From Parvibaculum sedimenti (lineage in GTDB: Bacteria > Pseudomonadota > Alphaproteobacteria > Parvibaculales > Parvibaculaceae): DNA of 64,000 bases. This document shows, piece by piece, positions 1 to 64,000 of this stretch. Each line of letters starts with the position of its first letter. The stretch's first letter is position 1. The position numbers and the translations under genes are program-made. The stretch spans positions 1 through 64,000 of the forward strand of contig NZ_WESC01000012.1 in assembly GCF_009184905.1 (NCBI RefSeq). Direction: 5' to 3'. The notes under the pieces were generated by a model that saw only the letters and a list, made by a program, of their open reading frames with translations, was not told the DNA's origin and made no database searches.

Positions 1-59
1 CGGACACAAGCAAAGCCAGATCAAAGATCTGCTCCCTTGGAATTATCCAGTCAAGGTGT

Positions 60-420
60 GAACGAAACATCGCTTACCGTGACAGTATCTCTGACGGTAC
101 ATTTCGCCTCTCTGTGGAGGCACCTCCACGCCACTGACCGATGCAGCCAAATCCAAACGGGTGGCACTACTGGCGAATCCAGTACCGCTGTCGTGGGATT
201 CGAAAACTCTTGCATTGGGGGCTATCCCGATGTGTCGCGCGCCAAGGCGCGCGATGCTGCCCGCTGCATCGTCGTCAAAGGGGAAGAGACCCTGCCTATC
301 TCAGAAAGTTGGAAAAGCTCACAGAGGCAACGTCCTCGGAGAACACATTTCGGATCATAGCCAAGGAGTGGGCGGCGAAGCAGGAGCGCGAAGGACAAGC
401 TGCCATCTTGCCCGTCTTGA
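60..420 (+). pseudogene. Decayed tyrosine recombinase (integrase), N-terminal fragment
   Basis: Three reading frames joined by frameshifts together spell the arm-binding N-terminus of a P4-type integrase. One frame gives YRDSISDGTFRLSVEA and, after a stop near 135, NPNGWHYWRIQYRCRGIRKL. A second gives GYPDVSRAKARDAARC (about 220-270). The first resumes with LEKLTEATSSENTFRIIAKE (about 310-375). These match the usual order of that domain: DGxxLxLxV, then NGxKYWRxxYRxxGKxxxLxxG, then YPDVSLAxARxxR, then TFxxIAxEW. The catalytic domain is absent. The gene is clearly dead and probably marks the left edge of an acquired island that continues to about 23.9 kb. No tRNA or attachment repeat was recognised beside it. 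The call rests on motif memory, not on a search. Confidence 0.7.
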
Positions 421-497
421 AGATTGTGCCGTCTCGTCCTTCGCGCTCCGGCGGCGCAGTTCGGAACCGCCCTGAAGCCCCATTTGCATTTCACAAG

Positions 498-689
498 TCA
501 TCGACCAACATGAATGCCGCTCAGCGAATCCAGAACCCCGAAGACTTGCAATAGCCAGATCACGACGACAATGACGACGACCGCGTTCAAGATACTTTTT
601 ATTTTTCCGTCCATCGGTATGTAAGTATTGACGAGCCAAAGCAGCACGCCAACCACGATCAGTACAACGACGAGGTTGATCAGAGGCAT
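498..689 (-). CDS. Thivi_2564 family small membrane protein
   Basis: A 63-residue protein with two hydrophobic helices (about residues 3-22 and 34-54) separated by the polar turn NTYIPMDGKIKS. The layout, including the YIPMD.KIK..LN block, matches the Thivi_2564 family of small inner-membrane proteins, whose function is unknown. A good ribosome site (AACAGGAGA) lies just upstream of the ATG. Its neighbour on the same strand, the RcnB-like gene, has a nearly identical AACAGGAGA leader. The gene sits in a group of tiny envelope genes typical of general-stress regulons, but no copy of the island's shared 15-bp box was found upstream of it. Confidence 0.8.
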   Translation of the reverse strand: MPLINLVVVLIVVGVLLWLVNTYIPMDGKIKSILNAVVVIVVVIWLLQVFGVLDSLSGIHVGR

Positions 690-827
690 TGAGATTCTCC
701 TGTTGGATATCAGTGAGAGGAAGGGCGTTGTTGTAGTTCACGCCATACTCCTCATTGCCGGTCGGGACATGAACCCGGACAGCCATCCAAGGCGGTCCGG
801 GTTCAAACGTCGAGGTCATTCAGGGAT

Positions 828-1676
828 TCAATAAAATATTCCGTAGACTACCTGCAGAATCTCGCCGGAGTCCGTATCGATCAGCAGCGCGTCGTTGCCG
901 TACCGGACCCATTCGCAACCATATGGCGGGATCGCAAGACCGAACATCCAGTAATCCGCGATCCAGTAATTCCGTGCCCAGAAGAATGCAGGCAGAAATT
1001 CACCGAATAGCCAGCGGCGCTCATACCAGCCCCGCGGGCGCTGATATTGACCCCAGTGATAACGACGCTCCGCCTGGTAGTTGTGATGGTAATCGCGCGG
1101 GTCGAACTGGCGCGGGCGCTTGTTCCAGTTGGTCGGACGACGACCGGGCGTGTAATCGCGCGGCCCGCTATAACGCTCCGTCCGGACGTTGTCCTGCCCC
1201 TGAGGTTTGCGCTGACGCTCGCCGGCGTCTTGACCTTGAGGACGATGGTCCTGTTGGCCGCCTTGCCACTGGCCACCGATCGGCTTCTGTTGAACCCGCG
1301 GCTGTGGCGGCTGGTTACCGGGCGTCGTTGGTTTAGCGCGCTCCTCCTGCTGCTGCATACCCTGCGGTTGGACACCCGTTGGCTTCTGTTTTACGCCCTG
1401 CGGTGCGCCGCCTTGCTGCTGGCCACCGGGCTGCCCCTGCTGCGGGTGATCCTGGCGTTTTACGCCGGCAGGCTTCTGTTGCCCACGCTCCTGTTGTCCG
1501 CCCGGCTTCCGTTCGCCAGGCTTTCCTTGCTCGTTGCCTTGCGGTTGTTCACCTTGTTGTTTGTGCTTTTTGGCGCTGTCGTCCTCGTTGCCCGGCTGGT
1601 TGTCAGGCGGTGCCGCATGTGCGGGCATCCCGGCAAGAAGCACGAGAGAAAGCGTTGGAATAAAGAGCCGTTTCAT
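828..1676 (-). CDS. RcnB-like periplasmic protein with long Q/G-rich linker
   Basis: A 282-residue secreted protein. Residues 1-21 form a signal peptide ending at AHA. Residues about 25-165 are low-complexity, rich in Gln, Gly, Pro and Lys. The C-terminal about 110 residues contain the RcnB-type pattern of YHWGQYQRPRGW, then W.R.G..LP..FWARNYWI.DY, then LPPYG.EWVRYGNDALLID, then a G..LQVVYGIFY ending. RcnB of E. coli is a periplasmic factor in nickel/cobalt homeostasis, but most members have no known role, so a metal link here is only inference. The start is supported by AGGAGAT eight bases before the ATG. The linker is unusually long for the family and probably disordered. Confidence 0.75.
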   Translation of the reverse strand: MKRLFIPTLSLVLLAGMPAHAAPPDNQPGNEDDSAKKHKQQGEQPQGNEQGKPGERKPGGQQERGQQKPAGVKRQDHPQQGQPGGQQQGGAPQGVKQKPTGVQPQGMQQQEERAKPTTPGNQPPQPRVQQKPIGGQWQGGQQDHRPQGQDAGERQRKPQGQDNVRTERYSGPRDYTPGRRPTNWNKRPRQFDPRDYHHNYQAERRYHWGQYQRPRGWYERRWLFGEFLPAFFWARNYWIADYWMFGLAIPPYGCEWVRYGNDALLIDTDSGEILQVVYGIFY

Positions 1677-1821
1677 CGCAGATCTCCTGTTAGATCATTG
1701 TGTCATTAGAGAGATTCCGCAGCGTCTCAATGCGGCTTGATCGCTTGATATCAATGTTGTCGCGGTCTTCAGTTCGGACGCACTTAACGATCGTGGCGGC
1801 AGATTGGATCCGGCTTGGCAG

Positions 1822-4800
1822 TCAGTTCAGAGCGAGCGTCGCCACGCCAGCATAAGATTGAGCCCCGCTCCCGGCTCGATATATCGACAGGCTGTGTATT
1901 GCCTCATCCAATGGAAGCCGGACCCGGCCTTCGACACAGTCAATTTCAAAACCATCCAGAACAGCATGTGAAATGCCGACATCGTCCGATGGTAAGATCT
2001 CCACGTGCACGTCGTAACTTGTCGACCCCATCTTCACGGTCGCCTCGAAGCCCGGCCAGTCCGCCGGAATGCAGGGATCGATAACAAGAAGTCGGCCCTC
2101 GCGGCGAATGCCCAAAATCCCCTCGACGCCGGCGCGATACATCCAGCCGGCGGCGCCCGTGTACCAGGTCCATCCTCCGCGTCCAGTATAAGGCGCGACG
2201 GAGTAGACGTCGGCAGCGACGACATAGGGCTCGACTTTATAGCGTTCGACCTCCCCGGCTGTTCGCGTGTGGTTGATAGGGTTGACCAGCCTGAAAAGAT
2301 CGACTGCCTTCTCGCTCTCTCGGAGCCTTGCAAAGGCAAGGATTGCCCACATGGCGGCGTGGCTATATTGCCCGCCATTTTCACGCAGGCCCGGCGGATA
2401 ACCCTTGATATAGCCGGGATCGCGCGGCGTCTTATCGAATGGCGGCGAGAACAACAGAGCAATGCCCTCATCACGTCGAACAAGAAGCCTATCCAGCGAC
2501 GCCATAGCAATCTCGGCTCTTGCCGGATCGGCAGCGCCCGACAACACTGACCAGGACTGAGCAATGGAATCGATCCGGCACTCGTCGCTCGTTTTTGCGC
2601 CGAGCCAGGTTCCATCATCGTAAGTTGCACGACGATACCATTCGCCATCCCACGCCTCACGTTCGAGCGCGGCGCGAACCACGATCGCATGAGCGCGCCA
2701 TCGTTGAGCACGAGATGCATCACGACCGTCGGCCAGCGGCGCGAAGAGCTCGATGGTCCGCAGCAGCAACCAGCCAAGCCACACACTTTCGCCTTTGCCA
2801 CCTTCGCCGACACGGTTCATGCCGTCGTTCCAGTCGCCGGTGCCGATCAGGGGCAGGCCGTGCTCGCCGGTAAGTTCGAGACACTGATCAAGGCCACGCG
2901 CGCAGTGTTCGAACAATGTGCCCCGCTCATCCGCCATCATCGGCTGAAAGAAGGAATCGTGTTCACCAGCAGGCAGAGGCGGGCCCTCGATAAACGGTAC
3001 AATCTCGTCCAGAACCGTAACGTCATCCGAGCCTGCGATATATGTCGCGGTCGCAAATGCGAGCCACACCCGATCATCCGAGATACGCGTTCGCACGCCC
3101 TGCCCCGAGTGCGAAAGCCACCAATGCTGGACATCTCCTTCCACAAACTGCCGGGCAGCAGCGCGCAGGAGATGACGTCGTGTTTCCTCGGGCTGTGCAA
3201 CCATCAATGCCATGCCATCTTGAAGCTGATCGCGAAAGCCGTAAGCGCCGCTTGCCTGATAGAAGGCCGAACGTGCCCAGATGCGGCAAGCAAGCGTCTG
3301 ATAGAGCAGCCAACCATTCAGCATGATGTCCATAGCGCGATCGGGCGTCTTGACCTGAACCGCTTCGAGCACCGCCTTCCACTGGCCTGTGACCTCGTCG
3401 AAAACGGAGTCGAGATCGCTATCGCGATAACGCGCGATCAGTGCACGGACCTCATCGACGGACCCGCATTGTCCAACGAAGGAGACGACTTCGATCATCT
3501 CGCCAGCGTCAAGTTCCACAACGCATTGCAAGGCCGCGCAGGGATCGAGCCCGGCACCGGTTGCTCCAGACAAAGGCAACTTCCCAACCAGTGCCGCCGG
3601 AGCCGCAAGTGTCCCTTTGCGACCAAGAAATTCGGTGCGGTCGCCTGTCCACGCCGTCTGGCGTCCGCCCAGATCGACGAAGGCAACGCGACCGGGAAAA
3701 GCGAGACTCCACGGATTGCGCACCAGCATCGCCCCCGTTTCATCGTCGATCTCCGTCCCGATGAATGGACCTGATGCCCCACGGGACGTTCCAAGCACCA
3801 GATCCGCGTAGGCGGTGACCGATAGCCGACGCCTCCGCCCCGATAGGTTCCGAAGCGTCAGGCGTGAAATCTTGATCGGATCGGCAATCGGAACATATTG
3901 AAGCAACTCCAGCGCGACGCCTTTTGCCTGATGTTCAAAACGGCTATAGCCATAACCATGCCGGGCAACATAGGTTCCACCATCCCTGATCGGTTGCGCG
4001 GTTACGCTCCAGAGATCGAAGGTCTCCTCGTCGCGAACGTAAATCACCTCGCCTGTCGGGTCTCCGACCGGATCGTTAGACCACGGCGTAATCTGGTTCT
4101 CACGACTGTTCTCGGCCCACGTATAGCCGCTTCCTTCCGCCGAAGCCTGAAAGCCGAAGCCGGGATTTGCGATCACGTTGATCCACGGCGCAGGCGTCGT
4201 TTCGTCCGCATTGAGGATGGTCACATATTCCCGACCGTCATTGTCAAAGCCCCCAAATCCATTGAAGAACTCAAGACCATCCATCGGCGCTGATGGCTTC
4301 GGCGCCGATATTGTACGCCTTGTTCTGTGATGGGCCGGCAACACGATCGAAGGGCGCAGCAACCGCGAAAGCTGATCAGCGACTGGGCCGCGGCGGGCGA
4401 TCAGCGACACGCGGGCGGCCGACAGAAGCAAGGCGCGGGTCTCGACACTCATCATGTCTGCGCGAAGCGCGTAGACGGAACCACGCGTTTGTTCCCCGCC
4501 AAGCCGCGGCCGCATCTGGCTACTGCGCACGGCGGCCTCGATCACCAACTGCAGATCCTGGGTATAGGATGAGGCGTGCTCGTTGACGATGACCAGATCG
4601 ACATCAAGACGCTTCATGCGCCAATACTCATGCGCACGTAGAAGCTGGCGCACCTGCGCGATATCCTCGATATCGTCAATGCGCAGGAGCACGATTGGCA
4701 AGTCCCCGGAAATCGAGTGCCGCCAAAGACCAGACTGTGAGCCGGCACCGCGGGCAATCGCATCCGATGATGCCCTGAAGCGTGGGTCCGCATAGAGGAT

Positions 4801-7800
4801 CGGCGCAGCCAGGCGCTGAAAATCCGCAGCCTCCCCTGGCTCGATATCAAGATGGCGAAGCTGAACCTGGGCCTGAGTCCAGGCGAGAGTTTTTGCTCGG
4901 TCGAATGCGCTTCGATCGTTATGCTTGTCGATCAAGACAAGGAGCTCCTCCCGCGTCGACGCAATGACGGTCCAGAAAGCGACGCGGGCGACCTTGCCCG
5001 GCGGGATCTTGATAGACTGTCGCAGTGAGAATATCGGATCGAGAACAGTCCCAACCGTATTTGAGAGCGGTTGGCTGTCCGCGATCGCAGAAGCCGTCGC
5101 GACTGTATGGCTCCGTCCAAGGAAGCGGGCACGATCGGTCTCGTATTGCGGATCGGCGAAGATCTCACCTTCGACCACAGCGAAATGCGCAGCCCACACT
5201 CGCGGCTCATCGTGAGAGCGCGGGCGGCGCGTCGCAATGAGCGCGGCGTAATCGGCAAGATATTCGGTTTGAACGAACATCTTGGAGAAGGCCGGATGCG
5301 CATTGTCGGCTGCGGGTGACGTCAAAACCACCTCGGCATAGGATGTCAACTCGATCTCGCGCGTCCGGCGGCCGCTGTTCGCCAGCGATAGGCGACGAAC
5401 CTCGCCGTCATCTTCGCCCGAGACGATAACGTCCATAGTGGTCGTCAATGTCCCGTCGCGGCGGATGAACTCGGCGTAGTCCTCCCCGAAGACGACCTCT
5501 TCGTGGTCAGCCTCAATTCCGAGCGGTTGCGCTCCGGCAGACCAGACATTTCCGCTCTGCATATCCCGCAAAAAGATAAATGATCCCCAGTCGTCGCGCG
5601 TGGCGTCCTCTCGCCACCGCGTCACCGCAATATCGCGCCACCGGCTATAGCCGGCCCCTGCCGCAGTCAGCAGCACTGCGTAGCAACCGTTCGACAGCAA
5701 ATGCGTAACCGGGGCGTCGAGTGTCGACGCCGAAAGGCGACGCGCGGTCGGAGCACCAGTCCTGACTTCGGTGGGAGAGACCTTGACCTCTTCGGCGCGG
5801 GGATGTGCAACCGCAATGTGCCGCGGCATTCGCTCCTGAAGCAACAGCTCGCTTGCCTGAATCATCGGTTCCCGATGGAACCGGGCCCGCATAAGACCGT
5901 TCTGGAGGGTATTCGCGATGGCAACTATAGTCATACCCTGATGATGGGCCATGAAGTTGTAGACGATTGCGACATCCTCATTGTCCGGAAGTCGCGAGTG
6001 AGTGAAATCGAGAGCTTCATAGAAGCCATAGCGACCGCGCGCGCCCAACCTCGCGAGGTGAATATAGTTTTTTCTTGCGCCGTGAGGATCTGCCATGGCG
6101 GCGAGACCTGTTGCATAGGGCGCAACCACGACATTCTCGGAGAGACCACGCTTGAGGCCGAGACCGGGAACGCCGAAGTTCGAATACTGGTACGTGAATT
6201 CAATGTCGCGGGCATTGAAGGCGGATTCCGAGATGCCCCATGGAATACCTAGCGACGCGCCATAAGCCTGCTGCCGCGCCACCACCAGACGATTGGTTTG
6301 TTCAAGTATGCTGCCAGCCGGCGCACGCATTACAAGCGACGGCATCAGATATTCGAACATCGATCCGGACCAGGAGATCAGAGCTGATGCGCTCCCGACC
6401 GGGGTCGCCGCTCGCCCGAGGTGAAACCAATGCCGAGTGGGAACATCACCCTTCGCTATGGCAAACAGGCTTGCGAGCCGCGATTCCGAGGCGAGAAGAT
6501 CATAGCAGCTTGAGTCGAGGCTGTTCTCGGCAAGGGAATAGCCGATAGACAATAGCTGCCGCTCGGGATCGAGGAGAAACCCGAAGTCCATCGCGAGCGC
6601 CATCTCGCGCGCCGTTCTGGCGAGCGCATCCAGCCGGCCCCTCAGGATGTGCGGCGATTCCGTGATTTGAAGCCGGTCCCGGCCACTTTCATACACGGCT
6701 TTTCCCAACACCCCGATCCAGAAGCTCAGCTCCGATGAGCTCGCCTTTGCAGATGCAGGCTGAAGATCGGGGGCTACCTTGGCGGCTTTCTCAACGAGTT
6801 GCTTCAGCTCTGGCAGTATCGTCTCGAGTGTCTGCGTCCCGCTCAACTTCGTGCTGATCTCTTTAAGAATAGCAGGGAACAGGCTCTGCCCCTTCCCGCT
6901 CTCTACGCCCTCGGCATCAAGCGCCTCAAGTAAAAGCCGGAGATTGTCCTTCATCCCAGACCGCGCATCCGGAACGACAGAGGAATGAGTCCATTCTTCG
7001 CAGAAATTGGCGAGCACGATCAGGTGCCCAGCCAGATTCCCACTGTCTACGGATGAAACATAAGCTGGATCGAGCGCACGCAGATCCATCGTCCCGTACC
7101 AGTTGAAGAAGTGGCCCTTGAATCGCGGCAGCTTCTGCATGGTGCCGAGGGTCGCCTCCAGACGCTCGACTGTCTCCACTATGCCCGCCCAACCGAAATC
7201 ATGCGCGGCGACAGTCGAGAGCAAATAGAGGCCCATATTGGTTGGCGAGGTCCGATGCGCGATGATCGGCTTCGGCACTTCCTGAAAATTGTCCGGTGGC
7301 AACATGTTGTCGTCTGGCGTCACGAAGGTCTCGAAGTAGCGCCAGGTACGACGCGCAATGAGGCGCAAATCGCGTGCCTCCGGTCCCGAAGCCACAAGCC
7401 GGCTTTTAGCGGCCGCCGGCTGGCTAATTCTCAAGGCCAACGCAGGCGCCGCCAGCCACAGCAATGCAAATGGCAACGCTATTGGCCAGGATGACGGCTC
7501 GAAGACGATAGCGGCGCCAGCGAGAAGAAGTCCCAGCACAGTCCCGCCGGCCATTCCTCGATAATAGCCGCCAAGATCCAAGGGAGCCTTCCCTGTCGCT
7601 TCAGCCGCAGTCGTCCATTCGAGAAGATGGCGATGCGTCACAAAGAGCCGCGCCAATGTCCTTGCAGAGGCATCGATCATTCGTGTCGACTGATCGACAA
7701 CGAACGCAACCAACAAACCGGACTGCTTTGCAGCGAGGCTCAAATCACTCGCCAGAATCCTCAAGTGATTGCGGGGACGGCTACCCGCGCGTTGTGGTAG

Positions 7801-10386
7801 CGCGGAGACAAAACTCGGGAGGAATGTCGGGATAGCGATAGCAGCAAGGATCAGCAACACGCCTACCGGCGCCGAGGGCATAGGGAGAATCCAACAGACC
7901 AGGAAGGCCAGCAACGTGGCAGGTGCCATTAGCGATCGGACAAGATTGTCCAGCATCTTCCAGTGGCCGACTCTCGGAACCGCCTGACCTCCGGCCGGCC
8001 TCCCGAATATCCAGGGAATGAGCTGCCAGTCGCCGCGCGTCCAGCGATGCTGGCGTTTGGCGGCGACATCATAGCGAGATGGAAATTCCTCAACGACCTC
8101 GACGTCGGAGGCAAGACCCGCTCGCGCAAAAATGCCTTCGAAAAGATCATGGCTGAGCAGAGCGTTCTCGGGCACCCGGCCGGCCATGGCGGCCTCGAAC
8201 GCATCGACGTCGTAAATGCCTTTGCCCGTATAAGACCCCTCTCCAAACATATCCTGATAGACGTCGGATACAGCCGCCGCATAAGGGTCCATGCCGCCAG
8301 GCCCGGAAAATATCCTCTGATAGGCCGAAGCTTCCCGTCCTATCGGCAGCGACGGCGTCACGCGCGGCTGAAGAATGCCATAGCCTTCGACGACACGTTG
8401 CTCGGCGGCGCTGAATTTCGGTCGGTTGAGCGGATGCGCCATCTTGCCGATCAGCCGGAGTGCGGCATCTCTCGGCAGCCGCGTATCCGCATCAAGCGTA
8501 ATGACATATCGCACGCCGGCGGGCGCGTGCGGCGGGTGCCCGCCAACGGACATGAAGGTCGTATCGGTGGCGCCGCGCAATAGCCTGTTGAGCTCATGCA
8601 ACTTGCCTCTTTTGCGCTCCCACCCCATCCACTTATTCTCGCCGGGATTGAAGACGCGGTGTCGATGCAGCAGAAGGAAGCGGTCGCCGCTGGGGCCCGG
8701 TCCATGACGGCGATTCAATTGGTCGATTGCGTCGGCGGCGACGGCAAGCAGATGTGCGTCGCTTTCCACGACCTCCATATCGGCGTCCAAGCCATCCGAC
8801 AAAAGGGCGAACGAGAGATCGCCGCCAGCACCGGAAAGATGGTGCACCTCAAGCCGTTCGATCTGCTCCAGAAGATCGGCTTCGCTGGTCAGAAGCGTCG
8901 GAACGACGACGAGGGTTCGCAGCGACGACGGCACGCCACCTTTGAGTTCGAGACCTGGTAGAACTACCGCGCCGAAATTCCAGGTAATCATACGGTTGAC
9001 GATCGCCGTCGCCGCCGCCATTGCGGGAAGAATGGCAACCAGTCCGAACAACGCGAGCCGCGTGCCGATGAGGCCGGTGGATGAGAGCGCCCACAGACCG
9101 GAAAGCAGCAAGACGGTTGTGGTAAGTAGAATCGCGCCTACGTAGCCGCCTATACCCAGATGGATGTTGAAGCGGTTGATCCGCAATCGAGTCGAAGGTT
9201 TGAAGTTCATCGCCCGCTCGAGCGCTCGCCGGCCTCCGCCAATCAAGTGGTAGCCGGGATCACCAAGACGCGCTGCCTCTGTATGATCTTCAACATTGGC
9301 AGCAGCAATACGCGAAGAACGTAGCGCATGGTCAGCTATTTCGAGCTCCGGCGAGGATGCGCCACGTGCCAGCTCTTCGATCGCACTGCGATAAAGATTG
9401 CGCGTTGGAAAATCCATCGCAGAAAAGTTGCTCGCCGCACGCAGCCGCTCATCAACAAGACTCACGCTTTCAAAGAGGTCGGCCCAGTCGATATCCGAGA
9501 TCAACCGCATGCTGGTGATGATATTGCGGACGGAGAGATTGGACGCGCCTTGCCTCAATTGCTCCTGCTGCACCACACCGTCAATTTCGCTTCCCTGCAA
9601 TTGAAGCCGCTCCTCCAGCCAGCCGAGCGCCGGCGTCGTTATCGGATCCTGATCTCTCAATCGCTTTGCAAGTTGTGCAGCGAAGGCTTCCGACAAGGGG
9701 CCGCTGGGACGCGTAGCCAAATCAGCCTCGAGCGCGGATCGTCCGTGGCCGGCCGCGAGCAGCCGGCCTGCCAAGGCATCAGCATCGGCACGCGCTGCCC
9801 TTCCGGCCGACATCTGGTCGGACAATCGCCGCAGATTCTCGATGAGGACAATCCGAAGCGTAATCGCAACCGCCCATAATTCGCCGATCGTGAGGGGTTG
9901 CACTCGCTGATAGGCGCCAATGAAACGACGCAGTGTTTCGGGATCAAAGTGGCTATCGGTATGGGCAACATAGGCCCAAGCGATGCCCAAAACCCGCGGA
10001 TATCCGGCGAATGGACCTTCGGTCAGCTTCGGCAGCTGGCGATAATATCCATCCGGAAGGTCATCGCGAATTTCGCAAATCTGTTCTTCGACGACGTGAT
10101 AATTGTCGAGCAGCCACTCTGCTGCAGGAACCACTCCCCGGCCACTCTCCAGCTCGGCGGCACTCGCGCGATAGACGGCGAGCAACACGGCGGCATTATC
10201 ATCAAGGCGGGTACTCAATGGCAAAACGGCGGGCGCTCGAGCACCTATCGGCTGGGCAGCTGCCAGACTTTCGGCATGCTGCTCTAGCCGTTCAACACCG
10301 AAAAGCTCTTCCCGCACCGGCGCCGGGTCGCTCCAGAGCGGTGTCGAACGATGAAATCTACGCACATAACTCAGGATAGAACTCAT
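1822..10386 (-). CDS. ndvB: Cyclic beta-1,2-glucan synthase (GT84/GH94)
   Basis: A giant inner-membrane enzyme of about 2854 residues that builds periplasmic cyclic beta-1,2-glucans from UDP-glucose. These glucans act in osmoadaptation and in host interaction in rhizobia, Agrobacterium (ChvB) and Brucella (Cgs). The length fits the family (about 2830-2870). The N-terminal half has several membrane segments around a glycosyltransferase core with VITLDADTRLP and RQHRWTRGDWQ, the DxD and QxxRW-type motifs. The C-terminal part is GH94 phosphorylase-like (GTGDWNDGMN, AWDGEWYRRA) and sets ring size. I chose the ATG at 10386, giving MSSILSYVRRF, because GGAAAGG lies just before it; ATG 10455 is a weaker alternative. 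The exporter gene ndvA/chvA is not in the window. Confidence 0.93.
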   Translation of the reverse strand: MSSILSYVRRFHRSTPLWSDPAPVREELFGVERLEQHAESLAAAQPIGARAPAVLPLSTRLDDNAAVLLAVYRASAAELESGRGVVPAAEWLLDNYHVVEEQICEIRDDLPDGYYRQLPKLTEGPFAGYPRVLGIAWAYVAHTDSHFDPETLRRFIGAYQRVQPLTIGELWAVAITLRIVLIENLRRLSDQMSAGRAARADADALAGRLLAAGHGRSALEADLATRPSGPLSEAFAAQLAKRLRDQDPITTPALGWLEERLQLQGSEIDGVVQQEQLRQGASNLSVRNIITSMRLISDIDWADLFESVSLVDERLRAASNFSAMDFPTRNLYRSAIEELARGASSPELEIADHALRSSRIAAANVEDHTEAARLGDPGYHLIGGGRRALERAMNFKPSTRLRINRFNIHLGIGGYVGAILLTTTVLLLSGLWALSSTGLIGTRLALFGLVAILPAMAAATAIVNRMITWNFGAVVLPGLELKGGVPSSLRTLVVVPTLLTSEADLLEQIERLEVHHLSGAGGDLSFALLSDGLDADMEVVESDAHLLAVAADAIDQLNRRHGPGPSGDRFLLLHRHRVFNPGENKWMGWERKRGKLHELNRLLRGATDTTFMSVGGHPPHAPAGVRYVITLDADTRLPRDAALRLIGKMAHPLNRPKFSAAEQRVVEGYGILQPRVTPSLPIGREASAYQRIFSGPGGMDPYAAAVSDVYQDMFGEGSYTGKGIYDVDAFEAAMAGRVPENALLSHDLFEGIFARAGLASDVEVVEEFPSRYDVAAKRQHRWTRGDWQLIPWIFGRPAGGQAVPRVGHWKMLDNLVRSLMAPATLLAFLVCWILPMPSAPVGVLLILAAIAIPTFLPSFVSALPQRAGSRPRNHLRILASDLSLAAKQSGLLVAFVVDQSTRMIDASARTLARLFVTHRHLLEWTTAAEATGKAPLDLGGYYRGMAGGTVLGLLLAGAAIVFEPSSWPIALPFALLWLAAPALALRISQPAAAKSRLVASGPEARDLRLIARRTWRYFETFVTPDDNMLPPDNFQEVPKPIIAHRTSPTNMGLYLLSTVAAHDFGWAGIVETVERLEATLGTMQKLPRFKGHFFNWYGTMDLRALDPAYVSSVDSGNLAGHLIVLANFCEEWTHSSVVPDARSGMKDNLRLLLEALDAEGVESGKGQSLFPAILKEISTKLSGTQTLETILPELKQLVEKAAKVAPDLQPASAKASSSELSFWIGVLGKAVYESGRDRLQITESPHILRGRLDALARTAREMALAMDFGFLLDPERQLLSIGYSLAENSLDSSCYDLLASESRLASLFAIAKGDVPTRHWFHLGRAATPVGSASALISWSGSMFEYLMPSLVMRAPAGSILEQTNRLVVARQQAYGASLGIPWGISESAFNARDIEFTYQYSNFGVPGLGLKRGLSENVVVAPYATGLAAMADPHGARKNYIHLARLGARGRYGFYEALDFTHSRLPDNEDVAIVYNFMAHHQGMTIVAIANTLQNGLMRARFHREPMIQASELLLQERMPRHIAVAHPRAEEVKVSPTEVRTGAPTARRLSASTLDAPVTHLLSNGCYAVLLTAAGAGYSRWRDIAVTRWREDATRDDWGSFIFLRDMQSGNVWSAGAQPLGIEADHEEVVFGEDYAEFIRRDGTLTTTMDVIVSGEDDGEVRRLSLANSGRRTREIELTSYAEVVLTSPAADNAHPAFSKMFVQTEYLADYAALIATRRPRSHDEPRVWAAHFAVVEGEIFADPQYETDRARFLGRSHTVATASAIADSQPLSNTVGTVLDPIFSLRQSIKIPPGKVARVAFWTVIASTREELLVLIDKHNDRSAFDRAKTLAWTQAQVQLRHLDIEPGEAADFQRLAAPILYADPRFRASSDAIARGAGSQSGLWRHSISGDLPIVLLRIDDIEDIAQVRQLLRAHEYWRMKRLDVDLVIVNEHASSYTQDLQLVIEAAVRSSQMRPRLGGEQTRGSVYALRADMMSVETRALLLSAARVSLIARRGPVADQLSRLLRPSIVLPAHHRTRRTISAPKPSAPMDGLEFFNGFGGFDNDGREYVTILNADETTPAPWINVIANPGFGFQASAEGSGYTWAENSRENQITPWSNDPVGDPTGEVIYVRDEETFDLWSVTAQPIRDGGTYVARHGYGYSRFEHQAKGVALELLQYVPIADPIKISRLTLRNLSGRRRRLSVTAYADLVLGTSRGASGPFIGTEIDDETGAMLVRNPWSLAFPGRVAFVDLGGRQTAWTGDRTEFLGRKGTLAAPAALVGKLPLSGATGAGLDPCAALQCVVELDAGEMIEVVSFVGQCGSVDEVRALIARYRDSDLDSVFDEVTGQWKAVLEAVQVKTPDRAMDIMLNGWLLYQTLACRIWARSAFYQASGAYGFRDQLQDGMALMVAQPEETRRHLLRAAARQFVEGDVQHWWLSHSGQGVRTRISDDRVWLAFATATYIAGSDDVTVLDEIVPFIEGPPLPAGEHDSFFQPMMADERGTLFEHCARGLDQCLELTGEHGLPLIGTGDWNDGMNRVGEGGKGESVWLGWLLLRTIELFAPLADGRDASRAQRWRAHAIVVRAALEREAWDGEWYRRATYDDGTWLGAKTSDECRIDSIAQSWSVLSGAADPARAEIAMASLDRLLVRRDEGIALLFSPPFDKTPRDPGYIKGYPPGLRENGGQYSHAAMWAILAFARLRESEKAVDLFRLVNPINHTRTAGEVERYKVEPYVVAADVYSVAPYTGRGGWTWYTGAAGWMYRAGVEGILGIRREGRLLVIDPCIPADWPGFEATVKMGSTSYDVHVEILPSDDVGISHAVLDGFEIDCVEGRVRLPLDEAIHSLSIYRAGSGAQSYAGVATLALN

Positions 10387-10669
10387 ATATGCCTTTCCGG
10401 CCAAGGTAGGATCGAGACGGGCGTTAGCTGATTTCTTTCCCGCGAAAATTTCCATTCGCACGATTTGAGCGCTGAAGCAGACGCAGACGCCGGTTTTAAA
10501 GCGCTGTTCCGAAAGCCGCGCTAATAGTCACGACTTGATACGACGAATACGAAATTCATGGATGCATCGTCTCACGTGACGAGTCGTTCATCTAAGAGGT
10601 TTACGGATCAACAGATAGGCCGTTCAACTCGTCCGCCCTGAAATAAGTCCGCTGACGCCGTATGTGGAT

Positions 10670-10846
10670 TCAGTGCGCATACGTACCCCGCTCGTTACGA
10701 TCGTCACCACGATGATCACGATCTCCGCCGCGATCATCGTGGTAACCACCGTCATCGCCAGGACGCCCGTCATGGCCGTGACGGAAGCAGCCCGATAGCG
10801 CCAAAAGCGCCAATGTTCCGCAAACCACAGTTGAAATTTTTCTCAT
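10670..10846 (-). CDS. Small lipoprotein with Asp/His/Arg/Gly-rich tail
   Basis: A 58-residue protein. Its signal sequence MRKISTVVCGTLALLALSGC ends in the lipobox LSGC, and the mature part after the Cys is almost only His, Asp, Arg and Gly (GHDGRPGDDGGYHDDRGGDR). The ATG at 10846 follows a very strong CGGAGGAAAA ribosome site; a longer frame to 10894 lacks such support. The tail could bind metal, but this is speculation. A copy of the shared 15-bp box lies at 11008-11022, pointing towards this gene. Confidence 0.75.
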   Translation of the reverse strand: MRKISTVVCGTLALLALSGCFRHGHDGRPGDDGGYHDDRGGDRDHRGDDRNERGTYAH

Positions 10847-11007
10847 TTTTCCTCCGATGCTTTGACGCGGCGGAATTGCAGCCATCTCGTCCACTGGCTT
10901 GTCGGCCTTTTGGGCGACAAGTCAGTGACACGGGTGGACATACGTCCATTGCAGGCGAGGAGCGCCAATAATTCGCGTACCTTGACACAACGCGCCCTGC
11001 GCGTATG

Positions 11008-11022
11008 AGGCTCGGAAAATAC
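11008..11022 (-). promoter_or_regulatory. Stress-island 15-bp box, copy 5 (upstream of the small lipoprotein)
   Basis: On the minus strand this reads GTATTTTCCGAGCCT, two mismatches from GTAGTTTCCGAGGCT. It points at the lipoprotein gene starting at 10846, about 160 bp downstream. Immediately before it is CCTAG, also found before copy 4. No convincing second GCTA box was seen at the usual spacing, so this is one of the weaker copies. Confidence 0.5.
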
Positions 11023-11312
11023 CTAGGACCATGTTCATGTTGGCTCAGTCGCGAACGAGAATATGTGAAATGAAAAATATTCCCGTCGCTCGCCACCGGG
11101 CGACAACTCTCATTGATCACAACTTCAAGCTTATTCACGACGACGATGACATACGAGCGCCGGGTAAAACGTCGATTCGGGATAGGCGGCGGCCGCGTAC
11201 GCACCGGAAGAACGCTGGTTTGCGAACCACTATCGAAGCGCAGAGCCTGGTGTGCCGAGGCAGCTTGTGCCGAGGCACCTTAAGTGAGGGGCCTATCGTT
11301 TAATAGGGTTGA

Positions 11313-11327
11313 GTAGTTTCCGAGGCT
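11313..11327 (+). promoter_or_regulatory. Stress-island 15-bp box, copy 1 (upstream of entericidin)
   Basis: The sequence GTAGTTTCCGAGGCT lies about 125 bp upstream of the entericidin ATG at 11451 and in its orientation. It is identical to copies 2 and 3. GTTAGATTT follows 23 bases after the CCGAG core, in the position where other copies have GCTA-like sequence. Confidence 0.65.
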
Positions 11328-11450
11328 GCTGGAGAGGGACGACTAAAGTTAGATTTCATATGGGAGATTCGCAGACCGCGACAAACTGGAAATGGTTGCA
11401 TTGTCCAGAAAACGATCTGTCGGTGCTCGGAAAACCAAAGGAACTTAACC

Positions 11451-11603
11451 ATGCGTCAAAATCTCGCGATTGCCTTCATCTGCCTTGTCGTCCTCAGCGG
11501 CGCGTCAATGGCATTGACCGCGTGCAACACCGTTGAAGGCGCCGGCAAGGACGTATCCAAGGCTGGATCGGAAATCTCCGGAGAGGCTCGGGAACACAAG
11601 TAG
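11451..11603 (+). CDS. Entericidin A/B family lipoprotein
   Basis: A 50-residue lipoprotein, too short for most gene finders. A hydrophobic signal ends at the lipobox LTAC, followed by NTVEGAGKDVSKAGSEI, the diagnostic entericidin sequence CNTVxGAGKDxxxAG. Entericidins are small envelope lipoproteins, in E. coli an antidote/toxin pair made in stationary phase under stress sigma control; in most other bacteria their role is unknown. AAGGAAC lies before the ATG. DUF6134 and phospholipase D genes follow on the same strand, and a perfect copy of the shared 15-bp box lies upstream at 11313. Confidence 0.9.
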   Translation: MRQNLAIAFICLVVLSGASMALTACNTVEGAGKDVSKAGSEISGEAREHK

Positions 11604-11656
11604 ACCGAAGCTTTCAAGGCGAGCGGGCTGCACTGCGAGAAGAAGGAAACTCAAAA

Positions 11657-12370
11657 GTGATTTTGGCTCCACGCCTTGCCTGCGCCGCGTCTCTCATCGC
11701 ATCGACGCTGATTGGCAACGCGTCCGCAGCAACGCGGACTGACACCTATAAGGTTGAACATCCGCTATATGGCGATATCGGCACCTACGTCTACAACTTC
11801 GACGATGCCAATGGTGTTACCCGGATAACTTCGCAGCTGCACGTGGCGATCACGCTGATCGGCATTGTCATCTACAGGCAGGATTCCGATCAACAAGAGG
11901 TCCTGCAGAATGGACATCTGATTTCGTTAAAGAGCGTGACCAGGATGAATGGTCGACAGAGCACCGTTCATGGCGAGGCCAGAGACGGTCGCTTTTTTAT
12001 TACCGCGGCATCGGGAACAACCTCTGCCCCGGCTAGCGTCTTGCCGTCCGATCCCTGGTCGCTCAAGCGCATCGGTTTGGGCGTGGTAGTGTCAACCAAG
12101 TCAGGCAAGATCTACAACGTCAAGGTAACCGGCGGCGAGGCCGACACGGTTCTTCTGCAAGGGATGTCCATATCCGCGCGCCACTTCCGTATTCGTACGG
12201 AAGCTCAGGAGGACAAATGGGAGGTCTGGCTCGATGCGCAGGGCGTGCCAATAAAGTTTCGCAGCCTTGAGGATGGCGAGCAGATCGACTTTATTCTCAC
12301 TTCGACATCCTCGAGAGCGGCCGACACTTTGAGCCCTGCAACTTCTCCCGACCTGCGGAGTTCCCCCTGA
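11657..12370 (+). CDS. DUF6134-like exported protein
   Basis: A 237-residue protein starting at GTG with a clear AAGGAAA ribosome site. A signal peptide (residues 1-24, ending NASA) precedes a body beginning YKVEHPLYGDIGTYVY. The mature part alternates short beta-type segments and looks like a single extracytoplasmic beta-rich domain, with many VxxxxxG turns and the ending KWEVWLDAQGVPIKFRSLED. I recall this pattern from the DUF6134 family, whose function is unknown; the assignment is moderately sure. Its stop overlaps by one base (TGATG) a possible start of the following phospholipase D gene, suggesting translational coupling. Confidence 0.6.
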   Translation: MILAPRLACAASLIASTLIGNASAATRTDTYKVEHPLYGDIGTYVYNFDDANGVTRITSQLHVAITLIGIVIYRQDSDQQEVLQNGHLISLKSVTRMNGRQSTVHGEARDGRFFITAASGTTSAPASVLPSDPWSLKRIGLGVVVSTKSGKIYNVKVTGGEADTVLLQGMSISARHFRIRTEAQEDKWEVWLDAQGVPIKFRSLEDGEQIDFILTSTSSRAADTLSPATSPDLRSSP

Positions 12371-13816
12371 TGGGCCAGCACCGGATCGCTTATCGGGCGA
12401 GCTTTCCACGGACAGGCCGGGGGCCTGCCGTGCCCCGGCCCATGTCGAGATTCAACATTCTCATAGCGGTTTGTATCGGCCTTTGTTCCCTGACCGGCTG
12501 CGCCTCAGTGCCCTACATTAGCCATGCTCGTGCCTCGACGTCGAAGCAGCAGATCATGGGAGCCCGCGGACCACTCAGCGCGCAACAAAGCAAGGCGCTG
12601 CTTAGTCGAATAAGCACTGAGCCGGGCGACGCTGGCATACTCCGGCGCCATCTTGCGATCGAGCAAGCGGTGGCTGAGAGCCCCCTGATTGCCGGTAACC
12701 GCACCCGACTCTTGCGCGATGGGCCCGCGTCTTTCCGCGCCATGTTTCGCGCGATCGAAAGCGCCACCAATAATATAAACCTCGAATATTACATTTTCGA
12801 AGATGTCGAAAGTGACGGAAAGCATCTCGGCGATCTCCTCGTCGCCAAGCGTGAGGCTGGGGTTGCCGTCAATGTAATCTATGACAGCTTCGGATCCGGC
12901 AGCACACCCACGGCATTCTTCGATCGGCTGAAGAAAGCCGGTGTGAACCTCGTCGCGTTCAATCCTGTTAATCCTCTGGACGCGAAGGTGAGCTACTCGC
13001 TCAATGATCGCGACCATCGCAAAATATTGATTGCCGATGGCACCATCGGGATAGTGGGCGGAGTCAATCTCAGCTCCACCTATCAGAGCAATCCAATCGG
13101 AAAATCGGGGCCGCCAAAAGGTGCCCCCCTTGAACATTGGCGAGATACCGACCTCGAAATCGAGGGGCCTGCCGTCGCGCAGTTGCAGGCGCTCTTTCTC
13201 GATCATTGGAACCAGCAGAAGGGTCCGCCGATCAAGACGTCAGACTTGTTCCCGAAAATTCCCCCAAAGGGAACCGCCGTCGTTCGCGTCTTGGGCAGTA
13301 CGCCCGATCAACCCATCCCCCCCTATTACGCGACGCTGCTCTCGGCGATACGGAATGCCGAGAAGACCATCAGGATAAGTGCTGCCTATTTCGTTCCGAC
13401 GGAGCAGGAAATGGAGGACCTGACTGGCGCGGCGCGGCGTAGACGTCCGTCTCCTATTGCCCGACAAAAGCGACTCCGAGTCCTCTATCGCCGTTGCGCA
13501 CTCGCACTATTCGGATCTGCTGGAGGCGGGAGTGAAAATCTACGAAACCCACGATGTGGTCCTTCACTCAAAGACGCTGGTCATCGACGGTGTATGGTCG
13601 GCTGTCGGTTCATCCAACTTCGATCACCGGAGTGTCATCTTCAACGATGAGGTCGACGTTGTGGTACTGGGCACCGAGACGGCTACTGAACTGGAGGCCA
13701 TGTTCGCAGACGATCAACGCGACGCCACAGCAATAGACCTGAAAGCCTGGAAGAATCGCCCGTTACTGCAGCGGCTGAGGGAGACCTTGGTCATCGCCTG
13801 GCAGAAGTTGCTGTAA
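12370..13816 (+). pseudogene. Phospholipase D / cardiolipin synthase-like lipoprotein, frameshifted
   Basis: Two overlapping frames make one PLD-superfamily protein. The first frame encodes a lipoprotein signal (MSRFNILIAVCIGLCSLTGC, ATG at 12442; an upstream ATG at 12370 overlaps the previous stop), NLEYYIFEDVESDG and the first HKD motif, HRKILIADG. The frame then breaks near 13426-13440. The second frame, to 13816, carries LLPDKSDSE, the second HKD motif HSKTLVIDG, SSNFDHRS and a normal C-terminus. Adding one 5-bp unit to the GGCGC repeat at the break restores DLTGAARRGVDVRLLLPDK exactly. The downstream part is well preserved, so the break is recent, reversible by slippage, or a sequence error. 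The product would transfer or hydrolyse phosphatidyl groups in the envelope. Confidence 0.85.
13426..13440 (+). repeat. Pentanucleotide tandem repeat (GGCGC) at the phospholipase D frameshift
   Basis: GGCGC, GGCGC, GGCGT in tandem lies exactly where the two reading frames of the PLD gene part. Three full units plus GGCGT would give one continuous frame. This makes slipped-strand loss of one unit the simplest explanation. Confidence 0.75.
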
Positions 13817-13903
13817 GAGGCACTCTTCTCGAAATGCATCCGACGGATGGGCATCCGAAACACCAGCCCAGTGGAAAAAAGGCCAAGTCGCCGTGCAGAG
13901 AGC

Positions 13904-14398
13904 TTACTTCCCGAGCCGAGGCGGCGATAGCGCCAACTGGTATGAGAGTACAATGGAAATATTTGTGTCCGCCTGACCTACGGTTACAGCGGCGACATCA
14001 AAAGACGGCGCACTTAGAAAACCGCGCGCATTGTTGCTAAAACCGTAACCCTCCATCGGAATACCCAGGAAGCTCTTGTCCAGGAGTCCGTTGTCGTTCT
14101 CGTCGTGGAACACGATGACGGCGTAGCGGCCCGGCGGGAGCTTCAGGAATCCAATTCCCTGCTCACTCCTTCTCGCCCGTAGAGTCACCCCGATCAGGCG
14201 CCCCTTGTCGCTCAGAAGCCCGACATGCGCCGCATTATTGACGGCCTTTGAGAACCGTTCGGCGCTATCGTAGACACCTATCATCACGGCACCAGCTTCC
14301 GAGCGAATGCCCAGCACGGTCACATTCAGATTGCCTGCCTGTACGGGGATCGCCATCGAGAGCGCCAGAACGATTCCCGCAACGACTTTCCAGATCAT
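13904..14398 (-). CDS. DUF2141 domain exported protein
   Basis: A 164-residue protein with a signal peptide (residues 1-21, ending VQA) and a DUF2141 body. The body has LNVTVLGIRSEAGAVMIGVY, then a Pro-Gly turn LPPGRYAVIVFHDENDNGLLD, then LGIPMEGYGFSNNARG. These are the family hallmarks: GxxxxxlfdxxxxF, PGxYAvxvfHDxNgNgklD, G.P.EgyGfSn. The acidic DENDNGLLD loop looks like a calcium-type site. The function is unknown; it is presumably a periplasmic beta-sandwich. AGGAGGT lies before the ATG. It is convergent with the phospholipase D gene. Confidence 0.85.
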   Translation of the reverse strand: MIWKVVAGIVLALSMAIPVQAGNLNVTVLGIRSEAGAVMIGVYDSAERFSKAVNNAAHVGLLSDKGRLIGVTLRARRSEQGIGFLKLPPGRYAVIVFHDENDNGLLDKSFLGIPMEGYGFSNNARGFLSAPSFDVAAVTVGQADTNISIVLSYQLALSPPRLGK

Positions 14399-14549
14399 TC
14401 CTCAAGCACCTCCTGGAACGGCCCCGACCGAAGTGCGGCTCACCTGACGCCTATATGACCGGAACTCTCGATATCGCGAAAATTATAGGCACCATGTCGT
14501 TCGAATCCAGAAACCATTTTTGTTCAACCTCATGCAACCTCACAACGCA

Positions 14550-15077
14550 TCAGGTCGAACCCTCATGGAAATCCTTGATGCCTTGCAGAACCGAGTGAGG
14601 ATCCGATGGCGTCGACATGGCGAGCGCCTGCTCGTCAACGCGGTCGGTTATCGACGGGTTATCACGACGCCCCTCTTCGAGAAGCTGGATGATCTTTGAC
14701 GCCTTCTGATCGTTCAGGATCGCGAGTTCGAGGATCAGCTGCTCGCGCTGGCTCGAAAGTTGGTCCTCACGGCGCTGCGTCGACAGAATGAGGGCTGCGA
14801 TGTAAAGACCAACCGTATTCAGCGCGCCCTGAAGCCAGACAAACGGCGACGGGTCGATCTCCGTGAAGCCCAGAAACCCTGCCAGAAAATTGCCGACCAT
14901 CCACGACAGAATTGCCAGCGTGAGAATCGCAACAAAGCTCGGTCGTCCAACGATCGCCGTGAGGCGATCCACCGCCCGCTGTATGCCACTCGTCTCCTGC
15001 TCATGTTCCGAGCGAAGCCGGGCCGTCGCCAGCGCGATATCGTGCCCCGTTAGAAGCTCTTTCGGTGTCGTTTCCAT
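14550..15077 (-). CDS. DUF1003 domain membrane protein
   Basis: A 175-residue protein. The central part has two membrane segments, about FVAILTLAILSWMVGNFLAG and ALNTVGLYIAALILS, then QRREDQLSSQREQLILEL, the DUF1003 signature (TQRREDxLxxxRxxLxLELxxL). The N-terminus is charged and cytosolic; the C-terminal half is a helical, coiled-coil-like tail. The frame is open back to 15230, but that would overlap the receiver gene; ATG 15077 follows CAGGAC. It lies just downstream of the single-domain response regulator and may share its transcript. The function of DUF1003 is unknown. Confidence 0.8.
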   Translation of the reverse strand: METTPKELLTGHDIALATARLRSEHEQETSGIQRAVDRLTAIVGRPSFVAILTLAILSWMVGNFLAGFLGFTEIDPSPFVWLQGALNTVGLYIAALILSTQRREDQLSSQREQLILELAILNDQKASKIIQLLEEGRRDNPSITDRVDEQALAMSTPSDPHSVLQGIKDFHEGST

Positions 15078-15183
15078 TTGGCTTTTGTCCTGCCCAAAGG
15101 CGACAATTTCGTGGCAGATACTGCGAAGATTCACGACCTGAGCATATGCCGGGAAATGCCTGGCCAACTGCCACAAATGACCT

Positions 15184-15549
15184 TCAACAAGGCGGCGTGA
15201 TACCGAGCGCGCGCTGAATCGCCCGAGCAAGCTGGGGCCCGCTATAGGGCTTCTGAAGGATGATCGCGTCCGGCCGGAGCGTCTGCACTGCGAGGATATG
15301 TCCGCTTACAAAGACGTGCGGGACAAATCCTGAGCGCAGAATTTCATCGACGGCAGCGATGCCGCTTCCATTCCCTAGCTTCACATCGACGATCATCAGG
15401 TCCGGCTTGTATTGCTTGCTGGCGGCAACTGCTCCGGTCTCAGTGGTCTCGACGGCGCACACCATATGCCCCATCGCCGTGAGCAGCTCCGCAAGATACG
15501 TCCCGATCAGCGCATCATCCTCAACGACCAGGACACGGCTAGCCTTCAT
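15184..15549 (-). CDS. Single-domain response regulator (CheY/receiver)
   Basis: A 121-residue stand-alone receiver with no output domain. It has the acidic pair D11/D12 (VVEDD), the phospho-acceptor D55 (LMIVDVKLG) and the conserved lysine K100 (ILQKPYSG). Such proteins pass phosphoryl groups in phosphorelays or act by protein contact. In this window it may partner the large hybrid kinase at 17613, which also belongs to the stress island; this is inference. GAGG lies before the ATG. Confidence 0.88.
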   Translation of the reverse strand: MKASRVLVVEDDALIGTYLAELLTAMGHMVCAVETTETGAVAASKQYKPDLMIVDVKLGNGSGIAAVDEILRSGFVPHVFVSGHILAVQTLRPDAIILQKPYSGPQLARAIQRALGITPPC

Positions 15550-15676
15550 TGATCTGCCTCGCCTGGGGCAGCGCCTTCATGCGCCCTGCCCTCAATGCAT
15601 GCGTCAAACCTCAAGATTGTCGTTACCGATTCAACGCCATCGATGACAAATCGATGCCTGGAGACGACCGGCTTTC

Positions 15677-16156
15677 TCATTTTGGTGCGACATGGGATTC
15701 AACGAACCAAAGCTGGTGGTCGACGTCGCGAGAAATTTCCGTGAACAGATCGGCGGTGTCGGCATCACCAAAGCCGCTTGCCTGATCAATCGCCTCACGC
15801 ACCGACTGGCCGAAGGCAGCCAACGCGCCCGCAACGGCGAAGATATGCTGCTGCTCATCCGCGATACCCAGCGGATATGGGATCAGATAAGACCGCTCCG
15901 CAGCCATCTGAATGGTCCCGTAGGCTGTTCCGCCCAATCCGCCCGCGCGCTCGGCCATGAGGTCGGAATAATTCTCCGCCTCTTCCGCAACCTTGTCGAA
16001 AAGCTCGTGAACCGCGATAAAGCTCAGCCCCCGCACGTTCCAATGCGCCTGCTTGATCTGGGAATGCAGGTCAATTGCTGCCGCGAGATGCCGGTTCAGG
16101 AGTTCTACGGACTGCGCCCGAATGTTCTCGGGCAGCGTGTTTCGTGTCGGCTGCAT
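15677..16156 (-). CDS. dps: Dps family DNA-starvation / ferritin-like protein
   Basis: A 159-residue Dps protein, a dodecameric ferritin-like particle that binds DNA and oxidises and stores iron, protecting against peroxide in starvation. The ferroxidase signature HSQIKQAHWNVRG and then HELFDKVAEEAENYSDLMAERAGGLGG (about residues 31-76) supply the inter-subunit His and Asp/Glu ligands. The length is normal. GGAGAAG lies before the ATG. A perfect copy of the shared 15-bp box lies about 117 bp upstream at 16273-16287, fitting control with the other stress genes of the island. Confidence 0.93.
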   Translation of the reverse strand: MQPTRNTLPENIRAQSVELLNRHLAAAIDLHSQIKQAHWNVRGLSFIAVHELFDKVAEEAENYSDLMAERAGGLGGTAYGTIQMAAERSYLIPYPLGIADEQQHIFAVAGALAAFGQSVREAIDQASGFGDADTADLFTEISRDVDHQLWFVESHVAPK

Positions 16157-16272
16157 GATCGCTTCTCCACTACTTACGAAGGGTGGAAACGTCGCTGGTG
16201 CACTTCAGGTACATCGCATGACGCAGGACGTATCCGTAAGCGCCACACTAGCGCCCGGCCCCTCGGCAGCAG

Positions 16273-16287
16273 AGCCTCGGAAACTAC
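16273..16287 (-). promoter_or_regulatory. Stress-island 15-bp box, copy 2 (upstream of dps)
   Basis: On the minus strand it reads GTAGTTTCCGAGGCT, identical to copies 1 and 3, and points at dps. The 10-mer CGCTAGTGTG follows on the same strand at 16253-16244, 22 bases after the CCGAG core. Exactly the same 10-mer follows copy 4 at a spacing of 23. Confidence 0.7.
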
Positions 16288-16315
16288 GCAGATGCAGACG
16301 ACTTCGCCCGCTTTC

Positions 16316-16540
16316 TCAGCGCTTCCTGTAAAGGCTCGCGGCGATGAGCACGACGCCGACAAGCATCACACCACCACTGAGCAGCGGCGGTATGTCGTGT
16401 CGGGTATTTTCCGTCGTCTGGATCTTGAGGTCCCCAACTCGCGCAACGTCTTCGGTCTTATGGGTCGTGAAAACCGGAATTGCGAAGCCGAGCAAGCCGA
16501 GAAGAACGAGAACGACGCCGCCCGTGAGCAAACGATCCAT
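16316..16540 (-). CDS. DUF3185-like small membrane protein
   Basis: A 74-residue protein with two membrane helices (about residues 6-24 and 52-70). The loop THKTEDVARVGDLKIQTTEN between them matches DUF3185 proteins, which carry GxLxIxxxExxxxxIPPLLSG before the second helix. The function is unknown. AAGGGAGAT lies before the ATG. Only a weak, partial version of the shared box (ACTTCCGATG) is seen upstream near 16600. Confidence 0.7.
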   Translation of the reverse strand: MDRLLTGGVVLVLLGLLGFAIPVFTTHKTEDVARVGDLKIQTTENTRHDIPPLLSGGVMLVGVVLIAASLYRKR

Positions 16541-16666
16541 GGATATCTCCCTTGAGCGGCAGAGCCGCGAATTGGCGAATGACTTTTTAATTCATCGGAA
16601 GTCCTGACATGCAATCGCCTCGTCCGGTATCCGGGACGAGGCGAGAGCTGATTGTCCGGTCGCCGC

Positions 16667-17242
16667 TCAGCGCTTGATATGGCTGATCTTCGTTCCCTCG
16701 ATGCTGACGCCTGCCATCAGCCCCTGCTGATCGAAAATGAAGGCATAGGCATCGTCCTTCAGTGTCGAGGAGGACAGGTTCTTGGCGACACCCTGATCGA
16801 CGATCACGACCGTCGGCCCGACGCCGATTTCCCAGCCTTCCGAGCGGTGAATATACTTCACGGCCTTGTTGGTCATGAGGAATACGGCGTAGCCGTATGA
16901 CTGGGCGCCGGCCTGCAACCCCCAGGACCCGGTGACGGAATTATAGTAACCTTCGACCGTAGAGCCCTTTTTGAGCACGCCTTCACCATAGGCACCGCCG
17001 AACACAAGCCCGGCCTTGACCATGTTGGGGAAAACGAGGATCGCCTTGGCTCTCTTCGAAAGCGAGGCTGCCAGCGGATTCGTCTTGTAGAGCATCTGCA
17101 ACGCCTGATCAGAATCCTTGTTGAGATCCTCCGCAGTCGCTGCGTTTGCGCGATCCTGCGCGCCCGCAAAAACAGCCGTCGCAGCCACCGTCGCCACGGC
17201 GAGCGAGGTTGCTAGAAAAATGCTTCGAATGTTGATCGTCAT
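16667..17242 (-). CDS. SYLF (YSC84) lipid-binding domain exported protein
   Basis: A 191-residue protein with a signal peptide (residues 1 to about 27) and a SYLF domain that binds phosphoinositide-like lipids in eukaryotes; the bacterial role is unknown. The domain signature is present: AKAILVFPNMVKAGLVFGGAYGEGVL, then YYNSVTGSWGLQAGAQSYGYAVFLM, then GPTVVIVDQG and DAYAFIFDQQGLMAGVSIEGTKIS. ATG 17242 follows AGGAA; an ATG 99 bp further upstream would bury the signal sequence. An identical copy of the shared 15-bp box lies at 17492-17506. Confidence 0.88.
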   Translation of the reverse strand: MTINIRSIFLATSLAVATVAATAVFAGAQDRANAATAEDLNKDSDQALQMLYKTNPLAASLSKRAKAILVFPNMVKAGLVFGGAYGEGVLKKGSTVEGYYNSVTGSWGLQAGAQSYGYAVFLMTNKAVKYIHRSEGWEIGVGPTVVIVDQGVAKNLSSSTLKDDAYAFIFDQQGLMAGVSIEGTKISHIKR

Positions 17243-17491
17243 CGTTGAATTCCTGTTCGTCTGGTTATTTGGCAATGACGGTCTTGTCACCGCCCGAAGC
17301 GCCGGCGCTTCCTCGGTCTCGCTGCTTGCCTGCTGCGCCAATACCGTGGGCGTAGGCCGCCATTCCGGTCACGCCCGCGTTATCGGCACTACTCTCAATA
17401 CCCTGCGCGTCGAAGTTCGATCGCATCGGCCCTCTGCAGACAGATCAAAACCTGACGCCCGGACCATAGCCCGACAGAAACGGCGGAAAAT

Positions 17492-17506
17492 AGCCTCGGA
17501 AACTAC
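17492..17506 (-). promoter_or_regulatory. Stress-island 15-bp box, copy 3 (upstream of the SYLF gene)
   Basis: On the minus strand this reads GTAGTTTCCGAGGCT and points at the SYLF gene, whose ATG is about 250 bp downstream. GCTATGG follows 24 bases after the CCGAG core, matching the second box of copies 2 and 4. The rest of the 270-bp intergenic region holds an AT-rich stretch (about 17560-17578) that may be the promoter of the divergent hybrid kinase. Confidence 0.65.
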
Positions 17507-17612
17507 TTAGCCGCGAACATTTCGCCCCATAACGAAACACCATCGACAAGGAAAACCGTGTTATTATTAAACATTAAGGCTTCCGAGATCGGCCTTTTGA
17601 AAGCAACGTCAC

Positions 17613-20600
17613 ATGGCATTAAGCCGCCCGCGCACGGCGAAAGTGATCGACGCACACGCAGGCCGACGCGCCATTCGCAGGCCGCTTGGTACCGCTGACG
17701 ATTTCGAGGTTGTCGGAATAGGCGCCTCCGCAGGAGGCCTCGACGCCTGCCGGAAGCTGCTGGCTACCCTGCCCGCCGATATCGGCATGGCTTTCATACT
17801 GGTGCAGCATCTGGACCCGACCCACGAAAGCATGATGGTCGAATTGCTGGCGGCGCACACATCTATGCCCGTGCTACAAGCGACGAATGGAATGCTCATC
17901 GAGAGCGATCATCTTTATGTCATTCCCCCCGGGGCGTATCTCTCCGTCGGCAATGGGGCGCTGCACCTCTCGCAGCCGCAAGAGCGCCATGGAGCACGCC
18001 TACCTTTCGACTTTTTGTTGCATTCCATGGCGGTCGAGTACGGCGCCCGTGCCGCCGGTGTGGTCCTTTCCGGAACGGGGGCCGACGGGAGCCTTGGGCT
18101 GAAAGCTGTGAAGGCAAGCCGCGGTCTCGTCATCGCTCAGGACCCCGACGAAGCCAGCTATGACGGCATGCCCCGCAGTGCAATCCAGACGGGCGCGGTC
18201 GATCTTGTGCTGCCCGTCGCCAAGATTTTCCAGGCCCTCGTCGAATATCGCCAGAAAGCTGCCTCCACTCGAGTTCATGCCGACGCGGCGCCACAGAGCG
18301 ATGCCGTGGATCATTTGTCAGCGATTATCGATCTTTTGCGCAGCAAAACGGCACATGATTTCACGCTGTACAAGCCCGGTACGCTGCAGCGTCGGATCAC
18401 GCAGCGCATGTCGCGGGCGGGCATCGCCCCGCATGACACGGATCGGTATCTCGATATTCTACGAAGGGACGCCGAGGAGCTCGAGCTTCTTGCCAATGAC
18501 CTGCTCATCAATGTGACGAGCTTCTTTCGAGACCCGAAGGTATTCGACTATCTGGCTGCGACGATCATTCCGGAGATGATCCACAGCCGCTCGCCCGACC
18601 TGCCACTGCGCATCTGGGTCGCAGGATGCAGCACAGGCGAAGAAGCCTATTCGCTTGCCATGCTTTTTCGCGAGGAAATAGCCGCTGCGAAGCTCAACAT
18701 CAAGTTTCAGATCTTTGCCTCCGATGTCGACCCGGACGCGGTAGCGAAAGCCCGTGAAGGCCTCTATCCGGACGCGATCGACGCAGATGTGTCGGCGGAG
18801 CGGCTTGCACGCTTCTTTTTGAAGGATAATCGAGGTTACCGAGTATCGCCCGAACTCCGCACGGCCGTGGTATTCACAGTTCAGGATCTATTGATCGATC
18901 CGCCATTTTCTCGCCTCGACATGATTGCATGCCGCAATCTCCTGATCTATTTGCGCCCCGAGGCGCAGGCAAAGGCCATATCTGTTTTCCATTTCGCGCT
19001 GCGCGAGGGTGGCATCCTCCTGCTGGGAAACTCGGAGACCGTTGGCAATGACGATGGCCGCTTCGCGGTGATCTCAAAGCCGGCCCGGCTCTTTCGACAT
19101 ATTGGCCGCAGCCGACCGGGTGAGTTGGCTTTTTCGATAAGCCCAGCAGACGGCGCGCGCATCCCGGCACGCCCGGGACAAGGCGCCGCGATCTCACGCC
19201 AGGCCGCGCTCGCCGACCTCTGCAGGCAGCTGGTGGCGGAGAATTATGCGCCCGCGTCGGTTCTGATCGACAGCAAGCATGAGTGCCTTTATTCGCTTGG
19301 GCCCACGGAACTCTACCTGCATGTGGCGCCGGGGCGACCGACACATGATCTCCTCGCAATGGTGACCGATGGGCTGCGCATCAAGCTTCGCGCGGCCATT
19401 CATCAGGCAGGTCAGGAAAAAAAACGCATTGTCGTCCCGGGCGGCCGAACAAAACAAGGCGGCGATCAGGCTTCGTTCAAAATCGCCGTACAGCCGGTCG
19501 TGAACAATGGTGAAGAGCTTTTTTTCATCAGCTTCATTGATGAGCCACAGCACGCACGTCAGCAAGGAACGCCAGCCGTGCCGACGAATGTCGCGCGGGT
19601 CGTCGAGCTGGAAGAGGAACTGAAGGCCACGAGAGGTGAGCTTCAGGGCGCTATTCGCAACCTCGAAATAGCGAGCGAGGAGCAGAAGGCAATCACCGAA
19701 GATGCCTTATCCATCAATGAAGAATATCAGTCCACGAATGAGGAGTTACTGACCTCCAAGGAGGAATTGCAGTCGCTCAACGAAGAGCTCACTGCCCTCA
19801 ATAGCCAGCTTCAGGAAACGCTGGAACGGCAACGTACAACCTCCAACGATCTGCAGAATGTGCTCTACAGCACCGATGTCGCGACACTCTTTCTTGACGT
19901 CGAGATGAATATCCGCTTCTTCACGCCAGCGACGAAGATGCTTTTCAACCTTATCCCGAACGATATCGGCCGTCCGCTTGCCGACCTCAGCTCGTTGGCT
20001 TCGGATGGCGTTCTCCTTGCAGATGCCCGCACGGTCCTGCAGACCCTCGCGCCACTCGACCGCGAGATCGAGGCGCAGAACGGCACCTGGTTCATGCGCC
20101 GGATATTGCCCTACCGCACCCAGGATAATGCAGTCCAGGGCGTCGTTATCACATTCACTGATATCACCGAACGGAAGCGCGCCGCGCAGGCGCTGGAGGA
20201 TGCCAAACGCCAAGCGGACCTGGCGAATGCCGCCAAGTCTCGTTTTCTCGCCGCCGCGAGTCATGATCTCCGCCAACCGCTTCAGACACTTGCCTTGTTG
20301 CAAGGCATGCTGGCGATGACTGTCGAAGGTGAGCGGGCGCAGACGCTGGTCAAACGACTCGATGAAACCCTGGCTGCGATCTCAGGCATGCTGAATGCAC
20401 TACTGGACATCAACCAGATCGACGCCGGCAATGTGAGTGCCAAAGTAGTTTCCTTCCCCATCAACGATCTGTTCAGCCGCCTCAGGGATGAGTTTACCTA
20501 TCATGCGCAAGCCCTGGGACTTGGCTTGCGGGTCGTTCCATGCGGTCTTTCGATAGAAAGCGATCCGCGCCTGCTCGAACAGATGATCCGCAACCTGCTT

Positions 20601-22019
20601 TCGAATGCCCTGAAATACACCAAGCACGGCAAAGTGCTGCTTGGCTGCCGTCGGCATGCCGGCTCACTCAGCATCGAAATCTGGGACACCGGAATCGGCA
20701 TTCCAGATAGCGAGCTACGGAAAATCTTCGAGGAATACCATCAGCTCAACAATGCTGCCCGCGAGCGCGCTCGCGGACTTGGTCTCGGCCTCTCCATCGT
20801 CGAACGCCTGAGCGATTTGCTCGGTCATCGGATACATGTCCGCTCACGCCCGGGGAAAGGCTCCGCCTTTGCTATCGAGATCGTGCTAGGCGCGGGCGAA
20901 GCGGCGCCGCACCCCAAACATGATGGGCACGGCGCTGATGCGGCAGTCGCGGAATCTACACACCATACGGGCAATGTCCTGATCGTCGAGGATGACCCTG
21001 AGGTGCGCGAGCTCATGGAACTTCTACTCAAGAGCGAGGGTCACCATGTGGCAGCCGCGCCCGATGGTTCTTCGGCGCTGGAATTGGTTGCCCGAGGTAC
21101 GATCAGGCCCGATCTCATTCTCGCGGATTACAATCTGCCCGGCGGCATGAATGGGCTCCAGATGGCGAAAAAGCTGCGGGAGAGACTTCATACCGCTCTC
21201 CCGGTGATCATTCTGACGGGCGACATCTCGACGAGTACCTTGCGTGACATCGCGCTTCAGAATTGCACGCAGCTTAACAAGCCCGTGAAGCCGAGGGAGC
21301 TGACACAGATCCTCCAGAATCTGCTCACCGCATCAGCCATCACCGTCCAGGTCTCGCCGCCGCCACCCGAGCCGATCGTCCGCCCTGCAACGCCGGTTGT
21401 CTTTGTCATTGACGACGACAACCACGTCCGCGAGGCGATACGCACAGCGCTTGAAGATGATGGCTTGGCGGTCGAGGACTTTTCGAGCTGCGAGGCATTC
21501 CTGGCGGCCTATCGTCGGGGCGGTGAAGCCTGTCTCGTGATCGATGCCTATCTGCCCGGAATGAAGGGCATCGAATTGTTGCAACGATTGAAAGATGAGG
21601 GGCATCAGCTGCCCTCCATCATGATCACAGGCAGCAGCGACGTATCGATGGCCGTTCAGGCGATGAAGGCAGGCGCTTCGGATTTCGTCGAAAAGCCGAT
21701 CAGCCACGCCGACCTCCTTGCCGGAGTCCGGCGCGCGCTGGAACAGTCGCGGGATTCCGGAAAGCTCGTTGCCTGGCGGCAAACGGCGGTAGACCATCTG
21801 GCGACGCTCACATCGCGGCAACGCCAGATCATGGAGATGGTTCTGGCGGGGCACCCCAGCAAGAATATCGCCGCCGATCTCGGCATCAGCCAGCGTACCG
21901 TCGAAAACCATCGAGCGTCGATCATGAAGAAAACGGGCACCAGATCGCTGCCCGCCCTGGCCAGATTGGCGCTCGCAGCCGCGTCAAACGCCGCCGATGA
22001 GACTGTTGCCGGCGATTGA
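17613..22019 (+). CDS. CheB-CheR-PAS hybrid histidine kinase with two receivers and LuxR-type HTH
   Basis: A 1468-residue soluble one-protein signalling chain. Domains in order: CheB methylesterase (about 30-210, with intact catalytic S39, H66 and D158); CheR methyltransferase (about 225-490, SAM loop VAGCSTGEEAYSLAM, NLLIYL); a coiled coil rich in NEEL (about 655-740); PAS (about 745-865); HisKA with phospho-His 884 (AASHDLRQP); HATPase (about 985-1105, DTGIGIP, GLGLGLSIVERL); receiver 1 with D1172; receiver 2 with D1311; and a FixJ/NarL-type helix-turn-helix (about 1398-1460, LTSRQRQIMEMVLAGHPSKNIA). CheB-CheR-PAS kinases are common, but ending in a FixJ-like receiver plus DNA-binding domain makes it sensor and transcription factor in one chain. 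The start follows an AT-rich region; no strong ribosome site is seen. Confidence 0.9.
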   Translation: MALSRPRTAKVIDAHAGRRAIRRPLGTADDFEVVGIGASAGGLDACRKLLATLPADIGMAFILVQHLDPTHESMMVELLAAHTSMPVLQATNGMLIESDHLYVIPPGAYLSVGNGALHLSQPQERHGARLPFDFLLHSMAVEYGARAAGVVLSGTGADGSLGLKAVKASRGLVIAQDPDEASYDGMPRSAIQTGAVDLVLPVAKIFQALVEYRQKAASTRVHADAAPQSDAVDHLSAIIDLLRSKTAHDFTLYKPGTLQRRITQRMSRAGIAPHDTDRYLDILRRDAEELELLANDLLINVTSFFRDPKVFDYLAATIIPEMIHSRSPDLPLRIWVAGCSTGEEAYSLAMLFREEIAAAKLNIKFQIFASDVDPDAVAKAREGLYPDAIDADVSAERLARFFLKDNRGYRVSPELRTAVVFTVQDLLIDPPFSRLDMIACRNLLIYLRPEAQAKAISVFHFALREGGILLLGNSETVGNDDGRFAVISKPARLFRHIGRSRPGELAFSISPADGARIPARPGQGAAISRQAALADLCRQLVAENYAPASVLIDSKHECLYSLGPTELYLHVAPGRPTHDLLAMVTDGLRIKLRAAIHQAGQEKKRIVVPGGRTKQGGDQASFKIAVQPVVNNGEELFFISFIDEPQHARQQGTPAVPTNVARVVELEEELKATRGELQGAIRNLEIASEEQKAITEDALSINEEYQSTNEELLTSKEELQSLNEELTALNSQLQETLERQRTTSNDLQNVLYSTDVATLFLDVEMNIRFFTPATKMLFNLIPNDIGRPLADLSSLASDGVLLADARTVLQTLAPLDREIEAQNGTWFMRRILPYRTQDNAVQGVVITFTDITERKRAAQALEDAKRQADLANAAKSRFLAAASHDLRQPLQTLALLQGMLAMTVEGERAQTLVKRLDETLAAISGMLNALLDINQIDAGNVSAKVVSFPINDLFSRLRDEFTYHAQALGLGLRVVPCGLSIESDPRLLEQMIRNLLSNALKYTKHGKVLLGCRRHAGSLSIEIWDTGIGIPDSELRKIFEEYHQLNNAARERARGLGLGLSIVERLSDLLGHRIHVRSRPGKGSAFAIEIVLGAGEAAPHPKHDGHGADAAVAESTHHTGNVLIVEDDPEVRELMELLLKSEGHHVAAAPDGSSALELVARGTIRPDLILADYNLPGGMNGLQMAKKLRERLHTALPVIILTGDISTSTLRDIALQNCTQLNKPVKPRELTQILQNLLTASAITVQVSPPPPEPIVRPATPVVFVIDDDNHVREAIRTALEDDGLAVEDFSSCEAFLAAYRRGGEACLVIDAYLPGMKGIELLQRLKDEGHQLPSIMITGSSDVSMAVQAMKAGASDFVEKPISHADLLAGVRRALEQSRDSGKLVAWRQTAVDHLATLTSRQRQIMEMVLAGHPSKNIAADLGISQRTVENHRASIMKKTGTRSLPALARLALAAASNAADETVAGD

Positions 22020-22051
22020 AATTCAGTCGATCACACATTGAATCCCGCTAG

Positions 22052-22066
22052 GTAGATTCCGAGTCT
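22052..22066 (+). promoter_or_regulatory. Stress-island 15-bp box, copy 4 (upstream of DUF3309)
   Basis: GTAGATTCCGAGTCT, two mismatches from copies 1-3, lies 63 bp upstream of the DUF3309 ATG and in its orientation. CGCTAGTGTG follows at 22087-22096, the same 10-mer that follows the dps copy at nearly the same distance. Confidence 0.65.
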
Positions 22067-22128
22067 ATCGGCCCGCCCTCTCCTTTCGCTAGTGTGCAGC
22101 TCAAATCACAGAGGAGCTGCGCACGAGC

Positions 22129-22281
22129 ATGGGTACCATTCTACTGATCATTCTGGTCCTGCTGCTGGTCGGCGCTTTGCCGACCTGGCCGCACAGCGCG
22201 AACTGGGGCTACTTCCCGTCCGGAGGCTTGGGCCTTGTTCTTCTCATCGTCGTCATCTTGCTGCTCATGGGCCGGATTTGA
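22129..22281 (+). CDS. DUF3309 family small membrane protein
   Basis: A 50-residue protein: an N-terminal hydrophobic helix, the loop GALPTWPHSANWGYFPSGG and a second helix. The ALPxWPHSxxWGYxPSGGLG sequence is diagnostic for DUF3309, a family of tiny membrane proteins frequent in stress regulons of Proteobacteria, with no known function. GAGGAGCTG lies a little upstream of the ATG. Copy 4 of the shared box lies just upstream. Confidence 0.9.
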   Translation: MGTILLIILVLLLVGALPTWPHSANWGYFPSGGLGLVLLIVVILLLMGRI

Positions 22282-22311
22282 GCCGGCACACTGCGGATAG
22301 AGGACGTCATC

Positions 22312-22431
22312 ATGCGCACGAGAACAACGATATTGGCCTTCATCATGCTCGCGCTGCTGGCTACCTCACCAATCCTCCAGGCCTGCCACAGCGCGCCACG
22401 AGCTGGTTGGTATATTTCCGAAACCCACTGA
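22312..22431 (+). CDS. Very short lipoprotein, possibly a stop-interrupted entericidin
   Basis: The frame encodes 39 residues with a good signal sequence and lipobox (LQAC), then HSAPRAGWYISETH and TGA. Reading through the TGA in the same frame gives SIKKCVDR and then TAA at 22456-22458. The joined tail, C.S...AG..ISET..SIKK..D, resembles entericidins, which usually have about 20-25 residues after the lipid-bearing Cys. So this is either a naturally short lipoprotein or an entericidin cut by a nonsense mutation. AGGACG precedes the ATG. It follows DUF3309 by 30 bp and is probably cotranscribed. Confidence 0.5.
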   Translation: MRTRTTILAFIMLALLATSPILQACHSAPRAGWYISETH

Positions 22432-22545
22432 AGCATCAAGAAGTGCGTAGACAGATAATCCCCCTGATCTGACGCCTGGGGCATTCACAAGCATCGTCGA
22501 ACGGGCGCAATGAGCGCCGGCACTTAGCACAAGGCCACAAACATC

Positions 22546-22716
22546 ATGGACAAGAATCGTATCATCGGATCTGGCAAGCAGGTCAAGGGCGCGATCAAGG
22601 AAGCCGTCGGCAAGGCGGTCGGCGATGCCAAACTGCAGGTTGACGGTAAGTCCGACAAAGCCGAAGGCAAGGTTCAAAATATGGTCGGCGCGGTGAAGGA
22701 CTCCCTGAAGCCCTGA
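22546..22716 (+). CDS. CsbD family stress protein
   Basis: A 56-residue hydrophilic protein: NRIIGSGKQVKGAIKEAVGK, then KLQVDGKSDKAEGKVQN and VGAVKDSLK. This is the full CsbD pattern (GxxKQxKGxxKExxGKxxxDxxLxxxGxxDKxxGKxQxxxG). CsbD of Bacillus subtilis belongs to the sigma-B general stress regulon; the molecular role is unknown and the protein is largely helical. It is followed by a clear rho-independent terminator, so it ends the transcript that probably starts before DUF3309. Confidence 0.93.
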   Translation: MDKNRIIGSGKQVKGAIKEAVGKAVGDAKLQVDGKSDKAEGKVQNMVGAVKDSLKP

Positions 22717-22771
22717 CGCGACAGAGCTTCGCAAAGTAGCCGCTCACTGGCATCATTCGCTTGAACGACGC

Positions 22772-22808
22772 AAGGCCCCGCAGCAAAAGCTGTCGGGGCC
22801 TTGTTGTT
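22772..22808 (+). terminator. Rho-independent terminator after csbD-like gene
   Basis: The stem AAGGCCCCG (22772-22780) pairs with CGGGGCCTT (22794-22802). An inner CAGC/GCTG extension closes an AAAA loop, and the T-rich TTGTTGTT follows. It lies 55 bp after the CsbD stop. Confidence 0.85.
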
Positions 22809-22966
22809 CATCCGGCTCCCGGGTTTCTCCACCCGCCGGATACAAAGCTCATCAATCGGGAAGAGGTGGAGCCGCCGGTCACAGGGGGGGGCTCGGGGGA
22901 AGCGACCGGCGGCATGAGCGGCGAATATGAACCCGCCGTCATTTCAGGAAAGAGAAAAATGGCAAC

Positions 22967-23263
22967 TCAGAAAATGTCAGCTATCGGTGCTTGCGTGGAA
23001 CGCTCTCTTTCCGGAGGGACACTCGGCGCCAAACGCAAGGCCTTGCGACGATCGACCAAATTCGCGTAGTTGAGAAATCTTGCAAAGCCGCCCAGAAGCG
23101 CCGCACCGCAAGCTGCACTGGTGACGATCGCCAGAAAAACGACTGCGATCAGCGGCAGGGTGATGATGTTGGCGAGATTGCATATCCAGAGTGCATATGC
23201 CGCTCCAAGGATCGCCCCAGATACTGCCGCACGTTGACTGTTCCAAACGGCGTCTGATTTCAT
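22967..23263 (-). CDS. Hypothetical two-helix membrane protein
   Basis: A 98-residue protein if started at ATG 23263 (MKSDAVWNSQRAAVSGAILG); the frame is open to 23341. It has two hydrophobic stretches, about residues 15-34 and 38-62 (LPLIAVVFLAIVTSAACGAA), and a basic C-terminal tail. I do not recognise a family. Copy 6 of the shared 15-bp box lies about 180 bp upstream and points at it, which supports a real gene. A tiny plus-strand frame at 22959-23069 with a good AGGAAAGAG site overlaps its 3' end and is left uncalled. Confidence 0.5.
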   Translation of the reverse strand: MKSDAVWNSQRAAVSGAILGAAYALWICNLANIITLPLIAVVFLAIVTSAACGAALLGGFARFLNYANLVDRRKALRLAPSVPPERERSTQAPIADIF

Positions 23264-23443
23264 GATGGATTGTGTCTCCAGCGGCTCTGCATCAACTCCC
23301 CGCGATATCGTGATAAACGCCGCCATTCTCCGCGCCAACACTTGCGTCGTCAGAGTTGATCATCAAGTCCCGGAAGTCGTGGGAACCTTCGTGGCTCCCC
23401 GATCCAATGAATGAATGATAGGCCTCATCAGGTCGAGGCGGAC

Positions 23444-23458
23444 AGAGTCGGAATCTAC
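23444..23458 (-). promoter_or_regulatory. Stress-island 15-bp box, copy 6 (upstream of the 98-residue membrane protein)
   Basis: On the minus strand it reads GTAGATTCCGACTCT, one mismatch from copy 4, and points at the membrane-protein gene starting at 23263. CCTATC follows about 24 bases after the core, a poor second box. Confidence 0.5.
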
Positions 23459-23922
23459 TCATATGCAGCGCATTCCGACACGCCGAGTGATTGACTTGGG
23501 ACGCCTACATTGGACAGACAGCTCATTGCGATCCCACTTCCGCAAGCCCACATGAATAAGGTCTGTGGACGGTCATTGGACTTGACCTTACGCGGTATAC
23601 CAACTGGTACTTGATCTTCTTGAATTATGATTTCCTGCAACCTGCGCGGCTCGTGGCGGATGAGGAAGAAATTCTCGGCCTCTCCTTTCTCGCCTTCCGA
23701 CGCATAGCGACGATGCTGCACGTGCCAGCCATCTCAATCACGAGCGGGATCAATCAAGTTTTCCGGATTGATCCCATAGCCCTCGCAGCCACACTGGAGG
23801 CAGATGCACAGGCCTGATCTCTCACGCTGTATTGGAGATTGATCCCGCGATATTCCAGCGAGTTCTCGGGCTGAGTGTGCTGAAGGATGATGGTGCCTGA
23901 TGATGAGGCGGATTCTACGTTT
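23459..23922. other. Gene-poor stretch with possible decayed coding sequence (minus strand)
   Basis: No intact gene is convincing here. On the minus strand one frame gives NSLEYRGINLQYSVRDQACA and another, interrupted by a stop, gives CGCEGYGINPENLIDPARD and HEPRRLQEIIIQEDQVPVGI. The amino-acid texture is protein-like, so a degraded gene is possible, but no family is recognised. This stretch also marks the change from small stress genes to GC-richer chromosome. Confidence 0.3.
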
Positions 23923-24888
23923 TCAGACCTGATGCGACGCGGCGATCTTTCCACGGATATAGGCACCCGCCGTCACCGGCGGGTATTGCGACGGATGCTC
24001 CGCCGTGCAGCAGGTCGGCAGGGGAAGGATCTCCGCGTCGGCATTGGGGCCAGTGAATAGGACCATGGAAAGACGCTCGGTCGAGCCCGTGAGCTCGCGC
24101 CCCGGATTGACCACCCGATGAAGCGTCGAGCGCCAACGGTCATTGGTCCAGCGCGCGAGCAAATCGCCGACATTGATGACGAACGACTTCGGCTCGTTGG
24201 GAACGTCGCGCCATTGGCCTGAGCGATCGAAGACCTGTAACCCACCGGGCGCATCGTCCTGACGCAGGATGGTGAAGCCGCCGTAATCGTGATGCGCGCC
24301 ATAGCGAAGCTGGCCCGGCAGCGGCGGCACGATCTGATCTGGATATTGCACCAGCCGGAGAACAAACGACCCTTCGTTGAAGAAGGGCACGAAGTAATCT
24401 TCAGGCAGGTCGAGCGCGAGCGCCGAAAGACGGTAGAGATCGCCGGACAGCGCTGTACACGCATTAAAATAGTCGAGAACCGCCGGAGCGAGCCCCGCGG
24501 GCTCAGCCGGCCAGAACTGCTTTTCCGGACCATCGGGTCTGTTGTTGGGCATTTGCGGATTGGGGAAGACCAACGCTTCGCAGAGATCCGGCGCGGCCTT
24601 CGCGTCCAGCGTCAATGCCACGGCTTCGTCACCGATCGGTATGTAGCCCTTCGTCTTCGCATCTGACTGAAGGACATAGCCGCGTTTGACGTCTTCCGGT
24701 AGGGCAAAGAAATTTTTGGTGAGCCGATAAAGGGTGCCTGTCGTTTCGTCGGCAACGCCGTGGTTCGTCACCGTGACGAAGCCGGCCTCTTCGAGCGCCT
24801 TGTCAAAGCTCCGCGCAACGGCGGCGCGCTTCTCGCGGTCACCGGAACGGAAGTCCGCGAGATCCACAACGGGAATATCGGCAAGCAT
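23923..24888 (-). CDS. 2-oxoglutarate/Fe(II) oxygenase, isopenicillin N synthase-like
   Basis: A 321-residue non-heme iron oxygenase. The N-terminus IPVVDLADF and VTVTNHGV is the DIOX_N domain. The C-terminal domain supplies iron ligands H and D in YGAHHDYGGFTIL and a distal His in RSTLHRVVNP, with the 2-oxoglutarate-binding R..S in ERLSMVLF. The substrate cannot be told from sequence; the family includes ethylene-forming and gibberellin-type enzymes and many uncharacterised bacterial oxidases. I chose ATG 24888 (MLADIPVVDL) because the domain begins there; a longer frame to 24945 adds an unconserved extension. It lies 89 bp downstream of an orphan ABC binding protein on the same strand. Confidence 0.88.
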   Translation of the reverse strand: MLADIPVVDLADFRSGDREKRAAVARSFDKALEEAGFVTVTNHGVADETTGTLYRLTKNFFALPEDVKRGYVLQSDAKTKGYIPIGDEAVALTLDAKAAPDLCEALVFPNPQMPNNRPDGPEKQFWPAEPAGLAPAVLDYFNACTALSGDLYRLSALALDLPEDYFVPFFNEGSFVLRLVQYPDQIVPPLPGQLRYGAHHDYGGFTILRQDDAPGGLQVFDRSGQWRDVPNEPKSFVINVGDLLARWTNDRWRSTLHRVVNPGRELTGSTERLSMVLFTGPNADAEILPLPTCCTAEHPSQYPPVTAGAYIRGKIAASHQV

Positions 24889-24977
24889 GGTCGTCGCTCT
24901 CGTTACGTTTCGGAATGACAGTGTGAGTCCGACGCATCGCCGCACCGCCGCGCCGGACTCACAGGGGCCCCCGCCCC

Positions 24978-25940
24978 CTATTGAATGAACTTCAGCGTGT
25001 AGGCGGATTTGTAGTCGATGTCCTTGGGCAGGACTCCTGCGGCCGCCATCGTTTCAGTGAAACTCTTCCAACGCGCGTCAGTCATCGCGCCGAGCGGCAA
25101 CCCCTCCTCGCCGGTCACGATCTTGCGCTTGACCATTTCATTGATCGAATACTCGAAGAGTTCCTTGCTCTGGTCCGGATTGGCCTTCATCACAGCAGCT
25201 TCGGCGGCGGCATAGTCGCCCGCGAGGCACTGCTTCCAACCTTCCGAAGAAGCCTCGAGGAACGCCTTGATGATCTGCGGCTTCTCATCGACGGTCTTTG
25301 CGAGCGTCTGAACGGTCGTCTGGTAGTTCAGATACCCGTAGTCGGCGAGCAGGAATATCTTGGGCTCGGCGCCGAGAGGCTTGCTGAGCATGAAACCATC
25401 ATTGGTGACATAGCCCTGCTGCACCGCCGTCTTGTCCGCGAGGAAGGGCGCGGCGCTATAGGTGTAGGGACGGAGCTGCTCGTCGGAGAAGCCGTATTTC
25501 GCTTTCACCCACTGCCAGAACTCCTGACGCGAATAGGTGCCGATGAGCATCGGCCTGCCCTTGAGATCGGAGAGGTCTTTTACCTTCGGGTCGGGATGCG
25601 CAACGAGCGTCTGCGGATCTTTCTGGAAATAGGCTGCGACCGTCACAGCGGGAATCTTCTCGGCGGTCATCTTGAGCTGGCCAAGCGTGCTGCTCATTGC
25701 CATGTCGATCCGACCGGTCGCCAGCAGCAGCGACATGTTCGTCTCGGGGCCGCCGGGAATGAGGTCGACGTCCAGCCCCTTGGCGGCATAGAGGCCATTG
25801 GCCTTCGCCTGATAGAAGCCGCAATGCTCAGCCTGGGGCAGCCAGCTCAGACCATAGGAGAGTTTCTCGGCAGCCTCGCCCGTTGAAGCACTCGCCAGCC
25901 CGATCAGCAGCGGCACGGCGAATCGCGCCGCCCGCGTCAT
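24978..25940 (-). CDS. ABC transporter substrate-binding protein, NMT1/THI5-like
   Basis: A 320-residue periplasmic binding protein with a signal peptide (residues 1-23, ending GEA). The mature start LSYGLSWLPQAEHCGFYQAKANGLYAAKGLDVDLIPGG is the NMT1/THI5 fold signature seen in ThiY-, SsuA- and TauA-like proteins that bind pyrimidines, sulfonates or nitrate. ATG 25940 follows GTGAGGCG; the frame is open far upstream but that part is not protein-like. No permease or ATPase gene is adjacent. The neighbouring 2OG oxygenase might act on the imported compound, which is inference. No TPP riboswitch consensus was found upstream. Confidence 0.85.
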   Translation of the reverse strand: MTRAARFAVPLLIGLASASTGEAAEKLSYGLSWLPQAEHCGFYQAKANGLYAAKGLDVDLIPGGPETNMSLLLATGRIDMAMSSTLGQLKMTAEKIPAVTVAAYFQKDPQTLVAHPDPKVKDLSDLKGRPMLIGTYSRQEFWQWVKAKYGFSDEQLRPYTYSAAPFLADKTAVQQGYVTNDGFMLSKPLGAEPKIFLLADYGYLNYQTTVQTLAKTVDEKPQIIKAFLEASSEGWKQCLAGDYAAAEAAVMKANPDQSKELFEYSINEMVKRKIVTGEEGLPLGAMTDARWKSFTETMAAAGVLPKDIDYKSAYTLKFIQ

Positions 25941-26019
25941 GGAAATACGCCTCACTTTTTCGCCCTCACCAAAATTGCCCGCAAAGCAGGCAAAAATACG
26001 GAACATGTATACGGAGAAT

Positions 26020-26035
26020 ATGAATTGCAATTCAT
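26020..26035. promoter_or_regulatory. Perfect 16-bp palindrome upstream of the binding-protein gene
   Basis: ATGAATTGCAATTCAT is fully self-complementary and lies about 80 bp upstream of the ATG of the NMT1-like gene, in an AT-rich pocket. This suits an operator for a dimeric regulator. The rest of the 390-bp gap between the divergent genes holds no gene. Confidence 0.45.
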
Positions 26036-26125
26036 GTGCCGTGCCGCAGAGCGCCGCCGCCGGGCCAAAAGATGCTGAAAAGCTGAGGATTTTCGGCGTG
26101 CAAGACATGAGGAGGCCGTCTTGCC

Positions 26126-26152
26126 GCAATATCGCGCGCCGCCCGATATTGC
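26126..26152. repeat. 9-bp inverted repeat in the intergenic region
   Basis: GCAATATCG (26126-26134) and CGATATTGC (26144-26152) are separated by 9 bases. It lacks a T-run, so it is more likely a protein site or RNA hairpin than a terminator. It lies between the divergent binding-protein and UDP-sugar genes. Confidence 0.4.
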
Positions 26153-26332
26153 GCTCTAAAGGCAGATTGCATCCGGATTTGGCAGAGCCCAAGTTGAAAC
26201 GGCGCCCCGGGGCTTGACCTCCGCCCGCGCCTCGCATGACATCGCCAATTGTGGGCGTTTTAAACCCAAGGACCTCAGGGCCCCGACAGCGATCAGGCCC
26301 AGGCCGAACGGAACAATAAAGAGCGGAATTTA

Positions 26333-27298
26333 ATGTTGAAGCGGATACTGGTGACGGGTGGCGCGGGGTTTCTCGGGTCTCATCTCTGCGAGCGCCTGCT
26401 GGATGCCGGTAATGAAGTGCTGTGCGTCGATAATTTCTTCACCGGCACCAGGCGCAATGTCTCGCATCTCCTCGATCGGAAGCCGTTCGAAATCCTCAGG
26501 CACGACATCACCTTCCCGCTCTATGTCGAGGTGGACGAGATCTACAACCTCGCCTGCCCCGCTTCGCCCATCCACTACCAGTTCGATCCGGTGCAGACGA
26601 CCAAGACCAGCGTGATGGGCGCGATCAACATGCTCGGTCTCGCCAAGCGCCTGAAAGCCAAGGTGCTGCAGGCATCGACCTCGGAAGTCTATGGCGACCC
26701 GGTCGAGCATCCGCAACGGGAGGAATATTGGGGCAATGTGAACCCCGTCGGCATTCGCGCCTGCTATGACGAGGGCAAGCGCTGCGCCGAGACGCTTTTC
26801 TTTGACTATATTCGCCAGCACCAATTGCCCGCGAAGGTCGTCCGCATCTTCAATACCTATGGCCCCCGGATGCATCCGAATGACGGGCGCGTCGTATCGA
26901 ACTTTGTAGTTCAGGCGCTGAAGGGCGAGGACATCACCATCTATGGCGATGGAAGTCAGAGCCGATCTTTCTGCTACGTCGACGAAATCGTCGAAGCCAT
27001 GATCCGGATGATGGCCACGCCGCCCGAGGTGACGGGTCCGATCAATATTGGCAATCCCGTCGAGTTCACGATTCTCGACCTCGCCCGCATGGTCATCGAA
27101 ATCACCGGCTCGAAGTCGCAAATCCGCTTCAAGGATTTGCCCTCGGACGATCCGAAGCAGCGCCAGCCCGATATCACGCGCGCCAGGGCCGAGCTCGGCT
27201 GGGAGCCAAAGATCGAACTGCGCGAGGGACTGACGAAAACGATCGCCTATTTCGAAGAGCTGCTTCTAAATCCGAATGTCGTCCCACGACCGGAGTAG
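26333..27298 (+). CDS. UDP-glucuronate decarboxylase (UDP-xylose synthase)
   Basis: A 321-residue short-chain dehydrogenase that converts UDP-glucuronate to UDP-xylose with bound NAD. The Rossmann loop TGGAGFLGS is at residues 8-16. The catalytic Y145 and K149 sit in [11 protein letters not shown]. The segments [36 protein letters not shown] and GDG.Q.RSFCYV are typical of UXS rather than of epimerases. The length is normal. It is followed at a short distance by a GT61 glycosyltransferase gene, suggesting that the UDP-xylose is used for a surface glycan. Confidence 0.93.
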
Positions 27299-27350
27299 GA
27301 GTTACGGCCACCACCCCCTGCTGCCGCCCCCACGCTGGAGCCGCGCTACC

Positions 27351-28469
27351 ATGCCCAGACTGAATCTCACCGTCCGCTGGCAGCGCAAGCTCGCCCGATT
27401 TCATCTGCTTCCCTCTGCCGAACGCTTTGCGGAGACCATCTTCGGCGCGACCGACGAATACGGCCCGGCCTATCCCGATTATGACCGTCCTCCCTTCGAC
27501 AAAAGGCCGATCAAATTCCGACATGAGCGGATGAACGGCTGGGTGCGGCTCTTCACGGGCAAGCTACGGCTGGAATATGCGACCGGACTCATCTATTCCG
27601 GCCTGCGTCCGATCTATCGGTCGACGGACGACATCTACACGAAATTCCTTCCCGCGACGAAATACTACGCCACGTTTCGCAGGAAGCGACGGCACATCGA
27701 CGAAGCGATCGTGCTGACGACGCTTTGGGCAGATGGCTACTATCACTTCCTCTATGAGTTCGTGGCGAAGGTGGAGCTCATAGAACGCGCCGGACTGTCG
27801 CCGACTATTCCGGCGATCGTCCCCAAAGGCCTCACGGAGCGATCCTTCTTCAAGCAAGCCGTCGCGCTTGGACTGTTCGGCGACCGCCCCATCATTGTTC
27901 AGGAAGAGGACGAGGTCATTGAGGCCAGACGCTTTTATGTTGTAAGGCCCGACCGTCATTCGCAGCGCCAGCTTGGCTTCCCCGCGAAGCGCTTTGGCGC
28001 TTGCCCAGATCCTCAGGCTCGGCTCCGCATCTATGTATCGCGGAATACACAGGCTGGCACGATCAGGCAGATCCTCAACGAGCAGGAACTCGTCGCCCGG
28101 CTGGAGCCGCTCGGCTTTCAGGTGGTTGATCCCGGCACAACCCCGCTTTCGGCTCAGATCGATCTTTTCTCACGCGCGAGCATTGTCGTTGGGCCGCACG
28201 GTGCGGGCCTGGCCAATATCCTCTTCCGCACAGGCGCTCCGATGGCGCTTGTCGAGATGATCAACGACACCAAACTGACGCACCACCACTTCTTCCAGAT
28301 CGCGAGGCTCTGCGACTATTTCTATCGCGCCACGCTGAACCGAGCCGAGGCCACCTGGGAACAGACGGCCAATGCCCATGCGGACATCGAATCGGTCATG
28401 GAAGCCGTGAACGAGGCAATCGCCTGGGAACATTCGACCTACGACGGCGTCGCGAAGCAGGCCGGTTGA
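27351..28469 (+). CDS. Glycosyltransferase family 61 (DUF563)
   Basis: A 372-residue protein, cytoplasmic by sequence. It carries the GT61 signature VVGPHGAGLANILFRTGAPMALVEMIN near residues 280-300 and RIYVSRNTQAG.IRQILNEQELV before it. Plant GT61 enzymes include beta-xylosyltransferases. The adjacent UDP-xylose synthase makes a xylosyl donor plausible, but this is inference. ATG 27351 lies 52 bp after the UXS stop; an earlier ATG at 27276 overlaps UXS and adds an unconserved Arg/Pro-rich stretch. Confidence 0.85.
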   Translation: MPRLNLTVRWQRKLARFHLLPSAERFAETIFGATDEYGPAYPDYDRPPFDKRPIKFRHERMNGWVRLFTGKLRLEYATGLIYSGLRPIYRSTDDIYTKFLPATKYYATFRRKRRHIDEAIVLTTLWADGYYHFLYEFVAKVELIERAGLSPTIPAIVPKGLTERSFFKQAVALGLFGDRPIIVQEEDEVIEARRFYVVRPDRHSQRQLGFPAKRFGACPDPQARLRIYVSRNTQAGTIRQILNEQELVARLEPLGFQVVDPGTTPLSAQIDLFSRASIVVGPHGAGLANILFRTGAPMALVEMINDTKLTHHHFFQIARLCDYFYRATLNRAEATWEQTANAHADIESVMEAVNEAIAWEHSTYDGVAKQAG

Positions 28470-28483
28470 TTGCACACTGAAGA

Positions 28484-28888
28484 TCACGCGTGGGCTGCCG
28501 CCAACTCCCCGATCAGATTGTCGAGCCCCGCCAGCAAGTGTCGCCAGGCATTGTCCATCTCGGGCGTCCATTCATCGCCCAGAACCTCCCGGAAGGTTTC
28601 CATGACGGTGCCAAAGAAGGTGGCGAAGACGGCGGGCGGTACGCCGAGATTTTCGTGATTGCGCAGCTCGCTCGGGATCATATTGGCCGCATAGCGCCGG
28701 TCGCCAGTGAAATCCACCAGACATTCTATGACCTGCGCAAGCATTTCGCCCTTCACGAGGTCGTTGGAATCGCGCACGAAGAGCACCTGCATCTCCGGAT
28801 GGCGGGCGAAGAGCCGTTGATAAACGAGCGGGGTGGGATCGCCGATACGCTCGGCTACTTTTTCAAGACTCTCCAGTACCAAATTCAT
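28484..28888 (-). CDS. Single-domain bacterial globin
   Basis: A 134-residue globin. H78 in SELRNHENLGVP is the probable proximal (F8) heme ligand. The AB and E helices include VYQRLFARHPEMQVLF with the conserved CD-region Phe. Such globins bind oxygen or detoxify NO; no reductase domain is fused. AGGGAGGACG lies directly before the ATG. It is convergent with the GT61 gene, 14 bp apart, and divergent from the PqqD operon. Confidence 0.85.
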   Translation of the reverse strand: MNLVLESLEKVAERIGDPTPLVYQRLFARHPEMQVLFVRDSNDLVKGEMLAQVIECLVDFTGDRRYAANMIPSELRNHENLGVPPAVFATFFGTVMETFREVLGDEWTPEMDNAWRHLLAGLDNLIGELAAAHA

Positions 28889-28938
28889 TGTCGTCCTCCC
28901 TGGGTCCGTACCTTGAAGAATAGACGTTTGGTCCGGCC

Positions 28939-29025
28939 ATGAACATCTTGTGCTGCAGCCTTGGCAAAGCCGAAAATTTTCTTATGTGGGGAATGGCGTC
29001 TGTGAAAGTTTTGCGGCAGGTTTAA
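28939..29025 (+). CDS. Candidate 28-codon ORF before the PqqD operon
   Basis: The frame encodes MNILCCSLGKAENFLMWGMA plus eight more residues. It has a Cys pair near the start but no ribosome site and no recognisable leader/core layout. It is listed only because it is the sole ATG-initiated frame on the operon strand between the globin and the PqqD gene, where a peptide substrate might be expected. It is more likely chance. Confidence 0.12.
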   Translation: MNILCCSLGKAENFLMWGMASVKVLRQV

Positions 29026-29117
29026 GCGCGGCCTTCGTGAATAGTCATTATCGTTCGCGAGGCGACGTCTGGTGCCCTCCGCAGGGGGGACGGAGACGAA
29101 TACAAGGACTTTGACTT

Positions 29118-29567
29118 ATGCATTTTAAGGCTGTCTACGAAGTATCCACACCCGACGTCGTGGCCGAGGATTTTGGTGGTGAGGTCGTGGTCTTGAACCT
29201 GGGAAATGGGCGTTATTTCAGCCTTCTGGGCGTTTCGGCCGATATCTGGCGCGATCTCGCCCGGGGCCACAAACCTCAGGACCTGATCGACTATGCGGTA
29301 GCCGCCCGCGCCTCTCTCGGAGAGGCCGTTTCTGTGCTGGTCGCCAGCATGATCGCCGAAGGGCTCATCCGTCCTCTGAGCGATTCGGAGGACCGCGCGA
29401 GCCCAACCGGAGCGGCAAGTGCAGCGGCAGCATTGCTTGCCGGCGAAGACGTGCCGCCAATGGAGGCCTTCGACGATATGGCCGAACTTATCCTTGCCGA
29501 CCCGATTCACGATGTCGATGAGGATATGGGCTGGCCTGTGAAGCGGGACCCGGCGCCCACAGCCTGA
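29118..29567 (+). CDS. PqqD-like peptide chaperone (RRE) with conserved C-terminal tail
   Basis: A 149-residue protein. Residues about 8-90 form a PqqD-type winged helix that in RiPP pathways binds leader peptides (EVVVLNLGNGRYFSLLGVSA, then IW..LA.G, then ASMIAEGLI). Residues 91-149 are an extra tail: an Ala/Gly linker, then PPMEAFDDMAELILADPIHD and the motif DPIHDVDEDMGWP (128-140). I recall similar DPIH.VDE.GWP tails in other PqqD-like proteins, so the tail may be the modified substrate or a docking element. AAGGA precedes the ATG. It heads an operon with an HprK-related kinase, two GT2 enzymes and a nucleotidyltransferase, like the clusters called HPr-rel-A. Confidence 0.82.
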   Translation: MHFKAVYEVSTPDVVAEDFGGEVVVLNLGNGRYFSLLGVSADIWRDLARGHKPQDLIDYAVAARASLGEAVSVLVASMIAEGLIRPLSDSEDRASPTGAASAAAALLAGEDVPPMEAFDDMAELILADPIHDVDEDMGWPVKRDPAPTA

Positions 29568-29574
29568 GCCTCCA

Positions 29575-30633
29575 ATGCCCGCCGTCCGCATCGATATCGC
29601 GAACCTTCCCCTATTCGCGCAGGACCTCATCGGCCGCACGGCAAACCTGCCGCGCTCGTCGCTGCATTTGCGCAAGCTCAGCATATTCGGCCTCAGCATC
29701 GACGCATGGTTCAGCGATCCCGCCTATGCTGATCTCTGCGCCCGCAACATCGCGCAGACGCCAGCGGGCGAAGGTGCTGTAGAGATCACCCTGTTCCTCA
29801 TTGATGCGCAATCGACCGGCTCCCCGGCTCCCGCCCGCTGGGGCGAAGATGTCTTCGACCGCGCGGCCTTCAATGAGGCGCTCGCCTCGGCGGGCCTTCA
29901 CGGCGCCTATCTGCACGATCCGCGGGTCTGGCAGTTCTTCTCGCCTGCCGCACGGACCGGCGTCCAGATGATCCGCGAACCCGGTGCAACGCCGGACTGG
30001 GAAACGGGCGGCCCTCTTCGCGTCTTCCTTCACTGGGCTGTTGCCATGAATGGCGCGCGGCTCTGCCATGCCGCAACACTTGGGCACGATGGCAAGGGCG
30101 TCCTGCTCTCCGGCGCGGGCGGCTCCGGCAAGTCGGGCACCACACTCGCCGGTATCGCAGGTGGCCTCACGACCGTCGGCGACGATTACTGCCTCCTTAC
30201 CCAAGGCGATGGCGATGGCGCTTCCGCTTACCCGCTATACCGCATTCTGAAGCAGGACCCGGCGGGCGTCGCCCGCGCCCTCGGCCCCGTCGCCGCGTCG
30301 CGCTTCGGAGCACTCAACTGGCAAGGCAAATACGAGATCCACGCCCCCTTCTTGCACCGCTCGCCATTTGTCGACCGGCTGGCGATCAAGGCGCTGCTGT
30401 TGCCGAGGGTCGCCCATGCGGCACGCAGCGAACTCCGCCCGGTTTCCGCAGGTGCCGCCATGCGCGCCTTCGCGCCATCGAGCGTGTTCCAGCTTCCCGA
30501 CGATGAGACGCAAGGTATCCAGTTTGCGGCGAGGCTCTGCCGCCACCTTCCCTGCTATGAATTGTTTCTGTCGGAAGATGCCGAAGATATCGCTGGAACC
30601 ATCAAGCACTTCATCGAAGAATTGCCGGAATGA
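29575..30633 (+). CDS. HprK-related serine kinase A-like protein
   Basis: A 352-residue protein resembling the ATP-binding core of HPr kinase/phosphorylase. The Walker A GAGGSGKS is at about residues 180-187, preceded by HAATLGHDGKGVLLSG and followed by GDDYCLL, the Walker B-like segment. The N-terminal about 160 residues are a non-kinase domain special to this branch. No phosphocarrier HPr gene is near, so the target is more likely a peptide or protein of this cluster. Related kinases in some lasso-peptide clusters phosphorylate a C-terminal serine. The gene starts 7 bp after the PqqD gene, and its stop overlaps the next start (ATGA). Confidence 0.8.
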   Translation: MPAVRIDIANLPLFAQDLIGRTANLPRSSLHLRKLSIFGLSIDAWFSDPAYADLCARNIAQTPAGEGAVEITLFLIDAQSTGSPAPARWGEDVFDRAAFNEALASAGLHGAYLHDPRVWQFFSPAARTGVQMIREPGATPDWETGGPLRVFLHWAVAMNGARLCHAATLGHDGKGVLLSGAGGSGKSGTTLAGIAGGLTTVGDDYCLLTQGDGDGASAYPLYRILKQDPAGVARALGPVAASRFGALNWQGKYEIHAPFLHRSPFVDRLAIKALLLPRVAHAARSELRPVSAGAAMRAFAPSSVFQLPDDETQGIQFAARLCRHLPCYELFLSEDAEDIAGTIKHFIEELPE

Positions 30634-31391
30634 CAGACAAGATCAGCGTCATCATGCCCGCGCTTAATGCCGGCCGCTTCATCGGTCCCGCGCTGCGTTC
30701 CCTGCTGCGCGAGCCGGGGGTCGATCTCGACATCATCGTGGTCGATGACGGTTCGACCGATGACACCGCCGCAATAGTGGAGAAAATCGCCGCCACTCAT
30801 CCCTGTATCAGGATCATCAATGGTCCCAAGGCGGGCGTCTCACGGGCGCGCAATGCGGGCCTTGCCGCCGTCTCGCCCGAGAGCCGCTACATCACCTTTC
30901 TCGATGCGGACGATCACTGCGCTCCGGACAGGATCTGGCGACAGCTCCAGCTTCTCAAAGATAATCCAGACCTCGAATTCATCATCGGGCTCGTGCAATT
31001 CTTCGAGGAGATCGACGAGGAGACGAGCAGGATCATCGAGGGATCGAAAACGGTGACAGTCACCGGCGTTCAACTCGCCGCGGCACTTTTCCGCCGCTCG
31101 GTCTTCGACAGGTTCGGAGGCTTCGACGAGGAAATGCCGCAGGGCGAGGACACCGACTTCTTCATGCGCCTGCTTGAGGCGCAGACACCATATCTCCTTG
31201 AGACGGTTGTTGCCGTGTTCTATCGGCGCCACTTTGCCAACATGACCAATGACACAGCGCAAGTGCGGCGCGGATTCGTCGATGCTCTGCGCAAATCTCT
31301 CAATCGGCGGCGCGCAGGCGGTGGATCGATGGAAATCGGTGACCTTTTCAAGCGACGTGGATCGGCCGAGGAGGCTTTCAGGAATGCATGA
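30630..31391 (+). CDS. Glycosyltransferase family 2 (first of pair)
   Basis: A 253-residue GT-A enzyme with no membrane segment. ISVIMPALNAGRFIGPALRS and IIVVDDGSTDDT form the nucleotide-binding start, ITFLDADDH is the DxD-type metal site, and GGFDEEMPQGEDTDFFMRL contains the ED catalytic-base region. It overlaps its upstream neighbour by 4 nt and its downstream neighbour by 8 nt, so it is translationally coupled. Its acceptor is unknown; within this operon it may glycosylate the PqqD-bound substrate or a surface polymer. Confidence 0.88.
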   Translation: MTDKISVIMPALNAGRFIGPALRSLLREPGVDLDIIVVDDGSTDDTAAIVEKIAATHPCIRIINGPKAGVSRARNAGLAAVSPESRYITFLDADDHCAPDRIWRQLQLLKDNPDLEFIIGLVQFFEEIDEETSRIIEGSKTVTVTGVQLAAALFRRSVFDRFGGFDEEMPQGEDTDFFMRLLEAQTPYLLETVVAVFYRRHFANMTNDTAQVRRGFVDALRKSLNRRRAGGGSMEIGDLFKRRGSAEEAFRNA

Positions 31392-32085
31392 GGCCTACAG
31401 CGTTGTCATTCCCGCCTATAATGCGGCGGAGACCATCGAAGAGGCGCTGCATTCGATCCTGACGCAAAGCGTGCCGCCCGAGCGGGTCATCGTCGTGGAC
31501 GACGGCTCCATTGACGACACAGGCCTGCGCGCCAAAGCGCTGGACGCTCGCGTCGTCGTGATCCGGCAAATGAACCAGGGCTGCGGCGCCGCCACCACAG
31601 CCGGCATCGCGGAAGTAACGACGCCGTTCATCAGCTTTCTCGACTCCGACGACCTCTGGCTTCCTCACAAGGCGGAGCGCCAGCTTGCCCGGCTCTCTGA
31701 GCGCACAGAGATCGCCGCGCTGGTCGCCCAGGCTCAGATATTCAGAGGCCCCACAGGCTCGCCGCAACTCGGCCCGGTTCGTGAATTGTGGGGACGCACC
31801 ACGCTGATGATGCGCACGAAAGCGGCAAAGGCCATCGGCGAGGTCATCGACCCGCCGGGCGCGCGCGGTGACATGGTCGACTGGATCGCCCGTGGCCGCG
31901 AAAAAGGCTACGCCTTCGAATTGATGAACGAAGTGCTGTCGATGCGGCGCATAAGGCCGGGAAGCCTGTCCTATGGCCGCGATATGGAGAAGGATCGCGG
32001 CTATCTCCTTACCGTGAAGCGCGCGCTGGAACGCAAGCGGGCGGCTGCCGTACCACAGCCCTCTCCGGCGCGGCGCGATGAGTAG
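31384..32085 (+). CDS. Glycosyltransferase family 2 (second of pair)
   Basis: A 233-residue GT-A enzyme starting at the ATG inside ATGCATGA, which overlaps the previous stop. It has YSVVIPAYNAAETIEEALHS, VIVVDDGSIDDTG and FISFLDSDDLWLPHKAE (DxD). The C-terminal part differs from the first copy: RGDMVDWIARGREKGY replaces the ED motif, and a short basic tail ends it. The pair are paralogous in fold but not recent duplicates. The stop overlaps the next start (ATGAGTAG). Confidence 0.87.
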   Translation: MHEAYSVVIPAYNAAETIEEALHSILTQSVPPERVIVVDDGSIDDTGLRAKALDARVVVIRQMNQGCGAATTAGIAEVTTPFISFLDSDDLWLPHKAERQLARLSERTEIAALVAQAQIFRGPTGSPQLGPVRELWGRTTLMMRTKAAKAIGEVIDPPGARGDMVDWIARGREKGYAFELMNEVLSMRRIRPGSLSYGRDMEKDRGYLLTVKRALERKRAAAVPQPSPARRDE

Positions 32086-33532
32086 TCTTGCCCGGCTTCT
32101 CATGCGCCAATCATGGCCGCAAGGCGATCTCGACCTTCTTTTGAAGGTTTCACTCCTGCCCGAGGCGGAAGCGGCCAGATGCTGGGAGCAGTGGAAGGCA
32201 CATCACGATCTCGACGATGTGACGTGGGAGGAGCACAAGCTTCTCACCCCCATTGCCTCGCGCCTTCCCGCCATCGCGCCCGACTGCCCCTATCGCCCGC
32301 GCGTGCAGGGCCTTGCCAAAGCCCATTGGACGACTTCGCAGCTCATGTTGCGAGCGTCGGCGGCGGCCCTCGACGTCCTGATCGCGAACGCCATTCCGGT
32401 CATGCTCCTCAAGGGCGGCGCGCTTCAGGCGGCAGGGCTCGCAGGAAGCGGCCCGCGTATCAGTGGCGATCTCGATATTCTCGTTCCGCGCGCGCTCTAT
32501 CCCCGCACCATCGCGCTTCTCTATGCGGACGAATGGTCTTCACGGGATTCGCGTGAATATGCGCAGAGCTCATGGCGCTTCCGCTCGGGCCTCAACCTTC
32601 GTCGCGGCCTTCATGGCGACATCGATGTTCATCACCAACCCGTGCCGAGTCCCCGGCTCAGCGACGCCGCGCTCGACGCGCTCTGGTCACGGGCGGTGCC
32701 CGCCCGCTTTCATGGCCGGGCTATCTTCGTTCCCTGCCATGCCGACATGATCGCGCTCACGGCCGCGCATGCGATGCACCCCGCGACCGCACGGCAACTT
32801 AGCGCCGCCTGGGCCTTCGATCTCATCACGCTTTTGAAGCATGGCGAGGTCGATCTGGAGAAGGTCGTCGAAAGCACGGCGGCGCTCGACGCTGTGGCGG
32901 CCTGCCTGGCCTGCCTGCTTTATCTCGACAGACTCGTACCGCTCGACAATGGCCGACAGCTCATCCACGCATTAGAGCAGCGCCGCACCAGACTGGGAGA
33001 AACGCTTGGGCTCTTTGCGCACTCAAAGGGTTCGGCAGCCACCACCCCATTGCGGCACCTTGCCGGGCTCGTCGCGGAAAGCCCGAAAGATGATTTCGAA
33101 CCCGAACGGCGCGTCGTGCCACGCATCCGCCGTTCGCGCCGGCCGATACCGGACAAAGGCGCCATCGCCCAGACATTGGACATGCGCGAGCCGAGGCTGC
33201 GCCATGAGTTCAGTATCGGGGGACCCGAATTGGATGGACCACGCCGCCTGGTCGTCGAAATCGAATTCGAGAGGCCCCGCGTCGCGCGGCGCTTCCGCTT
33301 CGACATCTCCGTCGATGGCATGCCGGTCGCACGTCTCGGCGCCCGCCCGGCAAGCCTCGCCCCCGCGACGCGCATGACCTTTTCTGTGCCGCTGCCGTAT
33401 GCGAGCGAACTTTCGTCCCGCATCGCCATCGAGGCTCTGTCAGAGGGGGAAATCCCGGCAAAGGCAAATCTGGAACAGATCCTGCGAGCAAAGCCAGTAC
33501 CGTTCCAGATCGCACATCTCGCCTGGGCTTGA
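32078..33532 (+). CDS. NTP_transf_5-type nucleotidyltransferase with extra C-terminal domain
   Basis: A 484-residue protein. Residues about 85-290 match the NTP_transf_5 family: VMLLKGGALQAAGL, then GPRISGDLDILVPRA with the GxxxDxD-like metal site, then HGDIDVHHQPV and later ALTAAHAMHP. Members occur next to HprK-related kinases and in lasso-peptide clusters, where they are thought to nucleotidylate a substrate or partner. The C-terminal about 190 residues (RHEFSIGGPELDGPRRLVVE, then FRFDISVDGMPVARLG) look beta-rich and are unfamiliar. It is the last gene of the coupled five-gene operon. Confidence 0.78.
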   Translation: MSSLARLLMRQSWPQGDLDLLLKVSLLPEAEAARCWEQWKAHHDLDDVTWEEHKLLTPIASRLPAIAPDCPYRPRVQGLAKAHWTTSQLMLRASAAALDVLIANAIPVMLLKGGALQAAGLAGSGPRISGDLDILVPRALYPRTIALLYADEWSSRDSREYAQSSWRFRSGLNLRRGLHGDIDVHHQPVPSPRLSDAALDALWSRAVPARFHGRAIFVPCHADMIALTAAHAMHPATARQLSAAWAFDLITLLKHGEVDLEKVVESTAALDAVAACLACLLYLDRLVPLDNGRQLIHALEQRRTRLGETLGLFAHSKGSAATTPLRHLAGLVAESPKDDFEPERRVVPRIRRSRRPIPDKGAIAQTLDMREPRLRHEFSIGGPELDGPRRLVVEIEFERPRVARRFRFDISVDGMPVARLGARPASLAPATRMTFSVPLPYASELSSRIAIEALSEGEIPAKANLEQILRAKPVPFQIAHLAWA

Positions 33533-33543
33533 TCAGCGCCGCG

Positions 33544-33981
33544 TCACTTCACTTCCTTGCACGGAAATTTATCGGCGAGGCTCCGGCCCGCAAGCTCGGC
33601 GGCGGGACGTTCGGCAAGTTCGGGATGCGTCTTGTTGTATTCGACAACGAGCGCGGCGAACTCCTGATATTTCAGCATTTCAGGGAGGCGGAAGCAGACC
33701 TCTTCGTCCTTCTTCGGCCCGAGGCGATGGAGCTTGGTCGGCATGCCCGCCTCGGTCGCGTTGTAGACGGCAACCACCATGCCGGCCAGAAACTGGTTGC
33801 AGGCGGTGGCGGAGATCTGCCCCTTTTCGGACATATCCATGTCAACCGACGCATTACAGGCGGCGACAAGATCGGCACCGGTCTTTATATCGGCACCGGG
33901 ATTGGCCCAGGCGGCCGACGCGGCAGCGACAGCAGCGACAGCAGCGAGCAGAGGCACCGCAAAACGCACTGACTTTCTCAT
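33544..33981 (-). CDS. Rap1a/Tai family exported protein
   Basis: A 145-residue protein with a signal peptide (residues 1-26, ending AWA). The mature part fits the Rap1a/Tai fold: TGADLVAACN, then CNQFLAGMVVAVYN, then CFRLPEMLKYQEFAALVVEYNKTHPEL, then A..LAGRSLADKFPC, with the paired cysteines typical of the family. Founders are immunity proteins against type VI effectors, but many chromosomal members have no effector partner, and none is visible here. AGGAGGAGG lies before ATG 33981; an upstream frame to 34071 is not needed. Confidence 0.75.
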   Translation of the reverse strand: MRKSVRFAVPLLAAVAAVAAASAAWANPGADIKTGADLVAACNASVDMDMSEKGQISATACNQFLAGMVVAVYNATEAGMPTKLHRLGPKKDEEVCFRLPEMLKYQEFAALVVEYNKTHPELAERPAAELAGRSLADKFPCKEVK

Positions 33982-34035
33982 TCGACTTTTTCCTCCTCCT
34001 GAGACGATCATCACGATCGACATCGCAGCATAGGG

Positions 34036-34063
34036 AAAAACCGCGCCGCTTTCGAGGCGCGGC
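34036..34063 (-). terminator. Rho-independent terminator after the LLM monooxygenase gene
   Basis: Read on the minus strand: CCGCGCC, loop TCGAAAGC, GGCGCGG, then TTTTT. It lies about 30 bp after the stop of the monooxygenase gene and before the Rap1a-like gene, so the two are separate transcripts. Confidence 0.85.
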
Positions 34064-34089
34064 TTTGTCACATTGAGAATTCGGCCCGC

Positions 34090-35313
34090 CTAGTCAGCGG
34101 ACACCACTTTCGACGTTTCCGCGATCTGGCGCCCCAGCGCAACGACATTCGGGATCTCATCATCCGAAAGCGGCTTCATGAACTTCTTGCGCTTCATCGC
34201 CGCCTCGATATAGGGCGCCAGTTCCTCGGCCTTTTTCTTCTGCCGTTCGGCCTCATACTCCTTGAACTCAGGCATGACGTCGTTCGCAAAAAGCTCTAGC
34301 GACGAGCAGATGTCTTCATGCCGGTTGCGTCCTCCCTGCTGAATGAAGGCAACCTGATCGACGCCGGCCTCCGCGAAGCCGCGCAGATGCTTGCGCATAT
34401 CGTCCGGCGTGCCGATGCCGCGATTGCCGCCCTCTTCCGGGAGCGTGGGCCGCGCCTTCTCGAAGGCGTCCCAGATATTCGTGCGGCCTGGCTTGTGCTC
34501 GCCGAATATATAGTGATGGCCGAGCGCATAGCCGAAGAAGCGGAAGCCGTCCATGCCGCGCGCCTTCGCCACCGCGGCATCCTGATTGAGCGAGAAGCCC
34601 GTCACCATGGCGACATTCGGATTGCAGGCATGGCCGATGGGAACGGCCTCTTCCTTGAAGATGCGGTAATAGTCATCGACCCATTGCTTCGCTTCCGACG
34701 GATCGACGAAGGCGAAGGTGAGCGCACCGATGCCGAGCCGCGCGGCCAGCTTGATCGTCTCGCGATTGGAGCAAGCGACCCAGAGCGGCGGATGCGGCCG
34801 CTGCACGGGCTTCGGCACCACGTTGCGGCAGGGCATGGAGAAATATTCGCCCTCATAGCCCGGATAGGGATCCATCGCCATCATGTTGGCGCATTGCTCC
34901 ACTGCCTCGCGCCACTGGCTGCGCTTCTCGCCCACCGGCACATTGAAGCCACCGAGTTCGAGCAGCGCGGAGCTTTCGCCCGTGCCCCATTCCACGCGGC
35001 CGCGTGAAACAAGATCGAGCGTCGCGATGCGTTCCGCGACGCGGGCTGGATGATTGTAGTTCGGCGGCATCAGCGTGATTCCGTGGCCGAGGCGAATATT
35101 CTTGGTGCGTTGCGAACAGGCCGCGAGAAAAACCTCCGGCGCGGAGGAATGCGAATACTCCTCCAGGAAGTGGTGCTCGACTTCCCATGCGTGGTCGATG
35201 CCCAGCTTGTCGGCAAGCTCCACCTGATCGAGCGCATCCTGAAAGAGCTTCAGCTCGTCGCCCTCATGCCAGGGTCTCGGCAGTTGATGTTCGTAGAAAA
35301 TCCCGAAACGCAT
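34090..35313 (-). CDS. LLM class flavin-dependent monooxygenase
   Basis: A 407-residue luciferase-like enzyme that oxidises a substrate with reduced FMN and oxygen. The N-terminus MRFGIFYEHQLPRPW, then WEVEHHFLEEYSHSSAPEVF, LGHGITLMPPNYNHPARVAE and GRVEWGTGESSALLELGGF are standard bacterial-luciferase fold sequence. The long C-terminal helix with the KKKAEELAPYIE region is typical of the alkane/dibenzothiophene-type subgroup, but the substrate is unknown. It lies downstream of a TetR regulator and a ferritin-like gene on the same strand, so it is probably induced by a TetR ligand. GGGGAGGAT precedes the ATG. Confidence 0.9.
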   Translation of the reverse strand: MRFGIFYEHQLPRPWHEGDELKLFQDALDQVELADKLGIDHAWEVEHHFLEEYSHSSAPEVFLAACSQRTKNIRLGHGITLMPPNYNHPARVAERIATLDLVSRGRVEWGTGESSALLELGGFNVPVGEKRSQWREAVEQCANMMAMDPYPGYEGEYFSMPCRNVVPKPVQRPHPPLWVACSNRETIKLAARLGIGALTFAFVDPSEAKQWVDDYYRIFKEEAVPIGHACNPNVAMVTGFSLNQDAAVAKARGMDGFRFFGYALGHHYIFGEHKPGRTNIWDAFEKARPTLPEEGGNRGIGTPDDMRKHLRGFAEAGVDQVAFIQQGGRNRHEDICSSLELFANDVMPEFKEYEAERQKKKAEELAPYIEAAMKRKKFMKPLSDDEIPNVVALGRQIAETSKVVSAD

Positions 35314-35349
35314 ATCATCCTCCCCGTTATTGTTTTTATCTTCGCGAGA

Positions 35350-36375
35350 TCAGGCGGCTTGCGCCCGATCTGCCAGAGTTTCGAATTCGTTCAGAAGGCC
35401 CTGCTTGTCCGCGAGCCTCCGCGAAATGCTTTCATGCGTCTGGGCGTGGCTGAAGTCGGCCTGCGTCACAGAATGCCACTGCACCATGCCCTCCCAGATC
35501 GGGTCGATCATCTTTCGTCCCTCGATGGTGCCGCCATCGACCGTCCTGAAAGTGAGGCTGCGCATCTCTGATATCGTGGTCTGCAGATAGGCGACGTGGA
35601 TCGCCTCGTCCGTGCGGATGCGCTCGATCATCTCGGCGGCAAGTTCCGCCTCCGCGCGCTTGTCGGGAAATGTCCCCGGATCGCGCAGAAGATTGCAGTT
35701 GAAGCTGAACCCGGCTTCAGCGCGCACCTCGATCATCAACACATTCATCAGCAAAAGAATGAGCTGTTCGAAGCCCGCCGGAATCTGCGGCATCAGGCGG
35801 CCGATATCGGGCCTCGAAATATTGTCAGGCACTTCCGGAATCGGATAGCGGTTCTTGCCGAAGACGAGATCGCGGGCCGCAAACCACATCTGGTCATGCG
35901 CGCCGATGGTCTCGTCTTTCGGATCGCCGCCTTCATCGACGCCATGTGCATAGAGCAGACCCTTGTGCAGGTGCCCGACGCACATGTTCGAAATGTCCTC
36001 GACAATGATCTGTTGAAAATCCGGCGCCTGAAGCTCGCAAAGAGCGCGTCCCCGCGCCTCGACGATTCCCGTAATCGTGAGCGAGTTCCACAAGGTCTCG
36101 CCATAGCCATTCTTCAGCAGCAGCTTCTGCTGCTCGATGTTGGGATAGTGCCCACGTTTCAGAAGCTCCACCGTCGCGTCGATCAGCGGCCAGCCCCTCG
36201 CCGTCAACTGCGCGCCCCACGCCTTCACCGCAGGCCAGCGGTTGAGCGTGCGCGGCGAGATATATTCGCCCTTCGCGTCAAAACCGCCATGCAGGCGATA
36301 GCCTGCCTCCTCGTGTGGGCGCGCATAGTCGTGCGACGCCATCAGCTCGGCCCACGTGTACTGGAGCTGCGTCAT
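35350..36375 (-). CDS. Putative ferritin-like (di-iron) protein
   Basis: A 341-residue mostly helical protein of a family I do not know by name. Helices carry possible iron ligands: E106 (VEARGRALCE), E126 with H135 and H137 (VEDISNMCVGHLH), E216/E220 (MIEVRAEAG), and E257xxH260 (RTDEAIHVAY). This spacing is what a ferritin-like di-iron carboxylate oxidase would show, so an oxygenase or oxidase role is plausible. It sits between a TetR regulator and an LLM monooxygenase, a gene set suggesting oxidation of one xenobiotic or hydrocarbon substrate. GGGAGGAGAGG precedes ATG 36375. Confidence 0.55.
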   Translation of the reverse strand: MTQLQYTWAELMASHDYARPHEEAGYRLHGGFDAKGEYISPRTLNRWPAVKAWGAQLTARGWPLIDATVELLKRGHYPNIEQQKLLLKNGYGETLWNSLTITGIVEARGRALCELQAPDFQQIIVEDISNMCVGHLHKGLLYAHGVDEGGDPKDETIGAHDQMWFAARDLVFGKNRYPIPEVPDNISRPDIGRLMPQIPAGFEQLILLLMNVLMIEVRAEAGFSFNCNLLRDPGTFPDKRAEAELAAEMIERIRTDEAIHVAYLQTTISEMRSLTFRTVDGGTIEGRKMIDPIWEGMVQWHSVTQADFSHAQTHESISRRLADKQGLLNEFETLADRAQAA

Positions 36376-36409
36376 TATCCTCTCCTCCCTTTGCCGGCCC
36401 ATTCGGGCC

Positions 36410-37099
36410 TTATTGTTTCTTCAACGATCTGACGAAAAGCAACGTCATGCCGTCTATGACCTTTTCCGTATCGAGACGTTCACGTGCGGCGTACCCGCCA
36501 CCTTGCTTGATCGCGCCGACGATGAGATGGCCGGCGAGCCTGCTATCCACATCGGACGAGACATCTCCGCTCGCCTTCCATTTCTCGATGAGAACGCCCC
36601 AGCCTTCGGCCCAGCGCGTCATCGGCATCTTCTTGCCGATGTCGCTCGTCGAAAGCACCGAGGCGTCAGTCAGCGCCGCGGCGATGACGCCGGGATGCGC
36701 GGCCGAATATTCGAAAATGCCGCGCAGAAGTTCGCGGACGGCATCTTCGAAGCGAGCGACGCCGACAACATGTTGCGCGAGAAAATATTCAAGCTCCCCC
36801 GCCGCCTCATCGGTGAACGCGAGAAAGCAGTCGAGCTTGTCCTCGAAGTGGAGATAGAACGTGCCGTGGCCCACTCCCGCCTCGCGAGAGATGTCCTGCG
36901 GGCGGGTCTCATGGTATCCCCGCTCGACGAAAAGCTTTCGCGCCGCTGCGAGTAGCTTGCGCCGGCTTTCCAGTTTTCTTCGAGAGACGCCGCCACGCGC
37001 ACCGCCAGCGCCAGCGCTGGTGGCTGCATCTTCCTCGATCTCCAGGACAGCCATCTCTGTGGCCTTACCCGTCCTGGACGTTGGTTCCTCCATCATCAT
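36410..37099 (-). CDS. TetR family transcriptional regulator
   Basis: A 229-residue repressor-type protein. After a disordered N-terminal stretch (AATSAGAGGARGGVS) comes the TetR helix-turn-helix, KLLAAARKLFVERGYHETRPQDISREAGVGHGTFYLHFEDKLD in outline, and a helical ligand/dimer domain. Three consecutive ATGs (37099, 37096, 37093) can serve as start; the frame is open to 37150, but that part runs through a palindrome likely to be its own operator. It heads the TetR / ferritin-like / LLM operon and probably represses it. Confidence 0.88.
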   Translation of the reverse strand: MMMEEPTSRTGKATEMAVLEIEEDAATSAGAGGARGGVSRRKLESRRKLLAAARKLFVERGYHETRPQDISREAGVGHGTFYLHFEDKLDCFLAFTDEAAGELEYFLAQHVVGVARFEDAVRELLRGIFEYSAAHPGVIAAALTDASVLSTSDIGKKMPMTRWAEGWGVLIEKWKASGDVSSDVDSRLAGHLIVGAIKQGGGYAARERLDTEKVIDGMTLLFVRSLKKQ

Positions 37100-37120
37100 G
37101 AACAGATGTTCGACACCGCA

Positions 37121-37133
37121 TGACAAATTGTCA
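37121..37133. promoter_or_regulatory. TetR-type operator candidate 1
   Basis: TGACAAATTGTCA is a 6-bp inverted repeat (TGACAA/TTGTCA) around one base. It lies about 22 bp upstream of the first ATG of the TetR gene. Position and symmetry suit autoregulation. A further half-site-like TGACAAAAA follows at 37153-37161. Confidence 0.5.
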
Positions 37134-37164
37134 ACGGCACATCTGCTCATACTGACAAAAATGT

Positions 37165-37180
37165 TAGGGTCCAGACCCTA
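37165..37180. promoter_or_regulatory. TetR-type operator candidate 2
   Basis: TAGGGTCCAGACCCTA has 7-bp arms around a 2-bp centre and lies between the stop of the molybdopterin oxidoreductase gene and the TetR gene. A T-run does not follow on either strand, so an operator is more likely than a terminator. Confidence 0.5.
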
Positions 37181-37188
37181 ATCCAGCG

Positions 37189-39531
37189 TCACTCGGCGGC
37201 GCGGCGCACTCCGTTGATCAGCGCCCAGAGCTTCTGCGACGTCACCGGCATGTCGATGCTCTCGATGCCAAAGGGGCGCAGTGCGTCGATCACCGCATTG
37301 ATGAAAGCCGCAGGTGCGCCGACCGTGCCCGCCTCGCCCGCACCCTTCACGCCCAGCGCATTCGAGGTCGAGGGAATTTCGTTATAGCTGATGTCGAAGA
37401 AGGGAACATCGTCGGCACGGGGCAGCCAATAATCCATGAGCGAGCCGGTAATGAGCTGGCCGGTCTCATTGTCGAAGATGGCATGCTCGCCCATCGCCTG
37501 CCCGAGGCCCTGCACGATGCCGCCATGCACCTGCCCCGCCACAAGAAGCGGGTTGAGGATATGGCCGAAGTCGTCCACGGCGGTGAAGCGCACGATTTTG
37601 TAAACGCCAGTCTCCGGATCGATCTCGACCTCGCAGACATGGGCGCCATTGGGGAAGGTATTCCCCTTCTGATTGTATTCGCCGTCGCCGGAAAGCTCGC
37701 CGACATCGGCCTGACCTTCGGCGAGTCGCGCGACCGCGAAGAGATCAATCTTGCGGTCCGTGCCCGCGACCGCAAAGACAGGCTCGCCTTCGCCTCCGCG
37801 ATATTCGATGTCCGCCTTCGCCGCTTCGAGTTCATTCGCCGCGATTTCGCGGCCCTTCTCGATCAGCTTGTCGGAAGCGTCGCCAATGGCGCCGGTGACG
37901 AGATAGATCGCCTTAGATCCGCCCGTGCCCGCGCCGCCCGGCAGCACGTCGCTGTCGCCGAGATGCACCTTGATCTTTTCAACATCGAGGCCGAGGCGAT
38001 TGGCGAGAAACTGCGTCCAGGCCGTTTCGTGCCCCTGCCCGTTCGTCTGCTGACCCGTCCACACATGGACCATGCCATTCTCGCCGTCGAGCGCGATGCG
38101 CGCATAGTCCGACATGCCCGCTGCCGTACGCTCGACATAATAGCTGAGGCCGAGGCCGCGAATCTTGCCCTCTTTCGCTGACGCGGCCCGCCGCGCCTCG
38201 AAGCCCGCCACGTCGGCCTTCGCCAGCGCGTCATCGAGGTTGCGTTCGAAATCGCCCGAGTCGAAGGGCAGCGACGCGCCGCCGTGATAAGGCATCTCGC
38301 CCGCCGGAATGAAATTGCGCCGCCTGATCTCCACTGCGCCAAGGCCGGTTTCGCGTCCCGCCTGATCCATCAGGCGCTCGATGAGATAGGAAGCCTCAGG
38401 ACGGCCCGCGCCGCGATAGGCATCGACCGGCACGGTGTTGGTGTAGACCGCCCGTACGCGGTTATAGAGCGCCGGCACCTTGTAGACGCCAACCTGCATA
38501 TTGCGCGGCGCAAGCGAGGGAATGAACGGCCCGAACTGGCTCTGATAGCCTCCGAGATTGGCGATGGTATCGACCTGAATGCCGAGAATATGTCCGTCCT
38601 TGTCGAGCGCGAGCGACGCTTCCGTCACATGGTCGCGGCCCTGGCTATCGGTGAGGAAGGCATCAGAGCGGTCGCCCGTCCACTTCACCGGGCGGCCGAG
38701 CTTCTTCGAGGCGAAAAGCACCAGCGGATATTCCGGATAGACGAAGGTTTTCATGCCGAAGCCGCCGCCCACATCCTCGGTAACGACGCGGAGCTTCTCC
38801 ACCGGAATCTTCAGCGAGAACTGCGCGATGAAGTTCCTCATCGAATGCACGCCCTGGCTCGGGCTGTAGAGCGTGTAGTGATCGCGCGTCGCGTCATAGA
38901 CTCCGAGCGCCGCGCGCGGCTCCATCGCATTGACGACAATGCGATTGTTGATGAGCTTGAGGCGCGTAACATGTGTGGCCTGCTTCAGCGCGGCATCTAC
39001 CGCCGCCTCGTCGCCGAAACTCCAGTCATAGGCGAGGTTCGATCCCGCTTCCGGCCAGACGACTGGCGCGTCAGCTGCGAGTGCGCCTGCCGTGTCCGCC
39101 ACGGCGGGCAGCGTCTCATAGTCGATGACCAGAAGATCCGCCGCATCGCGCGCCTGATTGAGCGTTTCCGCGACAATCAGCGCCACCGTGTCGCCCGCAT
39201 AACGCACCGTGTCACGCGCGATGAGATGACGCGTCGTCTTGAAGATCGGCGTGCCATCCGCGTTCTTCAGCATGTCGGCCGCGGGGCTCGCAACGATGCC
39301 GAGGCCTTCGCGCTCCGCATCCGCGCCCGTCCAGACCGCAAGCACGCCGGGCGCGTTCTTCGCGTCTTCCGTATCGATCGAGAGAATGCGGGCATGCGCA
39401 TGAGGCGAACGCACCATGAAGGCATAGGCCTGCCCGTCGAGGGAAAGGTCGTCCGTGTACTTGCCCTTGCCCGTGACAAGCCGTTCGTCCTCGACACGCC
39501 TCATCGGTTGACCGACGCCGAACTTCACCAT
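37189..39531 (-). CDS. Xanthine dehydrogenase-family molybdopterin-binding large subunit
   Basis: A 780-residue molybdenum hydroxylase large subunit. VGQPMRRVEDERLVTGKGKY opens the first domain, then VGGGFGMKTF, VDAYRGAGRPEASYLIERLM, QGLGQAMGEHA and VKGAGEAGTVGAPAAFINAV (the conserved Gly-Glu active-site region) bind the cofactor. The AYRCSFR cysteine loop of true CO dehydrogenase is absent, so it is an aldehyde/purine/aromatic-type hydroxylase of unknown substrate. The usual small [2Fe-2S] and FAD subunit genes are missing from the neighbourhood. GAGGTGAGG precedes ATG 39531; the much longer open frame upstream is not conserved in character. Confidence 0.9.
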   Translation of the reverse strand: MVKFGVGQPMRRVEDERLVTGKGKYTDDLSLDGQAYAFMVRSPHAHARILSIDTEDAKNAPGVLAVWTGADAEREGLGIVASPAADMLKNADGTPIFKTTRHLIARDTVRYAGDTVALIVAETLNQARDAADLLVIDYETLPAVADTAGALAADAPVVWPEAGSNLAYDWSFGDEAAVDAALKQATHVTRLKLINNRIVVNAMEPRAALGVYDATRDHYTLYSPSQGVHSMRNFIAQFSLKIPVEKLRVVTEDVGGGFGMKTFVYPEYPLVLFASKKLGRPVKWTGDRSDAFLTDSQGRDHVTEASLALDKDGHILGIQVDTIANLGGYQSQFGPFIPSLAPRNMQVGVYKVPALYNRVRAVYTNTVPVDAYRGAGRPEASYLIERLMDQAGRETGLGAVEIRRRNFIPAGEMPYHGGASLPFDSGDFERNLDDALAKADVAGFEARRAASAKEGKIRGLGLSYYVERTAAGMSDYARIALDGENGMVHVWTGQQTNGQGHETAWTQFLANRLGLDVEKIKVHLGDSDVLPGGAGTGGSKAIYLVTGAIGDASDKLIEKGREIAANELEAAKADIEYRGGEGEPVFAVAGTDRKIDLFAVARLAEGQADVGELSGDGEYNQKGNTFPNGAHVCEVEIDPETGVYKIVRFTAVDDFGHILNPLLVAGQVHGGIVQGLGQAMGEHAIFDNETGQLITGSLMDYWLPRADDVPFFDISYNEIPSTSNALGVKGAGEAGTVGAPAAFINAVIDALRPFGIESIDMPVTSQKLWALINGVRRAAE

Positions 39532-39796
39532 GACGACCTCACCTCGCGGAACATTGTGGATGGCTTCGGACAATTGGGCGGATCCGCCCGGCGTCCATGT
39601 TTCAATTCTGTGATGATGGAGAAGCAGGCTGCGAGTGACGCGCCTCGCCTCGATCCGGATTCGTTGCGGTTTCAAACAGTCTGCCATGAAGCGCGTCCGC
39701 ACTGCAAACACACGCGCGTTTCCGAAAAAAGGCGACGGATATCGCGCCACCCGTCGTTTGATCGCTGAGGGGGAACGCCTGATAAGGAACTCAAAA

Positions 39797-40384
39797 ATGA
39801 GAAACAAACTGCTGACGGGGGCTGCCACCGCCCTATTATTCGTAGGGCTTTTCGCAGCGCCGTCCTTCGCAGAAGACACGAAGCCACCGCGCCCGGCTGC
39901 CGCCGACATGCAGAAATTCGCAAAGGAGCGATGCTCCGAGCACTCTGCCCGCATCGCGGGCGGTCTGGCCTATCTGGAGGCGCGACTGAAGCCCACTGCG
40001 GCGCAACTCCCCGCTTGGAACAAATGGCGCGACATCACTCTGGCCAACGCCAAGGCCGCAGAACAGGCCTGCTCCGAACGCCCATTTCCCACGAAAGGCA
40101 AGGATGGCGCCCCCACCATCATCGAACGCCGTGCCTTCATGGTGAAAATGCTGACGCTGAAGCTCGACGCGATGAAGGCTTCCCAACCTGCCCTTGAAAC
40201 GCTTTATCAGTCGCTCGACACTAGCCAGAAGGAAATCCTCGACCGGCATGGAGAATTCGAAATGCGCGCGCCCTTCGGGCACGGACCGCGGCCTGAGCGC
40301 CCGGGCATGCTCAAGGGCAGCTCGCGCATGATGATGGACGATGACGGCCCGGACGCCCCGCCGCCACCACCGCCTGCCGAATAA
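39797..40384 (+). CDS. Spy/CpxP-like (LTXXQ motif) periplasmic protein
   Basis: A 195-residue exported protein with a signal peptide (residues 1-25, ending SFA). The mature helical core has the LTxxQ-like element LKPTAAQLPAWNKW, and AFMVKMLTLKLDAMKASQPALETLYQSLDTSQKEI as the second repeat. The C-terminus is disordered, ending in a run of Asp and Pro. Spy and CpxP are ATP-independent periplasmic chaperones or stress sensors; this member probably acts similarly. AAGGAAC precedes the ATG. It is divergent from the molybdopterin gene. Confidence 0.78.
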   Translation: MRNKLLTGAATALLFVGLFAAPSFAEDTKPPRPAAADMQKFAKERCSEHSARIAGGLAYLEARLKPTAAQLPAWNKWRDITLANAKAAEQACSERPFPTKGKDGAPTIIERRAFMVKMLTLKLDAMKASQPALETLYQSLDTSQKEILDRHGEFEMRAPFGHGPRPERPGMLKGSSRMMMDDDGPDAPPPPPPAE

Positions 40385-40390
40385 TGGGAT

Positions 40391-40418
40391 GAGCGGCGGG
40401 TGCGAATGCCCGCCGCTC
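40391..40418. terminator. Strong hairpin between convergent genes
   Basis: GAGCGGCGGG (40391-40400) pairs perfectly with CCCGCCGCTC (40409-40418) around an 8-base loop. It follows the Spy-like stop by 6 bp and faces the convergent FAD-oxidase gene. There is no T-run, so it is a hairpin or bidirectional terminator without the classical tail. Confidence 0.6.
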
Positions 40419-40503
40419 GTCTCACACATCTTGACCGCGCTATGCGGCGTCATCGTCAAGTTCGGCAGGTTGCAGACTGCGATTCCATGTGCCCGGAGGC
40501 CGC

Positions 40504-41922
40504 CTATTCCGCCGCCTTGGCGTGAGCGCCCGTGGGCTCCAGCACCTTGCCGGGATTGAGAATACTCTTGGGATCGAGTGCGGCCTTCAGCGTCCGCATC
40601 AAGGCGACTTCTTCCGGCGAGCGCGACCAGCCGAGATAGGGCCGCTTTTCAAGGCCGATGCCATGCTCGGCGGACACCGAGCCACCGCGCTTGCGAAGCG
40701 CACCATAGACGATCGCCTCGACCTCTTTGCGAATGGCCGGCGTGTGTTCGGGCACGCTGCCCGGAATGACATGAAGATTGCCGTCGCCGAGATGGCCGAA
40801 AACCATCAGCGAATGCGCGGGCCATTTCGCCGCGAGCTCCTCGCGCACCTCCGCGATATAGCTCTGCATGTCGGCGATCTTCAGGCTCACGTCGAAAGTG
40901 AAGATCGGCCAGTTGCGCGCTACCTGCCCCACATCGTCGCGCAGCGCCCACATCTGATTTCGTTCGGCCTGATTTTTCGCAATCACGGCATCGGACACTT
41001 GTCCATCTTCGAGTGCCGCCATCAGCGCCTTTTCGAAACGCGCGGAATCTTCCTGCTGATCGCCGCCCATCGACTCGACGAGCACATAGTAAGGATGGCC
41101 ATAGTCGAGAAGCGGCTTGCCCTTGGCCGGCTCCGTCGTCACCAGCTTGTAGAAATCCTCCCACAGCACCTCGAAGGCCGAGAGTGTGCCACCAAGCGCG
41201 CGCTCCATGTGACGCAGGAATTTCGGCAACTGCTCGAAGCTCTCCACCGCGACGAAGCCCGTGTCCTGCGACAGCGGCTTGGGGCGCAGCCGCAGCACGG
41301 CGCGGGTCACGATGCCGAGTGTGCCCTCCGAGCCGATGAAGAGCTGCTTCAGGTCATAGCCCGCATTGTTCTTGATGAGATGGTTGAGCGAGGAAATCAC
41401 CGTGCCATCCGCCAGTACTGCTTCGATGCCAAGCACCATGTCGCGCATCATGCCGTAACGGATGACGCGATTGCCGCCCGCATTGGTCGATATATTGCCG
41501 CCGATGGTGGCGGAGCCACGCGCACCGAGATCGAGCGGAAAGAGCGCGCCCTCGGCCTCCACCGCGTCGCAAACCGTCTGCAATATACAACCCGCCTGCA
41601 CCGTCGCTGTGCCGCCCGCGACGTCGATTTCCTCGATATGGTTCATGCGATCGAGCGAAAGCACGAGGTGCCCTTCGGCCTCGCCTCCTTCGACCAGCCC
41701 CGTCTTGCCACCCCAGGGCACAATGGGCTCGCCCGCCGCATGGGCGAGCTTCAGGATTTTTGAAACCTCTTCCGTCGAAGCAGGACGCAACACGGCGCGC
41801 GGACTTCCGAGCCTGCTCCATCCGCCCTGCGCCTTCTCAGCTGCCTCTGCGCCTTCGAGCACACTGCCAACCGGCAGCGCCGCTTTCAGTTTCGCGATGA
41901 GGTCGTCCGTCGATGCGGCCAT
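40504..41922 (-). CDS. FAD-linked oxidase, GlcD / D-lactate dehydrogenase type
   Basis: A 472-residue flavoprotein of the VAO/PCMH superfamily. The FAD-binding part has VPWGGKTGLVEGGE, VQAGCILQTV and GGNISTNAGGNRVIRYGMMRDMVLG. The C-terminal FAD-oxidase domain has MVFGHLGDGNLHVIPG and GGSVSAEHGIGLEKRPYL, with the conserved active-site His residues. Related enzymes oxidise D-lactate, glycolate or 2-hydroxyglutarate and pass electrons to quinone or cytochrome. It lies 31 bp downstream of glpK on the same strand, which could suggest a role in glycerol-derived carbon use. GGGAGAAC precedes the ATG. Confidence 0.9.
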   Translation of the reverse strand: MAASTDDLIAKLKAALPVGSVLEGAEAAEKAQGGWSRLGSPRAVLRPASTEEVSKILKLAHAAGEPIVPWGGKTGLVEGGEAEGHLVLSLDRMNHIEEIDVAGGTATVQAGCILQTVCDAVEAEGALFPLDLGARGSATIGGNISTNAGGNRVIRYGMMRDMVLGIEAVLADGTVISSLNHLIKNNAGYDLKQLFIGSEGTLGIVTRAVLRLRPKPLSQDTGFVAVESFEQLPKFLRHMERALGGTLSAFEVLWEDFYKLVTTEPAKGKPLLDYGHPYYVLVESMGGDQQEDSARFEKALMAALEDGQVSDAVIAKNQAERNQMWALRDDVGQVARNWPIFTFDVSLKIADMQSYIAEVREELAAKWPAHSLMVFGHLGDGNLHVIPGSVPEHTPAIRKEVEAIVYGALRKRGGSVSAEHGIGLEKRPYLGWSRSPEEVALMRTLKAALDPKSILNPGKVLEPTGAHAKAAE

Positions 41923-41953
41923 GAGCGTTCTCCCGATTTGTCGATTTTGGAAA

Positions 41954-43468
41954 TTATAGCACGGCCTGGCGCGTCAGCACCCGCCCCACCGCCTGCCCCC
42001 AGCGGCCATAACGCGCGGTCCGCTCAGCCTCCACCATCTCGGGCTCGAAGCGGCGCTCGCATTGCCAGTGCCGGGCGACATCCTGCGGCGTGCCGTAGAA
42101 ACCGACCTGCATGCCAGCGAGATAGGCCGCGCCGAGCGCCGTCGTCTCGGTGATGGCCGGACGTTCGACCGGACGGCCCAGAATGTCCGTCAGGTTCTGC
42201 ATGAACCAGTTGTTCGCGACCATGCCGCCATCGACGCGCAACGCCTGCGGGCTTTCGAGACCCGCCGCCTTCATGTCGGCGGTCATCGCCTCCATGAGAT
42301 CGCGCGTCTGGAAGGACACGGATTCCACGGCGGCCCGGACAATCTCGGCGGCGCCCGTGTCCCGCGTCATGCCGAACAGCGCCGCCCGCGCATGCGGGTC
42401 CCAGTAAGGCGCGCCGAGGCCGGTGAAGGCAGGCACCAGCACGACCGAGGAATTGGGATCGGCATCGGCGGCCAGCGCCTCGCTCTCCGCCGAACTGGAA
42501 ATCAGCCGCATCTCGTCGCGCAGCCATTGCACGATGGCGCCGGCCATGAAGATCGAGCCCTCCAGCGCATAGGTCGTCTTTCCGCCAAGCCGATAGGCCA
42601 CTGTCGTCAGCAGGCGGTTCGCGCTCGCCACCTGCCGTTCGCCGGTGTTGAGGACGGCGAAACAGCCCGTGCCATAGGTCGATTTCATCAACCCCGGCTC
42701 GAAGCAGGCCTGCCCCACCGTCGCCGCCTGCTGGTCGCCCGCGACGCCCGCGACGCGAACCTCCGCACCGAAGAGCGATTTTTCCGTCAGGCCAAAATCG
42801 GCGCAGCAATCCTTCACCTCCGGCAGCAGCGCGCGGGGAATACCGAGCCAGCCGAGGATTTCGTCGTCCCACGCCTGGGTGCCGATGTTGAACAACAGCG
42901 TGCGCGAGGCATTGGTCGCATCGGTCGCATGCACCTTGCCGCCGGTGAGCTTGTAGATGAGCCAGGAGTCGATCGTGCCGAAGCACAACTCGCCCTTCTC
43001 CGCCCGCACCCGCGCGTTCGGCACATTGTCGAGCAGCCAGGCGAGCTTGGTGCCGGAGAAATAGGGATCGAGCAGAAGCCCCGTCTTCGCCTGAACGGCA
43101 GACTCCTTGCCCTCCGCCTTCAGCTTGGCGCAAAGCTCCGCAGTACGGCGGTCCTGCCAGACAATGGCATTGTGGAGCGGCTTGCCGGTCGCCCGCTCCC
43201 AGAGCACCGTCGTCTCGCGCTGATTGGTAATGCCGATGGCGGCAATGTTCTCGACATGCGTTCCAGCCGTCAGCAGGCCTCGGCAGACATCGAGCGTCGC
43301 CTCCCATATCTCCTCGGCGTCGTGCTCCACCCAGCCATCCTGCGGATAGATCTGGCGCAGCTCCTTCTGACGCACCCGCATGGGCGAGCCGGACTGGTCG
43401 AAGAGCAGCGCCCTTGTGCTGGTCGTCCCCTGATCGATCGACAAAATGTAATGGGCGCCGTTCGGCAT
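41954..43468 (-). CDS. glpK: Glycerol kinase
   Basis: A 504-residue FGGY-family kinase that makes sn-glycerol 3-phosphate from glycerol and ATP. It has the N-terminal ATPase loop [44 protein letters not shown], then [32 protein letters not shown] and [11 protein letters not shown], all standard for GlpK. The length is normal. Start ATG 43468 follows AAGGGGGGA; a TTG two codons earlier is less likely. It is followed closely by an FAD-linked oxidase; no glpF or glpD is in the window. Confidence 0.96.
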
Positions 43469-43597
43469 CCTCAATCCCCCCTTGTAGGCCGAGCGAGGCT
43501 AACGCCTGAGCTCGCTCTTTGAAACCCGCCCGAAAGCCGGAATCGCCCCATTCGACATGGGGGCGAAATCCGCCGGGGCTAATGCTATCTTTTGTCC

Positions 43598-44635
43598 ATG
43601 ACGTTCGAGCCCCGCGCCCTGACCCCGGCCCCGGAAGCCGCCCCCATGATCGACCCGTTCGGCCGGACGGTGACCTATCTGCGCGTCTCGGTAACGGATC
43701 GTTGCGACTTTCGCTGCACCTATTGCATGTCGGAGCACATGACCTTCCTGCCGAAGAAGGAGCTTCTGACGCTCGAGGAACTCGACCGCGTCTGCTCCGC
43801 CTTCATCTCCAAAGGTGTGAGGAAGCTCCGCCTCACCGGGGGCGAACCCCTTGTCCGCCGGGATGTGATGACGCTCATCCGCTCGCTCGGCCGACATTTC
43901 GAAACGGGGGCGCTGGAAGAGCTGACGCTCACCACCAATGGCAGCCAGCTCGCGCGCTTCGCAGAAGACCTCGCAGCCGCAGGCATCCGCCGCATCAACG
44001 TCTCGCTCGATACGCTTGACGCAGAGCGCTTTTCCCATATCACGCGCTGGGGCCGCCTGCCTCAGGTGCTCGAAGGAATCGAGGCCGCGACGAAGGCCGG
44101 GATCAAGGTCAAGATCAACACCGTCGCATTGAAGGACGACAACGCGACCGAACTCCCCTCGCTCATCGAATGGGCGCATGGACAGGGCCACGACATCACG
44201 CTCATCGAAACCATGCCCATGGGCGAGATCGACGAGGACCGCACGGATCAATATCTGCCGCTCTCGCGCGTCCGCGCCGACCTTGAGGAGCGCTGGACGC
44301 TTGAAGACCTGCCGGATCGGACCGGCGGCCCCGCCCGGTACGTCCGTATCCGCGAAACGGGCGGCAAGCTCGGCTTCATCACGCCGCTGAGCCATAATTT
44401 CTGCGAAAGCTGCAACCGCGTGCGGCTCACCTGCACGGGCACACTGTTCATGTGCCTCGGACAGGAAGATGCCGCCGACCTCCGCGCCTCCGTTCGCGGG
44501 AGTGGCGAAGACGATCGCCTCAACGCCGCCATCGACGAGGCCATCGGACGCAAGCCCAAGGGCCACAACTTCATCATCGACCGCGAGCACAACTCACCCG
44601 CCGTTCGCCGCCACATGTCGGTAACGGGCGGCTAG
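43598..44635 (+). CDS. moaA: GTP 3',8-cyclase MoaA
   Basis: A 345-residue radical SAM enzyme for the first step of molybdenum cofactor synthesis. The N-terminal cluster motif CDFRCTYC gives C36, C40 and C43. The second cluster is in [20 protein letters not shown], and the chain ends in the essential Gly-Gly. [11 protein letters not shown] is the SAM-binding GGE element. The molybdopterin oxidoreductase at 37189 would need its product. Start ATG 43598 is preferred to a TTG two codons upstream. Its last 4 nt overlap the convergent cutA stop. Confidence 0.96.
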
Positions 44636-44973
44636 TCCTTCACCTGCCCCTGCGCCCAGGCGAGATAATCCTCGTTCCCGCTTTCGATAGGCAGCAAGAG
44701 GAAGGCGGGTACCTCATAAGGATGCAGCTTCCGCGCCGCCGCCATTGCCTCTTCGGCCAGCGCCCGGCGCGTCTTGATGAAGGCGACGACCTCGTCGCTC
44801 ACCTCGATCTCGCCCTTCCATTCGCAAACGGACACCACGCCCGGATAGATATTCACGCAGGCCGCCAGCCCGTCCCGAACAAGCGCCCGCGCCATGGTTT
44901 CCGCCGCCGACCGATCCGGCAAGGGCGTGTAGATAAAGACGAATTCGGTCCCTATTTGCGCCGCGCCGCTCAT
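44632..44973 (-). CDS. cutA: Divalent-cation tolerance protein CutA
   Basis: A 113-residue trimeric CutA1 protein. It shows [41 protein letters not shown], then the [24 protein letters not shown] ending, all family hallmarks. It is linked to copper tolerance in E. coli, though its biochemical role is unsettled. I used ATG 44973; the frame is open to 45174 but that part overlaps nadK on the other strand. It is divergent from nadK (61 bp apart) and convergent with moaA. Confidence 0.93.
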
Positions 44974-45034
44974 GTGCTTATCTCCTGCCCTCGCGTGGAG
45001 ATATAGTGCCTGTGCGCCCGATGGAATGGAACTG

Positions 45035-45802
45035 ATGAAGTTCGACAAGATCGCCTTCGTGGCAACCGATGTGCCCGAGGCCCAGGAAGCCCTGAAGACG
45101 CTGACCGACCGGTACGGCAATGCCGCACCGGCGGAGGCGGATGTGTTCGTCGCGCTTGGCGGCGACGGCCTCATGCTCCAGACGCTTCACAAGCATATGC
45201 ATCGCGGTATCCCTATCTACGGAATGAACCGCGGCTCTGTCGGCTTCCTGATGAACGAATACAAGCCCGACCATCTGCGCGAGCGGCTTGAAGCTGCCGA
45301 GATTGCCCGCCTCCATCCCCTGCGCGCCCACGCAACGCTCGCCAATGGTTCGGAGCATCAGGCGCTCGCGATCAACGAGGTCTCGCTCCTGCGCGAAACG
45401 GCGCAGGCGGCGAAGATCAGGATTTCCATCGACGGCAAGGTCCGCATGGCCGAACTGAGTTGCGACGGTGTGCTCGTCGCAACCCCGGCCGGATCGACCG
45501 CCTATAACCTCTCGGCTCAGGGGCCGATCATTCCGATCGACGCGGCGCTTCTCGCGCTCACGCCGATCAGCGCTTTCCGCCCCCGCCGCTGGCGCGGCGC
45601 GTTGCTCTCGCATCGCGCGAAGGTGCGCTTCGAAATTCTCGAAGCCGACAAGCGCCCCGTCAGCGCGGTTGCCGACCACCGCGAATTCCGCGACGTGGTC
45701 GACGTTCGCGTCGAGGAAGATCCGTCCATCGACCTGCTGATGATGTTCGACGAAGGTCACAGCCTCGACGAACGCATCCTGACGGAACAGTTCCTGTTCT
45801 AG
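45035..45802 (+). CDS. nadK: NAD kinase
   Basis: A 255-residue kinase that phosphorylates NAD to NADP. GGDG is at residues 42-45 with catalytic D44 ([12 protein letters not shown]). [23 protein letters not shown] and [24 protein letters not shown] follow, the latter being the second conserved loop. The short length is normal for alphaproteobacteria. ATG 45035 ([10 protein letters not shown]) fits the family start and has GGAA before it. The last 42 nt, encoding [13 protein letters not shown], are repeated at 46570-46611 beyond the next gene. Confidence 0.95.
45761..45802 (+). repeat. nadK 3'-end repeat, copy A (inside nadK)
   Basis: The final 13 codons and stop of nadK. Copy B at 46570-46611 matches at 36 of 42 positions; three of the differences are silent third-base changes, one changes Leu to Arg, and TAG becomes TGA. 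Confidence 0.85.
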
Positions 45803-45917
45803 GCGCGCCTCCGAACCGGTCGCCGCGCATCGTCATGGCGGCCATCATTCTTTCCCCCTCGCCGTCCGGGCCGGACCGGGACATACTTCGGTGCTGTCAC
45901 GCAGGGGAGCGACATTC

Positions 45918-46562
45918 ATGAAAATTCGTCTATGGCGCACTCTTGACGCCTTTGCCGCGGTCGTTGCCGCCACGCTCTTCATCGGCGCGCCGGTTGCCGC
46001 CGCTGAGATCAACGCCGAAGTCATGCAGAAATGGGCGACGGTGACGGTCGTGCATTATGCTGTGACCGGCGACTATTCCGCCGACACGCTGATCGTCAAT
46101 GCCGGGACAAACGGCTATGCGCCCGTCAAGGACCGGGTCGAGATGAGCTTTGACTGGGACCAGACCGAAGCCAAACTCGTCGGCGAGCCCACCATCAAAA
46201 ATCTCCCCACCGAGATCGGCGCCCTGCGGAATGGCGCGTCCGGATGCCGGGCGCCCGTGCTCAACGGCAAATACGAGCACTTCACGTTGCTGTCGTTGAA
46301 AGAAGGGCTCGGCGGCCAGCTCGCCATGTCGGTGCGGAGCGATTACCCCGCCGCCGCCATGCCCGTGGCCTGCACAGGCGGGTCGGAGTCCGTGCCGGCC
46401 AGATCGACGACGGAGAGCGCGGACCTCCCCGTTCCAGGAACGATGATCCTCGCCATGCCGGTGGAGCCCGGCGGCCAATTGACGGTCTCGTCCGACGGCA
46501 AGTCGATGATCTTCGTCAACAAGGGCTGGACCTGGACCTACACACCGACGCCGGTGCGATAG
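45918..46562 (+). CDS. Hypothetical exported protein between the nadK-end repeats
   Basis: A 214-residue protein with a signal peptide (residues 1-29, ending AAA). The mature part begins EINAEVMQKWATVTVVHYAVTGDY and has alternating polar/hydrophobic segments suggesting a beta-sandwich, plus two cysteines (GCRAPVLNG and VACTGG) that could form a disulfide. No family is recognised. GGGGAGCGAC precedes ATG 45918. The gene is exactly the cargo between two copies of the nadK 3' end, which suggests it was inserted there. Confidence 0.7.
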   Translation: MKIRLWRTLDAFAAVVAATLFIGAPVAAAEINAEVMQKWATVTVVHYAVTGDYSADTLIVNAGTNGYAPVKDRVEMSFDWDQTEAKLVGEPTIKNLPTEIGALRNGASGCRAPVLNGKYEHFTLLSLKEGLGGQLAMSVRSDYPAAAMPVACTGGSESVPARSTTESADLPVPGTMILAMPVEPGGQLTVSSDGKSMIFVNKGWTWTYTPTPVR

Positions 46563-46569
46563 GCGCCCA

Positions 46570-46611
46570 AGCCTCGACGAGCGCATCCTGACAGAACAGT
46601 TTCGGTTCTGA
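46570..46611 (+). repeat. nadK 3'-end repeat, copy B (downstream of the hypothetical gene)
   Basis: This reads [13 protein letters not shown] and TGA in frame but has no gene body in front of it. The 36/42 match to the nadK terminus starts abruptly; the sequence upstream of each copy is unrelated. Confidence 0.85.
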
Positions 46612-46617
46612 AGCCGC

Positions 46618-47418
46618 TTACACCTTCACGCGCGACAGCGGCTCTTCGTTGACGTCGTATCCCGCCTCGATGGGAATGCGCAGCACCGGCTCGCCGGCCT
46701 CGTTCTTCGTCACCTGCGGCTCGACGGTGACGATGCGCGCGGCCCGCGCCGTTTCGATGGCGTGGGCGGCGTTTTCGTGACGTCCAAGCTTCTGCACGTT
46801 GACGCGCGTCGGGAAGATGATGGTGCGCTTGCCTTCTTCCGCCTCGCGCACGGCGTCGAGCGGCTTGATCCAGACGGAGTCGACCGACTCCGATCCATCA
46901 TGCACAGCAAGATGATCTTCCGGCGCCAGGGCCAGATAGAAACGCGTGTCGAAGCGCTTGGGCATCATGTTCGGCGTGATCCAGTGCGCGTAAGGCGTCA
47001 GCAGATCGGCGGCAAGGCGCAAGCCCTCTTCCGCCAGCATGTCGCCAATGCCGATCTCGCCCTTGTTCAGTGCATCGCGCCGATGCTCGAGTTCCGTCAG
47101 ACGCGCCGCGTTGACGAGCGCGCCCGTCTTCTCATCGCGGGCAAGCAGGACGCCGCATTCCTCATAGGCTTCGCGGATCGCCGCGACGCGCATCGCGAAT
47201 TCCCAATCGTCGAGATCCTCCGCGCCGTCGACGAGGCCGCGCACATTTTCATGCCGGTCGCGCGGGTCGACCTTGCCGCCCGGAAAGACGAGCGCGCCCG
47301 ATGCGAAGTCGATCTGGTGATGACGCACCACCATGAAGACTTCGAGTCCCTCCGCGCTGTCGCGCAGAAGGAGAATGGTGGCCGCCGGAATCAGCTTGTC
47401 GCTTGCGGGGCTGGACAT
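46618..47418 (-). CDS. NUDIX hydrolase, NUDT19-like
   Basis: A 266-residue NUDIX enzyme. The Nudix box is split by a long insert: FPGGKVDPRD at residues 45-54, then REAYEECGVLL at 82-92. That insertion is typical of the NUDT19/RP2 branch, whose animal members cleave CoA esters. PAATILLLRDSAEGLEVFMVVRHHQIDFASGALVFPGG is the usual start. The many CoA-ester genes in the window would fit a CoA-related role, but ADP-ribose or other substrates cannot be excluded. GGGAGT precedes the ATG. Confidence 0.9.
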   Translation of the reverse strand: MSSPASDKLIPAATILLLRDSAEGLEVFMVVRHHQIDFASGALVFPGGKVDPRDRHENVRGLVDGAEDLDDWEFAMRVAAIREAYEECGVLLARDEKTGALVNAARLTELEHRRDALNKGEIGIGDMLAEEGLRLAADLLTPYAHWITPNMMPKRFDTRFYLALAPEDHLAVHDGSESVDSVWIKPLDAVREAEEGKRTIIFPTRVNVQKLGRHENAAHAIETARAARIVTVEPQVTKNEAGEPVLRIPIEAGYDVNEEPLSRVKV

Positions 47419-47593
47419 GGACTTACTCCCTGTTTCATTTCCTGACGCTTTTCTGGCTGAGCGTCTTTTTCTTAATCTATTGGCAAGGCTGTTCGCCGCG
47501 CCACCGGATTGTTAAGCCGGTCTAAACCAGCCGAGGGGCAAATTTCAAACAGGCGACCTGCGCCTGCCCCGCGACCAAAGAATTTGGCTCAAG

Positions 47594-48739
47594 ATGTACA
47601 GCAGTTCCTTTCGGCTGACCAACCGCGACATCGACCTCGCCTTCGAGGCGCGGCATCTGCACCTCGTCTTCCAGCCGAAGATCGAGCTGGCGACGGGGCG
47701 CGTACTCGGCGCGGAAGCCTATGTACGCTGGCTCCATCCCGATTACGGGTTGATGCCGCCAGGCCTCTTCCTGTCCTTCTTCGACCGCCACGGACGTAGC
47801 GGCGAGCTGACCCGTTTCGTCGCAGCGGCCGCTTCCGAGTCGATGGAGGCCTGGCGCCTCAGGGGCCAGAACTGGCCGGTCTCGCTCAATATTTCCGGCA
47901 GCGAGCTCACCGATCCATCCCTTCCCGGGGCACTGGACGGGATCGTCGGCGAGCACGGGCTCGACCCTGCGCATTTCACGATCGAAGTGCCGGAAGCCGT
48001 CTTCGCCCGCCACGGGCAGGATGCCGTTACGACAATTGCCGAAATGCGGCGCCTCGGCTTCCGCACGGCGCTGGACGGCGGCGGCGCGGTCATCGTGCCG
48101 CAGGAATTCCTGACCCCCGACCATTTCAGCGAGATCAAGATCTCGGGCGGCGCCATCATCCAGTTTGCGCGGCGGCTCAAGCAATCCGGCCACGGCTTTA
48201 TCGGCAAGCGCGTCGCCCTCGCGGTCTCTCAAGGTCTCGATGCGACCGCCGTCGGCGTCGAGGACGAGACGACCCTGTCCGCGCTCGCGGCCCTCGGCTT
48301 CACCGCCGCGCAGGGTTCGCATATCTGCCCACCCCGCGAAGCAAAGGACCTCATCGGCTGGACCTTCGCACAGGACATCAGGCGCGATTTTCAGGAGGCT
48401 GCGCGCGAGGAGGAACTCGGCGAATTGCTGCTGAGCGAAGCGCTCGATGAGGAAGAGGAAGCGATCGCCCGCGTCGACCTCCCCGTCGTCGAAATGATCA
48501 TCGACTACGAAGCACTGGATTTCTCCATTCCGGGCACAGATGATATTCCGGTTCCGATCGCCGAAATCGATGTCGTTTGCATCTTCCCCGACCGCAAGCT
48601 CGTCGCCCTGCTGCGCCGCCCGCCGCAACATGGCCGCAGGCTCTCCGGTGTCGATCAGCCGATCCGCATGCGCGTCAAGCGGCCTAAACCGAAGCAGAAA
48701 AAGAAGAAGAACTTTTTCCTGCGCGCGCTGGGGATGTAA
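47594..48739 (+). CDS. Degenerate EAL-domain protein (probably inactive)
   Basis: A 381-residue protein with an EAL phosphodiesterase fold over residues about 12-255 (FEARHLHLVFQPKIELATGRVLGAEAYVRW, then LNISGSEL, FTIEVPE, IKISGG). Catalytic positions are lost: EAL reads EAY (41-43), and the DDFG metal site reads DGGG (161-164). It is therefore unlikely to cleave cyclic di-GMP and may be a sensor or scaffold. The C-terminal 120 residues are acidic and helical, then about 50 residues of unknown type, ending in a Lys-rich tail KPKQKKKKNFFLRALGM that could contact membrane or nucleic acid. It is cytoplasmic. Confidence 0.85.
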   Translation: MYSSSFRLTNRDIDLAFEARHLHLVFQPKIELATGRVLGAEAYVRWLHPDYGLMPPGLFLSFFDRHGRSGELTRFVAAAASESMEAWRLRGQNWPVSLNISGSELTDPSLPGALDGIVGEHGLDPAHFTIEVPEAVFARHGQDAVTTIAEMRRLGFRTALDGGGAVIVPQEFLTPDHFSEIKISGGAIIQFARRLKQSGHGFIGKRVALAVSQGLDATAVGVEDETTLSALAALGFTAAQGSHICPPREAKDLIGWTFAQDIRRDFQEAAREEELGELLLSEALDEEEEAIARVDLPVVEMIIDYEALDFSIPGTDDIPVPIAEIDVVCIFPDRKLVALLRRPPQHGRRLSGVDQPIRMRVKRPKPKQKKKKNFFLRALGM

Positions 48740-48750
48740 GCGCCTTTTAT

Positions 48751-48836
48751 TGTCACCCCGGGCTTGTCCCGGGGTCCAGGGGCGTCGAATGCAGCGCCGG
48801 CAACTCCTGGAGCCCGGCACGAGGCCAGGATGACAG
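48751..48836. repeat. Palindromic interspersed repeat between convergent genes
   Basis: Bounded by TGTCA (48751) and TGACA (48831-48835). The first part ACCCCGGGCTTGTCCCGGGGT is a strong hairpin (ACCCCGGG pairs with CCCGGGGT around a short loop). The second half (CTGGAGCCCGGCACGAGGCCAGG) is a looser inverted echo. This TGTCACCCCGGGCTTG...CCCGGGGTCCAGG form is a familiar intergenic repeat type in alphaproteobacteria. It lies between the EAL and thiolase genes and can act as a bidirectional terminator. Confidence 0.8.
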
Positions 48837-48855
48837 TCCGTTTTCGGGCGAAGCC

Positions 48856-50070
48856 CTACACCCGCTCAATCACCATCGCGATGCCCTGCCCGACACCGAT
48901 GCACATGGTGCAGAGGGCGTAACGCGCGCCGCGTTCATGCAGCTCCTGCACCGCCGTCGTGACGAGGCGCGCGCCGCTCATGCCGAGCGGATGGCCCAGC
49001 GCAATGGCGCCACCATTGGGATTCACGTGTTCTGCGTCGTCCGGCAGGCCGAGATCGCGCATGACGGCAAGGCCCTGCGCGGCGAAGGCCTCCTTCAACT
49101 CGATGACTTCGATGTCGCCGATATTGAGACCGGTCTTTTCCAGCACCTTGCGGGTCGCGGGGGCAGGCCCGATGCCCATGATGCGTGGCGGCACGCCCGC
49201 CGTCGCCATGCCGAGAATGCGCGCGCGCGGCGTCAGGCCATGCGCTTCTACGGCTTCGGCAGACGCGATGATCATGGCGCAGGCACCGTCATTGACACCG
49301 GACGCATTGCCCGCCGTCACCGACCCGCCCTGACGGAACGGCGTCGACAGTTTTGCCAATGCTTCGAGCGTTGTGTCGGGACGCGGATGCTCGTCCTGCG
49401 AGACGACCGTCTCGCCCTTGCGGCCTGAAATGGTGACCGGCACGATTTCCCTGGCGAAGCGGCCCGATGCCATGGCGCGTCCCGCGCGCTGCTGGCTCCG
49501 CACCGAGAACGCGTCCTGATCCTCGCGCGAGATCTGGAATTCCTCCGCGACATTCTCCGCCGTCTCGGGCATCGAATGCGTCCCGTACTGCCGGTTCATC
49601 AGCGGGTTGACGAAGCGCCAGCCGATGGTCGTGTCATAGATCTGCGCGTCGCGCGAATAAGCGCTCGTCGCCTTGCCCATGACGAAGGGCGCGCGCGACA
49701 TGCTCTCCACGCCGCCAGCGATCATGAGATCGGTTTCGCCGGATTTGATGGCGCGGGCCGCCGTGCCCACGGCATCCATGCCCGAGCCGCAGAGGCGATT
49801 GATGGTCGAGCCCGGCACAGTATCGGGCAGGCCCGCCAGCAGCGACGACATGCGCGCGACGTTGCGGTTGTCCTCGCCCGCCTGATTGGCGCAGCCGAAG
49901 ATCACATCGTCGATGCGGCTCCAGTTGATCGAGGGATTGCGCTCAATCAGCGCCATGAGCGGCACGGCGCCGAGGTCATCCGCGCGCACAGAGGCAAGCG
50001 CCCCGGCATAACGGCCGATCGGCGTTCTCACCGCGTCGCAGATAAAGGCTTCTCGTGTGGCATGCATCAT
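48856..50070 (-). CDS. Acetyl-CoA acyltransferase (3-oxoadipyl-CoA thiolase-like)
   Basis: A 404-residue thiolase. The acyl-accepting Cys lies in NRLCGSGMDAVG, followed by GGVESMSRAPFVMGK. The C-terminal catalytic elements are VNPNGGAIALGHPLG and CTMCIGVGQG. The stretch IGWRFVNPLMNRQYGTHSMPETAENVAEE resembles PcaF/PaaJ-type 3-oxoadipyl-CoA thiolases more than FadA. No pca or paa genes are near, so the precise pathway is open; it could serve beta-oxidation of other acids. Two adjacent ATGs start it. Confidence 0.88.
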   Translation of the reverse strand: MMHATREAFICDAVRTPIGRYAGALASVRADDLGAVPLMALIERNPSINWSRIDDVIFGCANQAGEDNRNVARMSSLLAGLPDTVPGSTINRLCGSGMDAVGTAARAIKSGETDLMIAGGVESMSRAPFVMGKATSAYSRDAQIYDTTIGWRFVNPLMNRQYGTHSMPETAENVAEEFQISREDQDAFSVRSQQRAGRAMASGRFAREIVPVTISGRKGETVVSQDEHPRPDTTLEALAKLSTPFRQGGSVTAGNASGVNDGACAMIIASAEAVEAHGLTPRARILGMATAGVPPRIMGIGPAPATRKVLEKTGLNIGDIEVIELKEAFAAQGLAVMRDLGLPDDAEHVNPNGGAIALGHPLGMSGARLVTTAVQELHERGARYALCTMCIGVGQGIAMVIERV

Positions 50071-50145
50071 GGCTCTGGCCCTTTCTCATGGGAAGGGCCG
50101 CAACCTACCAGCTTCCATTTGCGGGTGCGAAGGGGTTTTTGCCCC

Positions 50146-51276
50146 TCAGGCGGCAAACCCCTTGCCCCAGGAAACAGGGCTTAGCCGCCGTGTCAGGCGG
50201 TCTATCAGGAAATCGACATCGCCTGCCTCGATCTCGGGAAAACGCTCGCCGATGCGCGTCCGCATGCTATGGCGAAGATAGGGCCTGTCCGACAGATAGC
50301 CGTCGGCCTGAAGCTCATGGACGACATCGAGCGCGGCGCGGAAGGCGGGATAGAAGATTTCTGGCAGAGCCGCCCGCGCATAGACCGCGCGAAAGCCCAG
50401 CGGGCCGACATCATGGATGAGCCGTGTCGCGCGCTCCTCCGGCACATTGGTGAGCAGAGCAAAACCCGTCTCCACAAAGCCGGACTCGCCAGCGCAGAGC
50501 GCGCGCAGCAGCAGCGAGGCAGTGAGACGCTTCCTTTCCGCGATCTGCAGCACGACGCGACCGATCTCGTCGGGATGGATCGCCTGAATCCTTTCGACAA
50601 GCACGCGCTCGCGCGCCTGCTCCTCGAATATGGCCGCCATGTCCGGGGCGATGTCATGGCGTTCGATCAGGTGCTGACGCAATTGGTCCGACACGATGGT
50701 GAGAAGGCGCTCGACGAGACAGATCGGCAGGTCGGTCCGCCGCGCCATGGGGTCCATGATCTCATCGTCGTCCGAATAGCGATCGACGATCGCATTGAGC
50801 GCCTCGGACCGAATGATCGCGCCTTCATTGCCTATGAGCGCAGCGACGGCGGCGCGGTCCCCCGCCCGGGCAATCGCATCGGAAACGGCCGGCGCGACAT
50901 CCTTTCTTCCCGCAATGGCACGCCGCTTCGCCGCGCTGCCGGTGAGGACGAGGTGCACCATGTCTTCTTCGGTGAGTACGGTCGAGCTTTCAAGGATAGG
51001 AAGCGCCACCTCGTCTATGTCGCCCGCCAACGCAAGGATGACGTCACGCGGCGCAGCGGGCAGATCGCAGAGGCATTGCGCCAGCGCGCTACGCACTTGC
51101 GCCGCGATGTCATGGACGAGATAGCCGAGAATTTCCTGCGCCAGCTCCCGCTCGCGCGGCGTCAGCACGACATTGCTGAATTGCGACGCGACCTTGCGGG
51201 CGATCAGCGCGCGCGCATCTTCCATCGGCTCGGAGAGCAGACGCTCCACATCGGCGAATGTCAGCCTGTCCTGCAT
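50146..51276 (-). CDS. DUF2336 domain protein
   Basis: A 376-residue soluble helical protein found almost only in alphaproteobacteria. The start LTFADVERLLSEPMEDARALIARKVASQFSN and the many HEAT-like repeats (for example LVHDIAAQVRSALAQCLCDL, MARRTDLPICLVERLLTIVSD) match DUF2336. The function is unknown; a link to cell-surface or stress signalling has been suggested. ATG 51276 is more likely than a GTG at 51297. It is divergent from the CoA-transferase gene by about 170 bp. Confidence 0.85.
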   Translation of the reverse strand: MQDRLTFADVERLLSEPMEDARALIARKVASQFSNVVLTPRERELAQEILGYLVHDIAAQVRSALAQCLCDLPAAPRDVILALAGDIDEVALPILESSTVLTEEDMVHLVLTGSAAKRRAIAGRKDVAPAVSDAIARAGDRAAVAALIGNEGAIIRSEALNAIVDRYSDDDEIMDPMARRTDLPICLVERLLTIVSDQLRQHLIERHDIAPDMAAIFEEQARERVLVERIQAIHPDEIGRVVLQIAERKRLTASLLLRALCAGESGFVETGFALLTNVPEERATRLIHDVGPLGFRAVYARAALPEIFYPAFRAALDVVHELQADGYLSDRPYLRHSMRTRIGERFPEIEAGDVDFLIDRLTRRLSPVSWGKGFAA

Positions 51277-51449
51277 CGTCCAGCCCCGGGGCACCACAAC
51301 GAAACGGCGTTACGCACTCTTTGCAGACACTAGTGCAAAGCCTTTAACGAAGCCTTCAGGTCACACCGCGAAATCCGGCCGACTTTGACAGGCTGGCCGT
51401 TTCATGGATGATCCGCAGCAACAAGAAATTCAAAACAGGGAGAGCGGAC

Positions 51450-52649
51450 ATGCTCGAAGGTATCAAGGTCATCGAGATGGCGACCTACATCGCCGCGCCG
51501 GGCGCGGGCGGCATCCTTGCCGACTGGGGCGCGGAGGTCATCAAGGTCGAGCCGCTGGCGGGCTGTCCCATGCGCTACACCATGGCGAATGTCGGCGCCG
51601 ACCATCTCAAGGGCAGCCCGATCTTCGATCTCGACAATCGCGGCAAGAAGGGCGTCGCCATCAACACAGCGACGCCCGAAGGCGTGGAGGCGGTGAAGCG
51701 GTTGGTTAAGGATGCGGACGTCTTCCTCACCAATGTCCGCCCCGGCGGCCTCGAACGCTCTGGCCTCGACTATGCCTCGCTCGCGGCCATCAATCCGCGC
51801 CTCGTCTATGCGAGCGTCACCGGCTATGGCCTCGAAGGCGCGGAGCGCGACCGCCCCGGCTTCGACATCGCCGCCTTCTGGGCGCGATCGGGACTCGGCT
51901 ATCTCGAAACCGTCAAGGGGACCGAGCCGACGACGCTCCGCACGGGCATCGGCGATCACACGACCAGCATGGCAACGGTGGGCGGTATTCTGGCGGCGCT
52001 GGTCGAGCGCCAGCGCACGGGCAAGGGCCGTCTCGTCGAATCCTCGCTCATCCGCGCGGGGATCTACGCGGCGGGCTCCGACATGGCCGTGCAGCTCAAA
52101 TTCGGCAAGCTCGGCTCCACCAAGTCGCGCCATGAGGCCGTGCAGCCCATCAGCAATTTCTTCAAGACGAAAAGCGGCGAATGGTTCGTCATCGTGCCGC
52201 GTCAGGGCTCGGTCGACTGGACGGCTGTCTGCAAGATCATCGGCCAGCCTGAACTCGAAACCGATCCGCGCTTTGCGAACCCCAAGGGCCGCCGTGCCAA
52301 CGCCGCCGAACTGGTCGACATTCTCGATGCGGCTTTTGCCGAGCATGATCTCGACCATTGGCGGCAGAAGCTCGACGAGCATGACGTGATCTGGTCGCCG
52401 CTGATGCATCCCAAGGATGTCGTGCAGGACCCGCAGGCGATTGCTGCCGGAGCCTTTGTCGACGTGCCTGAAGAGGATGGCTCGGGAACCTTCAAGGCAC
52501 CGGCGAGCCCCGTGCGCTTCCCCGGCGCGGATGACGGGCCGAAGGGCCCAGCCCCTGCCCTCGGCCAGCACACCCTCGATGTGCTGCGCGCGGCAGGCTA
52601 CGGCGAAGCCGACCTCGCGAGGCTCAGGGACGCCAAGACCATCGGCTGA
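51450..52649 (+). CDS. CaiB/BaiF family CoA-transferase
   Basis: A 399-residue class III CoA-transferase. The start LEGIKVIEMATYIAAPGAGGILADWGAEVIKVEP, then FDLDNRGKKGVAI, NVRPGGLERSGLDYASL and ASVTGYGLEGAERDRPGFD, with Asp in the catalytic region, are all typical. It moves CoA between carboxylic acids, as for carnitine, bile acids or alpha-methyl fatty acids; the substrate is unknown. AGGGAGAG precedes the ATG. Its stop abuts the convergent transglycosylase stop. Confidence 0.92.
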   Translation: MLEGIKVIEMATYIAAPGAGGILADWGAEVIKVEPLAGCPMRYTMANVGADHLKGSPIFDLDNRGKKGVAINTATPEGVEAVKRLVKDADVFLTNVRPGGLERSGLDYASLAAINPRLVYASVTGYGLEGAERDRPGFDIAAFWARSGLGYLETVKGTEPTTLRTGIGDHTTSMATVGGILAALVERQRTGKGRLVESSLIRAGIYAAGSDMAVQLKFGKLGSTKSRHEAVQPISNFFKTKSGEWFVIVPRQGSVDWTAVCKIIGQPELETDPRFANPKGRRANAAELVDILDAAFAEHDLDHWRQKLDEHDVIWSPLMHPKDVVQDPQAIAAGAFVDVPEEDGSGTFKAPASPVRFPGADDGPKGPAPALGQHTLDVLRAAGYGEADLARLRDAKTIG

Positions 52650-53597
52650 TCAGCCATAGGCGAAACCTGAACGCGGCAACAGACGGCTGGCCACCTTCGT
52701 CTTGTTGTCGCGGTCATCCTTCGCGTCCTTGCGCTCGCTCTGCGCCGGAGCGTCGAGCGAATTGAGCACGGCGAGAACCCCGGGGGTGAGCTTCAGCGGC
52801 GAGCGGGAAATGGATGCCGCCGTCGCGGCGACGGCGGCACCGCCATAGCCCGTCGAGGGAGCCGAATAGGACGGCTCGGCGGCTGTCGTCTCGTCGTTCA
52901 ACGCAGACGAAAGGCTACCGAGCGAGGCCGTTGCCTCCGCCTGCCCGGCGCTTGCCAGCACCGGCCGAGGCGCAAGCTCGGCGCCACCCTGATGCTTGGT
53001 CACGAGGTTCTGATAGACCTGCCCGACCGTCTTTGGTGCCCCCGACGAGGTGTAGAAGATCGACCGGTTCGCGGCGGCCGCCTGCGGGAAGAGCATGTCG
53101 GCCCGCGCGTTCGGCGTGTCCTCGGCGGCGGAGATAAGCTTCGTCGCGCCGCCCGCGCCGAGGAAATGCGCGACATAGAGTTCGCCTGAACTGACGGACC
53201 GCCCGAGACTCGCCTCCAGCCGGTCCTTGCTCGCGTTCGTATAGGCCCCCGCCATCAGCGCCGAGACCTGCGGATCATCGCGAAGGGCAAGAATTTCCCG
53301 GCGGGCGGCAGGATCGGCCACGACATACTTGCCGTGCGAATCCCGGCTGATCTGGTCCGCATATTGGCCGAGGCCCAGGCCCGAGCCGTCCTTCTTCATG
53401 GTCGCGAGCCAGGTCTGCTCGGTGAACTGAAATAGCCCGCAAGCGCTGGAAGTAGCTGATTTTGCAGAGCAATTCATGCTCGACTCACGCATGGCCGTGT
53501 TCAGCAAATAGTTGAAGTCGGCCCCCGTCTGCGCGCTCGCATTCTGCAGCGCGGCAGCGATCTGGGTGGGTGCCGATATGGCTTGAACCAGGCTCAT
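52650..53597 (-). CDS. Lytic transglycosylase (SLT domain) protein
   Basis: A 315-residue protein without a clear signal peptide. Residues about 20-110 form a lysozyme-like SLT domain: TGADFNYLLNTAMRESSMN with catalytic E38, then SACGLFQFTEQTW, then AYTNASKDRLEASLGR and ELYVAHFLGAGGATKLI. The C-terminal half is Ala/Ser-rich and probably disordered. Signal-less SLT proteins of this kind are often exported by the flagellar or another secretion apparatus, though no flagellar gene is in view. AGAGG lies before the ATG. Confidence 0.85.
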   Translation of the reverse strand: MSLVQAISAPTQIAAALQNASAQTGADFNYLLNTAMRESSMNCSAKSATSSACGLFQFTEQTWLATMKKDGSGLGLGQYADQISRDSHGKYVVADPAARREILALRDDPQVSALMAGAYTNASKDRLEASLGRSVSSGELYVAHFLGAGGATKLISAAEDTPNARADMLFPQAAAANRSIFYTSSGAPKTVGQVYQNLVTKHQGGAELAPRPVLASAGQAEATASLGSLSSALNDETTAAEPSYSAPSTGYGGAAVAATAASISRSPLKLTPGVLAVLNSLDAPAQSERKDAKDDRDNKTKVASRLLPRSGFAYG

Positions 53598-53721
53598 CGT
53601 CGAAAAAACCTCTGTTGCTCAAGACATGGGTCGCAAGCACCGTGCCAGAGGGTAAAGTCAGATTGGAGTCGGCCACAAAGAGCCGGCCAACAAGAACCAG
53701 GGAAACGGGAGGGAGCGGCTC

Positions 53722-55152
53722 ATGGCCGAAATCGAGGTTGCGTCCGAAGTCGAGGACATCCTGCATCACAAACCGGCGGCCTCCGCTGATACGAGGCCCT
53801 ATCCGAACCCGGCCTATGCCTGGTATGTCGTCGGCGTCTTCGTCCTCGCCTATACCTTCTCCTTCATCGACCGGCAGATCCTGAGCCTGCTGGTCGGTCC
53901 GATGAAGCGCGACCTCGCCATCACCGACACCCAGATGAGCCTGCTGCAGGGCCTCGCCTTCGCCGCCTTCTACACAATCATGGGTCTACCAATCGGACGC
54001 CTCGTCGACCGGCGCAACCGGATCGGGATCATTTCCGTGGGCGTGTTCTTCTGGAGCCTGATGACAGCTCTCTGTGGTACGGCAAAGGTTTACTGGCAGC
54101 TCTTCGCCTACCGCATCGGCGTCGGCGTCGGCGAGGCGGCGCTCTCGTCCTCGGCTTATTCGGTCATCTCCGACTATTTCCCCCCCAAGCGCCTCGGCAT
54201 CGCCATCGGCGTCTATGGCATGGGCGTCTATATCGGCGCTGGTCTCGCCCTCGTTATCGGCGCCGAGGTCATCGGCATGGTCGCGAAAGGCGGAAACATC
54301 GTCCTGCCGCTGCTGGGTCAGGTCTATAGCTGGCAGATCGTGTTTCTGATCGTCGGCCTGCCGGGCCTCCTGATCGCGCTCTGGGTCCGCACGATCCGCG
54401 AGCCGGCGCGGCGCGGCCATATCCGCCGCGAGATCGGCGCGGACGGTATCGAGCGCGACGGCCAGGTACCGCTTGGCGAGGTCATCGCCTATCTCAAGGC
54501 GAATGCAGCCTCGTTCCTCGGCATGAACCTCTGCTTCGCCTTCCTCGCCATGATGGCTTATGGCACGGCCGCCTGGGTCCCCTCCTTCTTCGTCCGCACT
54601 TATGGCTGGAACGTCGTCGAGGCCGGCCGCTGGTACGGATGGATCATCGTCATCTTCGGGACCGGCGGCGTGGTCGCGGGCGGCGCGCTCGGCGACCTCG
54701 TCTGCTCATGGGGTTATCGGAACGGGCGCATCATCGTCATGTCCTGCACGGGCCTCGTGACGCTCCCCTTCGCGGTGGCCTTTCCGCTGATGAGCAATCC
54801 GATGATAGCTCTGGCGCTCCTCGCTCCGGCCACCTTCTTTGCGACCTTCACCACGGGCATCGGCCCCTCGGCGCTTCAGGAGATGATGCCGAACCAGATG
54901 CGAGGCTTCGCCTCCGCCCTATCGGGGCTCCTCGTCAACTTCATCGGGCTGGGTCTCGGGCCGACCGCAATCGCGCTGGTGACGGATTTCGTTTTCAAGG
55001 ACGAGCAGCTGCTCCGCTATTCGCTTGCCTATGTCCCTCCCGTGGTCTTGCTGATCGGCGCGGGCACCGGCTTCCTGGCCCTGAAGCCTTATCTCAGGAG
55101 TCTCGACTACCTCGAGCGCTGGAGCCAGATGCACGAAAATCCAGATGCATGA
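53722..55152 (+). CDS. MFS transporter, spinster-like
   Basis: A 476-residue transporter with about 12 membrane helices. The first helix YVVGVFVLAYTFSFIDRQIL and the loop GRLVDRRNRIGIISVGVFFWS (the MFS G-x-x-x-D-R-x-x-R motif A) are clear, then IGVGVGEAALSSSAYSVISDYFPPKRLGIAIG, as in spinster-type carriers. The substrate is unknown; bacterial members often move aromatic or sterol-like compounds. GGAGGGAGC precedes the ATG. It is divergent from the transglycosylase gene. Confidence 0.92.
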   Translation: MAEIEVASEVEDILHHKPAASADTRPYPNPAYAWYVVGVFVLAYTFSFIDRQILSLLVGPMKRDLAITDTQMSLLQGLAFAAFYTIMGLPIGRLVDRRNRIGIISVGVFFWSLMTALCGTAKVYWQLFAYRIGVGVGEAALSSSAYSVISDYFPPKRLGIAIGVYGMGVYIGAGLALVIGAEVIGMVAKGGNIVLPLLGQVYSWQIVFLIVGLPGLLIALWVRTIREPARRGHIRREIGADGIERDGQVPLGEVIAYLKANAASFLGMNLCFAFLAMMAYGTAAWVPSFFVRTYGWNVVEAGRWYGWIIVIFGTGGVVAGGALGDLVCSWGYRNGRIIVMSCTGLVTLPFAVAFPLMSNPMIALALLAPATFFATFTTGIGPSALQEMMPNQMRGFASALSGLLVNFIGLGLGPTAIALVTDFVFKDEQLLRYSLAYVPPVVLLIGAGTGFLALKPYLRSLDYLERWSQMHENPDA

Positions 55153-55237
55153 GTGAATTAGGCGGCATTGTTCCCAAATCGGATATCGATCCGCGAACCT
55201 GAAAATCGCGATTGCGTCGATTCGCTGAGGGACAGCC

Positions 55238-55687
55238 TCAGATCGCCTTGCCGAACGCGCGGAAGCGCCAGGAATGGGAATTGTCCTGAACGAGCTTCAT
55301 GGCCCTCTTCCCTTCGCGCAGACATCCGCGGGCACGGGCCTGTTCGAGCTTGAAGGACAGAAGCTCCCGATCGAAGGGCTTGATCAGGAAGTCGTCGGCG
55401 CCCGCCTCCATGGCCGCACGGACGCCAGCGGGTCCGCCATCGGCAATGAAGAAGATGCAGGCGGGCGCGCCTTCCGGCAGCGACCTGATTTCGTCGATCA
55501 GCGCGGCAGCCTCGAAACCCGGCAGCCGCGCATCGAGCAGGATGAGATCCGGCGCGACGCTCCGAACGGTGCGCAGCGCCTCTTCGCCATCGCGCACGCC
55601 CACCACCTCGAAGCCGAGGCTTTCGAGCAGGAATTTCGCGGCCTTGCGGACCGGCGCGGACTGATCGGCGATGAGGCAGGTCGCCAC
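55238..55687 (-). CDS. Single-domain response regulator (CheY-like)
   Basis: A 149-residue receiver. D8 (LIADQS) and phospho-acceptor D52 (LILLDARLP) are present, and the conserved Lys is in DFLIKPFD. It has a short unconserved C-terminal helix and no output domain. I prefer the GTG at 55687, which follows the strong GGAGAGAGAG, to the ATG at 55723, which would add 12 residues before the first strand. The first acidic cluster has only one Asp (ADQS), so Mg binding may be weaker than usual. Confidence 0.82.
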   Translation of the reverse strand: MATCLIADQSAPVRKAAKFLLESLGFEVVGVRDGEEALRTVRSVAPDLILLDARLPGFEAAALIDEIRSLPEGAPACIFFIADGGPAGVRAAMEAGADDFLIKPFDRELLSFKLEQARARGCLREGKRAMKLVQDNSHSWRFRAFGKAI

Positions 55688-55759
55688 GGCTCTCTCTCCA
55701 TGATCGGCGGGAATCGCCGCCATGGGAGCGAGACTAGGTCCCGAACCTTAAACCAAAGG

Positions 55760-56167
55760 TTAACCGTGAAGCTCTTTTCTTAAGCTTTCGATAAGCTCTC
55801 CGGCGGCTGGCGGGTCATACGGCTCGGCCACACCCTGCCCCCAGACCGGCTTCGGCCATGCGGCATCTCCGTCAAAGCGGGCGACCACATGGACGTGAAG
55901 CTGGGGCACCATGTTACCCAGTGCAGCGACATTCAGCTTGTGGGCACCGGTGAGCCGCTTCAGCGCCTCCGAGACATGATCGATCTCGGCATGGAAGGTC
56001 GCCTTGTCGGCCTTCGCCACCTCGTGGAAATCGCGCAAGCCATCCCGGCGCGGCACCAGGATCGTCCAGGGGAAGCGCCGATCGTTCATCAGCAGAACGC
56101 GGCAGAGAGGCAAGTCCTTCACCGTATAGGTGTCGGCGTGCAACTGTTCGTGGAGACGGAAGGTCAT
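55760..56167 (-). CDS. HIT family protein
   Basis: A 135-residue histidine-triad protein. The catalytic strip is VPQLHVHVVARF (H91, H93). The first His of the usual HxHxH triad is Gln, as in many alphaproteobacterial homologues. LPLCRVLLMNDRRFPWTILVPRRDG is the substrate-binding start. Members are nucleotide hydrolases or transferases; the substrate is not known. It is convergent with none and divergent from the MaoC operon by about 100 bp. Confidence 0.88.
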   Translation of the reverse strand: MTFRLHEQLHADTYTVKDLPLCRVLLMNDRRFPWTILVPRRDGLRDFHEVAKADKATFHAEIDHVSEALKRLTGAHKLNVAALGNMVPQLHVHVVARFDGDAAWPKPVWGQGVAEPYDPPAAGELIESLRKELHG

Positions 56168-56271
56168 ACCGGAAGGGCCTTGGCGCTTTTCTTTTTTCGG
56201 TCGGATAAGACTATAAGCTAACCCAAGGGCAGTCAGGGAGGCGAGCCCTCAGCTTTCAAACGGGATACAAG

Positions 56272-56742
56272 ATGCCGGGACTTCTTTTCGAGGATTTTCA
56301 AGACGGTCAGCTTTTCAAGCATTCGATCACGCGCACGGTGACGGAGACCGACAATGTTCTCTTCTCGACCATGACGATGAATCCGGCGGCACTTCATCTC
56401 GACCATCATTATGCAGCGACCGAGACGGAGTTTGGCAAGCCGCTGGTCAACAGCCTCTTCACGCTCGGCCTCATGATCGGCATTTCGGTCCATGACACGA
56501 CGCATGGAACGACCATCGCCAATCTCGGCATGACGGATGTCGTCTTCCCCAAACCCGTCTTTCAGGGCGACACGCTCCACATCGAAACGCGTGTGCTCGG
56601 CAAGCGCCGTTCCAAGTCGCGTCCCAATGCCGGTATCGTGACCTTCGAGCACAAGGCCTATAACCAGCGCGGCGAGGAAGTCGCCTCCTGCACACGGCAG
56701 GCCTTCATGCATGCGCGCGGGACCGAGACGGTCAAGGTCTGA
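56272..56742 (+). CDS. MaoC-like (R)-enoyl-CoA hydratase
   Basis: A 156-residue hot-dog fold hydratase. [38 protein letters not shown] matches the hydratase-2 motif, with the catalytic Asp/His near DHHY, and [28 protein letters not shown] is the second half. The order MaoC, CitE-like lyase and 2-hydroxyacid dehydrogenase in one operon suggests handling of a branched dicarboxyl-CoA such as mesaconyl- or methylmalyl-CoA, which is inference. The next gene starts 4 bp after its stop. Confidence 0.88.
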
Positions 56743-56746
56743 TCCC

Positions 56747-57622
56747 ATGCGTTCCTTCCTCTTCATTCCCGCCGACAGTGACAAAAAGCTCGCCAAGGCG
56801 GCCACCACGGGCGCCGACGCGCTGATCCTCGATCTCGAGGATTCAGTCGCGCTCTCGAACAAGGAGGCCGCCCGCGCCAATGCGCGCGACTACCTGAGAA
56901 GCGCCAGTGTCAAGGGCCCCCGCGTCTGCGTCCGCATGAACGCGCTCGACACGCCGCTCTGGGAAACGGACCTCGAAGCCGTCGTCGCGCATCGCCCCTT
57001 CGCCATTATGATTCCGAAGACAATTTCGGGCGATTGCGTGAAGAAGGTCGCCGCGAAACTGGACCAGCTCGAGCGCGACGCAGGCATCGAAGCCGGGGCG
57101 ACGAAACTCTTCTGCGTCGCGACGGAAACGGCAGCTTCGCTCTTCAATCTCGGTACCTATGCCGGCGCGAGTTCTCGCCTCTTCGCGCTCACATGGGGCG
57201 CGGAAGACCTCGCCACCGCGCTCGGCGCGCGCAGCAACAAGGATGAGAGCGGGAACTATACGGAGCCCTATCGCCTTGCCCGCACGCTGACGCTCGCAGG
57301 CGCGGTTGCGGCAGGTGTCATGCCGCTCGACGGCGTCTACAAGGATTTCCGCGACGAAACTGGCTTCATCGCCGAAGCGCGCGAAGCGGTTCGCGACGGC
57401 TTCACCGCCAAGATGGCGATCCACCCCGCGCAGGTGCCGCTCATCAACCGCGTCTTCACCCCTTCCGAGGAAGACGTGGCGCATGCCCGCGCTGTCGTCG
57501 ACGCCTTCGCCAGGGCAGGCGACGTCGGCGTCGTCGCGCTCGACGGCGTCATGCTCGACATTCCACATCTGAAGCAGGCGCAGGCGTTGATCGCGCGCGC
57601 GGAAGCGGCGCAGTCCGCCTGA
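56747..57622 (+). CDS. HpcH/HpaI (CitE-like) CoA-ester lyase
   Basis: A 291-residue TIM-barrel lyase. RSFLFIPADSDKKLAKAATTGADALILDLEDSVA contains the metal-binding Asp/Glu strip, VRMNALDTPLW follows, and then CVATETAASLFNLGTYAGAS and LTWGAEDLATALGARS provide the remaining ligands. It is related to malyl-CoA and citramalyl-CoA lyases. ATG 56747 lies 4 bp after the MaoC stop, so coupling is likely. It is cytoplasmic. Confidence 0.9.
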   Translation: MRSFLFIPADSDKKLAKAATTGADALILDLEDSVALSNKEAARANARDYLRSASVKGPRVCVRMNALDTPLWETDLEAVVAHRPFAIMIPKTISGDCVKKVAAKLDQLERDAGIEAGATKLFCVATETAASLFNLGTYAGASSRLFALTWGAEDLATALGARSNKDESGNYTEPYRLARTLTLAGAVAAGVMPLDGVYKDFRDETGFIAEAREAVRDGFTAKMAIHPAQVPLINRVFTPSEEDVAHARAVVDAFARAGDVGVVALDGVMLDIPHLKQAQALIARAEAAQSA

Positions 57623-57638
57623 ATCTCGGAGAGTTCCA

Positions 57639-58562
57639 ATGAAGCCGTCCGTCTTTCTCGCCATCCCGCTCGGCAAGGCCTTTCAGGATCAACTGTCCGG
57701 GAAGTTCACGCTGATTGCCGACCCGGCTCAACGGCATGAGGCCGAAGCAATTCTCCTCGCCGGCGCTTCCGTCACCTCGGTGAAGGAAATGGACGAGATG
57801 CCGAAGCTGCGCATCATCGCCTGCATCGGTTCAGGCTATGAAGGCATCGACGTGGCGGAAGCGACGCGCCGTGGCATCAAGGTGACGAATACGGTGGGTG
57901 CCAACGCCGCCGCCGTTGCCGACCTCGCTGTCGCCCTTCTCCTCGCCTCCATCCGCCATGTCGCCACCGGCGACAGGCTCATGCGCGCAGGCCTCTGGCG
58001 CGGCGACGGCGCGGCCAGGCTGCTCTTTTCGCCCGGCCTCACTGGACGCAAGATCGGCATCGTCGGTCTTGGCGCCATCGGTGAGAAAATTGCGGCTCGC
58101 CTCGCAGCGTTCGAAACCGAGATCGGCTATTACGGCCGCAACAAGCGCAACGCCTCACCCTACCGATATTTCGAAACGCCGCTCGCCCTCGCGACCTGGG
58201 CAGACGCGCTGGTTCTCGCCCACCGCGCCGACGAGAGCAACCGCCACCTCGTCAACGCCGAACTCATCGAGGCGCTTGGTCCTCGCGGCCATATCGTCAA
58301 CATAACGCGCGGCTCGGTCATTGATGAGGAAGCCCTCGTCGCCGCGCTCAAGTCCGGCAAACTCGCAGGCGCGGGCCTCGACGTCTTCGAAGGCGAGCCT
58401 GACCATATCCGCGCTGACCTGCGCGAACTCCCCAATGTGGTGCTCACCCCGCATCTTGGCGGCGCGAGCGTTGAGGCGCTGCAATCCATGCTGAATGCCG
58501 CCATCGCCAATCTCGATGCCTTCTTCGCGGGCAGGCCGCTGCCCGCTCCGGTCACAGCCTGA
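57639..58562 (+). CDS. D-2-hydroxyacid dehydrogenase
   Basis: A 307-residue NAD(P)-dependent dehydrogenase. The nucleotide loop is KIGIVGLGAIGEKIAARL. IACIGSGYEGIDVAEATRRGIKVTNT, then HRADESNRHLVNAELI, INITRGSVIDEEALVAAL, and the catalytic His in LTPHLGGASVEA are the usual motifs (Arg, Glu, His triad). It probably reduces glyoxylate or a related 2-oxo acid, which fits a CoA-lyase upstream that would release such a product. It follows the lyase by 16 bp. Confidence 0.92.
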   Translation: MKPSVFLAIPLGKAFQDQLSGKFTLIADPAQRHEAEAILLAGASVTSVKEMDEMPKLRIIACIGSGYEGIDVAEATRRGIKVTNTVGANAAAVADLAVALLLASIRHVATGDRLMRAGLWRGDGAARLLFSPGLTGRKIGIVGLGAIGEKIAARLAAFETEIGYYGRNKRNASPYRYFETPLALATWADALVLAHRADESNRHLVNAELIEALGPRGHIVNITRGSVIDEEALVAALKSGKLAGAGLDVFEGEPDHIRADLRELPNVVLTPHLGGASVEALQSMLNAAIANLDAFFAGRPLPAPVTA

Positions 58563-58622
58563 GCGCGGCGCGCCAGACAACACGTCTCGATGGGGGCAAT
58601 TACATCCGCCCACTGATCTCTG

Positions 58623-59816
58623 TCAGATCGCTCCAATGAAGCGTCCGTTGTCCTTGTCAAGATACCTGAGCGGAACAACGGAGGTGAGAGTATGGAACTC
58701 GCCGCTCCCGGCTCCGCTCAGCGCCTGAAAACAGGCCTCCGACCCCACAGAACTCAAAGTCATCGACAGAAATCGCTCTCTGGTTGTCTGTACGGAAACG
58801 ATGCAATCTCGTTCCCGACTCCCGGTCGCCTCGTGTGTGAGGTCCACCCAGCCATTGAAAGTAATGGCGTCAATATGGCCGGCTGCATCGGCTTCAAAAA
58901 GTTCATGCAGGTTGCGCAAGCAGATGTCGCGAACAAGCTTGTCATATATCCGCCCCTTCTCCGCTTCCTCCAGATACACCTCCTCGAGCACATCGCTCGA
59001 TTCTATGTATTTGACCTCCTTCAGCGCGGGAAGGTCGTCCGGCATCGGCAAATCGAAATCCAGAATCAGCATTCTGTCCTCGGGATTGAACCGGAGCCCG
59101 AAATTTTTCGGGCACCATTCCGGATAGAACGAATTACTTAGAACCAGATCGCAATACTCTTCGATTGCCTCAACGTCGCCGCTCCCGTAACGCTCCTGCA
59201 AGCCATCAACAACCGCATTGGCTTCCGCCTGCGCTTTCTCGAAGGCGTTCTTCTGGCGCTCCCAGTCTTCGACCTCCTTTCGGTGACGTCGCGCATTCTC
59301 CGCGTTCTGTGCCATTAATTCCTTGACCGTCCTATCCCAATTGGACAGGGCGAGTTGAAAACGCGCTTCGGCGTCGGCGATCTTTCGTTCCCGATGAGAA
59401 GAAAACAACTGATCGATCAGATTGAGCTTCACCTGGTGCTCGGGATCTTCCTTCGTCGGCTCAGGAACCAAATTCTGCAGTAGCGGTGCAGCTGGTTTCG
59501 GCACAGGAAAATTCGAATGATCTTTCAGTGCATCCCAATCAACGGCTTCGTGTACGGATAATGATGTTCCGAGGATGTTATCGGCATCCCGCAGGGCCGC
59601 CTGCGCATCGACTGTGCGTCGGGCCGCCTCTGCCTTCCACCCCTCCATTGGCCTGTTCAAAGAATAGCGCTCATAAACACGGCGCCATTGCTCGTCCCAT
59701 TGAGCCTTTTGCGCACGAGCTTTCTGATTGACGATAGATTGCTCCTGCCCGCGGATATGGCGATATTTGTTAAGGCCCTCGTGCCTGACCTTAATCTCGT
59801 AGTACTGCCTGGCCAT
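58623..59816 (-). CDS. N-terminal part of an Mrr-type restriction protein, nuclease domain missing
   Basis: A 397-residue soluble protein. The start YYEIKVRHEGLNKYRHIRGQE, the Gln/Arg/Ala-rich helical arm, the long coiled coil (about residues 130-210) and the globular section (YGSGDVEAIEEYCDLVLSNS, then LDFDLPMPDDLPALKEVKYI) match proteins that in my memory continue, after a LRYLDKDNGRF-like strand, into an Mrr_cat endonuclease. Here the chain stops right after that strand (YLDKDNGRFIGAI), and only 60 bp separate it from the next gene. It has a visibly lower GC content than its neighbours, as expected for a transferred defence gene. It may be inert, or a regulatory partner. Confidence 0.6.
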   Translation of the reverse strand: MARQYYEIKVRHEGLNKYRHIRGQEQSIVNQKARAQKAQWDEQWRRVYERYSLNRPMEGWKAEAARRTVDAQAALRDADNILGTSLSVHEAVDWDALKDHSNFPVPKPAAPLLQNLVPEPTKEDPEHQVKLNLIDQLFSSHRERKIADAEARFQLALSNWDRTVKELMAQNAENARRHRKEVEDWERQKNAFEKAQAEANAVVDGLQERYGSGDVEAIEEYCDLVLSNSFYPEWCPKNFGLRFNPEDRMLILDFDLPMPDDLPALKEVKYIESSDVLEEVYLEEAEKGRIYDKLVRDICLRNLHELFEADAAGHIDAITFNGWVDLTHEATGSRERDCIVSVQTTRERFLSMTLSSVGSEACFQALSGAGSGEFHTLTSVVPLRYLDKDNGRFIGAI

Positions 59817-60051
59817 CTACCGCCCTATTTTACGATCCGGCTCTCCTTTGGATTTGAGTATACAACTCTCATCCGAAGCAAGGTCCAGATTGAGAAAAAC
59901 ATATCCGAGCGCAATTCACACCCCGCCCCGCCGGCGGATGCCAAGCGCAGGCATCCGGCGCGGGAACCGGCCGTTTCGATCGCCTGGCCTCTCATCAGCC
60001 CGTCTATTGACGCCGCGCCCGCCCCCGTGCAGCTTGTGCCCCTCAGCAGCC

Positions 60052-61497
60052 ATGGAAAGTAACGTGAGCGATCAGACGCAAATGCCGGTCAATATCGTCG
60101 AGCGGCGCAAGGAAATCCTCGGTCTCATTCAGGCAAACAAGAGAGGCCAGGCGGAAGCCAAGGCTCGTGCGCTTCTGTCGGACCATGCGGACGACGCCGA
60201 GACCATGTCGATGCTCGCCGCCGTTCTCATCGATCGGGGTGCGCAGGGCGAGGCTGAGCCGCTTCTGCGTCGTGCGCTGGAACTAGCGCCGCATTCGCCG
60301 GTGCCCTGGGTCAATCTCGGCCGCCTGTTGCAGGCGCGGCAGCTCTGGGCGGAAGCGGAGGAGCACTACAGCCGCGCCGCAGCCTCCTTCCCGCGCAATC
60401 CTGTTTTCCAGCTCACACTCGGCCAGATCGCGCAGCGGGCCGGTCACTTCGCCAGGGCGGAGGAGTGCTTCCGGCGCGCGCTCGAAGCCGAACCGAATAA
60501 CCCGGCAACGCTCACGCTGCTCGGCATGGTGGTCTTCCGACAGGACCGTCTCGATGAAGCCGCGGAAATCTTCCGCAAGTCCATCACGGTCGATCCGAAG
60601 TTTGCCGCTGCCTATGGCAATCTCGGCAATGTCGAACAGAAGCGCGGCGATCTCGCCGCCGCCGAGGCCGCTTATGAAAAGGCGAGCACGCTCGATCCGA
60701 AAGACGGACTGAGCTACGTCAGTCTCGGCATGGTGAAGCTCCGTCGCGGCGACGCCCGCGAGGCGGCGGAGATCTTCGACCGCGCGCTTGCGCGGTTCGG
60801 GCCGGAACGTCGCGCCGCTGCGTGGTTTCCCTTCGCCCGCGCGCAGGAACTTGGCCAGATGCCCGCGGGTTCTCGCGCGGAAATGGCGCGCATGATTACG
60901 CGCGTCACTCTGACGCCGCCGGAGGGCTACACCTCGCTCGCCGAGTTCAACAAAGTGCTGGCCGACGCGCTGCGCGCCGACCCAACCGCCATTTGGGAGC
61001 CGGTGGGCAAGGCGACGCGCAAGGGGGGGCAGACCGGCCTTCTTCTCGACAATCCGCGCGAACCCTTCCTCGCTTTCGAGAGGATGCTTCGCGCCGCCAT
61101 CGACAAGCATTTCGACGCCATCAAGCGCGAGAAATACCATCCCTTCTTCGGCATGGTGCCTGAGACCTACACTCTCGACATGTGGGGCACTCTGCTTTCG
61201 GAAGGCGGCCACCAGCATTCGCATATTCACACGGGTGGCTGGATGAGCGGCGCCTATTACGTCGCGCTGCCGCCGACCATGGGCACCGGCGAGGCACGCG
61301 ACGGCTGGATCGAATTCGGCAATCCGCCGCCGGAGTTCGACGCAACATTCGAACCGCAAACGCTGATCTTTGAGCCGCGCGAGGGCGACGCTTTCTTCTT
61401 CCCTTCCTACCTGTTCCACCGCACCCTGCCGTTTAGCGGTGAGGTGCAGCGCATCAGCCTCGCCTTCGACGTGAAGCCGACGAGCTGGCGCAAATGA
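60052..61497 (+). CDS. TPR-repeat protein with C-terminal 2OG-Fe(II) oxygenase domain
   Basis: A 481-residue fusion. Residues about 20-270 are tandem TPR units (for example PWVNLGRLLQARQLWAEAEEHYSRA, PATLTLLGMVVFRQDRLDEAAEIF). The C-terminal about 200 residues form a putative 2OG-Fe(II) oxygenase: HQHSHIHTGGWMSGAYYVALP carries the iron His residues, and FFFPSYLFHRTLPFSG carries the distal His, with an Arg/Ser near QRISLAFD. The layout suggests a TPR-recruited protein hydroxylase. Start ATG 60052 is used; a GTG at 60064 has the better site (GGAAAG). A longer upstream frame is Arg/Pro-rich non-coding in look. Confidence 0.85.
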   Translation: MESNVSDQTQMPVNIVERRKEILGLIQANKRGQAEAKARALLSDHADDAETMSMLAAVLIDRGAQGEAEPLLRRALELAPHSPVPWVNLGRLLQARQLWAEAEEHYSRAAASFPRNPVFQLTLGQIAQRAGHFARAEECFRRALEAEPNNPATLTLLGMVVFRQDRLDEAAEIFRKSITVDPKFAAAYGNLGNVEQKRGDLAAAEAAYEKASTLDPKDGLSYVSLGMVKLRRGDAREAAEIFDRALARFGPERRAAAWFPFARAQELGQMPAGSRAEMARMITRVTLTPPEGYTSLAEFNKVLADALRADPTAIWEPVGKATRKGGQTGLLLDNPREPFLAFERMLRAAIDKHFDAIKREKYHPFFGMVPETYTLDMWGTLLSEGGHQHSHIHTGGWMSGAYYVALPPTMGTGEARDGWIEFGNPPPEFDATFEPQTLIFEPREGDAFFFPSYLFHRTLPFSGEVQRISLAFDVKPTSWRK

Positions 61498-61699
61498 ACC
61501 GCAGCGCGCGAATGCCGGACTGAATACTCCGCCCTCCCCGCGCCCCTCAGTTTCATTTTGAAGCAATGATGGAAAATATTCTGGCGATCTGGAGCCCCTA
61601 ACTGTCCGGTCTGGTCACATAACCGGTTTCCCATTCGGCCCGAGTTGCTATGTTGTCTTCAAGAGACCTTTTCATCATCACTCCGGGGAGGGAGCCTGT

Positions 61700-62509
61700 A
61701 TGCATGAGAAAGACCTCGAAACGCATCTCAACGCCATCGAGAAAGACGGCTACACGATAGTCGAGAATGCAATCGACCCGGATCATCTCGTCGCGCTGAA
61801 CGCAGCCCTGCTGCGGCTCGAATACGAACTTGGCATAGAACCCGCGCGCAACGGCTTCGAGGGCCATCACACGGTTCGCATCTATAATCTTCTTGCGCAT
61901 GGAAAGGCCTTCGAGCGCATTCCGACACATCCGCTTGTTCTGCCGATCGTCGAAGGCGTGCTGGATGAAGGTTGCCTCGTTTCGTCACTCTCGTCGATTT
62001 CCATCGACCCCGGCGAAAGAGCGCAGCCGATTCACGCCGACGACCAGATCATGCCGGTCGCCAAGCCGCATGCGCCCTTCGTCTGCAATTCCATGTGGGC
62101 GCTCACCGACTTCACGGAAGAAAACGGCGCGACGCGCATCATTCCCGGGTCGCACAAGCGGAGCTCATCACCGGACTACGGGCATGAATATGACAGCATT
62201 GCCGCCGAGATGCCGAAGGGTTCCGTGTTAATTTGGCATGGCAGCTTGTGGCATGGCGGCGGCGCCAATAAATCCGGCGAGCGCCGCGTCGGCATCGCCA
62301 TGAATTATTGCGCGGGTTATATCCGCCAGCAGGAAAACCAGCAGCTCGGCCTGCCGCTTGAATTCGTTCGTTCCTTCGAGCCGCGACTGCAGGAGCTTTG
62401 CGGCTTCGGCACCTACCGAAGCCTCATCGGCCATATCGACAAAAAGACGCCCGCGCAGAGGCTTCTGGGGGAGGTTCGCGACTTCAAGGCGATATGGGAC
62501 CTCGGTTGA
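61700..62509 (+). CDS. Phytanoyl-CoA dioxygenase (PhyH) family protein
   Basis: A 269-residue 2OG-Fe(II) dioxygenase. Iron ligands are H112 and D114 (QPIHADDQ) and H185 (SLWHGGGAN), with Arg near 195 for 2-oxoglutarate (GERRVGIAMNYC). LTDFTEENGATRIIPGSHKR is the family signature. The substrate is unknown; members hydroxylate branched acyl-CoAs or small metabolites. GGAGGGAGC precedes the ATG. It is a second 2OG enzyme next to the TPR fusion, about 200 bp away on the same strand, and could be part of one function. Confidence 0.92.
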   Translation: MHEKDLETHLNAIEKDGYTIVENAIDPDHLVALNAALLRLEYELGIEPARNGFEGHHTVRIYNLLAHGKAFERIPTHPLVLPIVEGVLDEGCLVSSLSSISIDPGERAQPIHADDQIMPVAKPHAPFVCNSMWALTDFTEENGATRIIPGSHKRSSSPDYGHEYDSIAAEMPKGSVLIWHGSLWHGGGANKSGERRVGIAMNYCAGYIRQQENQQLGLPLEFVRSFEPRLQELCGFGTYRSLIGHIDKKTPAQRLLGEVRDFKAIWDLG

Positions 62510-62511
62510 AG

Positions 62512-63267
62512 TCAGCAGCGCTCGGCTAACAGCGAGGGAAGTTCAGCGATGCTGTCAATGACGACATCGGCAAGCGGCGCCAGATCCTCTCGCGCGCTCG
62601 TACCCGTCAGCACACCAACTAAAAGCCCCGCCCCGGCCGCGCGCCCCATGTCGAGATCGTGGCTGTTGTCACCGACGACGGCGATGCATTCGGGGCCAAG
62701 CCCGATGGCGGCGCAAAAGGCATTGACCATGCCGGGGGAAGGCTTTGCGCCATAGCCGCTGTCATAGCCACAATGAAATTCCAGATGCTCCGCCAGACCG
62801 AAGCGTGTGATGGTGGCCAGCGCGGAAGCCTCTCCGTCATTCGTTGCAAGACCAAGCCGGAATCCCCGGCCCCGCAAAGTTGAAAAAAGCACCTGAAGAT
62901 CCGTGACCGGCCGCGAGCGCACCGGCGCTTCGCGGGCAAAAAGGGCGTCCAGATCCTCGACAAGGCGCGAAAGCTCGCGCTTCACGCCAAGCTCCCGCCA
63001 CAGCGTTGCGAGTTCCACCGTCTCGCCGGCCGCGAAGACCGTACCCGCACCGATGCGGCCACTCGCCACGTCATACCCCACCGCTTCGAGAAGGCCGGGT
63101 ACAATCCCCTCGTCTCCCTCCGCCGCCAACGCCGCCGCCTCCTTCAGAATGGGTCCCCAGGTCTCGTGATAGCTGAACAGCGTTCCGTCCTTGTCGAAAA
63201 GGATGGCGCGGATTTCCGCTTCCTGTCGCTGGCGATTTTCAGAACCTGACATTTCGGCACCATGCAT
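62512..63267 (-). CDS. HAD family hydrolase
   Basis: A 251-residue phosphatase-like protein. Motif I is ILFDKDGTLFSYHETW with the nucleophile Asp. GFRLGLATNDGEA is motif II, and the acidic motif IV is VVGDNSHDLDMGRAAGAG. The cap is helical (residues about 20-110). Enzymes of this layout are phosphoglycolate phosphatase or pyrophosphatase-like; the substrate is unknown. ATG 63267 follows GGAAAAG; a GTG three codons earlier also exists. It is convergent with PhyH. Confidence 0.9.
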   Translation of the reverse strand: MHGAEMSGSENRQRQEAEIRAILFDKDGTLFSYHETWGPILKEAAALAAEGDEGIVPGLLEAVGYDVASGRIGAGTVFAAGETVELATLWRELGVKRELSRLVEDLDALFAREAPVRSRPVTDLQVLFSTLRGRGFRLGLATNDGEASALATITRFGLAEHLEFHCGYDSGYGAKPSPGMVNAFCAAIGLGPECIAVVGDNSHDLDMGRAAGAGLLVGVLTGTSAREDLAPLADVVIDSIAELPSLLAERC

Positions 63268-63349
63268 GGGCGTCACTTTTCCGCTTTAAAGCGAGCCGCG
63301 ATTATACTGATATATATTGCGGTCTGACGAACCTGAGGGGGAGATCCCG

Positions 63350-63610
63350 ATGCGATCCTTCAAGATCACCTTCGCGTTCCTGCTCCTGCTCGCAAGCGTC
63401 GCGATCGCAGGCCTCACCTATATCCAGAGCCATATTGCGGGCATCTCGACCGGCATCCTTCTCGTTATCGTGAATGCTGCCTATGCCTTCGACCATCGCC
63501 ATGCGCTTTTCGGCATCGAAGGACCGGATAGCCCTGAGCGCTCTTCGGTTCAGACTGTCGCGCTGCGCCACGGCCACATTGTTGCCATGCGTCATGACGG
63601 CGATAGCTGA
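63350..63610 (+). CDS. Hypothetical small membrane protein
   Basis: An 86-residue protein. Residues about 5-24 (ITFAFLLLLASVAIAGLTYI) and 30-46 (GISTGILLVIVNAAYAF) are hydrophobic, probably two membrane helices, with a short polar tail. No family is recognised. GAGGGGGAG precedes ATG 63350. It is divergent from the HAD gene by about 80 bp. Confidence 0.6.
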   Translation: MRSFKITFAFLLLLASVAIAGLTYIQSHIAGISTGILLVIVNAAYAFDHRHALFGIEGPDSPERSSVQTVALRHGHIVAMRHDGDS

Positions 63611-63619
63611 TGACGTCGA

Positions 63620-64000
63620 CTATTCGGACTTCCACTCGCTCACGATGTCGGCAAGTGCCGGCCGCTCGCGTTCATCCTTCGGCTGGCTCGGGCTGCCAAA
63701 ATAGATGAAGCCCGCCACGCGCTCGTTCTCGCCGAGGCCAAGCGCCTTCGCGACATTGTCGCTATAGGCATACCACTCTGTCAGCCATGCACCGACGAAC
63801 CCCAGCGCCGTCGCCGCGACCAGCATGTTCTGGCAAGCGGCGCCTGCCGAAAGGCGCTGCTCCCATTCCGGTGCTTTCTTGCTCGGCACCAGGCGCGAGA
63901 TGACGGCGACGACGAGCGGGGCCTGCAGGAGGCGGTTCTCTTCGAGCTTCAACCGGTCCTCATCCGCGCGCGGCTCCTCCGCTGCGAAGATGTGGCGCAG
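63620..64000 (-). CDS. Nitroreductase family protein (partial, runs off right edge)
   Basis: The C-terminal part only; the frame continues beyond base 64000. Visible elements are LQAPLVVAVISRLVPSKKAPEWEQ, then QRLSAGAACQNMLVAATALGFVGAWLTEW and LGLGENERVAGFIYFGSPSQ. These are the FMN-binding C-terminal features of nitroreductases (AA..N.L.AA...G.....W, G.iy.G.P). It probably reduces nitro compounds or quinones with NAD(P)H. Confidence 0.88.
   Translation of the reverse strand: MRHIFAAEEPRADEDRLKLEENRLLQAPLVVAVISRLVPSKKAPEWEQRLSAGAACQNMLVAATALGFVGAWLTEWYAYSDNVAKALGLGENERVAGFIYFGSPSQPKDERERPALADIVSEWKSE

Follow-up and report, generated by a model that had tools for sequence, protein, structure and literature searches.

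A rare, mobile five-gene cassette of a tail-bearing RRE protein, an HprK-like kinase, two GT2 glycosyltransferases and an NTP_transf_5 protein

Introduction

What do an RRE protein, an HprK-like kinase, two GT2 glycosyltransferases and a nucleotidyltransferase-fold protein modify when they are encoded side by side with no recognizable precursor next to them? This question is raised by five genes in a stretch of 64,000 nucleotides of Parvibaculum sedimenti, the whole of which is referred to here as the window. Related enzymes act on peptides in two characterized settings. The LPP set consists of LppA, LppK, LppB, LppS, LppD, and LppN and is reported as restricted to Bacillota (PMC13381572). LppK and PadeK phosphorylate a Ser of the precursor (PMC13381572, PMC9266682); LppK adds several phosphates to one Ser, S3T was not phosphorylated, and deletion of LppN had no visible effect (PMC13381572). 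In the case of pseudomycoidin, the kinase phosphorylates the C-terminal Ser and PsmN has been linked to hexoses on the phosphoserine (PMC9266682), while some Butyrivibrio lasso clusters also contain GT2 genes (PMC7533575).

Here, we present an analysis of the locus, its homologs, and its relation to these systems. We conclude that the cassette is rare and mobile and that its products probably add phosphate and sugars to a peptide or protein.

Results

The five genes form an operon

The features of the locus, all on the forward strand, are as follows.
29118..29567, + strand: RRE gene (PqqD/lasso-B1-like, discrete, with a C-terminal tail), 149 aa, PF05402 27.9 bits
29451..29537, + strand: tail, codons 112-140 of the RRE gene, a degenerate leader-like strand VPPMEAF and the conserved segment FDDMAELILADPIHDVDEDMGWP
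29575..30633, + strand: HprK-like kinase, 352 aa, with H165, K186, D203, and D204 and matches to HPr kinase structures
30630..31391, + strand: GTa, GT2 glycosyltransferase, 253 aa, PF00535 104 bits
31384..32085, + strand: GTb, GT2 glycosyltransferase, PF00535 96 bits
32078..33532, + strand: NTP_transf_5 nucleotidyltransferase-fold protein (NTP5), 484 aa, PF14907 93 bits

All five ORFs that the initial annotation had described as a coupled operon at 29118-33532 are present, in the order RRE (PqqD-like), kinase, GT2, GT2, NTP5. Three junctions overlap: the kinase gene and GTa have an ATGA at 30630 in common, GTa and GTb overlap within ATGCATGA (31384-31391), and GTb and NTP5 overlap within ATGAGTAG (32078-32085), with GTb starting at the ATG at 31384 rather than at the mechanical ORF start at 31249. 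The RRE and kinase genes do not overlap; the stop codon at 29565-29567 is followed by a gap of 7 bp and the ATG at 29575. Terminator-like sites in the operon region are as frequent as in shuffled sequence (5 found, 4.9 expected), and, therefore, nothing argues against a single transcript or places the GT2 genes on a different one. The operon is real, and the recurrence of its gene order across many genomes is more than chance.

The cassette is rare and moves between genomes

The kinase is present in only 2 of 27 genomes of the genus, including that of the window, arguing that the cassette is accessory. The tail-bearing RRE was found in 7 of 389 genomes of the class (about 2%) and in 8 of 397 genomes of the phylum, one of these probably by chance; a 24-bit match in genome G754 was judged to be chance. 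This gene set recurs, usually with its order kept, in alphaproteobacteria and other proteobacteria, in a planctomycete MAG, and on a cyanobacterial plasmid. The order RRE-kinase-GT2-GT2-NTP5 is kept at L036, L037 (Aquibium), L038 (Mesorhizobium), L041 (a betaproteobacterial MAG), L042, L045, L078, and L082, and with an extra GT2 at L077 and L080. Other loci have the cassette without NTP5 (L043 and L079) or with a single GT2 (L047, L081, and L110); in the planctomycete MAG (L040), the contig ends after the start of a GT2, and the Crinalium plasmid encodes the RRE, NTP5, the kinase, an FkbM methyltransferase, and a GT2. Thus, the kinase and the nucleotidyltransferase are linked to PqqD-like proteins in many genomes; the initial annotation would have taken a lack of such linkage as a refutation.

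Among 27 loci with a tail-bearing RRE, all 27 encode a GT2, 23 the kinase, and 18 NTP5, and GT2 is the constant partner of this RRE. The four loci with no kinase nearby belong to two lineages; one genus has a second copy of the tail-bearing RRE with two GT2 genes and without kinase or NTP5 (L062, L111, and L113). In a GT2 tree, GTa and GTb fall into two separate, well-supported groups common to the window, its congener, and the Phyllobacteriaceae-type loci, arguing that the pair moved as a unit in this clade.

The flanks vary. At L036, in the second cassette-bearing congener, the cassette lies at a different site, beside L21, L27, and ObgE-like genes; L037 is flanked by a transporter and an AMP-binding enzyme, L038 by oxidoreductases, and some cassettes adjoin ABC-2 exporters or GT4 genes (L079 and L062). 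Two congeners have the conserved block downstream of the cassette (luciferase-like and ferritin-like genes onward), and the slot adjoining it holds an unrelated large glycosyltransferase. Because the cassette recurs in unrelated genomes with different flanks, we conclude that it is self-contained and horizontally moving.

The RRE protein carries a conserved tail

The RRE protein scores above the Pfam cut-off for PF05402 (PqqD). A profile of 22 homologs matches TbiB1 (69 bits), and the best match of the predicted model is the TbiB1-leader complex (Z 10.7, rmsd 3.1 over 84 residues); on profile and predicted structure, the protein is closest to lasso B1 proteins. The genome of the window encodes one RRE of the tail-bearing family.

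The PqqD tail, which the initial annotation had named for a structural prediction of the complex with the kinase, turned out to be the most promising lead. Behind a variable linker, the tails follow the consensus FxDMxELLLLDPIHEVDxxGWP, which no database family describes. In 22 sequences, including a truncated pair (L044 and L046), D128 and P140 are invariant and L124, P129, H131, G138, and W139 are >90% conserved. The mean fraction of the majority residue is 0.64 in the tail (118-140), 0.44 in the RRE domain, 0.27 in the linker, and 0.23 after the tail; judged by this alignment, the tail is more conserved than the RRE domain. The one genus with the truncated pair lacks HEV...GWP, yet keeps the kinase, GT2, and NTP5; every other tail ends in the consensus. 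A DNA pattern for the exact motif matched 8 places in 385 genomes, i.e., seven RRE tails and one out-of-frame chance match, while the reversed control gave 0 matches in the same scan. In the genome scans, the constant segment was seen only fused to a tail-bearing RRE. The tail conserves neither Ser nor Thr, and at L037 it contains no Ser; for lack of a conserved Ser, a role of the tail as Ser acceptor of the kinase is disfavored. We also considered LxxDP in the tail as an RRE-binding motif and rejected it because the leucine at −3 varies.

Leaders of lasso peptides and LPPs bind the RRE through the motif [Y/W]xxPx[L/V/I/F/A] (PMC13381572), in which hydrophobic substitutions, e.g., LxxP, are tolerated (PMC12710340). 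At one exact column just N-terminal to the constant segment, 11 of 18 independent lineages have [Y/F/W]xxPx[hydrophobic] (e.g., YAAPTL, WQAPGF, and FEKPML), a count in which F at the first position is allowed as an extension of the published motif. Shuffles gave a mean of 0.03, 0 of 20,000 reached 11, and no other offset scored. In the predicted RRE model, residues 116-118 form a strand, and the block 111-120 has a pLDDT of 92. If the leader-like reading is right, this RRE bears its own recognition motif, a layout that the available parts of published RRE surveys do not mention.

The copy in the window (EDVPPM) has the proline and the hydrophobic residue, and its aromatic anchor is gone, as in Aquibium, Mesorhizobium, and a few further lineages. 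In most lineages without the anchor, the pocket residue equivalent to Tyr60 (LppB numbering) is also non-aromatic; this covariation is a trend and not significant (Fisher p 0.09). In the RRE of the window, the first pocket is altered, with R at the Tyr60-equivalent and L at the Phe74-equivalent position. Because the aromatic residue is missing and this pocket is altered, the contact between leader-like strand and groove may have been lost in the clade of the window.

The kinase and NTP5

The kinase scores 17.6 bits against Hpr_kinase_C, below the Pfam cut-off of 33.3, and matches HPr kinase structures (E 6e-5). H165, K186, D203, and D204 are invariant in 21 homologs; the same His-Lys-Asp-Asp set is conserved in the HprK-like lasso kinases, in which it is reported as catalytic or required (PMC9266682). 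In a search for viral carriage, the kinase was not found in viral contigs. NTP5 has a nucleotidyltransferase fold and, in Foldseek, weakly matches ANT(2'')-Ia, TglT, and FKRP. Its C-terminal part (about residues 374-483) is predicted, at low confidence, to form a beta-sandwich with weak Foldseek likeness to sugar-binding domains.

No shared separate precursor was found

We searched both strands of 22 loci from 5 kb upstream to 9 kb downstream for small ORFs and judged sharing between non-kin loci. Among 1,975 ORFs of 15-130 aa, none was constant and only two chance pairs were found, a result that very short or diverged peptides could escape; the positive control linked the 38-aa tails. Thus, the constant small ORF that the initial annotation had proposed to look for did not emerge, while its observation that no HPr, cyclase, or separate precursor lies nearby held among the neighbors scanned. 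A Pfam scan of the neighbors in the window revealed no transporter or peptidase. Just upstream of the cassette are a sugar-nucleotide epimerase/decarboxylase-like gene and GT61 (26333-28469), and a globin gene on the reverse strand stands between the GT61 genes and the cassette.

The tailoring half of lasso and LPP systems is the closest match

The closest match, missed by the initial annotation, is the lasso/LPP tailoring set (PMC13381572). As in LPP systems, a discrete lasso-type RRE and an HprK-like kinase occur with an uncharacterized NTP transferase and without a macrolactam cyclase, although that NTP5 and LppN are of the same family is an assumption. Both types are patchy and horizontally moved; however, the cassette occurs in Proteobacteria, Planctomycetes, and Cyanobacteria and LPPs in Bacillota. 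No ORF of 15-130 aa common to non-kin cassette loci emerged as a counterpart of the separate LPP precursor with its motif YxxPxVLxHQxIxFETxxS, and neither a SipW-like peptidase nor an MsbA-like exporter was detected by Pfam among the neighbors in the window. Unlike LPP systems, the cassette has two dedicated GT2 enzymes and an RRE that itself bears a leader-like motif and a constant tail. The paeninodin and pseudomycoidin tailoring enzymes (PadeK/ThcoK; PsmK with PsmN) provide the same combination of HprK-like Ser kinase, nucleotidyltransferase, and B1-type RRE. The cassette shares the discrete B1-type RRE of lasso clusters, as judged from the TbiB1 matches (69 bits; Z 10.7), but the precursor, the B2 protease, and the asparagine-synthetase-like cyclase are missing among the neighbors scanned.

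HPr-rel-A loci (TIGR04352 and TIGR04353) have an HprK-related kinase, a PqqD-like protein, and sometimes NTP_transf_5 in common with the cassette, and the initial annotation had pointed to them. Membership is rejected: the kinase scores 34.5 bits against HprK_rel_A (TIGR04352; cut-off 200) and two of its relatives 29-39 bits, versus 246-331 for bona fide HPr-rel-A loci in the class, and the PqqD proteins of the window and of Crinalium do not match TIGR04353 (cut-off 35 bits), versus 55.9 for that of L053. Conversely, the HPr-rel-A loci L049-L053 lack the tail and the GT2 pair. In mycofactocin, the RRE protein MftB and the GT2 MftF act on a peptide-derived product. This likeness extends to RRE and GT2; however, the cassette GT2 reaches 72 bits versus the cut-off of 280 for MftF, and no radical SAM enzyme was found among the neighbors scanned. 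Altogether, the cassette falls short of HPr-rel-A, lasso, and LPP membership, in each case by one or more of the defining features tested, and its works-like similarity to the tailoring half of lasso/LPP systems stands.

Discussion

An RRE-guided system for phosphorylation and glycosyl or nucleotidyl transfer, as proposed in the initial annotation, remains the best reading of the operon, and its genes stay linked elsewhere. More specifically, we tentatively favor a new version of the phospho-glycosyl tailoring module of lasso/LPP systems, in which a leader-like scaffold tail is built into the RRE protein and the acceptor is encoded elsewhere. The operon would encode a self-contained cytoplasmic module resembling those that tailor phosphorylated lasso peptides and LPPs, with the RRE protein as organizer. 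The leader-like strand of the tail could lie in the RRE groove, and the constant helical/GWP segment that follows would serve as a recruiting and gating handle. By analogy with PadeK, PsmK/PsmN, and LppK, the kinase would place phosphate on a hydroxyl, probably of a serine, of an acceptor outside the cassette, NTP5 would cap or replace this phosphate with a sugar or nucleotide group, and the two soluble GT2 enzymes would lengthen the sugar. The role of NTP5 is uncertain because, in the LPP study, deleting LppN changed nothing visible. We infer both the docking role of the tail and an acceptor in trans, and prefer them because no small ORF is shared by the loci, neither a peptidase nor an exporter was seen among the neighbors scanned in the window, and the tail lacks a conserved Ser.

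It seems unlikely, but deserves weighing, that the cassette decorates a surface glycan. The GT2 enzymes and an FKRP/LicD-like NTP5 would then assemble or cap a side chain of a polysaccharide, the kinase would phosphorylate a sugar or act in regulation, and the RRE would be an adaptor only. The epimerase/decarboxylase-like gene and GT61 just upstream, the ABC-2 exporters or GT4 beside L079 and L062, the weak likenesses of NTP5 to FKRP and of its C-domain to sugar-binding sandwiches, and the unrelated large glycosyltransferase in the same slot of two congeners are in line with this idea. However, the neighbors of most loci are unrelated to polysaccharide (L036, L037, and L038), the globin gene divides the GT61 genes from the cassette, and a pure glycan pathway would have no evident need for an RRE with a leader-like motif.

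Quite unlikely, in our estimate, is that the tail itself is the substrate. In such an RRE-precursor fusion, the RRE would hold the leader-like strand in cis and offer DPIHEVDxxGWP to the kinase, NTP5, and the GT2 enzymes; by a similarly doubtful extension, the RRE-leader-core fusion would become an intracellular glycosyl-phosphoryl protein cofactor or carrier and not a secreted peptide. The loci have no other small ORF in common, the constant segment occurs only on the tail-bearing RRE in the genome scans, a self-fusion of this type goes unmentioned in the available part of the published RRE survey, and the distance from motif to segment corresponds to where known leaders appear to end and cores to begin (as deduced from PMC13381572). 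On the other hand, the tail has no conserved Ser or Thr and none of the former at L037, while LppK needed Ser; the genus of L044 and L046 has lost HEV...GWP yet retains the kinase, GT2, and NTP5; and peptidase and exporter are lacking. Finally, a degenerate HPr-rel-A or lasso cluster that lost its other genes would explain the common enzyme families, but this highly improbable reading is already largely refuted, as the kinase scores far below TIGR04352 and the PqqD protein does not match TIGR04353 while real HPr-rel-A loci pass, and five intact genes conserved as a set in many genomes argue against decay.

For the tailoring module with a scaffold tail, the constant tail of 31 residues provides a searchable handle, and the five-gene system makes the role of NTP_transf_5 after HprK-like phosphorylation directly testable. 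If this reading is true, phosphorylated-peptide pathways would reach beyond Bacillota to Proteobacteria, Planctomycetes, and Cyanobacteria, and would do so without a separate precursor.

Rearranged and related cassettes

In one genus (loci L044 and L046), the cassette is rearranged and comprises two NTP_transf_5 genes, the kinase, a GT4 gene, the RRE gene, and one GT2 gene. The RRE tail is shortened to DDMADLLALDPPLPAAPR, lacking the HEV...GWP part and retaining the leader-like motif. Another genus (L062, L111, and L113) has a second copy of the tail-RRE gene followed by only two GT2 genes, with kinase and NTP_transf_5 genes absent nearby; in L062, a GT4 gene adjoins this copy. A related cassette lies on a mobilizable cyanobacterial plasmid:

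L068 (Crinalium plasmid), 4991-9390, cassette related to that of the window

Here, an FkbM methyltransferase gene sits between the kinase and GT2 genes, and the first NTP_transf_5 protein has seemingly lost the DxD motif.

In each of four loci with an HPr-rel-A-type kinase, a small protein encoded nearby carries an Arg-Arg pair ahead of a hydrophobic, signal-like segment:

L049, 11662-11934
L050, 8367-8756
L051, 10843-11493
L053, 8576-8857

These proteins appear to be candidates for the substrate of HPr-rel-A.

Genomic surroundings of the cassette

The window contains, outside the cassette:

17613-22019, 1468-aa fusion of CheB, CheR, PAS, histidine kinase, response regulator receiver, and LuxR-type DNA-binding domains
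26333-28469, sugar-nucleotide epimerase/decarboxylase-like gene and GT61 gene
28484-28888, minus strand, globin gene
33544-34071, minus strand, Rap1a-like gene, the first of a conserved block

The globin gene stands between the cassette and the upstream epimerase/decarboxylase-like and GT61 genes, neither of which accompanies the congener's cassette (L036). The slot adjoining the Rap1a-like gene holds the cassette in the window; in two congeners it is occupied by an unrelated glycosyltransferase of 687-698 aa:

L096, 5294-7357
L097, 9401-11497

The position beside the Rap1a-like gene is a variable glyco-slot.
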